Shown here one piece after another: positions 1 to 45,387 of a DNA stretch of 45,387 bases; the stretch's first letter is position 1; each line of letters starts with the position of its first letter. The notes beneath the pieces were generated by a model. That model saw nothing but the letters and a program-made list of their open reading frames with translations. It ran no database searches and was not told the DNA's origin. Where the stretch lies: the NCBI GenBank assembly GCA_021814065.1, contig JAKAIZ010000003.1, positions 1 through 45,387 of the forward strand, in the 5' to 3' direction. The translations under genes and the position numbers were made by a program. The stretch comes from Nitrospirota bacterium. GTDB lineage: Bacteria > Nitrospirota > Thermodesulfovibrionia > Thermodesulfovibrionales > UBA6898.

Positions 1-84
1 AATGCCGATGACCGATATGGCGATCACGGTTACGAAGGTCACCCAGTCGAAGTTCTGTATCAGTCTGCGGTCAATTTTGAACAT
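1..84 (-). CDS. rodA: RodA/FtsW-family rod-shape protein, N-terminus only (truncated by window edge)
   Basis: Reverse strand from ATG at 84 reads MFKIDRRLIQNFDWVTFVTVIAISVIGI; directly downstream of and overlapping mrdA in an mre operon. Confidence 0.7.
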   Translation of the reverse strand, partial: MFKIDRRLIQNFDWVTFVTVIAISVIGI

Positions 85-1867
85 CGGCCTGTTCTTTCTG
101 CGCCAACTCCTTCTTCTTTTCGACTGTCAGCAGATACGCCTCGATCGCCTTCTTTGCGATCGGCGCTGCGGCGCTGCCGCCGTGGCCGCCGTGTTCCACG
201 AGCACGGACATTGCGACCTGCGGCTTTTCGACCGGCGCGAACGCAACGAACCACGCATGGTCCCTGAATTTCTCTGAGAGGGAGGCTGAACCTTTGCGAA
301 GGCCGACGACCTGGGCGGTCCCTGTCTTTCCGCCAATCGCTGTCACGCCGGACTTCGCGACCCATCCGGTACCCGACGGCTCGTTCACGACCCCGCTGAG
401 CGCCGACTTCACCGTCTCGAGGGTCTCGGGCTTTACGCCTGCGCTCATCAGAAGGACCGGCTTCGATCCCTTGAGCAACGACGGCCGGTAGACACTTCCC
501 CCGTTGGCGACCGCGCTCATCATGCTGGCCATCTGCACCGGGGTCGCCGAAACATATCCCTGACCGATCGAATTCACGAAGGTCTCGCCCAGGTACCACT
601 GGGCCTTTTTTGCCTTCATCTTCCATTTTGTATTCGGTATCAGCCCCTTTCTTTCGGCGCCAAGCGGGATGCCCGTCGTCTTGCCGAGGCCGAACCGCGA
701 GGCATACTCATATATCTTGTCTATTCCCAGCCGCCGCCCGACCTCGTAGAAATATACGTCGCAGGATTCCACGAGCGCCCTGTGCAGGGAGATTATGCCG
801 TGTCCTCCCTTTCGCCAGCAGCCGAAGTGCCACCTGCCGAAACTTATCCCTCCCTTGCAGTCCACCGTTGTCGAGGCATTGATGACACCCTCTTCGAGCC
901 CGGCTATAGCCATGATGATCTTGAAGGTGGAGCCGGGAGGGTACTGGCTCTGTATCGCCCTGTTCAACATCGGCAGGTTCTTGTCGCTGCTCAGAGATTC
1001 CCATTCGTCGCGGGTGATGCCCTTTACGAATTTGTTCGGGTCGAAGGAGGGCGAACTCACATATCCGAGTATCTCGCCTGTGTCGGGCTGAAGCGCTACG
1101 AGCGCCCCTGTCCTGTCTTCGAACGCCTTGTCCGCCGCCTCCTGCAGAGCGATATCGACGCTCAGGGTTAGGTCGGTCCCTTTTACAGGCGGTTTCTCCT
1201 GCAGTAGCCGTATCTCTCTCCCGAGCGCATCGACCTCGATCACCCTCTGGCCGGCGATTCCCCGCAAAGTCTTATCGTACAGTTTTTCAACGCCCCACTG
1301 TCCGATGAAGGCGTCGGGCGGAACGTCTCTGAACTGCGGGTCCTTCGACTGGGCCGGGGTCATCTTTCCGAGATAGCCGATCAGGTGGGCTCCGGTCTTC
1401 CCGAAGATATACCCCCGGCTGACCTCGATCTCGACCATGAGCCCCGGGAAATCCGAACGCCTCGCCTCGATATAGTTTACTTCCTTGAAGGAAAGCCCCT
1501 CCTTCAGCCTCACGGGCGAGAATGGGCTCTCTCCCTTTTTGGAGATCTTTTCCTCAACTTCTTCCGCGGACATGCCGAGTAGATTTGCAACCCCCCGGAC
1601 ATTCTCTGCATCAAACTCGCCGGGGATCAGGGACGCACAGAAATACGGTATGTTCCTGACAAGCGGGATGCCGTTTCTGTCGTAGATGATCCCCCTTGGG
1701 GCCGGGATGCCAATGACCCTGAGCCGGTTCGATTCGGATATCTTCCTGTATTCGGTGCCCTGAAGTATCTGCAACTGCCATAGTCTTATTAGAAGGATAA
1801 GGAACCCCGCGATAATGACATACCCGATGATGAGGACCTTCTCGATACCGTTCTTTTCAGTCAACAT
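71..1867 (-). CDS. mrdA: Penicillin-binding protein 2 (peptidoglycan transpeptidase)
   Basis: 598 aa; N-terminal TM, dimerisation domain, transpeptidase motifs STFK (PPGSTFKIIMAIAG) and KTGTAQ; operon context mreBCD-mrdA-rodA. Confidence 0.95.
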   Translation of the reverse strand: MLTEKNGIEKVLIIGYVIIAGFLILLIRLWQLQILQGTEYRKISESNRLRVIGIPAPRGIIYDRNGIPLVRNIPYFCASLIPGEFDAENVRGVANLLGMSAEEVEEKISKKGESPFSPVRLKEGLSFKEVNYIEARRSDFPGLMVEIEVSRGYIFGKTGAHLIGYLGKMTPAQSKDPQFRDVPPDAFIGQWGVEKLYDKTLRGIAGQRVIEVDALGREIRLLQEKPPVKGTDLTLSVDIALQEAADKAFEDRTGALVALQPDTGEILGYVSSPSFDPNKFVKGITRDEWESLSSDKNLPMLNRAIQSQYPPGSTFKIIMAIAGLEEGVINASTTVDCKGGISFGRWHFGCWRKGGHGIISLHRALVESCDVYFYEVGRRLGIDKIYEYASRFGLGKTTGIPLGAERKGLIPNTKWKMKAKKAQWYLGETFVNSIGQGYVSATPVQMASMMSAVANGGSVYRPSLLKGSKPVLLMSAGVKPETLETVKSALSGVVNEPSGTGWVAKSGVTAIGGKTGTAQVVGLRKGSASLSEKFRDHAWFVAFAPVEKPQVAMSVLVEHGGHGGSAAAPIAKKAIEAYLLTVEKKKELAQKEQADVQN

Positions 1868-2312
1868 GCTTCGGCCTTATGAATATCCCGGCTGGCGCGT
1901 TCAGAAGCGACTGCATGAACGAGACGAACATGGCGGTCGAAAAAAGCGCCGGCATCCTGTCGAACATAGCCTTTGTCAGGAAGACCACCAGATTGTCGGT
2001 AAACGTCAGGAACGCGACCGAGAAGATGCCCAGTACAGGGGTCCACCTCAGCAGGCCGCCCGAAGCGAAGAAATACGAGGAAAAACCGATGATCGCCTTG
2101 CTCAGCATATGCGGCCCGATAAACGAAAGAGAGAGGCTGTCTTCGATCGCGCCGGTGATGACGCCCAGCAAAAGCCCTTTGGTTTCGCCGTATCGCAGAC
2201 CGGTATAAAAGACGACTAGCGCCGTGAGGTCAGGCGAGATACCGAGGACGGATATCCTCCCCTGAAGGAAAAAGGCGAGCAATACGGCGATGGCGAGGAA
2301 GAGGTATCTCAT
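1857..2312 (-). CDS. mreD: Rod shape-determining protein MreD
   Basis: Hydrophobic protein starting MRYLFLAIAVLLAFFLQGRISVLGISPDLTALVVFY; start chosen at 2312 (the longer ORF from 2519 overlaps mreC); lies between mreC and mrdA. Confidence 0.85.
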   Translation of the reverse strand: MRYLFLAIAVLLAFFLQGRISVLGISPDLTALVVFYTGLRYGETKGLLLGVITGAIEDSLSLSFIGPHMLSKAIIGFSSYFFASGGLLRWTPVLGIFSVAFLTFTDNLVVFLTKAMFDRMPALFSTAMFVSFMQSLLNAPAGIFIRPKHVD

Positions 2313-3091
2313 TTGACGATGATTACTTCTTCCATTTGGGCAATGTCCTGAAATGGTTGTACCTCGAGATACTGGAAGTTCGACTCGTCCGCCCGTCCGC
2401 CTACCTTCGATACATAGCCGACCGGTATCCCCGGAGGGAAAAGCATGTCGAGACCCGAGGTGATCACGATCTCGCCGGCTTTTACAGGCTCCTCGAAGGA
2501 GACGTATTTCAGGACGCATCTCCTCGTGCCTGTGCCGGAAAGTACTCCTTCAGTCCTGCTGCCCTGAAGCCTTACTGAGGCCGAAAAGTTGATATCATTC
2601 AGCAAGAGGAGGCGCGAATAGGAGGTGGTCACACTTGTGATCTTGCCGGCGAGCCCTTTCGGTGTGATTACGGTCATGTCCTTGCCGATCCCGTCGGCCG
2701 AGCCTTTATCCAGGAGAAACGTGTGCGTCCAGTTGTCGATGCTCCGCGCGATCACCCTCGCCGTCGCCACGTAATCCTTGTGACGCTCCCTGAGGGCCAG
2801 CAACTCTCTCAGCCGCTTGTCTTCGAGCATCGCTTCGCGATACTTTTCCCTTTCGAGGAGGAGTTCCTGCACGCGTTTTTTCAGCGCCGTATTTTCGGCA
2901 TCCCGGAGGGCGATCATCCTGAAAGGCCTTTTTATCGCGTCCGTGACCGACTGGGTTGCGGCATGCATCGAGTTTAGAAGGCCGCCAGTGAAATCGACCG
3001 AGAGGGTGTGGCCTTTTCTGCTCTGGTACGTCATGAGGACGAACGAAAATACGGCGACGGCCAGGAAAAGAAACATCTTTCTTCGCGGCAT
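2309..3091 (-). CDS. mreC: Rod shape-determining protein MreC
   Basis: 260 aa, N-terminal TM, coiled coil, then the MreC beta domain (ARVIARSIDNWTHTFLLDKGSADGIGKDMTVITPKGLAGKI). Confidence 0.93.
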   Translation of the reverse strand: MPRRKMFLFLAVAVFSFVLMTYQSRKGHTLSVDFTGGLLNSMHAATQSVTDAIKRPFRMIALRDAENTALKKRVQELLLEREKYREAMLEDKRLRELLALRERHKDYVATARVIARSIDNWTHTFLLDKGSADGIGKDMTVITPKGLAGKITSVTTSYSRLLLLNDINFSASVRLQGSRTEGVLSGTGTRRCVLKYVSFEEPVKAGEIVITSGLDMLFPPGIPVGYVSKVGGRADESNFQYLEVQPFQDIAQMEEVIIVK

Positions 3092-3094
3092 TAA

Positions 3095-4550
<1,456 letters not shown>

Positions 4551-4741
4551 TCAAGATAGTACCAAATGGCCGTATTTTTTTCAATGAAACAGGAAAATAA
4601 ACAAAACACGACACAGCTGCTATAATGTAACTGGACGAGGTGAGAATCCGCAGCAATTTTGATGTCTTTCCGGTGTAAATTCGGACGTCGAGGCAGGAAG
4701 CTATCTGTTTCCCGGAAAGAGAAAAAGGAGAATACTAAACC

Positions 4742-6466
4742 ATGGCCGGAGTACTCGAGCAGTTAGATGAGCTGACCAAGGAGCCGAAGATAGCATATTT
4801 TTCGATGGAGATAGGGGTCCACAACGACATCCCGACATACAGCGGCGGGCTCGGTGTGCTCGCCGGCGACACTATACGCTCTGCCGCCGACCTGAGGTTG
4901 CCGATAGTGGCGGTGACACTGCTGAGCAGAAAGGGATATTTCATCCAGGACATCGATGAAACCGGCCGGCAGATCGAGAGGCCCTTTGAATGGGACCCGT
5001 CCCGCTATATGGAACTTCTCCCCCAGCGGGTGACCGTGACGATCGAAGGGCGCGAGGTCTCTCTCCAGGCGTGGCAGTACAATGTAAAAAGCCTCACCGG
5101 CGGATATATCCCGGTCTTCTTCCTCGACACGGACATCGCCGACAACCAGCCGAAGGACCGCGAGATCACTGCCTATCTATACGGCGGAGACAAGGAATAC
5201 AGGCTGAAGCAGGAGATTGCGCTCGGGCTGGGCGGCGTGAGAATGCTCCGCGAGATGGGGTTTGAGATAAAGAAATATCATATGAACGAGGGCCATGCAA
5301 GTTTCCTCACGCTGGACCTCTTAAACCGGTTCAAAAAGCCGATAGAGGACGTCTGGGACGAGAAGCTCGTCTGGGACAAGACGAGCGTGAAGAACCTCTG
5401 CGTCTTCACGACCCATACGCCGGTGGAAGCCGGACACGACAAATTTCCGTATGACCTCGTGGCCAGGGTCATGGGCGAGATCATTCCTGTGCCGGTACTG
5501 AAGGACCTCGCAGGGAAAGATTATCTCAACATGACGATGCTTGCCCTGAATCTGAGCCGTTATATCAACGGGGTGGCAAAGAAACACGGAGAGGTCTCCC
5601 AGAGCATGTTCCCCGGGTACGAGATACACGCGATCACGAACGGAGTCCACTCGTTTACCTGGACCTGCGACAGCTTCAGGAGGTTATACGACGAGTACCT
5701 TCCGGGATGGGCCAATGAACCGGAACTCTTCGTAAGGGTAGGCCGCATCCCTGATAACAGGCTCTGGGAAGCCCATCTCGCCGCCAAGCGGGAGCTTCTC
5801 GGGCTTGTAAGGGAGCAGACGGGCGATGAACTTTCACCGGATGTTTTCACCATCGGTTTTGCGAGAAGGGCGACAGCCTATAAAAGGGCTGACCTTCTCT
5901 TCAGGGACCTGCCCCGCCTGGAACGCATAGGCGCCGGCAAGATTCAGCTCGTTTATGCCGGCAAGGCCCACCCCCAGGACGAGCCGGGCAAGCAGCTGAT
6001 CCAGAACATCTTCCGGTATAAGGGGCTTCTCAGGGACAAGATAAAGATTGTTTACCTGAAGAACTACAACATGGCAACTGCGCTGAAGATTGTATCTGGC
6101 GTCGACATATGGATGAATACCCCTCTGCGGCCACTGGAGGCCTCAGGGACGAGCGGCATGAAGGCGACCCATAACGGCGTCATGAATTTCAGCGTGCTCG
6201 ACGGATGGTGGATAGAGGGGCATATCGAGGGGTTCACCGGATGGTCGATAGGCCCGCCGCCCCACGAGCTTGCGCCCGGTGCTGATGCCGACGCGCGGGA
6301 TTCAGAGGACCTGTACCATAAACTCGAACATACGATCATTCCCATATATTACGACGACCGGCATACCTGGATACGAATGATGCAAAACGCGATCGGCAAG
6401 AACGCCTACTACTTCAACACCCACCGCATGATGAGGCGGTATGTGACGGAAGCGTATATCCGATAG
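4742..6466 (+). CDS. glgP: Alpha-glucan family phosphorylase (glycogen/maltodextrin phosphorylase family)
   Basis: 574 aa; IAYFSMEIGVHNDIPTYSGGLGVLAGDTIRSAADL, EGHASF, ITNGVH, PLEASGTSGMKATHNGVMNFSVLDGWW. Confidence 0.9.
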   Translation: MAGVLEQLDELTKEPKIAYFSMEIGVHNDIPTYSGGLGVLAGDTIRSAADLRLPIVAVTLLSRKGYFIQDIDETGRQIERPFEWDPSRYMELLPQRVTVTIEGREVSLQAWQYNVKSLTGGYIPVFFLDTDIADNQPKDREITAYLYGGDKEYRLKQEIALGLGGVRMLREMGFEIKKYHMNEGHASFLTLDLLNRFKKPIEDVWDEKLVWDKTSVKNLCVFTTHTPVEAGHDKFPYDLVARVMGEIIPVPVLKDLAGKDYLNMTMLALNLSRYINGVAKKHGEVSQSMFPGYEIHAITNGVHSFTWTCDSFRRLYDEYLPGWANEPELFVRVGRIPDNRLWEAHLAAKRELLGLVREQTGDELSPDVFTIGFARRATAYKRADLLFRDLPRLERIGAGKIQLVYAGKAHPQDEPGKQLIQNIFRYKGLLRDKIKIVYLKNYNMATALKIVSGVDIWMNTPLRPLEASGTSGMKATHNGVMNFSVLDGWWIEGHIEGFTGWSIGPPPHELAPGADADARDSEDLYHKLEHTIIPIYYDDRHTWIRMMQNAIGKNAYYFNTHRMMRRYVTEAYIR

Positions 6467-6628
6467 CACCTGTCAGTTGCAAAAAAGGAGTACAGAAACG
6501 CTCTAAAATCCTTGCGCCGTTTTCTCTGCTGATATTTTTTAAGGGTCTTTCTTGCGATGGACTAATTAAGCACACCAAAGAAGGGAAGGCGGATGTGGAG
6601 AAAAAAGTCCATAATCAGCGGCTCCGCA

Positions 6629-6662
6629 CGGCCCCCATGTGTGGCGGGCCGCCCTTTTTTTA
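6629..6662 (+). terminator. Intrinsic terminator downstream of the phosphorylase gene
   Basis: Inverted repeat CGGCCC (6629-6634) / GGGCCG (6646-6651) followed by a run of T. Confidence 0.6.
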
Positions 6663-6764
6663 AGTAAGAATGGGTGAAACTGCGTTTACGTGAATCACAA
6701 TCAAATCCTGCCGCTTTTATGGCTTTTTTCGGTATGTCCGCCTTTACGCACTGCAACGTGGCGG

Positions 6765-7085
6765 TTATTTCAGCTCCCTGTTGCACTTGATGCAGTGCCC
6801 CTTGTCCGGCACGAAACTCCCGCAGCCCGGACATTGCACCATCTCGATCGGCAATTCTTTTTTGCAGTATTTGCAGGCGGTAGCCCCGGCGGATACGACA
6901 CGCGAGCAAAAAGGACACTGCTTTGTCTTGCCGCCCGCCAGCTTCAGAGGCAGAAACACAAGCAGAATGAGCAGCGGAGGGAAAAAGAAGCAGAGCAGAA
7001 ACCATATAAGCTTGTCCCTCCCCTTTTTGTCTGCGATCAGCGCACCGGCCAGTCCCGCGAGAAGGAATATCAGGAGCCTGCTCAA
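6765..7085 (-). CDS. Membrane protein with C-terminal double zinc ribbon
   Basis: 106 aa; two TM segments then CPFC...CKYC and CPGC...CIKC. Confidence 0.7.
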   Translation of the reverse strand: MSRLLIFLLAGLAGALIADKKGRDKLIWFLLCFFFPPLLILLVFLPLKLAGGKTKQCPFCSRVVSAGATACKYCKKELPIEMVQCPGCGSFVPDKGHCIKCNRELK

Positions 7086-7879
7086 GTCTTCTCCGAGCGT
7101 AGCAATCCCAGTGCCTTTTGATGGAGCGCGCGGTTGCCGGAAGCCAGAAGGGGAGTTGCCCGGCTGAGGCCGAGCCTGACGTCCGATATCTGATTCCCGC
7201 CGGTATCAGTCACAATCCCGCCCGCTTCTTTAACAAGCAGCCACCCGGCCGCGAAGTCGAAGCTCCTGGATGCCGCTGGACATACGAAAACGCTGACCGC
7301 TCCGGCGGCAAGATACGCCAGATCGAGGGCTGTCGAGCCGAAGCACCTGGTCTTCCGCGCTCCGGACAAGAGGGGGATTATATGCGGCAGGTCCCTTCCC
7401 GGGACCTGGGCCTCGTAGGCGACCAGGTATAGGAGGTCGTCCTGCTGCGCCGTGAGCCGGCTGCTGTTCATGAAGGCCCCTGAAGATTTCTCGGCCCAGA
7501 ACTCGTCTCCGGTCAGCAGGTTGATGATATAGGAGAGAAAGACACTGTCCATCGTCTCGCCCGACGCAGCGGCGATCGAGGTGCAGAAGAAGGGGATCCC
7601 GGCGATGGCGTTTTTGCTTCCGTCGATTGGATCGATGATCACCCGGAGACCGCCTCCTCTGATGTCCACAAGGCCCGCCTCTTCGGATATGACGGTACAG
7701 GGCTCACCGCATGAGTCGAGACCGGCGATGATAATCTCCTCTGCCCTGCGGTCGATCGGGAATGTCTTGTCTCCGGCCGCTCCGGTGCCGAGGGACTTCG
7801 TGAGGTCGGGTGACTTCTTGAGCGCGGGGACTTCATCCATGAGCCGCGCGCCGATCTGCCTGAGGTCTTCAATCTTCAT
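7082..7879 (-). CDS. Inositol monophosphatase-family phosphatase
   Basis: 265 aa; ISEEAG, DPIDGSKNAIAGIPFFCTSIA, RSFDFAAGWLLVKEAGGIVTD. Confidence 0.85.
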   Translation of the reverse strand: MKIEDLRQIGARLMDEVPALKKSPDLTKSLGTGAAGDKTFPIDRRAEEIIIAGLDSCGEPCTVISEEAGLVDIRGGGLRVIIDPIDGSKNAIAGIPFFCTSIAAASGETMDSVFLSYIINLLTGDEFWAEKSSGAFMNSSRLTAQQDDLLYLVAYEAQVPGRDLPHIIPLLSGARKTRCFGSTALDLAYLAAGAVSVFVCPAASRSFDFAAGWLLVKEAGGIVTDTGGNQISDVRLGLSRATPLLASGNRALHQKALGLLRSEKT

Positions 7880-7958
7880 CTCACCCGTATTTTACGCGAA
7901 AGAGAATGTCCGGGCAAATAGTTGTAAGGAGTTTCAAAAAAGGTTTAAGATAAAAGTT

Positions 7959-9287
7959 ATGAAAAAAGCCGCGATAATTTTCTCTCTGCTCTTCGTGTTG
8001 CTCTGTCCTCACGGTGCCGGTGCCCTAAACCTCAAGGAATACACCCTCGACAACGGGCTCAAGGTCCTGATCGCCGAAGACCATAAGGCGCCGACCGCGA
8101 CGTTCCAGATATGGTACCGGGTTGGCTCTGTGGACGAAAAGATCGGGAAGACAGGGCTGAGCCATCTGCTGGAGCATATGATGTTCAAAGGCACCGCCGC
8201 GCACGGGCCGAAGTCTTTTTCCCAGGCGATCCAGAGGGCCGGGGGGATGGACAACGCCTTTACCAGCCGTGAATATACCGGATATTTTGAGCTGCTTGCC
8301 TCAGACCGCATAGGGCTTCCGATCGAGTTGGAGGCCGACAGGATGCGCAATCTCATCCTCACCCCTAAGGCGGTCCTCTCGGAGCGGGACGTCGTGATGG
8401 AAGAAAGAAGGATGCGTTATGAAGACGATCCGCAGAACATGCTTCACGAGGAGGTAGTTGCGACGGCCTTCAAGGACCATCCCTACCGCTGGCCGGTGAT
8501 CGGATGGATGTCCGATCTGAAGGGCCTGGATCCGGATGACCTGATTGCGCACTATAAAACCTATTATGCGCCGAATAACGCGGTCATCATCGTCGTGGGG
8601 GATGTCGATTCCGCCCAAGTGCTCGCCAAAATAAAGGAGAGCTTCGGCAAGATACCGAGAGGTCCGGAGATAAAGGAGGCCCATATCCGGGAAGACGCGC
8701 AGTACGGCGAAAAAAGGGTGTACGTGAAAAAAGAGGCGGAGCTGCCTTACATCTTGCTCGTCTACAAGGTGCCTGACATCAAGGACCAGGACGGTTATGC
8801 GCTGGATGTGCTTGCCGGTGTACTGTCGGGCGGCAAGAGTTCACGGCTGTATAATTCTCTTGTCTATGAGAAGCAGATCGCCCTGTCAGCATGGGCCAGC
8901 TACGAAGGCCTGTACAGAGATCCCTTTCTTTTTTATGCGGCCGCCACCGCCTCCCGCGGCAAGAAGATCGAAGACGTCGAAAAGGCTCTCCTGGACGAAC
9001 TCGAAAATATAAAGAAAGATCCGCCTTCTGAGCGCGAGGTGCAGAAGGCCAAAAACCAGATCGAGGGCTCGTTCATAATGGAACAGGATTCCATTTATAT
9101 GCAGGCAAGGACAATAGGGTCCTTCGAAATGATAGGGGGATGGAGGCTTGTCGACAAGTATCTCGAAGGCATCAGAAAGGTTACTCCCGGGGACGTGCAG
9201 CGCGTTGCCGCCAAATATCTTGTGGCCGACAGGAAGACCACCGGCATCCTTATCCCTGAAGGCGAAGGGAAAAGTGACGGTGAGTAA
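7959..9287 (+). CDS. M16-family zinc peptidase (pitrilysin-like), secreted
   Basis: Signal peptide MKKAAIIFSLLFVLLCPHGAGA; HxxEH motif HLLEHMMFKG; start moved to ATG 7959 (the ORF from 7581 overlaps the opposite-strand gene). Confidence 0.9.
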   Translation: MKKAAIIFSLLFVLLCPHGAGALNLKEYTLDNGLKVLIAEDHKAPTATFQIWYRVGSVDEKIGKTGLSHLLEHMMFKGTAAHGPKSFSQAIQRAGGMDNAFTSREYTGYFELLASDRIGLPIELEADRMRNLILTPKAVLSERDVVMEERRMRYEDDPQNMLHEEVVATAFKDHPYRWPVIGWMSDLKGLDPDDLIAHYKTYYAPNNAVIIVVGDVDSAQVLAKIKESFGKIPRGPEIKEAHIREDAQYGEKRVYVKKEAELPYILLVYKVPDIKDQDGYALDVLAGVLSGGKSSRLYNSLVYEKQIALSAWASYEGLYRDPFLFYAAATASRGKKIEDVEKALLDELENIKKDPPSEREVQKAKNQIEGSFIMEQDSIYMQARTIGSFEMIGGWRLVDKYLEGIRKVTPGDVQRVAAKYLVADRKTTGILIPEGEGKSDGE

Positions 9288-9303
9288 TAGAAAGGGAGGA
9301 GAA

Positions 9304-10629
9304 TTGACCAGGCGCATCGTCCTGATTTTTGTATTCTTATTGCTGTTGATTCCCCTGCGGGCCTCTGCGGCAGGCATCGCGGAGCGTGAGGTGCTTCCTA
9401 ACGGGATGGTCATTCTTCACGTCGAAAGGACCGGCCTTCCGATTGTTAAGGTGTCATTCGCGATAAAGGCGGGCAGTGTTGCCGAACCGCCCGGGAAGGC
9501 AGGCCTCGCGAACCTCACCGCCGACCTCCTCAACGAGGGCACGGCTACGCGCTCATCAAAAGACATCAGCGATGCGATCGAGTTTGTCGGAGGCTCCCTG
9601 AATACATCCGGCGGCGCCGATTATATCACGGTGACCCTCTCTGTGCTCAAAAAGGACGTGGAGCTCGGCTTCGATCTGCTCTCGGACATCGTTCTGCACC
9701 CGGCGTTCAGCGAAGAAGAAATTCAGAGGAGAAAGGCGATCATAAAAAGCTCCATCATTCAGCAGAAGGAGGAGCCGGGGACGGTCGCTTCGAAGGCCTT
9801 TTTAAAGGCGGTCTTCGGCGACCATCCATATGGTATTCCGGTGGAGGGGACGGAAGAATCGCTTGACGCAATCACCCGGCAGGACATTGTTGATTTTCAC
9901 AAGACCTACTATGTACCCGGTAACGGGATCATGGCGGTATCGGGTGATATCGATCGAAAGGAACTCCATGCCCTCCTCGACAGATTCTTTGGCGGATGGA
10001 AGGGGAGAGAAGTTGCCGCCAGACCCCTCCCTGTCCTCAGGAAAGGAGACGGGCCGCGGGTCATAAAAATACAGAGGGACATCACACAGGCAAATGTGAT
10101 CCTCGGGCACCTGGGCATCTCGAGGGAAGACCCTGATTATTACGCTGTGTCGGTCATGAATTATATTCTTGGCGGCGGAGGGTTCGCCTCACGGTTGATG
10201 GACAACATCCGGGACAACAAGGGGCTTTCCTATGACGTGCACAGCTTTTACTCGACGAATAAATTCGGCGGCTTTTTCGAGGCTGGGCTCCAGACGAAGA
10301 ACGGATCGGCGAATGCCGCCATCGGGGAGATATTGAAGGAGATGCAGAGGATACGCACGGAACCGGTGAGCGACAAGGAATTGAATGACGCAAAGGCCTA
10401 TCTTACCGGCAGTTTTCCTCTCCGGATCGACTCCAACAGCAAGATAGCCGGGTTTTTGGTTGCGGTGGAATACTATCGCCTCGGGCTAGACTATGTCGAC
10501 AAGTATAAGACATTCATCGATGCGGTGACAAAGGACGACGTGCTGCGGGTGGCGAAGAAATATCTTGACCCGAAGGACTATGTCCTCGTCGTCGTGGGAA
10601 ACCTGGAAAAGGCTTCCCTCAGGTACTGA
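9304..10629 (+). CDS. M16-family peptidase-like protein (inactive-type partner)
   Basis: M16 fold similarity (LPNGMVILHVERTGLPIVKVSFAIKAGSVAEPPGKAGLANLTADLLNEGT) but no HxxEH; TTG start at 9304 preceded by GGGAGGAG; paired with the upstream M16 gene. Confidence 0.85.
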   Translation: MTRRIVLIFVFLLLLIPLRASAAGIAEREVLPNGMVILHVERTGLPIVKVSFAIKAGSVAEPPGKAGLANLTADLLNEGTATRSSKDISDAIEFVGGSLNTSGGADYITVTLSVLKKDVELGFDLLSDIVLHPAFSEEEIQRRKAIIKSSIIQQKEEPGTVASKAFLKAVFGDHPYGIPVEGTEESLDAITRQDIVDFHKTYYVPGNGIMAVSGDIDRKELHALLDRFFGGWKGREVAARPLPVLRKGDGPRVIKIQRDITQANVILGHLGISREDPDYYAVSVMNYILGGGGFASRLMDNIRDNKGLSYDVHSFYSTNKFGGFFEAGLQTKNGSANAAIGEILKEMQRIRTEPVSDKELNDAKAYLTGSFPLRIDSNSKIAGFLVAVEYYRLGLDYVDKYKTFIDAVTKDDVLRVAKKYLDPKDYVLVVVGNLEKASLRY

Positions 10630-10632
10630 GAT

Positions 10633-11958
10633 TTACCGCGAACGTCTGCGGTCCATGATATAGAGACTTTTCGCGAAGGTCTTCGCGTACTGCTTTAGTT
10701 CGGTCACCTTGAGCGCGACCTCCTTCGGCTCACGTATCAGGGTGCGGTCCGTGTTTACGACCGCTATCGAGATAGTCATGATACCGAAAATCGCCGGGTT
10801 GTCGTTCCGGTCGACCGACACGATAAATCCCTTCTTCAGGTCATCAGGATCGTAAAAATTGACTATCCCCCTGTCGAATTCTTCGATGATCTTGTTGCAG
10901 ATCGCGTGGACCCTTTCGGGTGAGCAGATGATAACAAAGTCGTCCCCGCCGATATGCCCGAGAAAATCATGCAACGTGCCGATTTCCTTTTTGATGCCGG
11001 ACAATACCTCCGCAAGCCACTTGATTACATCACTGCCCCTCGCATATCCATACCGGTCGTTGAAGGCCTTGAAATTGTCTAGATCGACAAGGCAGAACGA
11101 GAATTTCTCGGTGTCGTTCAGGCGGGTCAGGAGCTCCTTTTCGATTGCGAGATTCCCCGGTAGCTTTGTGAGGGGGTTCGCATCGAGGTTGGTCACCTCG
11201 AGTTCTTTCAGCCTCACCGACATCTCCTTAAAGGAGATAGCGAGGTCCGCGAGTTCGTCGGCGCCCTGTATCTCCGGGAGATAATCGAAATTGCCGCTGC
11301 GGATCGAGTGGGTGGCTGCCTTTAATCTGTTGATGGCGGTGGTCAGATGGCTGGTAAGCAACGAGGCGAAGAGGATGCCGAAAACGAAAGAAACTGCGCT
11401 AAGAATGATGGTAACCATCAGGACCCTTTCGCCCAGGGTGCCCGACCGGCTGATTTGCTCGTTTTGGCGGGCCTTGTTTTTGATGTCGATGTCCCGGATG
11501 GAAGAGAGTATCCTGTTGAACCCGTCCTTGAGGGCAGCCGAAGACACCTCGACCGCTTCCTTTCTGTTGCCTGATTTGATAAGCGAAACTTCTTTCGCAA
11601 AAAGCTGGTCGTATTTGTCGTGGTAGGAGACGATGTTTTCGATAGGATTTTTCAGGGTGGGCTGTGCAGAGCCGATGTCTGACAGGAGCGATTTGAAGTC
11701 CCTGGACCTGTTCCAGAAGAGATTTTCCGAATCTGCCTGCCCGAACGTGAGAAACCGCTGCTCATAGAGGTCCTGAGCCTGTATGCAGTCAGTCAGTTTG
11801 ACGATCTTCTCCCCTACCGCCATGTCGGAAAAGATGATCTCGGAAGTGACCTGGTTGAGCTCCATAAGCCCCCAGATGGCATAGATCCCTACGATCAGGG
11901 TGAATATCACCATAAGGATGTATCCGAAAAAAATCTGTTGTCGCAGCGTCAGTCTCAT
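10633..11958 (-). CDS. Membrane GGDEF-domain nucleotidyl cyclase with HAMP (candidate Hypr-type cGAMP/c-di-GMP synthase)
   Basis: Two TM helices flanking a periplasmic helical domain, HAMP, then LVDLDNFKAFNDRYGYARGSDVIKW...HIGGDDFVI; Ser at the GD position of canonical GHxxGDxVL. Confidence 0.85.
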   Translation of the reverse strand: MRLTLRQQIFFGYILMVIFTLIVGIYAIWGLMELNQVTSEIIFSDMAVGEKIVKLTDCIQAQDLYEQRFLTFGQADSENLFWNRSRDFKSLLSDIGSAQPTLKNPIENIVSYHDKYDQLFAKEVSLIKSGNRKEAVEVSSAALKDGFNRILSSIRDIDIKNKARQNEQISRSGTLGERVLMVTIILSAVSFVFGILFASLLTSHLTTAINRLKAATHSIRSGNFDYLPEIQGADELADLAISFKEMSVRLKELEVTNLDANPLTKLPGNLAIEKELLTRLNDTEKFSFCLVDLDNFKAFNDRYGYARGSDVIKWLAEVLSGIKKEIGTLHDFLGHIGGDDFVIICSPERVHAICNKIIEEFDRGIVNFYDPDDLKKGFIVSVDRNDNPAIFGIMTISIAVVNTDRTLIREPKEVALKVTELKQYAKTFAKSLYIMDRRRSR

Positions 11959-12262
11959 CTCTATCCGCCCGCTTTTCCCTCTGTTTCAGAACACGCCATG
12001 TTAGGCGTATCCCACTGATTTTATGGTATCTCCCGGTGAATTGCAAGTGCCTTCCCCGGTCGGGCCGCTGTATTGTCCCCTTTGGGCCAGACGATCTCGT
12101 CCCGGGCCGCTACCTCGCCGTACTTGCGCGGACGGTGCAGAAGCGGGGCCGGAGGGCCTTCCATATCTGTTCAGGTCCTACAAAACTGTTGCCCAAGAAA
12201 CCCTTGTGGGGCTATACTTTAAAAGCGCCTTCATTTTCACAGATCTTTCCAGGGAGCGGATA

Positions 12263-13525
12263 ATGCCTTTTTTTGGCGAAGTTTTTTCGAGCGAGATCAT
12301 CAAGAAACCCGTGCTTGACCCGAAGGGGGAGGACCTCGGAAGGGTTAAGGACATGGTCATTATCAAGGGCGACCCGCTCCCGATGGTTTCCGCCCTCATC
12401 ATAGAGAGGAAAAAGAAGTTGCTCCGTCTGCCCTGGCACAAGCTGAACATCTTCAATAAAAAAATCATTTCCTCCAAGGTCTATGCAGAGAGCCTGCCCC
12501 CCTACGAACTGGACGAAAATGATCTCCTGATCCTGAGGGACATTCTTGACAAGCAGATCGTCGACGCCAACGGAGCAAAAGTGGTAAGGGTGAACGACGT
12601 AAAGCTCGAAGGGTTTAACGGGGAGGCGGTCCTCCTCGCAGTCGATGTAGGGATGAGGGGGATCCTCAGAAGACTCGGAATAGAAAGGGGAAGCGAGGAG
12701 TTCCTCGGTTTTTTGAAGGCGAGTCTTCCTACTAACCTCATCAGCTGGAATTATATCCAGCCCCTGAGACCGAAGCTGAGCGCGATCGCCCTCACCGTGC
12801 CGAGACAGATGCTTTCGGAACTGCACCCCGCAGACATCGCCGACATCATAAGCCAGGTCTCAAGAGAGGAGGGTGCGCATCTCTTCAAGAATCTCGACAT
12901 AGAGACGGCGGCAGAGACGCTGCCGGAACTCAAGACCGAGATGCAGGCTGACATTATAAACGCCATGGATACAGCCAAGGCGGCAGACATTATCGAAGAG
13001 ATGCCCCCGGACGAGGCCGCCGATATCCTCAGCGATCTTCCGACCGAGAAAGCCAAGGAGATACTCGAAAGCATCGAGAAAGAAGATGCGGAAGACATCC
13101 AGGAGCTTCTCGGCCACGAGGAAGACACTGCCGGCGGTCTTATGACTAATGATTTTATCGCCTACTCGCCGGACATGACTGTGCAGGATGCGCTTCTGCG
13201 CTTCAAGGACGAGGCCAAGGAAGTGGAAACCGTCTATTACATCTACGTTCTCGACAAAGAGGAAAAACTGAACGGCGTCATTTCTCTCCGGGAGATGCTC
13301 CTCGCTGAGAAAGATTGCATCCTCGGCGATATGATGGAGACGAACCTTAAGACAGTTGCGCCGGGAGAAGACGAGATGGCCGTTGCGGAGACCATCTCGA
13401 AGTACAATCTCCTCGCCTTGCCGGTCGTGGACGAAAGCGGATATATGCACGGGATCATCACCGTCGACGATATCATCGGCATACTCGTGCCTACAGAGGC
13501 AAAAAGGAAAAGGAGAAAGGGATGA
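12263..13525 (+). CDS. PRC-barrel-like / MgtE N-terminal / CBS-pair domain protein
   Basis: HPADIADIISQVSREEGAHLFKNLDIETAAETLPEL and MPPDEAADILSDLPTEKAKEIL (MgtE_N repeats), two CBS motifs at the C-terminus, no MgtE transmembrane domain; ATG at 12263. Confidence 0.85.
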   Translation: MPFFGEVFSSEIIKKPVLDPKGEDLGRVKDMVIIKGDPLPMVSALIIERKKKLLRLPWHKLNIFNKKIISSKVYAESLPPYELDENDLLILRDILDKQIVDANGAKVVRVNDVKLEGFNGEAVLLAVDVGMRGILRRLGIERGSEEFLGFLKASLPTNLISWNYIQPLRPKLSAIALTVPRQMLSELHPADIADIISQVSREEGAHLFKNLDIETAAETLPELKTEMQADIINAMDTAKAADIIEEMPPDEAADILSDLPTEKAKEILESIEKEDAEDIQELLGHEEDTAGGLMTNDFIAYSPDMTVQDALLRFKDEAKEVETVYYIYVLDKEEKLNGVISLREMLLAEKDCILGDMMETNLKTVAPGEDEMAVAETISKYNLLALPVVDESGYMHGIITVDDIIGILVPTEAKRKRRKG

Positions 13526-14745
13526 CCAGATGGAAAAGGTTTCTTATCCTTCTGGCGATCATCGGCCCGGGCATCATCACCGCAAATGTCGATAACGACG
13601 CCGGAGGGATTGCGACCTATTCGATCACCGGTGCACACTTTGGGTACTCGATGCTCTGGTCCCTCATCCCGATCACAATCGCGCTCATCGTCGTGCAGGA
13701 GATGTCCGCAAGGATGGGCGCGGTCACCGGCAAGGGCCTTGCCGAGCTGATAAGGGAGAACTACGGCGTCAAGATTACCTTCTGGCTCATGTTGTTTCTC
13801 TTGCTGACGGACCTCGGAAATACGGCAGCGGAGTTTGCCGGATGGGCCGCAAGCAATGAGCTGTTCGGTATCAACAAATATGTGTCGGTCCCGATCGGGG
13901 CCGTGCTCGTATGGCTCCTCGTGGTGAAAGGCAGTTACCGGGTGGTCGAAAAGATTTTCCTTGTCATCTGTCTCGTCTATCTTGTCTATATTCCCGCGGC
14001 ATTCATGGCAAGACCCGACTGGTCACAGGTTGCCCGCGAGACGGTCATGCCGTCGTTTCATTTCAATACCACATACATCGTCACCCTGATCGGTGTGGTC
14101 GGCACGACGATTGCGCCCTGGATGCAGTTTTATCTTCAGTCTGCGGTCGTAGAGAAAGGGATACGAAAAGAGGATTATTGGGCTTCGAGGCTGGACGTGA
14201 TCATCGGCTGCTTTATGACCGACATTATCGCCCTTTTTATCATTGTGGCCTGCGGGGCCACCCTCTTTAAGGCCGGGATCAGGATCGAGAGCGCAAAAGA
14301 CGCAGCGATCTCCCTCGCCCCTATCGCAGGCAAGTATGCGTCAGTGCTCTTTGCGGTCGGACTCGCCAACGCCTCACTTTTTTCGGCCTCGATCCTTCCG
14401 CTTGCTACTGCCTATTACATATGCGAAGGCATGGGGTGGGAGGCAGGGGTGAACAAGACATTCAAGGACGCCCCTCAGTTCATGTGGCTGTATACCTTTT
14501 TGATCGCCATCGGCGCGCTCATCGTCCTGTTCCCGAATGCCCCACTCATCCCGATCATGTGGATCTCGCAGGTGATAAACGGTGTTATGCTGCCGTTTGT
14601 TTTGATCTTTATGCTGGCGCTGATAAATAAAACGGAGCTTATGGGAACCTATACGAATTCGAACGCGTTCAACAGAATCGCCTGGGCCACGACGGCTGTC
14701 ATGATCGTCCTGACTGGTATGTTTGTAGTTACAATGTTCATATAG
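13522..14745 (+). CDS. NRAMP (SLC11)-like divalent metal transporter, possibly of the NRMT magnesium subclass
   Basis: 407 aa, about 11 TM; NRAMP-like [24 protein letters not shown] and [24 protein letters not shown]; overlaps the upstream MgtE_N/CBS gene by 4 bp. Confidence 0.85.
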
Positions 14746-14782
14746 GGTTTACTATATAATAAAGGATGTATCCGGAGGATGC

Positions 14783-15868
14783 ATGGTAAAGACGATTGAA
14801 TGGGCTGACGGCAAGGTAATCATGCTGGACCAGTCAAGACTGCCCATTGAAGTGAGATACATCGAATGCGATAATTATCTTACTGTTGCAGAGGGCATAC
14901 GTAAGCTCCGGATCAGGGGCGCTCCGGCGATCGGCATTGCAGCGGCAATGGGTGTTGCCCTCGCGGCGCAGGACATAGAGGCCGAGACGTATGAAGGTTT
15001 TGCCGAAAGACTCGAACCGGTGTTCAGCGCCTTCCTTGCGACAAGGCCGACGGCTGTGAACATCCGCTGGGCAGTCGAGCGGCTCAAGGGCTTTCTTGCA
15101 AAGCACAGAGAGGAAAGGGTCCAGCGCCTCAGAGAGCTTCTGGTGCAGGAAGCCAACAGGATCCTTGAGGAGGATATCAGGATCAACAGGGCCATCGGTG
15201 AATGGGGAGCACAGTTTATCCGGGACGGAGATACCGTGCTGACCCACTGTAATGCAGGGTCTCTTGCGACGGGCGGCTATGGGACGGCAACTGCTCCCAT
15301 GCTGGTCGCCTGCGAACAGGGCAAGAAATTCGAGGTGGTGGCGGACGAGACGAGGCCTGTGCTGCAGGGCGCGAGACTTACAGCATGGGAGCTCATGCAA
15401 GAAGGCATACCCGTAACGCTCATCACCGATAATACGGCCGGCGCGCTGATGAAAAATGGCGAGATCGATCTTGCAATCGTGGGGACCGACAGGACCGCTT
15501 TGAACGGCGACGTTGCCAATAAGATAGGGACCTATACCGTTGCGGTGCTATGTAAGGAGCATGGCATCCCTTTTTATGTTGCCGCTCCGTTGAGCAGCAT
15601 AGATTTTTCGATCGCTTCAGGAGACCTTATCCCGATCGAAGAGCGGGGCGCTGAAGAGGTGACGCATATTTTCGGCACTTGCCGGATTGCACCGGAGGGT
15701 GTGAAGGTGAGGAACCTCGCCTTCGACGTGACCCCCGCCCGGTATGTAAGCGCAATCATCACCGAAAAAGGGGCCTTCAGACCGGGTGACGTCAGGGAAC
15801 TCGCCCGTCCTGGCGCCGACCTCGAAAAGCTGAGAGTAGTTGCGGCAATGAAAGGACCTTTATCTTGA
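14783..15868 (+). CDS. mtnA: S-methyl-5-thioribose-1-phosphate isomerase
   Basis: 361 aa; [74 protein letters not shown]. Confidence 0.93.
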
Positions 15869-16872
15869 CATCAAAATATCCGCTGCCCTATCATCAGAAA
15901 ATGAATTTGCAGGATGTCTTTGAGCTTTACGAAGACAAACTTCAGCTTGTGGAACTCAAAATCCAGGACCTTTTCAGGAACAAGGCATCGGTTATCCCGC
16001 TGATAGGGAGCTACATCACTTCGAGCGGCGGCAAGAGATTGAGGCCGCTGTTTCACCTGATATCGGCAGACATCGCAGGCTACGAAGGGGACGCCCAGAT
16101 TGAGATCGCGGCCATTGTCGAATCGATCCATACGGCGTCGCTCCTGCACGACGATGTCGTGGATATGGCCGAGATGAGGAGGGGGAAACCCACCGCGAAT
16201 TCAGTCTGGGGCAACCAGGTCGTGGTGCTTGTCGGTGATTTTCTGTACTCCAACGCACTGAAGACCGCAGTGGCCCAGAAAAACCAGAGGATCATGGAGA
16301 CCCTTTCCGCGGCCACTACAAGGATGACTGAGGGAGAACTCCTGCAGCTCAACCGGATAGGCGATCCCGATATGACCGAAGAGGATTACATCGAGATCAT
16401 CTCCGCCAAGACAGGAGCGCTGATCTCGGCCGCCTGCAGGATTGGCGCGATACTCGGCGGAATGTCGGAGACCATGGAGTTGCGGCTGGCTGAGTTCGGG
16501 ATGAAGACCGGCATCGTTTTCCAGATGGCCGACGACATCCTGGATTACATGGCTGAAGAAGGCGAACTCGGCAAGAAGCTCTGCAAGGACCTCGAGGAAG
16601 GCAAGATCACCCTCCCGCTCCTCTACCTGCTTAAGACCGCCGCAAGCGAAGAGGTCTCCGAGATCAAGAAAATGATCAGGGACAGCGTTCCGGGTGAGAG
16701 CGTCGGCAGGATCCTGCAACTTCTGAAGAAGTACCGGTCTATCGAGGCCTCCCTGGGCAAGGCCCGTGCGCTCGTAGACGGGGCCAAGGCTGAGTTGTCG
16801 GCATTCGCAGACGGCCCCGCGAAAGAGGCACTTCAGGCGATTGCGGATTATTCTCTCTACCGGGAGAAATGA
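15865..16872 (+). CDS. Polyprenyl (all-trans) diphosphate synthase family protein
   Basis: First Asp-rich motif DDVVD ([20 protein letters not shown]), second DDILD ([11 protein letters not shown]); start may be TTG 15865 or ATG 15901. Confidence 0.92.
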
Positions 16873-17378
16873 TGCACGGCCTCGTGGATCTCGCCCGAAA
16901 AAGCGTCGAAGAATTTGTAAGAAAAAAGAAGGTAATACCCCTTCCCGGGCCTCTCCCCCCCGAGATGGCCGAAAAAGCCGGAGTATTCGTTTGCCTGAAG
17001 AAGGACGGTCAGTTGAGGGGCTGCATAGGAACGTTTCAGCCCTGCTCCGACAATATCGCGCTCGAAACGATCCGCAACGCAGTCTGCGCGGCAACGCAGG
17101 ACCCCCGTTTCCCGTCTGTTTCCGAGGATGAATTAAGCAGTCTTTCCTATTCGGTCGACGTGTTGTCGGCCCCGGAAAAAGTGCATGACAAGAGTGAACT
17201 CGATCCGCGGAAGTTCGGGGTCATCGTGACTGCGGGACAGCGGCGGGGTTTGCTCCTCCCCGACCTGGAGGGGGTAGACTCCATCGAAGAACAACTCAGG
17301 ATAGCGCGGATGAAGGCAGGCATCTCGCCACATGAAGATGTAGAGATTTTCAGGTTCAGGGTAAAGAGGTACCGGTGA
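16869..17378 (+). CDS. AMMECR1-domain protein (AmmeMemoRadiSam system protein A-like)
   Basis: [64 protein letters not shown]. Confidence 0.9.
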
Positions 17379-17674
17379 CAACAGGCTGCGGCGGGAGGAA
17401 GGGGGGAAGCGGCTCCCGTGAGGGCAGCGTGGGACTGCATCTTCTGATCAGGTTTTTGCTCGTTGCACTGCTTGTCGCGGCCGTGGCGGCCGAGGCGTAT
17501 TATATCGGCGTATTGCGGGACACAATAGACAGGCAGACGGAGGAACTGAGAAACCTCTCGACGCAGCTTCAGTCTTCGAAAAATGAAAGCACCGATCTTC
17601 GCGAGGAGTTGTCTTCAATGAAAAAATTGGCGGGGGAGAAAAAAGATGGAAATACCACTGACGGGCAGAATTAA
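17375..17674 (+). CDS. Small single-TM coiled-coil protein, function unknown
   Basis: 99 aa; one TM ([23 protein letters not shown]) then Glu/Gln/Lys-rich heptads; overlaps neighbouring genes in a tight operon. Confidence 0.55.
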
Positions 17675-19109
17675 GGACGTGAGTCTCGTAAAATTGCTGG
17701 TCTTCCTGAACAGAAACAGAAAGACGGGTACGCTTTCCCTCAAGACCCCCGTTTTCACAAAAAAGATTTATATCCACGCGGGCGATGCGATTTTCGCCTC
17801 CTCCACTTACGAGGACGACAGGCTGGGGGAGATGCTCCTCAAGGCGGACAAGATAACGGTAGAGCAGTATGACAGGTCCGTCGAGGTCCTGAAGATATCG
17901 AAAAAGAGGCAGGGGGCTATACTGGTGGAGCTTGGCTACCTCACCCCGAAAGACCTTTTCTGGGGCGTGAAGTACCAGGTGAAAGAGATCATTCATAGCA
18001 TGTTCCTGGTAGAGGATGCGGAGTATGAATTCATGGAGGGGGAGATACCGAACCAGGAAGTCATCACGCTCAAGATGAGCATGGCCAACCTTATTTACGA
18101 CGGCGTGAGGAAGATCGAAAACTGGACGAGGATACGCAACGAGATGCCCGACACCGACTCCGTCTTCAGGCTGAGCAGAGACCCGCTAAGCCTGTTTCAG
18201 GGAATCGAGCTTAGCTCGCAGGACAAGAAGATCCTGTCCCTTATCGACGGCAGGAGGACGATCAGAGAAGTCATCGAAAATTCATGGATGGGGTCCTTCG
18301 AGGCACTGAAGATACTCTATGTCCTTTGGTCTACCGGGATTATCGAGCAGACGACCGCGATCCCGGAGGAGGTTGCGGTTGCGGAGCATGCCAAAGAGCA
18401 GGAAGAACCCGTTACCCTCCAGGACATATTGAGCCCTCTTTCGGAGGAGGAAGCGCTCGTCAAAAGGGTCGACTCGATATACCCGAAGCTCGGCAGCCTC
18501 AGCATGTACGAACTGCTCGATGCTGGTCCCGACGCCGACGCCGATACGATCAAACGAAATTATTACCGCCTCGCCAAGGAATTCCACCCGGACAGGTATT
18601 TTGCGGTGACCGATGAGTCGGTCAAGAGCAAGCTGACCGAGATTTTCGACGCAATCACTCAGGCATATAATGTGTTGAAGGATGAAAAGACACGTGAGGA
18701 GTATTTCAGGTCCCTTGGCACCGGCAAACGAAGAGAGGCTGAGCCTGCTGAAGATGTCAAGGCGGAGGACCAGTTCAGGCGGGGAGTCGAGGAGTTCAAG
18801 AAAGGGAATTTCTGGGGCGCAGTCGAAAACTTCAAATGGGCTACAAAGCTGATGCCGAGGAGCGCCCAGTACTGGAGTCACCTTTCGCTTGCCTTTTCAA
18901 AGATGCCCGGAAGGCTCAAGGACGCCGAAGAGGCCCTCCTTACGGCCGTCAAGATCGAGCCTTTTAACCCTGACCATTATGCGAACCTCGGACTCGTCTA
19001 CATGAAAGCCGGCATCAAAAAAAGGGCGTGCAGCAATTTCGAGAAGGCATTGAGAATCGATCCCTCGAATGAAAAAGCGAAAAAAGGTCTGGAGCAGACA
19101 AAGGAATAG
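17646..19109 (+). CDS. DUF4388 (PATAN-like) - DnaJ domain - TPR protein
   Basis: N-terminal [27 protein letters not shown]-domain YELLDAGPDADADTIKRNYYRLAKEFHPDRYF with HPD; C-terminal TPR repeats. Confidence 0.85.
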   Translation: MEIPLTGRIKDVSLVKLLVFLNRNRKTGTLSLKTPVFTKKIYIHAGDAIFASSTYEDDRLGEMLLKADKITVEQYDRSVEVLKISKKRQGAILVELGYLTPKDLFWGVKYQVKEIIHSMFLVEDAEYEFMEGEIPNQEVITLKMSMANLIYDGVRKIENWTRIRNEMPDTDSVFRLSRDPLSLFQGIELSSQDKKILSLIDGRRTIREVIENSWMGSFEALKILYVLWSTGIIEQTTAIPEEVAVAEHAKEQEEPVTLQDILSPLSEEEALVKRVDSIYPKLGSLSMYELLDAGPDADADTIKRNYYRLAKEFHPDRYFAVTDESVKSKLTEIFDAITQAYNVLKDEKTREEYFRSLGTGKRREAEPAEDVKAEDQFRRGVEEFKKGNFWGAVENFKWATKLMPRSAQYWSHLSLAFSKMPGRLKDAEEALLTAVKIEPFNPDHYANLGLVYMKAGIKKRACSNFEKALRIDPSNEKAKKGLEQTKE

Positions 19110-19220
19110 ATTGGGACAGGGCGGATTTCTTCGGCTGACGTCCGCACGTACTCCATCCGTGGTGGAGGGGTTGTACGCCTTTTATTGCCATTTACCAGAG
19201 ATCCATAATATACTTATTAT

Positions 19221-20126
19221 GTGAAAGTTTCTCTGATTGCATTATGTATCTTCATTGCCTTGCTGGCGGGGTGCAACGATAAGAAGGCCCCTCCCGCGAT
19301 AAAACCGCCTGCAGGAAAGCCCCTTGTCATAGGACTCATACCCGAGCAGAATATCTTCAGGCAGATGGAACGCTACGGCCCGCTCGCCAAATATCTTGAG
19401 CAGCGTACGGGATACCATGTAAAGCTCGAGGTTCTGCCACGTTACGGCAACATCATCGACAACTTCGTTTCGAAAGGCATGGACGGCGCTTTTTTTGGAA
19501 GCTTTACGTATACCGTTGCGCACGCAAAACTCGGGGTCAAGGTGATCGCCCGGCCGGAGAATCTCGATGGGATATCGACATATCACGGGCTCATTTTCGT
19601 CCGGAAGGACAGCGGCATCAGGACAGCAGGCGATATGAGGGGGAAGAGATTTGCTTTTGTGGACAAGGCCACGACCGCCGGATACCTGCTGCCGCTCGAA
19701 TACTTCCATGAGCACGGAATTGCGGATTACCGGTCCTATTTCAGAGAGACCTATTTTACGGGGACGCACGAAGACGCAATCTACGATGTCCTGAAAAAAA
19801 AGGCCGACATCGGAGCAGCGAAGAATACCATCTTCGAGATGCTTGCAAAGACCGATAAGCGGCTGGGGAAGGATCTCGTGATTTTGAAACGGTCTCCGGA
19901 TGTGCCGGAAAACAGTCTCGCCCTGAGAGGCGACATCAGCGATGAGGTCAGGGAGAAACTTAAGCAGGCGCTGTTAAACATGCATACCGACCTCGAAGGG
20001 AAGAAGATCCTCGAAGGATTTGGGGCGCGAAAGTTTATCGAGACAAAAGAGGACGATTTCGAGCCCGTGCGCCGGTATGCTAAGGAAATCCATCTCGATC
20101 TTGCCACGTACAATTATCTCAATTAG
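19221..20126 (+). CDS. PhnD-like substrate-binding lipoprotein (phosphate/phosphite/phosphonate ABC transporter type)
   Basis: GTG start; lipobox LLAGC; IGLIPEQNIFRQMERYGPLAKYLEQRTGYHVKLE, FVDKATTAGYLLPLEYF; followed directly by a histidine kinase, not by ABC permease/ATPase genes. Confidence 0.85.
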   Translation: MKVSLIALCIFIALLAGCNDKKAPPAIKPPAGKPLVIGLIPEQNIFRQMERYGPLAKYLEQRTGYHVKLEVLPRYGNIIDNFVSKGMDGAFFGSFTYTVAHAKLGVKVIARPENLDGISTYHGLIFVRKDSGIRTAGDMRGKRFAFVDKATTAGYLLPLEYFHEHGIADYRSYFRETYFTGTHEDAIYDVLKKKADIGAAKNTIFEMLAKTDKRLGKDLVILKRSPDVPENSLALRGDISDEVREKLKQALLNMHTDLEGKKILEGFGARKFIETKEDDFEPVRRYAKEIHLDLATYNYLN

Positions 20127-21581
20127 ATGAAGAAAACGATTATCCTGGGGCTTAGCATCTTTTCGCTGATTTTTTTCCTCGGGGTTTTCTATATTATCGG
20201 TTCCATTGAAAGGTCGACGGGGTCTCTCGATAAGCTCATTCTTCTCCATCAGGTTGAATTGCTAAGGGAGCATCTCCTGATTCAGATCAAACGGGTCCAG
20301 GCGGACCTCAACCTGAAGAATACGCGTCATGCAAGGAGCGTCGATACCGTCGTTAAGGATGTCATGAGCATGGATCATGCGGAGACCGCCTGTTTTGACT
20401 GTCATCACAGCCCGGCCGTCACGGAGAAGCTTAACGATATCAGGGGCCACATCGATGAATATAAGAATGCCCTGAGCAGGGTCTTCACGATACGCGCCAA
20501 CGTACAGAGATTAGGGGAAGAAGAGGATGCGGCTTTTGCGATCGGGCAGGAGTTAATCACCAAGGTCGATGAGATGATCGCCCTTACCAATGCGAAGCTC
20601 CAGCAGCGCACGCAGGGTACCCTGGCGAAGATCTCAGAGACGAAGGTCGTACTTTATGTGCTTCTCGTCCTCGGGCCTCTTCTGACGGGCATCCTGGCAT
20701 ATTTCATCATCAGGTCTTTTACGAAGCCGATCAACAGGCTCCTCTATGCCACGAGGCGGCTGAAGGAGGGCAACCTGGATTTTCGCATCGAAGGCCTTCA
20801 TAATGAATTCGGAGAGGTGGCGAGCTCGTTAAATGAGATGGCGGGGGCCTTGAAAGAACACTTCACGAAGATGCAGAAGATAGAGCAGGGCGTGGTGCTG
20901 GCGGAAGTCGCAGCCGGGCTGGCGCATGAGATCAAAAACCCCCTTACCGGGGTGAGGGGCGCGATCGAGCTGATTTCTCAGGAGTCGACCGTGGCGCCTC
21001 AGGACAGGATGCTGCTGCTAAAGGCGGTCGAAGACGTGGTCCGGATCGAGTCTCTCATGAAGGACCTGATGAATTTTGCGAAGCCCCCGAGGCCGCAGTA
21101 TGTGAGTGCCGACATTAACGGGGTGCTCGACATGACCCTCTCCTTTGCGCTGAAACACCCCTCTTTTGCCATGAATTCCGGTGCGGGGATAACCGTTGCA
21201 AAAGATTTCGATCCAAAGGTCCCGGACTTTCTCGCGGACCCACAGCAGCTGAGACAGATATTTCTCAACCTCCTGCTCAACGCAGCCGAGGCGATGCCTC
21301 AGGGGGGGGCCTTGCACCTGAAGACGTTTTATGATCCTTCCGCCAGCACGATAGGAGTACGGATTTCCGATTCGGGGACAGGAATCGAAGAAAGAGCGAT
21401 TGGCAGATTGTTCCAGCCTTTTTTTACAACGAAGCATCACGGGACCGGCCTCGGTCTGGCGATTATTAAACGCCTTATCGAACAGCACGAAGGGACGATT
21501 ACGGTTGCAAACAACCCGGATCGGGGGGCCGCATTTACGATCTCCTTCCCCATAAGGGCGGCAGAGCATGAAGGCGTCTAG
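20127..21581 (+). CDS. Sensor histidine kinase with periplasmic c-type heme motif (CFDCH), HAMP, HisKA, HATPase
   Basis: Two TM helices, periplasmic helical region with HAETACFDCHHSP, HAMP, LAHEIKNPLTGVRGAIEL, N/G boxes NLLLNAAEAMP, DSGTGIEE, GTGLGLAIIKRL. Confidence 0.9.
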   Translation: MKKTIILGLSIFSLIFFLGVFYIIGSIERSTGSLDKLILLHQVELLREHLLIQIKRVQADLNLKNTRHARSVDTVVKDVMSMDHAETACFDCHHSPAVTEKLNDIRGHIDEYKNALSRVFTIRANVQRLGEEEDAAFAIGQELITKVDEMIALTNAKLQQRTQGTLAKISETKVVLYVLLVLGPLLTGILAYFIIRSFTKPINRLLYATRRLKEGNLDFRIEGLHNEFGEVASSLNEMAGALKEHFTKMQKIEQGVVLAEVAAGLAHEIKNPLTGVRGAIELISQESTVAPQDRMLLLKAVEDVVRIESLMKDLMNFAKPPRPQYVSADINGVLDMTLSFALKHPSFAMNSGAGITVAKDFDPKVPDFLADPQQLRQIFLNLLLNAAEAMPQGGALHLKTFYDPSASTIGVRISDSGTGIEERAIGRLFQPFFTTKHHGTGLGLAIIKRLIEQHEGTITVANNPDRGAAFTISFPIRAAEHEGV

Positions 21582-22959
21582 GAAAAAGAAGATTTTCCTC
21601 GTCGACGATGACGAGTTGATCTCTCTCACCCTCTCAAGGGCACTTGAACAGGCGGGCTACGACATCAAGGCCGATCTCTCCGCGGCGGATGTCATGGAGA
21701 AGCTTCGCGCCTGGTTTCCGGATGTTGTGCTCCTGGACATTCAGTTGCCAGGCCGCAACGGCGTCGATATTCTTAAAGAAATCCGGGAGAGCGGGCTGCC
21801 GGTCAAGGTCATTATGCTGACCGCCGATGACACTGCCGAAACAGCGGTCAAGGCCATGAAACTGGGTGCCGCCGATTATCTGACCAAGCCTTTCAACATC
21901 GAAGAGGTGAAAATTGTGGTCGGCAACGCGATCGAGAACCAGAGGCTCGAACAGGAAGTCGACTACCTGAGAAAGATAAGCTGCAACTACTTCAATGCCG
22001 AGATCATCGGGCAGTCCCCGGCACTAAGGGAAATCCAGAGCAAGGCCGCGAAGATGGCCGAGGCCCATGTCTCGAGCATACTCATTACCGGGGAAAGCGG
22101 TACTGGCAAAGAAGTCATCGCGCGCTATATCCATTCCCTTATGTTCGGCGAATGCACTACCAGTCGTGAGCCTTTTGTGGCAGTCAACTGCGCGGCGCTG
22201 CCGGACCACTTATTGGAGAGCGAATTGTTCGGCTATGAAAGGGGGGCGTTTACCGATGCCCGTAGCGATAAGAAAGGCCTCTTCGAACTTGCGGCCGGCG
22301 GGACGATCCTGCTCGACGAGATCGGGGAGACGGCCCCCCACCTGCAGACCGCGCTGCTGAGGGTCCTCGAGGAACGGACGGTCAGACGCCTCGGAGGGAA
22401 GGACGATATTCCTATCGATGTCGCGGTGATCGCAACCACGAACCGCAATTTAAACGATGCGGTAAAAAATGGAGGATTCAGGAATGACCTCTTCTTCCGG
22501 TTGAGCACCTTTTATCTCCATATCCCTCCGCTCAGAGAGAGGAAAGAGGACGTTATTGCACTTGCCAGGCATTTCCTCTCGCTTTTTTCCCGCAGGTACA
22601 ACAAGAAGACGATCAAGGGGTTTTCGTCTGAAGCGGAGGCGCTTTTGGAGGCATATACATGGCCCGGAAACGCCAGGGAGCTCAAGAACCTCGTCGAAAG
22701 GCTCGTGGTGCTCGAGAATGCTCCGGAAATCGTTCCGGCGCATCTGCCGAACTGGCTGACCGGAAAAAGAGGGCCTTCGCTGCCGCAGGAGTCAAAATTC
22801 GTGCTTACTCCGGCGGGCGTCTCTCTCGAGGACCTTGAAAAGGACCTCATCAAACAGGCGATGGAGTTGGCGCAGAATAACAAGACGAATGCCGCAAAAC
22901 TGCTCAATATGAGTTATGACTCTTTCCGCTATCAGATCAAGAAATTAGGGATGGAATAG
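21568..22959 (+). CDS. Sigma54-dependent NtrC-family response regulator
   Basis: Receiver (VDDDE, VVLLDIQLPG), AAA+ (GESGTGKE, GAFTDA variant of GAFTGA, GTILLDEIGE), C-terminal Fis-type HTH (NKTNAAKLLNMSYDSFRYQIKKLG). Confidence 0.95.
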   Translation: MKASRKKKIFLVDDDELISLTLSRALEQAGYDIKADLSAADVMEKLRAWFPDVVLLDIQLPGRNGVDILKEIRESGLPVKVIMLTADDTAETAVKAMKLGAADYLTKPFNIEEVKIVVGNAIENQRLEQEVDYLRKISCNYFNAEIIGQSPALREIQSKAAKMAEAHVSSILITGESGTGKEVIARYIHSLMFGECTTSREPFVAVNCAALPDHLLESELFGYERGAFTDARSDKKGLFELAAGGTILLDEIGETAPHLQTALLRVLEERTVRRLGGKDDIPIDVAVIATTNRNLNDAVKNGGFRNDLFFRLSTFYLHIPPLRERKEDVIALARHFLSLFSRRYNKKTIKGFSSEAEALLEAYTWPGNARELKNLVERLVVLENAPEIVPAHLPNWLTGKRGPSLPQESKFVLTPAGVSLEDLEKDLIKQAMELAQNNKTNAAKLLNMSYDSFRYQIKKLGME

Positions 22960-22973
22960 GTCGCCCGCCATCC

Positions 22974-23645
22974 CTATACAAAAACGACCCCCGCGCTGAA
23001 GGTATTATTGTCCACCTTCCGGCTCCAGGCGACGATCCCCTCGTTATAATCCAGCCCCTCGCAGAATGTCAGAAGTGTGCCGGAAGTAATCGGGTATTCC
23101 GTCAGCAAGCCAAGGCCGGTGTCGCTTATATTGATGACGTCCCCTCTCAATTTGGGTTGTTTCGTCACTCTTCCTGCAGCATCCACGGTGTACTCTATCG
23201 TTTCTGTTACCGGCGTCCTCTCCTGCCGTCTCCGCTCTGCGTACGTCCTGTCGGCGCTAGTCTGAGACTGTTTCCAGAAGTGTTCGCCAAGCCCCAATGA
23301 TTTCCCGGCCAGCTTCCTGATATCGGAGGGGAAGAACGGCTTCGGGATAAAGCAGTATATCGCTTCATGACATCCCGCAGGCAGCTCATCTCCGCTGCAG
23401 GTCTCGGACATGAGCATGATCCCGGTATGAGGAGACAGTTCTTTCAACAGTCCAAGCATCTCGAACGCGGGATTATCCAATGTCTGCATATCTACAAAAA
23501 AGAGATCATAATGGTGCGCTTTCAGCTCCGCGACAGACTTTTCTATCTGCGAAACCGTCACGACTGCTGTCGCCGCACTCTGGAGTGCCCGGGCGATCAG
23601 ATACCGTATAAAAGGGTTCCTGTCAAGAACAAGTATTCTTTTCAT
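22974..23645 (-). CDS. Response-regulator receiver domain fused to PilZ domain
   Basis: Receiver-like N-terminus (ILVLDRNPFIRYLIARALQ, DLFFVDMQTLD); PilZ-like ERRRQERTPVTETIEYT...GDVINISDTGLGLLTEYPI. Confidence 0.8.
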   Translation of the reverse strand: MKRILVLDRNPFIRYLIARALQSAATAVVTVSQIEKSVAELKAHHYDLFFVDMQTLDNPAFEMLGLLKELSPHTGIMLMSETCSGDELPAGCHEAIYCFIPKPFFPSDIRKLAGKSLGLGEHFWKQSQTSADRTYAERRRQERTPVTETIEYTVDAAGRVTKQPKLRGDVINISDTGLGLLTEYPITSGTLLTFCEGLDYNEGIVAWSRKVDNNTFSAGVVFV

Positions 23646-24019
23646 CCTGGAATAATTGGCAATTCTTATGCCACAGCAATGCAGAAGCGCGGGGGGAAGT
23701 AACCCCTTATTTTAGATGAAAAAATTATCTTCTGAGAAAACACGTCCCGTCATTCTTACAGCGAAATTTCCGAAACAAAACGGTAATTTGACCAACGAGA
23801 CGGAAGAATAGAAAATCGTTACTTTCTCGTTAGCGTAGAGGATGGACTGCAAAAATGGATGGAAAGTGTAATAATGCATGATCTTTGCAGAGGACAAAAT
23901 AGTGGGGCTAAAGGACCGAAGCCCTGTTCTAAATATTTTGCAAAAGCGATAAAAGCCCATTCCGGCCGCAGCACGGCTCCAGGTCGCATTATCCTCCGGC
24001 CATGAGGTAAACTAAGAAT

Positions 24020-25060
24020 ATGGTGCGATCTACGACCGGCATTTTCCGCATAATCCGGTATCTCCTCATGCTTTCAGCTGTGCTAGTTACATGGTCTGTT
24101 CTGGGCATGGTCTATCTTGACCGCTTCGTTCCGGCCGTTGAAAGGCTGAGGCCGGTGCTGATGCCATGGAAGGTGCCCGAACCTGAGGATGCGACGACCG
24201 GAGAGCGGCTTGCTTTGATGCAGCGCCAGCTGGTAACTGCAAGAAACACGTCTAACTATGCCTTCTTCGCAATGGGAGGTATTTTTGCGGTTTTTTGTAT
24301 ACATCTGACCTTTCTCTACCAGCAGAAGCAGCGAAGGGCGCGTGAAAATGCTTTGCTCCGGCTGAAGAACGATGAGATTGCACGACGGAACGAGTTCATC
24401 CGCTACATCTCAGCAACTATCGGGCATGAATTCAAAAATAATCTGGGGCGCATAAAGCGCCGCCTCGAACTGGCGAGGGATCTCGCGCCGGATCTAAGGA
24501 GCCGGCTCGATGAGAACCTGGACAAGCTCTTTGCTGATATCGATATCTTTAAGAAGATCTCGGACGAGCGGGAGGCCAGCCTCATCGACTTCACCAGTGT
24601 GGACATCCGCTCAATGCTTACTGCCCTTGCGGCAGAGCACGCCGACGTCGCGGACTTTACCTTGGAGGGCGGGACGGTCCTGCCTATGATCACGGCGTCC
24701 GAGCCGCTCCTGAAAACCGTCTTCGAAAATATTATCGACAATTCGATCAAGTACAAGAAACCGGAACAGCAACGCGCCCTCATCACTGTGGGATGGTCCG
24801 TGGACGCCGACCACCAGCGGCGGTACATATCGCTCTCGTTCCGTGATGAGGGGATCGGGATGGACGATAATGAGGCGGACAGGTGCTTTTACCGCGGGAA
24901 AGAGAGCGGGAAGGGTTGGGGACAGGGCCTTTATTTCGCGAAATACGTCATCGGGCTTCATGCCGGCAAAATCCGTGTCGGCTCAGATTACACCGCCCCG
25001 GAGTTCGGTACGGAGATCATCATTAAGCTGCCGTTAGTGGAAGAGGCGTTCCATGGTTAA
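24020..25060 (+). CDS. Membrane sensor histidine kinase
   Basis: Two TM helices, H-box IGHEFKNNLGRIKRRLEL, N-box NIIDNSIKYKKPE, G-box DEGIGMDD, GWGQGLYFAKYVIGLHAG. Confidence 0.9.
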   Translation: MVRSTTGIFRIIRYLLMLSAVLVTWSVLGMVYLDRFVPAVERLRPVLMPWKVPEPEDATTGERLALMQRQLVTARNTSNYAFFAMGGIFAVFCIHLTFLYQQKQRRARENALLRLKNDEIARRNEFIRYISATIGHEFKNNLGRIKRRLELARDLAPDLRSRLDENLDKLFADIDIFKKISDEREASLIDFTSVDIRSMLTALAAEHADVADFTLEGGTVLPMITASEPLLKTVFENIIDNSIKYKKPEQQRALITVGWSVDADHQRRYISLSFRDEGIGMDDNEADRCFYRGKESGKGWGQGLYFAKYVIGLHAGKIRVGSDYTAPEFGTEIIIKLPLVEEAFHG

Positions 25061-25946
25061 GATACTTATCGCCGATGATGATTCCGAAGACCGGGAACTC
25101 CTGAAGCTCGAGATCGCTCGTGCCCTGGAGCCGCTGGATCGGGATATTCGTTTTGCCGATGCGAAGAGCGTGAAGAAGGCAAAGCAGCTCCTTATGGCCC
25201 AGATGTTCGACATAATGACTCTCGACATAGAGTTCGACCGCATAAACGAGGGCATCGACGCCCTGCCTGAAATATTCGAAACCTGGCCTACACTCAACAT
25301 CATTATCATAAGCGGCAAGCTGAACAAGAGCGAAGTTTCCGCGCAACTTTTCCGCTTCACCAAGGATAATGTGCTGAAAGGCAAGCGGTGGTCCCGCCAT
25401 TTCGACGTGCTCGACAAAAAGGACAACAAAACAGAGGCCTTCCGCAGGGCTTACTCCTTTGCCGTTTCTCAGCGGGAAGGCGCCGAGAAGGCGCGAGAGC
25501 TTTTTCTACTCGCAGAATCCTACCTCGAAAAAGGTATGCTCGACAGGTGCATAGAGATCTATCAGAAGATACAAAGTCTGATACCGGGCGATACCGAATC
25601 CGGTGAAAACATCGCTATATTCGCAGGTGGCCTTTCGGTCGACGCCGCCCTCGAATATTTCAAAAAAGGCGAGACTATTGTTGCCTCTCTACTTCTGGGT
25701 TATTATATCGAAAGCCGCCTCAAAGAGTATACTGCAGCATCCATCGGCTGTTCGTATCCCTCACCCGCCGATTGTCTCAGGATGCTGGAAGAGAACCGCG
25801 GCTTCAGCCCGTACCGGAAGGGGATTTTCAACCGGCTTGCCCGACTGCGCAACAGGGCGATTCATGAACCGACGGCCCTTGCAGAGGAGGACTTTGGCAA
25901 GGCTACCAAGGATTTGGAGTTGCTCTCGGAGACGCTCCAGACATGA
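25053..25946 (+). CDS. Response regulator with HEPN/DUF4145-like C-terminal domain
   Basis: Receiver MVKILIADDDSEDRELLKLEI...DIMTLDIEFD; C-terminal all-helical region with IFNRLARLRNRAIHEPT (R-x4-H) and no HTH. Confidence 0.75.
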   Translation: MVKILIADDDSEDRELLKLEIARALEPLDRDIRFADAKSVKKAKQLLMAQMFDIMTLDIEFDRINEGIDALPEIFETWPTLNIIIISGKLNKSEVSAQLFRFTKDNVLKGKRWSRHFDVLDKKDNKTEAFRRAYSFAVSQREGAEKARELFLLAESYLEKGMLDRCIEIYQKIQSLIPGDTESGENIAIFAGGLSVDAALEYFKKGETIVASLLLGYYIESRLKEYTAASIGCSYPSPADCLRMLEENRGFSPYRKGIFNRLARLRNRAIHEPTALAEEDFGKATKDLELLSETLQT

Positions 25947-26596
25947 GATCTGACGCCGATACAAAATTCTTCCCTTCCCTCGGGCCCCTTTTCAGCCTGA
26001 CTCTCGTCGGTCTGCTCCTGCTGAGCGCGTTGATATATTACCGGGCAGTGAAGATCCAGCGATTCCTGGAGCCTGCCCTCGCAATCTCCGAGCCGCGCAT
26101 GAAATTCAACCAGGACATAAAGGACCTTCTTTCGCGGGAATTCAGCCCCAAAGAGATGAAGGGCATCAAGTTCAGGGCAGGCACGATCACCGTTGATGAG
26201 TCGCTCATTTTTGAGCGCTCCCATTCCCAGGCGCGACCTGCGGTGCCTGTAGTACTAAAGAAGCTAAGCCGTGTCTTCGCGGCCGCACTCGACAATCCGG
26301 AGATAAGAGAGAATATCAGTCTCATACAGATTACCGCGAGGTTCCCGCTTACCAAGGATATGATACTCAACAGACAGGCAAGGTTTGAGGTGCAGGATAG
26401 CGCTACCCTCATACTGAACTCGATCTTCTCTGCTGAGCCGAGACTCGAGACGTCCTACCCAAGGTTTTTTTCGGCGACCGCCATCCCGACGCTGGCCCCC
26501 CCCAAGGATGGAAGGGTCATTATCGAGTTCCGCATCATCCCGACCGAGCGCCTCCATATCGAAGTACTTGAGAGGTTGGAACGTTATGCATACTGA
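25943..26596 (+). CDS. Single-TM protein with possible divergent OmpA/MotB-like domain
   Basis: N-terminal TM; segment ITVDESLIFERSHSQARPAVPVVLKKLSRVFAAAL...ISLIQITARFPL...ILNRQARFEVQDSATLILNSIF loosely parallels OmpA-like domains; overlaps the upstream RR gene. Confidence 0.5.
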   Translation: MRSDADTKFFPSLGPLFSLTLVGLLLLSALIYYRAVKIQRFLEPALAISEPRMKFNQDIKDLLSREFSPKEMKGIKFRAGTITVDESLIFERSHSQARPAVPVVLKKLSRVFAAALDNPEIRENISLIQITARFPLTKDMILNRQARFEVQDSATLILNSIFSAEPRLETSYPRFFSATAIPTLAPPKDGRVIIEFRIIPTERLHIEVLERLERYAY

Positions 26597-26725
26597 CCTA
26601 AGACAGCCGAAATGCCCTCGGACGCGGTTCAGCAGATGACGACAGCGATAGCGCTGCCCGTTTTCATTTTTGGCCACAAAATTGTGATAATAGACATAAA
26701 TGACTTTCGATGAAAGGACGCAGGA

Positions 26726-29700
26726 GTGCAGGTGATCTTAACAGGCTTGATCTATCTGATGTTTTTCTTGTCGGGTGCTGCGGCGCTTATTTACGAGGTC
26801 GTGTGGGTGCGATCGCTGAGCCTTATCTTCGGCGGCACCCACCTGGCGGTGACGGCCGTTCTTTCTGTTTTCATGGGCGGGCTTGCACTCGGAGGTTTTA
26901 CCATAGGCAAAAAAGTCGATACCGCCAAGAAACCGCTGCGGTTGTATGGATTCCTCGAAATCGGCATTGCGGCATCAGCAGTCGCCTTCATCCTGCTGAT
27001 GAAACTCTATCCTTCCGCGTACATTTTTCTTGCGCAGGGCAGAGACGGGGACCGGCTTTATCTTTCGGTCATTCGCATTCTTTTTGCCTGCCTTGCCCTG
27101 ATCGTGCCGACGACGCTCATGGGAGGGACGCTGCCTGTACTGACCCGGTTTGTTTCGAATCGCGCATCGAAGACGGCAGCCCATCTCTCCTTCCTCTATG
27201 GACTTAACACCCTGGGCGCTGTTGCCGGCGCCGCCGCAGCGGGTTTTTACCTGTTGCGGTTCTATTCCGTCAGCATCACCCTGCATACGGCTATAGCGAT
27301 AAATTTCATAATCGGAATTGCCGCTGTCTTTCTTCAGGACCCTGTGTCTGCTATGCTCGACCGCGAGGGGACGGGGAGAGAAGTCTCAGATAGGGAACGG
27401 GAGAATTTTTCGCAAGATATGCCGGCCGTGGCTGCCAGCCGGGGGAATTCCTTCCTGGAAAGGCTGGTCCTGATCGGTATCGGGGTCAGCGGGTTCTGTG
27501 CCCTCGGGTACGAGGTCCTCTGGACCAGGGTCCTCACCCTGACAGTCGGCACGAGCGTGTATGGCTTTACCATTATGCTCATCGCCTTTCTGACCGGAAT
27601 CTCGCTCGGCAGCGAGATGTACGGTTTCTTCCTCAGACTGCTTCCCCCGGGCAAGAATACACAGAACAGCCGGGTTTTCGGATTCGGACTGGTGCAGTGC
27701 ATCATAGGGGCGGCGGCCCTTCTGGTCACGATCCATATCCGCGATCTGCCCGTCCATGCCATTTCCCTGAATGCATTCTATTCCTCAACCGGCCTGAATG
27801 TCTTTGAAGCCCGGCAGTGGGCGGGCCTGACGATCGCCTTTTCTTATATGCTCGTTCCTGCGTTCTTCATGGGCCTGGCCTTTCCGCTGGCCGGAAGCAT
27901 TGCCGCAGATTACAGAAAAAAGGTCGGCCAGGCGGTAGGCAATGTGCTGGCCTATAATACGATCGGCGCGATACTCGGTTCGGCGGTGAGCGGCTTTGTC
28001 CTTATCTATCTGCTGGGGATAGAAAGGTCCCTCCAGCTGTTGGTCGTTCTGAATATCGGACTGGGACTTCTCGTAATGTTCAGTATGAAAAACCGCAGGA
28101 TCGCGGTCGGCCTGATCGGAGGCCTTACCCTTGCCTGCATCGCGTTTCTCTCTCTTAACCGGGAAGCGCTGAAGGTATGGGACGAGAAGTATTTTGCGAT
28201 CTTCCGGAATAACCAGCCGGATGCCTTCGACACGCCGGAAAAGAGACGGGACGCCCTCGAAAATACCGATGTGCTTTTCTATCTCGAAGGGGTCAACTCT
28301 ACTGTAAGCGTCATAAAAATAAAAGGCGGTAACCAGGCGTTACTGGTCAACGGGAAGGTCGTTGCCTCGACTACGTTAGGGGACCGGCAGGTCCAGCTGG
28401 CCCTCGGCCATCTGCCTATGCTGCTTCACAAAGACCCCCGGAAAGTGCTGGTAGTCGGCCTCGGCACCGGCATGACGCTTGGCGCTGTCTCTGTCCATCC
28501 GGACCTCGAAAGCCTGACCCTTGCAGAGATAGAGCCGAAGGTCCTCGGCGCCGCCCGGACCTTCGGAAAATATAACCACAATGTACTTGATAACCCTAAA
28601 CTGCATATCGTCTTCAACGACGGACGGAATTTCCTTCTGACCACAAAGAACAAATACGACGTGATCACCGCCGACCCGATCCATCCCTGGACCCAGGGGT
28701 CCGGATATCTCTACACCTCGGAGTACTTCAAGCTCGCCTCGGAGCATCTCAGGCCCGGCGGGATCATGTGCCAGTGGCTGCCTATCTACGAGATGAGCGT
28801 CGACAATCTGAAGTCGGTCCTAAGGACGTTCTCCCTGCATTTCAAATACACGATGGCCTGGCTGACCCATTTCGATGTCGAACTCATCGGCAGCAACTCC
28901 CCGATTGCGATCGATGAGGCTGCGCTTGAGAAGCGGATCAGCTTCCCTGCGATTTCGAAAGACCTCGCACCGGTCAGGATGGCTTCAGCAACAGACTTCC
29001 TCAGCTATTTTGTCATGGGGACGGACGGCGTGAAGGCGTTCAGCAAAGGCGGCATGATCAATACGGACGATAACCTATACCTGGAATTCTCGTCGCCGGC
29101 CTCGACCGGGATAAACGTTATGGGAAGAAATCTTGATGCAATAGCCGGTTACAGGGAGAGTATCCTTCCCTATCTCGTTCCCGCCTCCGGTGCCTCCCGC
29201 CAGGCGCAGATAAAAACATGGGAAACGAACGCCAGAGCCGCTCTGATCGACGACCGGGCGCATGCGCTATTCCTTGGCGGAAAGTATAACATGCCGGAAT
29301 TCCAGTCTCTCATGTCCGAACTGGAGAACAAATATCCTGAGTATGCGCCCGCGAGATTTCTCAGGAAGGCGTATCTCAGGGAGCTCCGTAAGAACCCCTT
29401 CTTGTTCGAAAAGGCCTTTTTCGGGCTGCTCGATGCCCAGGGGAAGAAGACCTCCGTCGAGATTTCCGCCGTGATCGCAGGTGTCAGCGAAGAAAGGGCG
29501 GCAGTGGTGTTCGTCGACAATGACGCGAAGGTGATCTATGGCCAGAAGTATTTTTCGGGAGAAGACTTCGAAGGCAGGATGCACCTGTTCGCGCGGGACG
29601 TCATGACGGCCATTAGGACAACTTATCAAAATCAGTCACGCATAGCCCATGACGCGGGCAGGAGTTTCCCGGAAGCAGGGCCGACAACCCTTCTCTTTAA

Positions 29701-29749
29701 ACAGGTCATTGCCGCAAAAATTAAAGGCGATGACAGTCCCTCTGACTGA
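26726..29749 (+). CDS. Polytopic membrane protein fused to spermidine synthase-like methyltransferase-fold domain
   Basis: 1007 aa; N-terminal multi-TM MFS/SpeE-associated region, then KVLVVGLGTGMTLGAVSVHPDLESLTLAEIEPKVLGAARTF...ADPIHPWTQGSGYLYTSEYFKLASEHLRPGGIMCQWLP. Confidence 0.85.
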   Translation: MQVILTGLIYLMFFLSGAAALIYEVVWVRSLSLIFGGTHLAVTAVLSVFMGGLALGGFTIGKKVDTAKKPLRLYGFLEIGIAASAVAFILLMKLYPSAYIFLAQGRDGDRLYLSVIRILFACLALIVPTTLMGGTLPVLTRFVSNRASKTAAHLSFLYGLNTLGAVAGAAAAGFYLLRFYSVSITLHTAIAINFIIGIAAVFLQDPVSAMLDREGTGREVSDRERENFSQDMPAVAASRGNSFLERLVLIGIGVSGFCALGYEVLWTRVLTLTVGTSVYGFTIMLIAFLTGISLGSEMYGFFLRLLPPGKNTQNSRVFGFGLVQCIIGAAALLVTIHIRDLPVHAISLNAFYSSTGLNVFEARQWAGLTIAFSYMLVPAFFMGLAFPLAGSIAADYRKKVGQAVGNVLAYNTIGAILGSAVSGFVLIYLLGIERSLQLLVVLNIGLGLLVMFSMKNRRIAVGLIGGLTLACIAFLSLNREALKVWDEKYFAIFRNNQPDAFDTPEKRRDALENTDVLFYLEGVNSTVSVIKIKGGNQALLVNGKVVASTTLGDRQVQLALGHLPMLLHKDPRKVLVVGLGTGMTLGAVSVHPDLESLTLAEIEPKVLGAARTFGKYNHNVLDNPKLHIVFNDGRNFLLTTKNKYDVITADPIHPWTQGSGYLYTSEYFKLASEHLRPGGIMCQWLPIYEMSVDNLKSVLRTFSLHFKYTMAWLTHFDVELIGSNSPIAIDEAALEKRISFPAISKDLAPVRMASATDFLSYFVMGTDGVKAFSKGGMINTDDNLYLEFSSPASTGINVMGRNLDAIAGYRESILPYLVPASGASRQAQIKTWETNARAALIDDRAHALFLGGKYNMPEFQSLMSELENKYPEYAPARFLRKAYLRELRKNPFLFEKAFFGLLDAQGKKTSVEISAVIAGVSEERAAVVFVDNDAKVIYGQKYFSGEDFEGRMHLFARDVMTAIRTTYQNQSRIAHDAGRSFPEAGPTTLLFKQVIAAKIKGDDSPSD

Positions 29750-29893
29750 CCGCCTCCCCTACCGAAAAATTACCTCGGCGGACTTGGTAATAATCCCGAA
29801 GCGACCGGGGATTTCACCGAAAGGTCCGGATAGAGAATATCGCCGTGTTTCCTAACATCCCGTAGTTCCAGTAATTTTTTCTTTTCTCCGCCA

Positions 29894-29909
29894 TGGCATG
29901 GTGATTGCT
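29894..29909 (+). promoter_or_regulatory. Candidate sigma54 (-24/-12) promoter upstream of the propeller/OmcS-like cluster
   Basis: TGGCATG-GTGA-TTGCT matches TGGCACR-N4-TTGCW with correct GG-N10-GC spacing. Confidence 0.5.
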
Positions 29910-29924
29910 CTCTAACGGAACGCC

Positions 29925-30878
29925 ATGAAAAGCACCCTGCAGAAAATCACGATGGCCTTGCCGGCGGCACTCCTTATGGTATCGGTGTCTGCGCCTGCTG
30001 CAAACGCCGAAATAAAGGCCTCATATCTCTACAGCCTTTCTGATTTTTACGGACTGGTCCCATACAGCTGGACAAGGGTGGTCATCGATAACTGGCATGC
30101 AGAGACATACGTCTTGTTCCAAAACAACGTCAAGGTATTCAACGGCAACGGCATGGAGGTCTATGAATTCGGCGATGACATCGACGTCGGCATTATCTAT
30201 GACGTCGCTATAGATGAAAAAACGAACATCTTCCTTCTTACGAACAATAAACAGAAATATTCTATTGTCCGCTGCAATTACCGGGGAGAGCCTAAAGAGA
30301 CGATTGAGATCAAAGGCCTTCCGGATGAACTGAAGGGCTTCATACCGTTCCGCATGGTATACCGCAAGGGGAACTTTTACCTGGCATCCCTAAGCCATAT
30401 GCAGATAGCGGTGGTCGACCGCAACGGCAATTGCCTTGCAAGCTATGACATCAAGCCGATGCTCGAGCTGAGCGAGGAAGAAAAGAAAAAAGGAAGCGAG
30501 ATGGACATGGTCGGCTTTAATGTAGACAACGACGGCAACATGCTCTTCACCATCCCTGCAATCTTCAAGGTCTTCAGGCTGACGCCTGACCGCAAGCTCT
30601 CTTCGTTCGGCCAGCCGGGCAGCATACCCGGCAAGTTCGGCATCGTCTCCGGAGTCGCCGAGGACAACCGCGGCAATTATCTGGTCGTGGACAAATTAAA
30701 GAGCGTGGTGATGGTCTTTGACAAGGATTACACATTTATTACGGAGTTCGGGCATAGGGGGGTGAACCCCGACAATTTTATCGTGCCTGATGAAGTCGCA
30801 ATAGACAAGGGTGACAAGATCTATGTGACACAGACCCGTAACAGGGGGGTGAGCGTTTTTCGTCTGGCGTATGAATAA
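29925..30878 (+). CDS. Secreted NHL/6-bladed beta-propeller protein
   Basis: Signal peptide MKSTLQKITMALPAALLMVSVSAPAANA; repeated propeller blades (FGQPGSIPGKFGIVSGVAEDNRGNYLVVDKLKSVVMVFDKDYTFITEFGHRG). Confidence 0.85.
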   Translation: MKSTLQKITMALPAALLMVSVSAPAANAEIKASYLYSLSDFYGLVPYSWTRVVIDNWHAETYVLFQNNVKVFNGNGMEVYEFGDDIDVGIIYDVAIDEKTNIFLLTNNKQKYSIVRCNYRGEPKETIEIKGLPDELKGFIPFRMVYRKGNFYLASLSHMQIAVVDRNGNCLASYDIKPMLELSEEEKKKGSEMDMVGFNVDNDGNMLFTIPAIFKVFRLTPDRKLSSFGQPGSIPGKFGIVSGVAEDNRGNYLVVDKLKSVVMVFDKDYTFITEFGHRGVNPDNFIVPDEVAIDKGDKIYVTQTRNRGVSVFRLAYE

Positions 30879-31001
30879 TTCACGGCAGTTTTTTGCAGTA
30901 AAATGGCTGCCCAATGAAGGAGGTGGTAAGAACAGAATTTAACTAAAAGCATTGGTTGGAAGAGGACGCCTTGCAGCAAACAGGCGTTCAGGTTATGAAC
31001 C

Positions 31002-31105
31002 AATCCTCCGAAAAGAGTAAACCCATCGCAAGGTGGCGACACAAAGCCGACGGGTCCCCAAGGGACGGCCGGGTTGCCGGAAGAAAAGACAACTTGGAGG
31101 ATTTA
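31002..31105 (+). promoter_or_regulatory. GEMM-I family riboswitch (c-di-GMP-I/cGAMP class) plus Shine-Dalgarno-type expression platform
   Basis: TCCTCCGAAAAGAGTAAACCCATCGCAAGGTGGCGACACAAAGCCGACGGGTCCCCAAGGGACGGCCGGGTTGCCGGAAGA: AAACC...GNRA-capped stem (CCATC-GCAA-GGTGG)...CAAAGCC...GGGTTgCCGG core; 5' strand AATCCTCC (31002-31009) exactly complements GGAGGATT of the downstream ribosome-binding site (31096-31103). Confidence 0.85.
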
Positions 31106-32356
31106 ATGAAAGCAGTAAAAGTGACAATAATTCTCGTCGCTGCAGCGCTCCTTCTCTTTGGGCTCAGCGGTATAAGCTTTGCCTTCCATTCGGGCGGCGT
31201 TGCCGAGTGCATGGGCTGCCACAATATCCACGATGCAAAGAGCAGCTCGGCCCTTCTGGTCGGCACCGACATCAGCTCGACCTGTCTGAGCTGCCACAAC
31301 AGCGCCAGCCCGGGCGGCTACCACATTTCGACCGATGCTTCGGTCATGCCTACGGGGACCCCGCCTGTCAACATGACCCCCGGCGGCGACTTCGCCTGGC
31401 TGAAGAAGACCTACACCTACAGCCCGCGTCCCGGCACGACGACGACCGAGCCCGGCGACGAGCACGGCCACAACATCGTTGCAGTTGATTTTGGTTATGC
31501 GGCTGACGGAACCAACACCACCGCCCCCGGCGGCACCATGGACGCCACCCAGCTCGCCTGCAACAGCTGCCATGACAACCACGGCAAGCTAAGAAGGCTT
31601 TCCGACGGTACTTTCAATACCACCGGCGCCCCGATCATCGCATCGGGTTCTTACAATAATAGCCCGCTTCCTGCAGCAGGCCAGGCTGTAGGCGCATACA
31701 GGCTTCTCCGCGGAACCGGTTCAAGCGCCGGCTCAGGCGGACAAGTCTTTACCTCGATCTTCAACGCGGTTGTCCCCAGCACCTACAACAGGACTGAGGC
31801 TACCACTGCTACCCGCGTAGCATATGGCGCCGGCATATCCGACTGGTGCGGTACTTGCCATCCTGACATGCATTCCGCCACCAGCTCGAAGATGACCCAC
31901 CCGGTCAACCAGCAGCTCGGCACCACAGTGGCGGGCAACTACAATGCCTACATCGGTAGCGGTAACATGACCGGAACGCAGGCGACTTCTTATGATTCTA
32001 TCGTTCCGTTCCAGACCGACAACACAACCGATTTTGCTACGCTGGCGGCCCTTGCGGTCAATGACGGCACCGTTACGACTGGTCCCGCCACTTCCGACAG
32101 GGTGATGTGCCTTAGCTGCCACAGGGCGCATGCAACCGGTTTTGCACATATGACAAGATGGAACAACGAAGGCGAGTTCATCGCAGCCGACGGCGTATGG
32201 CCGGGCACCGACTCCCCGAGCTCGATCGCGAGCGCGGCGAAGTATGCGATGGGCCGTACGGTTGCCGAGATGACGAGGGCTTACAACGACAAGCCTGAGA
32301 CCAACTATGCGACCTATCAGAGGTCTCTATGCAACAAGTGCCACGCAAAAGACTAA
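31106..32356 (+). CDS. omcS: OmcS-like hexaheme c-type cytochrome (nanowire cytochrome family)
   Basis: Signal peptide; 6 CxxCH; OmcS hallmarks FHSGGVAECMGCHNIHD, MTPGGDFAWLKKTYTY, GHNIVAVDFGYAAD, YNRTEATTATRVAYGAGIS, CLSCHRAHATGF, YQRSLCNKCHAKD. Confidence 0.9.
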   Translation: MKAVKVTIILVAAALLLFGLSGISFAFHSGGVAECMGCHNIHDAKSSSALLVGTDISSTCLSCHNSASPGGYHISTDASVMPTGTPPVNMTPGGDFAWLKKTYTYSPRPGTTTTEPGDEHGHNIVAVDFGYAADGTNTTAPGGTMDATQLACNSCHDNHGKLRRLSDGTFNTTGAPIIASGSYNNSPLPAAGQAVGAYRLLRGTGSSAGSGGQVFTSIFNAVVPSTYNRTEATTATRVAYGAGISDWCGTCHPDMHSATSSKMTHPVNQQLGTTVAGNYNAYIGSGNMTGTQATSYDSIVPFQTDNTTDFATLAALAVNDGTVTTGPATSDRVMCLSCHRAHATGFAHMTRWNNEGEFIAADGVWPGTDSPSSIASAAKYAMGRTVAEMTRAYNDKPETNYATYQRSLCNKCHAKD

Positions 32357-32390
32357 TTGCGTAGCTTGAGTAAGCAGTATTTTTTTTCGC

Positions 32391-32425
32391 AAAAGGGCCG
32401 GTTGCCGGCCCTTTTGCCTTTTTTT
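32391..32425 (+). terminator. Intrinsic terminator after the first OmcS-like gene
   Basis: AAAAGGGCCGG-TTG-CCGGCCCTTTT followed by a T tract. Confidence 0.85.
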
Positions 32426-32480
32426 GCAGCGCGCTGCAGCAATAAAGGAGAGAGAATAATAATTCGGGGGGAGTTCTTAA

Positions 32481-33755
32481 ATGCCAAGGCCAGGTATTAC
32501 GAGAATAAAAACAGTGCTTTTCACAGTAGCGATAGCAAAAATATTTATGTTATTGAGCAGTGGGGAGAGCTTCGCCTTTCATTCGGGCGGTGTTGCCGAG
32601 TGCATGGGCTGTCACAACATCCATGATGCCAAAAGCGCAAGCGCGCTTCTGGCAGGGACCGATATCAGTTCCACCTGTCTCGACTGTCATGGCGAATCAG
32701 GGGCCGGCGGCTACCACATAGCGACCCCGGACGCCGATATGCCGGCCGGGACTCCGCCCGGCAATATGACCCCGGGAGGCGACTTCGGCTGGCTGAAGAA
32801 GGCGTATACCTACAGCCCCCGCACGGGCACTACAACTGTCGAGCCGGGCGAGAGGCACGGTCACAACATCGTTGCGGTGGATTTCGGGTACACTGCCGAT
32901 TCAACCAACACAACGGCCCCGGGTGGAGACATGGATGCCACGAAGCTTGCCTGCAACAGCTGCCACGACAACCACGGCAAGTTAAGAAGGATGGGCTCCG
33001 ATGCGGCGCCAACTTTTGGTGTAACAGGCGCCCCGATCATCGCCTCGGGTTCTTACGGCAACAGTCCTGCTCCTGCAGCAGGCCAGGCTGTCGGGGCCTA
33101 TCGGCTGCTTCGCGGACCTGGTTCTACCGCCGGCTCAGGAGGCAAGACATTCACTGCAGTATTCAATGCCGCAGTGCCGGCGACCTACAACAGGTCGGAG
33201 GCAACCACGCCGACTCGCGTTGCCTACGGATACGGGATATCGGAATGGTGCGCAACTTGCCATCCCGACATGCATACCGCCACGAGCTCGAAGATGACCC
33301 ACCCTGTCAATCAGGGATTGAGCTCTGCCGAAGTGGACAACTACAGCAAATATAAAGGCAGCGGCATCATGACCGGATCTGCGGCAACGTCATACGACTC
33401 TCTTGTCCCGTTCCAGACGGACAACACGAGAAATTATACGACCCTCAAGTCGTTAGCGGTGAATGACGGCAGTAAGGCTACCGGGCCGGCTACAAGCGAC
33501 AGGGTCATGTGCCTCAGCTGCCACAGGGCCCATGCCACCGGCTGGCCGCATATGACGAGATGGAACAATGATGGCGAGCTGATCGCGGTAGACGGCGTTT
33601 GGCCGGGGACCGATTCCCCGAGCTCAATCGCCAGTCAGGCGAAGTATGCACAGGGCCGTACAGTGACCGAAACGACAGTGGCATACAACGGCGCAACGAT
33701 GCACTATGCCTCATATCAGAGGTCTCTCTGCAACAAGTGCCACGCAAAAGACTGA
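32481..33755 (+). CDS. Second OmcS-like hexaheme c-type cytochrome (tandem paralogue)
   Basis: 424 aa with 6 CxxCH (CMGCH, CLDCH, CNSCH, CATCH, CLSCH, CNKCH); highly similar along its length to the upstream gene. Confidence 0.9.
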   Translation: MPRPGITRIKTVLFTVAIAKIFMLLSSGESFAFHSGGVAECMGCHNIHDAKSASALLAGTDISSTCLDCHGESGAGGYHIATPDADMPAGTPPGNMTPGGDFGWLKKAYTYSPRTGTTTVEPGERHGHNIVAVDFGYTADSTNTTAPGGDMDATKLACNSCHDNHGKLRRMGSDAAPTFGVTGAPIIASGSYGNSPAPAAGQAVGAYRLLRGPGSTAGSGGKTFTAVFNAAVPATYNRSEATTPTRVAYGYGISEWCATCHPDMHTATSSKMTHPVNQGLSSAEVDNYSKYKGSGIMTGSAATSYDSLVPFQTDNTRNYTTLKSLAVNDGSKATGPATSDRVMCLSCHRAHATGWPHMTRWNNDGELIAVDGVWPGTDSPSSIASQAKYAQGRTVTETTVAYNGATMHYASYQRSLCNKCHAKD

Positions 33756-33777
33756 TTGTGCAGATAAAGCCGTTATT

Positions 33778-33810
33778 CTAAAAAAGGGCCGGCTTACGGC
33801 CCTTTTTTAG
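33778..33810. terminator. Bidirectional-type intrinsic terminator after the second OmcS-like gene
   Basis: CTAAAAAAGGGCCG-GCTTA-CGGCCCTTTTTTAG, 14-bp perfect stem. Confidence 0.85.
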
Positions 33811-33948
33811 TTGAATTTGGAATATTCTTGTTCTAAGATTTTATTAGTGTTTCGTTAGTTATTATGCGAAATGAGGCATTATCGTGCGGAAACCGCTTTT
33901 TTTGCGCGGCAGCGGATTGCTGTGTGGCATGAACAAAAGGGAGTCATC

Positions 33949-35388
33949 GTGAAGATCTGTATGATATTTTATATTAATAAGTGTAGGCCCCTTTTCCTCA
34001 TTTCGGTTCTTCTGTCGATCTCGTTTCTTCTGTCCTGCCAGGCAAAACCGTTTTCGATCAAACCCGCCCTCGAGGAAAACGGCGAGGTTTTTCTCTACCT
34101 TCAGCCCCTGTCTCAGGAGGCGGAGCGGCTCAAATTCAGCCTGAAGGCTGTATACGCCCAAAAGGATGACGGGAAAGAGATCCCCCTGGACCTCTCTTTT
34201 ACGGGGATCGCCTTCGGCAAAGACGTAAGACAGAGATGCCTAGCCACCGGGGAGCTTCCTCCCGGCAATTACCGGGGGCTATCTTTTAAGGTGAAGGATG
34301 CCACGCTTACTACGGAGGAAGGCGCGGCCGGACTTAGCGTACCCGAAAAACCTACCCCCGTCGAATTTCCGTTCACAATACGGAGGCAGAAGGCGTCTCT
34401 TCTTGCGATGACGTTGAAATACAGGGAATCGGTAATCGAGGGGTTCCGCTTCAGCCCTTCGTTCTCTGTCTCGGTCCCGGCCAGGCCCCCCACCGGGCTG
34501 TCGGGCTATGTGTCGAACAACGACGCCCACGACGTCGCGGTCATCGACAAAGGCGCAGGCGAGGTGACAGGGATGATAGCAACGGGGACCGGTCCCCACG
34601 GCATGGTCATAGACCAGATGCGCGGGAAGGTCTATGTGGCGCTCACCGGAGACGATGCGATCGACGTGATCGATTCAGGCGCCGGCGACGTGGTCGGCAG
34701 GATTCAACTTAGAAGAGGGGACAACCCGGAAGAGCTTGCGCTTGTCCCGGGCAACAGGACGCTGCTTTCCACGAATGCCGGCTCGGACACTGTGAGCTTT
34801 ATCGATGCCGGCTCCCTGCTCGAGACGGAGCGCGTTTCGGTCGGGCAGAACCCTGTCTCCCTTCTCATCGATAGCACCGGCAGCCGCGCCTATGTCTTCA
34901 ATACCCTCTCGAACACCATTTCTGTAATAGACATCACGGGGAAGACGGTCATCGCGACGCTCTCGACTGAACCCGAACCATTACGTGGACAGTTCAACCG
35001 CAGGGGAGACAGGCTGTACGTGATCCATGGGAGGTCGCCCTATCTCACTATTATAGACGTCCCATCCCTTTCGGTGGTGAGGAGGGAGTTCCTGGGCATG
35101 GGGGCAAGCTCCATCAAGGTGGACAGCAGGACCGACATGCTCTATATCGGCAAGAAGTTCGAAGACGGCGTCTCGGTATACGACCCGCTTTCTTTTCAGC
35201 CTGTCGATTATATTCAGACCGGCGCAGCGGTCGGATACATGACTATAGACGGCGATGAAAACAATCTCTATCTCGTGATGCCCGAGAAAAAAAGCCTCAG
35301 GGCGGTGAACCTTGTCAGCAGAAAGACGGTCTTTGAGATTGATTTCTGCGAATCCCCTTATTGGATTACCGTCATGGGAGAGAGGTAG
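33949..35388 (+). CDS. YVTN-type beta-propeller lipoprotein
   Basis: GTG start at 33949 preceded by GGGAG; lipobox FLLSC; propeller repeats (VSNNDAHDVAVIDKGAGEVTGMIATGTGPHGMVIDQMRGKVYVAL, ...NTLSNTISVIDITGKTVIATL). Confidence 0.85.
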   Translation: MKICMIFYINKCRPLFLISVLLSISFLLSCQAKPFSIKPALEENGEVFLYLQPLSQEAERLKFSLKAVYAQKDDGKEIPLDLSFTGIAFGKDVRQRCLATGELPPGNYRGLSFKVKDATLTTEEGAAGLSVPEKPTPVEFPFTIRRQKASLLAMTLKYRESVIEGFRFSPSFSVSVPARPPTGLSGYVSNNDAHDVAVIDKGAGEVTGMIATGTGPHGMVIDQMRGKVYVALTGDDAIDVIDSGAGDVVGRIQLRRGDNPEELALVPGNRTLLSTNAGSDTVSFIDAGSLLETERVSVGQNPVSLLIDSTGSRAYVFNTLSNTISVIDITGKTVIATLSTEPEPLRGQFNRRGDRLYVIHGRSPYLTIIDVPSLSVVRREFLGMGASSIKVDSRTDMLYIGKKFEDGVSVYDPLSFQPVDYIQTGAAVGYMTIDGDENNLYLVMPEKKSLRAVNLVSRKTVFEIDFCESPYWITVMGER

Positions 35389-37562
35389 ACAGCCTGAAAT
35401 ATCTATTCCCATTGGTAGTGTTGGTCTTCGGCGGGATGCTGCTGCCTGCCGATGCCCTTGCCGACGGCATCATTGGTTATCTGGACCTGAGCTACTCTAA
35501 CTCCCATACTGAAACGACAGACGCGAGCGGCGCCTCCACCGACACGAAGCTGAACTCGTTCAATCAGCAGCTTAACCTTACCCTGACAAAAACAATCTAC
35601 CCTAACCTGAGGCTGCTGGCAAACGGCATATTCGAAAACGACAAGATCAATTCAGAGACAAACGGCGTTGAAACCGACTCAACTACAAGGATCCTCAGGC
35701 CCTTCGTAGACCTTACCCTAAGGACGCCGCTTTATACTGCAGGGGTGAACTACACACGGAGAGAGACGAAGAATTCGGTTGCGGACCTGCCCTCCACTAC
35801 CGACGTGAACGAGGCTTACAGCGCCATCCTCGGCTGGAGGCCGGATGGTTTTCCTTCCTTCGACATGCGTTATGTGCATACGAACACCTTTGACAAGGAG
35901 CATCTCGTCCGTGACAACGCGGACGACTTCTTCTCCCTTCAGTCCCAGTACGACCCGGTGAGGGGTGTGGGGCTCAGGTATAGGGGGACCTACGACGACA
36001 GCAAGGAAAAACTTCAGGAGCTCGAGACAAAGAACCTGACGAATGACGCAAGGATAACCTATGACGGGAAGTTTCTGCGCGACCGGGCGACCGTCAGTGC
36101 GAGCTATGAGATTACGACGAGGTCCACCGAGATCATCACGAGCGGCCAGGGGGAGGTGGATTTTCAGATATTCCCCTTTTCCGGGCTCTCGTCGATCGAC
36201 GATACGCCACTACAAGGTGTGCTCGACCCTAACCCGGCCCTGATCGACGGCAACCTGACTGCCGCTGCCGGCATCAACATAGGTCTTCCCCAGGTGGGAG
36301 GGGACACGAAACCGAGAAACATAGGGCTTGATTTCGTCGCAAATACAGAGGTGAACGAGCTGTTCCTGTATGTGGACAGAGAGCTTCCTGCAGAGGTGGC
36401 CGCCTCTTTTTCGTGGGACGTCTATATCAGCCCGGACAATCTGAACTGGACCCTCTGGAGCCCCCTCGTAAAGGCGCAATACGATGCCTTCCGGAACAGG
36501 TTCGAGATAGGCTTTCAGAACGTGCAGACGAGGTATATCAAGGTGGTGGTCAATCCCCTTTCCCCAGCGGTGTTGGGGGCGACGCAATTTCCTAACATCC
36601 TTGTGACCGAAATGGAGGCATACATCAGGAGAGCGGCTGAAGGTGTGAAGGGGAAGATAAAAAGCACCACGCACAACGTCGGTCTGGATGGCAGGTACAG
36701 GCTTTTGGACGATCCCCTCCTCTATTACGAGGTCTCCTATTTTCTGATCCAGCAGACGGGGGTCATTTCTTCGAAGATTTCGACCTTGTCAAACGGCTTC
36801 TCGGTGAGCAAGAGGCTCAGCAGGGTTTTTTCCGGGAATGCGAGAATAGCGAGGGAGGACAGCGTCGACCGGCTCGGCAATACCCACGCGTACGTATACA
36901 GCGCGGCGCTCAATGCGACCCCGCTTAAGACGCTTAGCCACAGCCTCACCTTTAGCGGCCGAAACGAGACCAACCCCCAGGGGAAGCTCGACCGGAACAG
37001 CATTTTTCTCTATAACTCGGCCGACTTATATACCGGCATCAGCCTCTATGCAAGCGGAGGGCTCGGCTTCTCAACACTCGAGACCGGCAGAAAACAGGAC
37101 AGTACCATCTTAAACGGAGGTACAAATATCGTACCGAACCGCTACCTCTCTCTGAACCTGAACTATGCCTCTACTGTCACGGACGAGACCGGCGGAGGTC
37201 TTCCGGAGGCCTCATTCACCACGAGGAGGACGGACGTTGGGGTGACGTGCAGACCTTTCCCGCTATTGTATCTCGTTGCCTCCTGGGGCTGGGTGACGGA
37301 CATGGACAGAAAGATGACACTCCAGAATTATGGGGTGAACTGGACGCCGTTCGTCGACGGACAACTCCAGTTCAGCTTTGCGTATAATGAGAACCTGCAG
37401 TCGGACATTAACGGAAAGGTGAAGAATCTTCTCGCGGCCGTGCGCTGGAACATCACACAGCGGTCCTACCTTGACGTCGCCTACCAGGTGATCGATACTT
37501 CCTCCGTAACGGAGACCGCCAAGGCCAATATTTTTAGTACTACTTTGAGGATATATTATTGA
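35361..37562 (+). CDS. Outer-membrane beta-barrel protein with internal discoidin (F5/8C)-like domain
   Basis: Signal-like N-terminus, cysteine-free, alternating amphipathic strands, C-terminal ...ANIFSTTLRIYY; internal segment SFSWDVYISPDNLNWTLWSPLVKAQYDAFRNRFEIGFQNVQTRYIKVVVNPL. Start uncertain: TTG 35361 or CTG 35394. Confidence 0.75.
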   Translation: MDYRHGREVDSLKYLFPLVVLVFGGMLLPADALADGIIGYLDLSYSNSHTETTDASGASTDTKLNSFNQQLNLTLTKTIYPNLRLLANGIFENDKINSETNGVETDSTTRILRPFVDLTLRTPLYTAGVNYTRRETKNSVADLPSTTDVNEAYSAILGWRPDGFPSFDMRYVHTNTFDKEHLVRDNADDFFSLQSQYDPVRGVGLRYRGTYDDSKEKLQELETKNLTNDARITYDGKFLRDRATVSASYEITTRSTEIITSGQGEVDFQIFPFSGLSSIDDTPLQGVLDPNPALIDGNLTAAAGINIGLPQVGGDTKPRNIGLDFVANTEVNELFLYVDRELPAEVAASFSWDVYISPDNLNWTLWSPLVKAQYDAFRNRFEIGFQNVQTRYIKVVVNPLSPAVLGATQFPNILVTEMEAYIRRAAEGVKGKIKSTTHNVGLDGRYRLLDDPLLYYEVSYFLIQQTGVISSKISTLSNGFSVSKRLSRVFSGNARIAREDSVDRLGNTHAYVYSAALNATPLKTLSHSLTFSGRNETNPQGKLDRNSIFLYNSADLYTGISLYASGGLGFSTLETGRKQDSTILNGGTNIVPNRYLSLNLNYASTVTDETGGGLPEASFTTRRTDVGVTCRPFPLLYLVASWGWVTDMDRKMTLQNYGVNWTPFVDGQLQFSFAYNENLQSDINGKVKNLLAAVRWNITQRSYLDVAYQVIDTSSVTETAKANIFSTTLRIYY

Positions 37563-37629
37563 CAACAGGTGAGGCCGTAAATTAATATAGAAAATCCTTG
37601 CTAAACTATATAAACTACGCGAGAAAAAC

Positions 37630-38214
37630 ATGGCAAATATAAAAAAAATAGCAGCAAATAGTGTGATCGCATTTTCAGTTCTCTTTTCTTTGTTGGCCTG
37701 CGGAGGCAAAGCCTCTACGTATTGGCACGACCCCGAAATGGATTTCGGCTCGGTCAAGACGGTTGCCGTGATGCCTTTTGTAAACGCTACAAGGGACCAG
37801 TTCGCCGCTGAAAGGGTAAGGGCTGCTTTTATCAACAGGCTCCTGGCGACAGGCGGAATCTATGTGATGCCGAAAGGCGAGGTCGCAAGGGGTATTTCGA
37901 GGGCGGGGATTACGGACCCCACTGCTCCCTCGCCCGAGGAAATCCAGAAATTTGCCGGAATTGTAAAAGTCGATGCGGTAATCACCGGTACGGTGAGCGA
38001 ATATGGAGAGGTAAGATCCGGAACGTCGGCAGCTAACGTCGTGTCGGTCAGCATGCAGATGATCGAGGCGCAGACAGGCAGAGTCGTCTGGAGTGCGTCT
38101 TCAACAAAAGGCGGCATTGACGTAAGTGACAGACTCTTTGGAGGTGGAGGGCAACCCATGGCTGACGTTACTGGAAAGGCTGTGGATGACATTATCGACA
38201 AGCTATTTAAGTAG
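37630..38214 (+). CDS. CsgG/GNA1162-like lipoprotein
   Basis: Lipobox SLLAC; VKTVAVMPFVNATRDQFAAERVRAAFINRLLATGGIYVMP...VDAVITGTVSEYG...SMQMIEAQTGRVVWSA. Confidence 0.75.
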   Translation: MANIKKIAANSVIAFSVLFSLLACGGKASTYWHDPEMDFGSVKTVAVMPFVNATRDQFAAERVRAAFINRLLATGGIYVMPKGEVARGISRAGITDPTAPSPEEIQKFAGIVKVDAVITGTVSEYGEVRSGTSAANVVSVSMQMIEAQTGRVVWSASSTKGGIDVSDRLFGGGGQPMADVTGKAVDDIIDKLFK

Positions 38215-39391
38215 ACCTTTTCTCTTCCTTTCCCTAGTGATGATCCTTCTGGGAAGTTGTGCGAGCAGTGGACTCTCCGGCGCGGTGAAATCACTTGACG
38301 CAAAGGGAAAATATCGTATAGCCGTGTTGCCGATTGAAAACCTGAGCGGCGCTCCTGCACCATTTAAGGACCTGCGCCTCTCGATTATGCAAAAAATGAA
38401 GCAGCGGGGCATGACCCTGCTCGGAGAAGAAGCACTTGATCGATTTATGGAAAAGAACCGCATACGCTATATAGGAGGTCTTGATGGACCGACGGCCGAC
38501 GCGTTCAGGAAGGAAGCGGATACGGACGCAGTCCTCATCAGTTCCCTGGAACGCTATGACGAGACGTTTCCTGCAAAGATCTCATTGATCTGCCGGTTGG
38601 TCTCGACGGGTGAGCACCCCGTGGTTCTCTGGGCGGACAGGGCCGGCCTGTCAGGCAATGATTCGCCGGGGCTCCTCGGGCTCGGGATAATTGAGGACCC
38701 CCTCGTGCTCACTGATAAGGCGTTAACGCTTTTGGCGGATTCTCTCGCCGGATACCTTTCGGCTGGGGAGAAGAAGGGCGATGGTGTTGCCGCGAGAAGG
38801 CAGCCCCCGCTGGAGGGCCCATACCGCTCCCCTGTGACCGGCTATCGTTATCAGAGAGTCGAGGTCGGGGGGAGAAGCAGTTTCCGGCCGAGGATAGAGT
38901 ACCGCTCCCTTGTCATACGGCCGGACAAGAGATACCGGGTGGCGGTCCTGCCTTTCCAGAATCTGAGCGTGAGGAAGAACGCCGGGGAGATCGTGGCGCT
39001 GGAGTTTATAGGGCAATTGAGCAAACTGGGAAACGTCAGTGTCGTCGAACCCGGCGTGATAAGAGAGGAGATGCTTAGCAAGAGGATTATCATGTCCGGC
39101 GGCGTTTCCCTTGCGGATGTGGACCTCCTGAGCGACTACCCGGAAGTCGACCTGATCGTCTCCGGTACGGTCTTCGATTATCAGGATTATATCGGATTTG
39201 GCGGTAAACCGAAGGTGGATTTCTCGGCGCAGGTCATAGACAGGAAGAGCAAGCAGCTGGTCTGGGCCTCGGAAAGTCAGAATGAGGGCGACGACGGCGT
39301 CTTGTTCTTTGACCTGGGAAGATTAAATACTGCCAATGCCATGGCATCTGAAATGGTCGGTATTACCGTCGGGCAGATGATGTCTGAATAG
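38186..39391 (+). CDS. Lipoprotein with two tandem CsgG-like lobes
   Basis: ATG at 38186, lipobox LLGSC; two similar units starting KGKYRIAVLPIENLSG and DKRYRVAVLPFQNLSV; second unit ...VDLIVSGTVFDYQ...SAQVIDRKSKQLVWASES. Confidence 0.7.
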   Translation: MTLSTSYLSRPFLFLSLVMILLGSCASSGLSGAVKSLDAKGKYRIAVLPIENLSGAPAPFKDLRLSIMQKMKQRGMTLLGEEALDRFMEKNRIRYIGGLDGPTADAFRKEADTDAVLISSLERYDETFPAKISLICRLVSTGEHPVVLWADRAGLSGNDSPGLLGLGIIEDPLVLTDKALTLLADSLAGYLSAGEKKGDGVAARRQPPLEGPYRSPVTGYRYQRVEVGGRSSFRPRIEYRSLVIRPDKRYRVAVLPFQNLSVRKNAGEIVALEFIGQLSKLGNVSVVEPGVIREEMLSKRIIMSGGVSLADVDLLSDYPEVDLIVSGTVFDYQDYIGFGGKPKVDFSAQVIDRKSKQLVWASESQNEGDDGVLFFDLGRLNTANAMASEMVGITVGQMMSE

Positions 39392-39413
39392 AATTTCTAC
39401 ATAAGAGGTGATT

Positions 39414-41141
39414 ATGGTCATTAAGAAGGTCTTTTCGGTAGTTGTTTTATTTCTGTTTTCTGCGTCTGTGGCAGCTGCAGCCGGGGAGACGCCGTCAGCG
39501 GCTGGGGCAGAAAAAAAGTCGGACGCTGACAAGGAGTATATCACCTTGCGCGTCCCTTTCTTTTCGGACCGCTTCTCCGCGTTTCCGGTCGCGCTGGTGA
39601 ACGGGGACCCGATTATGCTTGAAGACCTCAAGAAGGTGGTCGGGGCCCGTCACGAGGGCTTGAAAGAGGAAGAGAAGTCGGCCGTCATAGATTTTTCTCA
39701 TATGCTCGGCCAGCTGATAAACGCGAAGCTGATCGTGCAGGAGGGGAGAAATATCGGGCTTGACGAACTTCCGGAGGTGAAAGCGGCTATAGACAACTTC
39801 TCCAAGTCCACCATGCGGGAGATGCTGCAGAAGCGGCAGATTGCGGACATCAAGGCGGACGAGTCCGAAGCAGAAAGGATATACAAGGAATCGGTCAAGG
39901 AGTACAAGATCAAACTGGTCGTGTTCGACAAGGAAGATGCCGCCAAAAAGACCCGCGATGGGATAAAGGCGGGCAAGTCGTTTGAAGAACTCGTGGACAA
40001 GGCTGTGGCCGGGAATGAGGCGAAGAAGAAGGAAGAGGAGCATATGAAGGCCAAAGACCTTTCGCCCCAGATTGCGCAGGTTATTGCCGGGATGAAGGCT
40101 GGAGACGTGAGCGGCGTCGTGAAGGTTCCCGATGAAAAGGCCGGCGCCCGGTTTGCCCTGGTGAAACTCGAGGAGATCCGGTTCCCGGATGACCCGAAGG
40201 CAAAGGAGGAGGCCCGGAAAACGGCCCTCTCAGAAAAGCAGTGGGCGGCGCTGACCAAGTACAACAGGGCACTGGCCAAGAAGTATGTGAAGCTGGACAA
40301 GAAGGTCTTCGATTCCATAGATTACGCCACTCCAGGTAAAACCTTTGAGAGCTGGTTAACGGACAGGAGGGTCATCGCCCGGATAAAGGGAGACAAGCCC
40401 CTGACCGTCGGAGAACTAACCGCGGAGGTCCAGAGGAAATATTACCACGGCGTAGACGCCAAGTCTGCCAAGAGGATAACGAAACAAAGGATGATCGAGG
40501 TCTACGAATCGGTGGTCGCCAGGAAAATCCTGCTGCTGGAGGCGATGAAACAGGGCATCGACAAGACACAGGAGTACAAGGACAAGGTGAAGGAGTATGA
40601 GAACGGCGTGATATTCGGTATGTTCGTCAGGAAGGTCGTGGAGCCTGACAGCAAACTCAAAGAAGAGGAAGTCAAGGCGTACTATGATGATCACATCAAG
40701 GACTACACATACCCGGAAATGGTGCAGCTGAGCAGTCTTGTCTTTGCCAAGAGGCCGGAGGCTGAATCCGCGCTCGAAAAACTCCAGAAAGGAGACGACT
40801 TTTTGTGGGTGAAGGACAATGCTGAAGGTCAGGTGACCGGGACCGAAGACCCCCTGAGATTCGACGGCGCAACGCTTTTTGTCACTAATCTGCCTGATGA
40901 ACTGCAGAAGGTGGTCTCGGGCGCCAAGGCCGGCACGTATGGAATGTACTCGGCCACGGGCCAGTATTATGTCGTTTCCATACGCGACATAATACCCCCG
41001 AAGAAACAGCCTTACGAGGAGGTCAAGGAAGCGATTGCGAAGAAACTCTACAATGAGAAGATCAACAAGGTGACTGCAGATTGGGCTGCAAAACTCAGGG
41101 CGTCTTCCGAGATAAAGATTTACCTCTCGAATTCCAAATAA
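39414..41141 (+). CDS. SurA/PpiC-like periplasmic peptidyl-prolyl isomerase/chaperone
   Basis: Signal peptide; SurA-N-like VALVNGDPIMLEDLKKVV; parvulin-like segments (VVFDKEDAAKKTRDGIKAGKSFEELVDKAV... and SSLVFAKRPEAESALEKLQKGDDF...VSIRDIIPPKKQPYEEVKEAIAKKL). Confidence 0.8.
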   Translation: MVIKKVFSVVVLFLFSASVAAAAGETPSAAGAEKKSDADKEYITLRVPFFSDRFSAFPVALVNGDPIMLEDLKKVVGARHEGLKEEEKSAVIDFSHMLGQLINAKLIVQEGRNIGLDELPEVKAAIDNFSKSTMREMLQKRQIADIKADESEAERIYKESVKEYKIKLVVFDKEDAAKKTRDGIKAGKSFEELVDKAVAGNEAKKKEEEHMKAKDLSPQIAQVIAGMKAGDVSGVVKVPDEKAGARFALVKLEEIRFPDDPKAKEEARKTALSEKQWAALTKYNRALAKKYVKLDKKVFDSIDYATPGKTFESWLTDRRVIARIKGDKPLTVGELTAEVQRKYYHGVDAKSAKRITKQRMIEVYESVVARKILLLEAMKQGIDKTQEYKDKVKEYENGVIFGMFVRKVVEPDSKLKEEEVKAYYDDHIKDYTYPEMVQLSSLVFAKRPEAESALEKLQKGDDFLWVKDNAEGQVTGTEDPLRFDGATLFVTNLPDELQKVVSGAKAGTYGMYSATGQYYVVSIRDIIPPKKQPYEEVKEAIAKKLYNEKINKVTADWAAKLRASSEIKIYLSNSK

Positions 41142-41154
41142 GCGAGGAGATGAA

Positions 41155-43137
41155 ATGGGCATAATACGTATCACCAAGAGGACCGCGCTGGTAGGGATGT
41201 TAGCCTTCCTTTGCGGGCTCATTCTTTATTCCGTAAACGGCACTGCCCTTGCGCAGAAGAAGTTTGCGAGCAAGGGCTGTCTCGATTGTCATACAAAATT
41301 TGCTGATAAGTATATGGGGATGAAAGATGTGCATGCCGTGGTGAAGGAGAAGAATTGCGAGGCGTGCCATCTAAGACACGGAAGGGTCCCGAAGCTGATC
41401 CTCAAGAATACCGGAAACGAGGTCTGTTATCCCTGCCACAGCAAAGAGAAGATCGGGATGGACAAGTCCCACGTGCATACTGCGGTGAAACTCGGGAAAT
41501 GTACCCTCTGCCACGACCCGCATGCCTCACAATCGAGCCATCTGTTGAAGGCCGAGGGCAACGACGTCTGTTATCTCTGCCACAAGAAGGAAGACTACCA
41601 AAAGAAGGTGGTGCATAAGGTCCTCGAGACAACCGGCTGCAGGACCTGTCATCTTGCGCACAGCTCCGATCAAAAGGGGCTCCTAAAGCAAGCGGAGACG
41701 CCCCTATGCCTTTCGTGTCACGACAAGGGGAAGGACTCCTTCAAGAAGGCCCACGAGAACTACCCAGTCGAGACCAAACCCTGCACGATATGCCATAACC
41801 CACATTCATCGTCCCAGCCGAAGCTTCTCAAGACGAGTACTCACAACCCGGTCGCATCGTCGGGCTGCGACATGTGCCATAACCCTCCCGCTTCCCAGAA
41901 GCCTTTCGAGACAACGAAAAGCGGGAGCGATTTATGCGTTACCTGCCACGACATAGCGGCACTGAAGGCCGGCGGCACCTTTGAACATCCGCCTTTCCAG
42001 GGCGGAATGTGCGGTTCCTGTCATGACCCTCACGCCTCGGAAAACCCGAAGCTGCTCGCCCGGGAAGGGAACAAACTCTGTTTCTCCTGCCATGCAGATA
42101 AAGAGGCGAAGGTCGCGACCCCGCACGGTGCGGTGATCAGCGGGAAAGGATGTCTTTCCTGCCATATGCCCCATGCGGCAAAGAACGAAAAACTCCTCGT
42201 GGCAAAAGGCGGTGAACTCTGCTTTACCTGTCACGCCAAGGTGAAAGAGAGCGAGAATGCGAAGGACGTGCATATGCCGTTTAAGCAGCAGATGTGCACG
42301 TCATGCCACAATCCTCACGGCTCCGACTACGGCCTCATGCTGAAGAACAGGATGGACAAGGTCTGCTACTCCTGCCACGTCGATGCCGAGGCGAGGTTCC
42401 TTCAGGTGTATACCCACAAGCCGGTCACAGACGGTCTCTGCAACTCCTGTCACGACGGGCATAGTACAAATGGAAATAAGCTCCTGAAAGAGACCGGCTC
42501 GAAGCTTTGTGCGCAATGCCACAAGGTCCTCATGAAAGAGGCAGGCACCAGCGGCGGATCTACTCATGTGCCTTTTAAAGAGGGGATGTGCCTGACCTGC
42601 CACAGCCCGCATGGAAGCCCCAACGTAGGCATGACCGTGGAGAGGCAGGACAAGCTCTGTTTCTCCTGCCATAGCGAGCTTGGTGAAACGATAAAGGGAG
42701 GGGTGAGCAAACACTCGCCCGTTGTGAACGGCCAATGCACAAAGTGCCATAATCCTCACCGGTCGAAATTGAGCAAGCTGAGGGTTGCCGAGGGTCCTGA
42801 TCTCTGTCTGACCTGTCACAAGGACCTGAAGGCGAAGATGGAGAAGGAGAAGGCCCATCCCCCAGCGGCAAGCGACTGCCTGCGGTGCCATAAGCCACAC
42901 AGTTCGTCACAGCCGAGGCTTGTTGCCCAGCCGCTCCTGCAACTCTGCGGCGACTGTCACGACCTGAAGGGGGCCTCCTTCGGAAAGGCGCATATCGGGA
43001 TCGATCCGGCGGTTATGAATTGTGTGAGCTGCCATACACCCCACGCGTCGAAGGACCCGAAACTGTTCAAGGAAAATGTCCATCCTCCCTTTGCCGGGAG
43101 GTCATGTGAAGAATGCCATGTGGTGGAAAAGCGATGA
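41155..43137 (+). CDS. 26-heme c-type cytochrome
   Basis: 660 aa; 26 CxxCH motifs counted by eye; repeated CxxCHxPH doubled-CXXCH pattern; N-terminal TM/signal sequence. Confidence 0.92.
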   Translation: MGIIRITKRTALVGMLAFLCGLILYSVNGTALAQKKFASKGCLDCHTKFADKYMGMKDVHAVVKEKNCEACHLRHGRVPKLILKNTGNEVCYPCHSKEKIGMDKSHVHTAVKLGKCTLCHDPHASQSSHLLKAEGNDVCYLCHKKEDYQKKVVHKVLETTGCRTCHLAHSSDQKGLLKQAETPLCLSCHDKGKDSFKKAHENYPVETKPCTICHNPHSSSQPKLLKTSTHNPVASSGCDMCHNPPASQKPFETTKSGSDLCVTCHDIAALKAGGTFEHPPFQGGMCGSCHDPHASENPKLLAREGNKLCFSCHADKEAKVATPHGAVISGKGCLSCHMPHAAKNEKLLVAKGGELCFTCHAKVKESENAKDVHMPFKQQMCTSCHNPHGSDYGLMLKNRMDKVCYSCHVDAEARFLQVYTHKPVTDGLCNSCHDGHSTNGNKLLKETGSKLCAQCHKVLMKEAGTSGGSTHVPFKEGMCLTCHSPHGSPNVGMTVERQDKLCFSCHSELGETIKGGVSKHSPVVNGQCTKCHNPHRSKLSKLRVAEGPDLCLTCHKDLKAKMEKEKAHPPAASDCLRCHKPHSSSQPRLVAQPLLQLCGDCHDLKGASFGKAHIGIDPAVMNCVSCHTPHASKDPKLFKENVHPPFAGRSCEECHVVEKR

Positions 43138-43148
43138 AAGGAGAAGGT

Positions 43149-44429
43149 ATGAAACTGTACCGTCGATATAGATATGCGCTCGTCTTGTCCGTGGTCTGGC
43201 TTGTCTGTCTCGCAGCCCTGGCCCATGGCGAGGATAACAAGTTCAAACTGAAAATGGGCGCAAAGGGGAAGATCTGTCTGAACTGTCACGTGGACTTCCA
43301 GGACAAGATGAAGGACCCCTTTGTGCATACCCCCGTCAAGACCGGAGACTGCACCGGCTGCCACAGCCCCCATGCGTCTTCGCACGCAAAAATGCTTGCG
43401 GAACAGGTGAGCAAGGTCTGCGCCGGATGTCACGGCGAGATCGTCCCAAAAAATGCGGTCAGCGCGCACAAGGTAGTGGTCGAGGGCGGATGCATAAAGT
43501 GCCATGACCCGCACTCCGCTAAAAACAAGTTCAATCTGCTGAAGGCGGGCAACGAGCTCTGTTTCGGCTGCCACAAAGATATGGGAGATGCAGTCGGAAA
43601 GGTGAAGTTCAGGCATGCGCCTGTTGAGAAGGGATGTCTCACGTGTCATAACCCCCACGCTTCAGAGAAATCAGCGTTTCTGCTTACGGATGCCGTACCT
43701 TCTCTGTGTCTGGGGTGCCATAAAACGAACGCGCCGTCGTTTGCGAAGCAGCATATGAATTATCCTGTTGCAAAGGCCCGCTGCACGACCTGTCATAACC
43801 CTCACGGGTCCAACAGGGGCGGGATCCTCTATGACAATGTTCATCAGCCGGTCGCCAACAGGATGTGCAACCAGTGCCATATGGACCCTTCGTCGCCGAC
43901 TCCATTTGCAACGAAGAAGCCGGGGTACGAGTTGTGCCGGACATGTCACAGTAACGCCGTCAATGAGATGTTGGGCAAGAACAAGATCCACTGGCCGGTG
44001 CTTGGCAAGAAAGGCTGCCTAAACTGTCATAATCCGCACGCATCGACACAGGCTAAACTTCTGAGAGCGCCGATGATACCGCTCTGCAACACGTGTCATA
44101 ACGATACGATACAGAGGCAGGAACGCTCTCAGACCAAACATCCGCCGATACAGGAAGGCAACTGTACGATATGCCATAACCCGCACGCGTCGGACGCGGA
44201 TTTCCTCTTCGCCCAGCCGACGATTATCGGCGTCTGCAATACCTGCCACGACTGGAGGAACCATACCGGACACCCGCTTGGTGAAAAAGTCATGGATCCG
44301 AGGAACAGGAACGTGGCCGTAACATGTGAAAGCTGCCACCGGGCGCACGGCACCGAGAACAAGCATTTCATCTGGTTTACGCCGATGGATGAAATGTGCA
44401 CCCAGTGCCACAAACAGGTAGGGAGGTGA
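43149..44429 (+). CDS. 16-heme c-type cytochrome
   Basis: ATG at 43149 with upstream AAAGGAG; 16 CxxCH motifs counted by eye; doubled-CXXCH repeats (CHNPHAS). Confidence 0.92.
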   Translation: MKLYRRYRYALVLSVVWLVCLAALAHGEDNKFKLKMGAKGKICLNCHVDFQDKMKDPFVHTPVKTGDCTGCHSPHASSHAKMLAEQVSKVCAGCHGEIVPKNAVSAHKVVVEGGCIKCHDPHSAKNKFNLLKAGNELCFGCHKDMGDAVGKVKFRHAPVEKGCLTCHNPHASEKSAFLLTDAVPSLCLGCHKTNAPSFAKQHMNYPVAKARCTTCHNPHGSNRGGILYDNVHQPVANRMCNQCHMDPSSPTPFATKKPGYELCRTCHSNAVNEMLGKNKIHWPVLGKKGCLNCHNPHASTQAKLLRAPMIPLCNTCHNDTIQRQERSQTKHPPIQEGNCTICHNPHASDADFLFAQPTIIGVCNTCHDWRNHTGHPLGEKVMDPRNRNVAVTCESCHRAHGTENKHFIWFTPMDEMCTQCHKQVGR

Positions 44430-44433
44430 TCCA

Positions 44434-45339
44434 ATGACAAGAACGTATATAAAAATCTTTGTTGTAGTTTTCGTGCTTTCGCTGGCGACCGCTTCATTCG
44501 GCGCCGCGGTGCAGATGATTTTCAGTTCCTCGGTCTATGGCGACGCTAAGGGAAACGGGTTGAAGCTCCCCGAAGGTGTCGCCTGCAGGGGGAATGTCCT
44601 AGTAGTTGCCGATACTGGAAACGGCCGGCTGCTGAAATACACGGTCGACGGCTCGACGGTAAAAGGCGGGCAGGAGATCAAGGTTGCGGAAGCGACAGAC
44701 CCCGTGAAGGTGCAGATGAATTCCAAGGGCGATATTTTCGTCCTGGACGGAAAACTGCACCGGATTGCCCGGCTTTCTCCTGAGGGGATATTCAAGGGTT
44801 ATATCGATCCTGCCGGCGTGCCGTCTCCTTCTGAGTTTATCACCAAGAGCTTCAAGATCGATGGCGCGGACAATATCTATATCCTCGATGTATTTTCCGG
44901 GCGCGTACTTGTCCTTGATCCCTCGGGAAAGTACGTGAGGCAGGTGGCGTTCCCGGAGAACTACGGATTCATCACGGACCTTGCAGTGGACCAGAAGGGC
45001 GACATTTATCTTCTCGACGGCGCAGACGCAAGGGTATATGAGGCGCAGGGAGACGGCTCGAAGGGATTCTCTGCGGTGACGAAGGATATGGAGCAGGACA
45101 TGAATTTCCCTGCAAATATGATCGTGGACAACAGCGGACAATTGTACCTTGCCGACCAGAACGGCGGCGGCGTGGTGGTCCTCGGACCGGACGGCTCTTT
45201 CAGGGGCCGCCCGATCGTCTTCGGATGGAAAGAAGGTCTTGTCCGGTATCCGGCTGAGCTTTCCATCAATGAAAACGGGGTCTTCTTTGTGGCAGACAGG
45301 GAAAACAGCCGCGTTCAGGTTTACACGCTGGTGAAATGA
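44434..45339 (+). CDS. Secreted NHL/6-bladed beta-propeller protein
   Basis: Signal peptide MTRTYIKIFVVVFVLSLATASFGA; NHL repeats (LPEGVACRGNVLVVADTGNGRLLKYTVDG; FVADRENSRVQVYTLVK). Confidence 0.85.
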   Translation: MTRTYIKIFVVVFVLSLATASFGAAVQMIFSSSVYGDAKGNGLKLPEGVACRGNVLVVADTGNGRLLKYTVDGSTVKGGQEIKVAEATDPVKVQMNSKGDIFVLDGKLHRIARLSPEGIFKGYIDPAGVPSPSEFITKSFKIDGADNIYILDVFSGRVLVLDPSGKYVRQVAFPENYGFITDLAVDQKGDIYLLDGADARVYEAQGDGSKGFSAVTKDMEQDMNFPANMIVDNSGQLYLADQNGGGVVVLGPDGSFRGRPIVFGWKEGLVRYPAELSINENGVFFVADRENSRVQVYTLVK

Positions 45340-45387
45340 TGAAGAGCGCGAAAAGTTTGCTGCTGGGCATCCTTGCAGGGGCGGTCC
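45336..45387 (+). CDS. Truncated ORF beginning with a signal-peptide-like sequence
   Basis: ATGATGAAGAGCGCG... = MMKSAKSLLLGILAGAV, overlapping the stop of the upstream gene; runs off the window end. Confidence 0.5.
   Translation, partial: MMKSAKSLLLGILAGAV

Follow-up and report, generated by a model that had tools for sequence, protein, structure and literature searches.

Background

According to a review (PMC12307469), passage of a heme-loaded cytochrome across the outer membrane and its subsequent polymerisation are still matters of speculation. Within the OmcS filament, one axial histidine is supplied by the neighbouring subunit (PMC6584659); whether cells need OmcS filaments physiologically has been contested (PMC11077965). 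In Geobacter sulfurreducens, an eight-gene block downstream of an omcS-like gene (GSU2500-GSU2493) was linked to OmcS maturation and secretion in a report which also warned that authentic OmcS is not recognisable outside the genus (PMC12977616). In the osc nomenclature, oscC is GSU2501, oscI is GSU2495 and oscJ is GSU2494 (PMC13194489). The same source, quoting Shen et al. 2025, assigns OmcS folding to OscH, secretion to OscE/F/G and morphology to OscD, all of them roles reported there for G. sulfurreducens only. The OmcST operon of this organism carries a GEMM riboswitch responsive to both cGAMP and c-di-GMP (PMC6456294). A comparable arrangement of lipoproteins and barrel is known from PelBC, in which a ring of 12 PelC lipoproteins sits on the PelB barrel (PMC12141448).

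The window analysed here is the whole stretch of 45,387 nucleotides, which represents an entire contig of a 3.3-Mb, 94% complete Nitrospirota genome.

Results

Gene content and relation to the osc cluster of Geobacter

Eleven genes of the same strand (+) spanned 29925-45339 among the ORFs of the window. They are given below in their order, together with one RNA element and two hairpins.

29925..30878, + strand: NHL/6-bladed propeller with signal peptide (OscA position); PF17170 over cut-off; conserved first gene of the cluster
31006..31081, + strand: GEMM-I riboswitch (class c-di-GMP-I) within the OmcSa 5' leader; RF01051 52.3 bits, E 1.7e-07, gathering score 35 bits
31106..32356 (ORF from 30956), + strand: OmcS homologue a (OmcSa), hexaheme, mature chain starting FHSGG; 6ef8 E 4e-109; 6 CXXCH
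32389..32417, + strand: hairpin resembling an intrinsic terminator, with 13 pairs and a T run, following OmcSa
32481..33755, + strand: OmcS homologue b (OmcSb), hexaheme; 6ef8 E 1e-100; 76% identical to OmcSa
33778..33810, + strand: intrinsic-terminator-like hairpin with T run after OmcSb
33961..35388 (ORF from 33871), + strand: YVTN beta-propeller lipoprotein (OscD position); TIGR02276 E 3e-29; lipobox LLSC
35361..37562, + strand: predicted outer-membrane beta-barrel (OscE position); weak discoidin-like insert spanning residues 260-430 or so; beta-rich low-confidence model and position
37630..38214, + strand: LpA lipoprotein, GNA1162/PelC-like (OscF position); PF05643 46.8 bits against a cut-off of 25.9
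38186..39391 (ORF from 38126), + strand: LpB lipoprotein (OscG position); C-terminal half aligned to LpA, hhalign 98%
39408..41141, + strand: periplasmic PpiC-type prolyl isomerase/chaperone (OscH position); PF13145 E 6e-26
41155..43137, + strand: 26-heme cytochrome (OscI position); 26 CXXCH; PF09699 in 13 stretches
43113..44429, + strand: 16-heme cytochrome (OscJ position); 16 CXXCH
44434..45339, + strand: NHL-repeat propeller (GSU2493 position); PF01436 E 2e-19; conserved last gene of the block

The program-made ORF starts were probably too early for OmcSa, the YVTN propeller and LpB, for which starts at 31106, 33961 and 38186, respectively, fitted signal peptides, lipoboxes and the alignment. 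Every gene that an earlier note on this DNA had described as a compact one-strand set was recovered between 29925 and 45339. NHL and YVTN repeats were confirmed, the SurA/PpiC-like protein carried the PPIC-type domain, both OmcS-like proteins matched 6ef8 along the whole mature chain, and CXXCH counts were exactly 6, 6, 26 and 16 for OmcSa, OmcSb and the two large cytochromes.

The eight genes from the YVTN propeller lipoprotein to the last NHL gene matched GSU2500-GSU2493 by gene count and, for those with a published name, by position, and OmcS-type hexaheme genes lay directly upstream in two copies. As in the osc cluster (about GSU2505-GSU2493), OmcS homologues were followed by the same block in the same order, including the 26- and 16-heme proteins, and a GEMM riboswitch preceded the OmcS operon. 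The window cluster differed by its phylum, by OmcS proteins falling in a clade of their own, by two paralogues, 76% alike, in place of OmcS, OmcT and OscC, and by an A at the presumed specificity base of the riboswitch. The claim that the Geobacter omcS neighbourhood holds comparable parts agreed with the published gene order (PMC12977616), and that of an integrated folding and export machine was supported in outline by the functions reported for OscH (folding) and OscE/F/G (secretion) in PMC13194489. The barrel and lipoproteins, which had been proposed as less-described parts, are already present in the published cluster as OscE/F/G. The window cluster belongs to a known kind of system, since osc has already been published. 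We hold with high confidence that it is a Nitrospirota osc cluster, consisting of two OmcS-type filament subunits and a dedicated machine for filament folding, export and maintenance.

A sister MAG of the same genus (Nitrospirae bacterium SKS1.bin124) harboured the same cluster with 93-98% protein identity apart from OmcSb, which was broken there, and DNA synteny covered most of window positions 14755-45387. The genes that come after the cluster, past the end of the window contig, are visible in this MAG. A plasmid search using the isomerase as query gave no match.

Distribution and co-occurrence

Among 141 genomes of the order holding a related Desulfuromonadaceae MAG (hereafter the Geobacter-type order), OmcS homologues were found in 33 and full-length LpB in 28, all of the latter being among the 33. 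OmcS was consequently present in 28/28 LpB genomes vs 5/113 others (Fisher p 9e-25). Within the phylum of the window itself (396 genomes), where full-length or split LpB was counted, strong OmcS matches occurred in 15 of the 16 LpB genomes vs 4/380 others (Fisher p 1e-22). LpB (OscG) was thus encountered almost only alongside OmcS. About 18 genomes of the phylum of a related locus (L006) also carried a strong LpB.

The block was collinear in a dozen Nitrospirota. Among the loci retrieved from the Geobacter-type order, about 25 genomes shared this gene order, and an additional OmcS-type gene often followed the last NHL gene there. The earlier note had set beforehand, as the result that would speak against it, a lack of conserved co-occurrence of the companions with OmcS homologues. 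Considering the association of LpB with OmcS and the collinear loci, the companions do co-occur with OmcS, in collinear arrangement in both lineages. Orthology to the Osc proteins of G. sulfurreducens itself is putative, being judged from near relatives and the gene order given in papers; the nearest relative among the genomes searched had an OmcS 72% identical to 6ef8 within the same collinear cluster.

When six machine proteins were concatenated for a tree, the window fell in a 14-member Nitrospirota clade adjoining the Geobacter-order clade. Because the support of this Nitrospirota clade was 0.73, we make a moderate claim that the window cluster, as one of the Nitrospirota, is sister to those of the Geobacter order and does not branch from within them.

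OmcS homologues

OmcSa and OmcSb shared about 52% identity with the subunit of the solved OmcS filament (PDB 6ef8, 6nef), with the whole mature chain aligned and six CXXCH motifs in the same order, whereas their loops were shorter. Both kept 14 of the 17 histidines of 6ef8 OmcS, that is, all six CXXCH histidines and eight further ones, His16 included, which we take to be the inter-subunit heme ligand. OmcSa and OmcSb presumably form filaments, as their solved relative does. In the OmcS tree both belonged to a ten-member Nitrospirota clade (support 0.975), and the subclade of solved OmcS excluded them.

Predicted barrel and lipoproteins

The predicted barrel had no whole-protein family match in Pfam or NCBIfam at E 0.01 and resembled none of the solved structures in sequence. 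Its C-terminal residue was F, Y or L in the alignment. The AlphaFold2 model (pLDDT 36, alignment of 4 sequences) gave a beta-rich pattern only, and that of LpB reached pLDDT 38 with an alignment of 3 sequences, both alignments being shallow and composed of window and related-locus sequences only. For the 'discoidin-bearing barrel' of the earlier note, this low-confidence model agrees with a beta-rich predicted barrel, but the discoidin part (F5/8 type C, E 0.0097) remained below the cut-off.

LpA matched PF13036 (LpoB) in addition to PF05643, as well as the solved structures of GNA1162 (PDB 4hrv) and PelC (PDB 9h80), and its lipobox Cys24 was invariant in the alignment. LpB had no significant Pfam match; the best PDB match of its profile was PelC (E 6e-4), weaker than that of LpA. 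Its N-terminal half is probably a second LpA-like domain. LpoB, GNA1162, PelC and CsgG belong to a related fold superfamily. Two lipoproteins are indeed present, but their description as CsgG-like named the wrong family, as neither LpA nor LpB matched PF03783 and LpA is GNA1162/PelC-like; the sole CsgG gene found in the genome sits on another contig.

Owing to the similarity of LpA and LpB to GNA1162 and PelC, OscE/F/G are best compared in structure with PelBC, a barrel carrying a lipoprotein ring (PDB 9h80; PMC12141448), and the analogy suggests that these proteins may constitute such an exporter. Both systems encode lipoproteins of the same fold family beside a large predicted barrel. They differ in cargo, which is a protein for osc and a polysaccharide for Pel, in the two osc lipoproteins, of which one probably has two domains, and in the barrel, which bears no sequence similarity; the osc ring itself is postulated by analogy.

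Riboswitch and hairpins

The GEMM-I aptamer was the single Rfam RNA in the window and left 25 bases between its end and the probable start of OmcSa. Neither this riboswitch (31006-31081) nor the hairpins after the OmcS genes, both of which were rated strong, had appeared in the earlier note. Among 42 more loci scanned, GEMM-I was also found in 7 further Nitrospirota and 4 Geobacter-order clusters, and it was located directly upstream of an OmcS gene in 12/12 loci carrying the aptamer, window included. It was found in 0/6 type II loci scanned (see below).

The specificity position of the window aptamer was mapped by what we take to be the corresponding Vc2 numbering. The presumed ligand-specificity base was A in the window and G in most other Nitrospirota copies; an A at this position is as in cGAMP binders. 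The GEMM-I/GEMM-Ib cGAMP riboswitches of Geobacter (PMC6456294) share the aptamer class and the place upstream of OmcS genes with the window riboswitch, whose ligand would be a cyclic dinucleotide. The window genome lacks a clear Hypr cyclase, the clearly read GGDEF genes carrying the canonical Asp. One degenerate GGDEF (10633-11958) does have the Ser, with the motif GGDDF. Natural Ser-type enzymes have been reported with GGDE[F/Y] only, and the 20 kb retrieved from the sister MAG ahead of its cluster contained no homologue of this gene; on both accounts, the idea that it makes cGAMP was set aside.

Sigma-54-like sites were at chance level in a scan (34 vs 36 expected), and no promoter is claimed. 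A site with 1 mismatch was observed at 29894-29908.

Type II clusters

Similarity to LpB pointed to further clusters, here called type II and representing a second, deep lineage, in about 31 Nitrospirota genomes. The six loci read had the order NHL-YVTN-barrel-LpA-LpA'-LpB-PpiC-26-heme-16-heme, in which LpA' is an additional paralogue of LpA, with about 22-39% identity. On their flanks lay OmcS relatives, which gave a profile match to 6ef8 at E 2e-20 and whose third heme site was CX5CH in 13/13 aligned.

Discussion

The identity of the cargo is where an alternative to the osc filament cluster deserves most attention: the block could be a general machine for secretion of multiheme cytochromes, the OmcS-type proteins of the window being surface or extracellular proteins which do not polymerise. 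Genomes have been described that hold the block with only a GSU2501-type hexaheme cytochrome and no authentic omcS (PMC12977616); besides, type II clusters carry different OmcS relatives and the window proteins lie outside the solved OmcS subclade. Such a machine is nevertheless unlikely in our judgement, since an identity of about 52% extends over the whole chain and all likely axial histidines are kept, including His16. That the cluster as a whole was recently imported from Geobacter can be considered because the system was described there and related MAGs, one of the same genus among them, often do not have it. We give this origin hardly any credence, given that the concatenated tree puts the window beside and outside the Geobacter-order clade and that identities to orthologues of the Geobacter-type order are mostly about 30-60%.

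Two other explanations concern the export apparatus. Proximity of a large predicted barrel gene to those of large periplasmic multiheme cytochromes would also be expected of an MtrCAB-like porin-cytochrome conduit, in which the barrel and the 26- and 16-heme proteins would transfer electrons and export no protein. This is quite improbable: the barrel matched no MtrB/PioB family (Pfam, NCBIfam at E 0.01), the lipoproteins and the prolyl isomerase are nearly always encoded between barrel and cytochromes across loci, and OscE/F/G were reported to be required for OmcS secretion, as stated in PMC13194489. A CsgG-type pore would instead make the two lipoproteins the export channel and the barrel an accessory. 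The curli channel CsgG (PF03783) is likewise a small lipoprotein of related fold tied to fibre export, and LpA matches PF05643 and PF13036 of that superfamily. The osc lipoproteins, however, do not match the CsgG family and have PelC and GNA1162 as closest structural relatives, neither of which, to our knowledge, has barrel strands of its own, while a separate gene for a large predicted barrel is always found next to them; a pore of this type is likewise quite improbable. The CsgG family, the MtrB-type conduit and the recent import were rejected on the grounds given for each.

For the osc cluster as understood here, the following sequence of events can be proposed. A cyclic dinucleotide bound to the riboswitch at 31006-31081 would set OmcSa transcription, and the hairpin after each OmcS gene may cause subunit transcripts to outnumber those of the machine. 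In the periplasm, the PpiC-type chaperone would keep heme-loaded OmcS competent for assembly. Like PelC beneath PelB, LpA and LpB would assemble below the barrel into a ring or funnel on the periplasm-facing side of the outer membrane. OmcS would exit through this assembly and then stack head to tail, with the propellers acting at the exporter mouth or on the form of the filament, and the 26- and 16-heme proteins would be putative electron feeders.

It is possible, albeit tentative, that osc represents an ancient PelBC-like exporter of cytochrome filaments which split deeply into two or more lineages, type I, that of the window, serving OmcS and type II serving divergent relatives with five CXXCH and one invariant CX5CH site. 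If true, the products of type II would be nanowires of a class not described so far.

Conclusion

The published osc system thereby gains a member from a further phylum that is well supported, together with a riboswitch, a more fitting analogy for its lipoproteins and a lead towards a divergent sister system. As a Nitrospirota cluster that is no recent import from Geobacter, this locus reveals the parts that have stayed conserved across a deep divergence and designates the PelC-like lipoproteins beside the barrel as the likely exporter core. It also links control by cyclic dinucleotides to nanowire genes of a second phylum, and makes divergent homologues available for cross-complementation and structure work.

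Genes outside the osc cluster

The following features of the window precede the osc (omcS companion) cluster:

10633-11958 (-), HAMP-GGDEF protein
20127-26596, two two-component systems, one of them NtrC-type, just upstream of the cluster
22974-23645 (-), receiver-PilZ protein, just upstream of the cluster
26726-29749 (cluster's strand), fused MFS-like/spermidine-synthase protein, immediately upstream of the cluster

The fused protein likewise adjoins the osc cluster of the sister MAG 'Nitrospirae bacterium SKS1.bin124'. The HAMP-GGDEF protein displayed a Ser at the position marking Hypr (cGAMP-making) enzymes, but its motif was GGDDF; the other GGDEF genes of this genome, among those clearly read, had the canonical Asp. 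A genuine CsgG-family gene (PF03783, E 2e-55) was found elsewhere in the genome, outside the osc cluster (G000:C195:10562-11143).

Variation of osc clusters among relatives

The second OmcS gene of the sister MAG (L004:5373-6120) was broken, with about 570 bases missing; either the bases were truly lost, or two similar copies were collapsed into one during assembly. At three other loci (L050, L053 and L055) the cluster was split: OmcS, YVTN, barrel, LpA and LpB shared one strand and the isomerase was divergent on the opposite one, accompanied at L050 by the 26-heme protein. Several LpB/OscG homologues were enlarged by long additions:

L059:11001-14927, two halves separated by inserted Calx-beta repeats
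L062:11290-14109 and L060:1-1609, repeats similar to the L059 insertion
L053:9204-12017, Ig-like/Y_Y_Y repeats at the N-terminus
L055:8123-10252, N-terminal repeats similar to those of L053

In four Nitrospirota genomes (G289, G535, G352 and G511) a full-length OscG match was not found, though OmcS homologues were strong.

Divergent 'type II' osc-like clusters, with an additional LpA paralogue, were also observed in Nitrospirota:

L063-L068, on G364:C49, G427:C13, G285:C9, G325:C51, G507:C11 and G457:C1

Their OmcS relatives carried five CXXCH sites and one CX5CH site, the latter invariant, and counting by LpB similarity assigned type II clusters to about 31 genomes.

Follow-up and report, generated by a model that had tools for sequence, protein, structure and literature searches.

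A GEMM-I riboswitch with adenine at position 20 before an OmcS-type cytochrome gene of Nitrospirota, a candidate cGAMP-preferring or dual-ligand translational switch

cGAMP riboswitches have so far been tied mainly to Geobacter. A 45,387-nucleotide stretch of DNA (the window), in which an earlier sequence-only reading had placed a GEMM-I riboswitch of the cGAMP type upstream of an OmcS-like nanowire cytochrome gene in a genome possibly outside Geobacter, raises the question of which ligand such an element would sense in its host and how it would act on the gene. The host belongs to the Nitrospirota (Thermodesulfovibrionia): relatives of the product of the gene at 31106-32356 (+) are 73-95% identical to it and come from Nitrospirota MAGs where labelled, several of their genomes fall in the genus or class of the window, and one is labelled Thermodesulfovibrionia, phylum Nitrospirota. 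These relatives led us to reject a Geobacter origin of the window and bear out the suspicion of a host outside that genus. The presence of OmcS genes in Thermodesulfovibrionia is already on record (PMC8478452), and a search of the open-access literature turned up no cGAMP riboswitch described from Thermodesulfovibrionia or Nitrospirota.

The 416-aa product of the gene at 31106-32356 is similar to the PDB OmcS structures 6ef8/6nef over residues 27-416 (phmmer, E 3.8e-109) and carries six CxxCH motifs; by this full-length similarity and motif count it is a predicted six-heme, OmcS-like nanowire cytochrome, the target that had been proposed. An intrinsic terminator with a 13-bp stem and a T tract (32389-32417, +) follows, and behind it lies a second OmcS-like paralogue (32481-33755, +; 6ef8 E 1.1e-100) that is 76% identical to the first and has no GEMM-I element of its own, since the Rfam cmscan gave no further riboswitch match in the window. 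Upstream of the leader is a gene for a 6-bladed beta-propeller protein (Pfam DUF5128; 29925-30878, +). The genes downstream (33871-45339, +), a candidate electron conduit by genomic context, encode a beta-propeller protein, two lipoprotein-like proteins, a PPIase, two large multihaem cytochromes and an NHL protein, as well as a 733-aa protein without a Pfam match. The neighbourhood of the omcS genes thus fits an extracellular electron-transfer cluster.

The riboswitch lies where the sequence-only reading had put it. Rfam cmscan of the 45-kb window matched a GEMM-I (c-di-GMP-I class) aptamer at 31006-31081 (+) to RF01051 with 52.3 bits (E 1.7e-7; gathering cut-off 35 bits), the sole RNA match in the 45 kb to reach its gathering threshold, so that the covariance-model check suggested with that reading came out in its favour. 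RF03167 (c-di-GMP-I-GGC), a family of the same clan, scored the element at 47.8 bits, below its cut-off of 59. In Vc2 numbering, read from the sequence and the cmscan alignment, A18, G19, A20, G21 and U22 correspond to positions 31014, 31015, 31016, 31017 and 31018, A45, C46 and A47 to 31041, 31042 and 31043, and the equivalent of C92 to 31077; the earlier hand alignment to Vc2 proved correct in both A20 and the retained A47. The pocket pairs are G21-C46 (31017/31042) and U22-A45 (31018/31041). A GCAA loop is present, and alignment and pair counts recover P1, P2 with its GNRA loop, and P3 with A47 and the ligand-pairing C92. Eighteen homologous leaders were aligned, taken from loci of Nitrospirota and of one MAG each of Desulfocapsa and Geobacter. 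Pairing within the aptamer is kept in 97.3% of alignment cells and 10 pairs have altered on both sides, a conservation equalled in none of 500 shuffles, which excludes chance for the aptamer. That the element belongs to GEMM-I is practically certain. A sub-threshold SraG match elsewhere in the window (33702-33807) overlaps a terminator hairpin and was taken as chance.

As to the ligand, the aptamer has the adenine at position 20 that marks the GEMM-Ib (cGAMP) subclass in sequence. Changing A20 to G turns the Gmet_0970 riboswitch from cGAMP to c-di-GMP (PMC6456294), and A20 therefore points to cGAMP here. The replacement of C22-G45 by U22-A45 had also been pointed out; it is confirmed, yet nearly every G20 homologue has it too, so that U22-A45 is uninformative on the ligand and was rejected as a cGAMP mark. 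The 21-46 pair complicates the assignment. A Geobacter MAG (G413) carries 25 GEMM-I elements, and the bulk of those with A20 read AUACUAAACC...GGAAAGCC, with a flipped C21-G46 pair, a pattern found in 1 of 295 Nitrospirota genomes. The window aptamer departs from this bulk in having G21-C46, as does the A20 leader of the omcS gene in the same MAG; we did not treat C21-G46 as strictly defining for GEMM-Ib. For the OmcST riboswitch of G. sulfurreducens a response to either ligand, cGAMP or c-di-GMP, is reported (PMC6456294), and position 20 has been called a selectivity factor and not a hard filter (PMC9262584). Given the differing 21-46 pocket and this reported behaviour of OmcST, we call the element cGAMP-preferring or dual.

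The genome also encodes candidate sources of cGAMP. A profile search gave 16 matches to PF00990, and the base-reading residue is Asp in all but two GGDEF proteins and Ser in those two only. One of the two is a GacA-like GAF-GGDEF cyclase on another contig of the genome (C7, 3423-3941, -; NDTHGHLAGS and GGDEY), which satisfies the published Hypr rule of Ser with GGDE(F/Y) and whose best PDB match is the GacA fusion 6D9M (E 2.6e-26), with the serines aligned. The other, a TM-HAMP-GGDDF cyclase (10633-11958, -; NDRYGYARGS...GGDDF), shares its contig with the riboswitch, from which it is 19 kb away; it has the Hypr-defining Ser at the GacA Ser348 position and GGDDF in place of GGDE(F/Y). In combining Ser with GGDDF it resembles GSU1937, an active enzyme despite its GGDDF motif and the second to make cGAMP in G. 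sulfurreducens (PMC8835794). By signature, then, both the Ser/GGDEY protein and the Ser/GGDDF protein are predicted cGAMP synthases. Homologues of the window cyclase occur in 47 of the 295 Nitrospirota genomes at E 1e-50. Strict co-occurrence of this cyclase type with A20 was rejected, as the cyclase is found in genomes without A20 matches; the Ser/GGDDF enzyme is also absent from two A20-bearing Nitrospirota genomes. In another Nitrospirota family without a GSU1937-type cyclase, A20 GEMM-I elements stand before exported proteins (L086 and L087, in G274 and G251).

The pocket and the cyclases bear directly on the most serious alternative, in which c-di-GMP is a further, or even the main, ligand of the aptamer, A20 having broadened the pocket so that the leader reports total cyclic dinucleotide. 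The dual response reported for OmcST, the description of position 20 as a selectivity factor, a G21-C46 pair like that of c-di-GMP aptamers and the many ordinary GG(D/E)EF cyclases with Asp in this genome all suit such a sensor, while the decisive role of A20 in Gmet_0970, the presence of Hypr cyclases and the repeated origin of A20 among the leaders, described below, speak against it, and we consider it the less likely account, though one of real weight. The label 'cGAMP type' thus holds in so far as A20 and the Hypr cyclases support it, and gives way where it implied strict selectivity, which the G21-C46 pocket and the reported dual response of OmcST make somewhat doubtful. From sequence we regard cGAMP as the probable physiological ligand.

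Control of the gene appears to act through its Shine-Dalgarno (SD) sequence. The aptamer ends 24 nt before the ATG; at least 15 homologous loci (Nitrospirota, the Desulfocapsa MAG and Geobacter MAGs) have a leader of this kind, conserved some 25 nt ahead of the start of omcS. The + strand has no terminator in the stretch from aptamer to ATG, and transcriptional terminator control was rejected on this ground; in the same genome, a hairpin with a T run is seen by eye behind the other A20 site and behind a canonical G20 site. In the predicted minimum free energy (MFE) fold the 10-nt anti-SD strand AAUCCUCCGA (31002-31011, +) pairs with UUGGAGGAUU (31094-31103, +), the SD strand of the omcS-like gene. 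Within AAUCCUCCGA, UCCG (31007-31010) doubles as the 5' strand of aptamer helix P1, whose 3' strand is CGGA (31078-31081, +), so that P1 (CUCCG/CGGAG) and the SD helix share nucleotides and are mutually exclusive. P1 is paired in 93.3% of cells in the 18 leaders; most GEMM-I elements outside window-type leaders end in CGAA, not CGGA. The complementarity of anti-SD and SD is also kept, with 87.6% of cells paired in the homologous leaders against 34-61% for slid partners. No covariation was seen in the SD helix of these leaders, as the SD itself is invariant. In 15 of 18 leaders the SD is buried in the MFE fold, completely so in the window leader, where the ligand-free prediction gives a probability of 0.000 that the SD is unpaired. 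With the missing terminator, this predicted sequestration supports the translational control that the sequence-only reading had proposed, and action through the SD is very likely.

Since the AAUCCUCCGA strand is shared by the SD helix and P1, ligand binding should free the start site. We accordingly favour, as moderately likely, an A20 GEMM-I element, cGAMP-preferring or dual, that turns on translation of an OmcS-type cytochrome in Nitrospirota when ligand binds. In the absence of ligand, AAUCCUCCGA would pair with UUGGAGGAUU and hide the ribosome-binding site; a cyclic dinucleotide would bind the nascent aptamer and draw UCCG into P1 with CGGA, and the formation of P1 would free the SD so that OmcS is made. 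The cGAMP would come probably from the GAF-GGDEY Hypr cyclase on contig C7 and perhaps also from the HAMP-GGDDF cyclase of the window. For the window leader the aptamer fold that leaves the SD open is, at equilibrium, 12.3 kcal/mol less stable than the fold that hides it. Ligand binding by itself would be unlikely to cover such a difference, from which we infer a kinetic, co-transcriptional capture of the aptamer, as has been argued for other GEMM-I switches (PMC9262584). The opposite direction, a translational OFF switch in which ligand stabilises the enclosed aptamer and the SD:anti-SD helix stays shut, is suggested by the closure of the SD helix round the whole aptamer, by the behaviour of Vc2, which is a translational OFF switch (PMC9262584), and by the P1 of the related pilM switch, which is weak without ligand (PMC9262584). 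It is nonetheless improbable, as P1, paired at that 93% level in the 18 leaders, uses the same nucleotides as the SD helix and the Geobacter cGAMP switches, OmcST included, are ON switches (PMC6456294). An ON direction is thus the likely one.

The base at position 20 varies among the homologous leaders. A20 is found in omcS-type leaders of the window, of G001, G004, G019, G132 (C172) and G111 (C75) and of two Geobacter-order genomes, the omcS gene being assumed in G019 and G132 C172, where the contig stops just past the start codon. G20 is found in G378, G403, G406, G409, G016, G042, G319 and others, and the leader of an omcS paralogue in the Geobacter MAG (L198, G413:C9) has C. On a maximum-likelihood tree of 18 OmcS proteins, position 20 requires at least three changes, and the repeated origin of A20 suggests a functional difference. 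Two genomes carry both states: G111 has one A20 and one G20 leader (the pair L092 and L165, contigs C75 and C113) whose coding starts, as far as seen, are identical past the first few codons, and G132 likewise has one of each (the pair L091 and L069, contigs C172 and C142), with aptamers identical except around positions 15-20, both pairs coming from MAGs with contig ends inside the gene, where strain mixing is possible. Of 295 Nitrospirota genomes, 8 show the strict A20 pattern, a lower bound, as the pattern misses variants such as a second A20 element of the window's own genome (L007/L169; C163:13883-13968, -), which precedes a 474-aa exported protein. That position 20 drifts neutrally and A20 has no regulatory meaning might be read from the A, G and even C (the Geobacter leader L198) seen in omcS leaders and from a cyclase distribution that does not track this base, but it too is improbable, given that the surrounding bases of the pocket vary little or not at all across the homologous omcS leaders, that the two G132 aptamers differ only around positions 15-20 and that position 20 is known to affect ligand choice strongly.

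Tentatively, the omcS genes of Nitrospirota and Geobacter may rest on a common translational riboswitch chassis, in which substitution of the single base at position 20 selects the ligand anew; some genomes would then hold two omcS copies, one with a cGAMP-type and the other with a c-di-GMP-type sensor. If so, two-copy genomes would wire the same nanowire to two second messengers. Near-identical natural aptamers that differ at position 20 would form a series on which the evolution of ligand specificity can be tested directly, and a cGAMP-type translational sensor on a Nitrospirota OmcS gene would extend cGAMP-controlled extracellular respiration to another phylum.

Comparison with known systems indicates what sets the window element apart. 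Like the Geobacter GEMM-Ib switches (GSU1761/pgcA, Gmet_0970), it combines the GEMM-I fold with A20, A47 and C92, stands before an extracellular cytochrome gene and has a Hypr cyclase in its genome. The main A20 set of the Geobacter MAG has C21-G46 and terminator-like T runs, whereas the window has G21-C46, an SD-sequestering leader and a host in another phylum. The window element also resembles a Geobacter MAG omcS leader (L075/L167), which has both the A20/G21-C46 pocket and the SD complementarity, and the G. sulfurreducens OmcST leader, compared here by its published description: both place GEMM-I before omcS-type genes, the OmcST genes being known cGAMP-switch targets, and OmcST is ON with cGAMP and reported as dual for cGAMP and c-di-GMP (PMC6456294). 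Vc2 of Vibrio cholerae shares the G21-C46 pocket and translational control but has G20 where the window has A20. Since GSU1761 works by antitermination (PMC6456294) and Vc2 is a translational OFF switch, the window platform differs from both. The window element is a real variant within a known riboswitch class, set in a new phylum and combining a probably translational platform with a specificity base that varies naturally.

Several further observations concern related elements. Within the window's genome, five other elements score above the RF03167 cut-off; the GEMM-I elements that exceed it include four with a flipped 21-46 pair (L003-L006). GEMM-I directly before a PilZ-like gene has G20 in this genome (C56, L171) and A20 in G002 (L038) and G011 (L055). 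In G016, a GEMM-I with the flipped pair, and after it a terminator-like hairpin, precedes one omcS paralogue (L121, C489), and the other omcS copy carries a window-type leader. An omcS leader without the aptamer (L062/L096; G400, SURF_23) retains the SD and an upstream GC hairpin, and two Geobacteraceae omcS leaders (L072, L080) lack a full aptamer and read AUCCUCUG...AAAGAGGAAAC, which may be a remnant. Finally, a AAGGAGGTGGT motif at 30915-30930, about 80 nt upstream of the window aptamer, recurs before several omcS leaders and could compete for the anti-SD strand.
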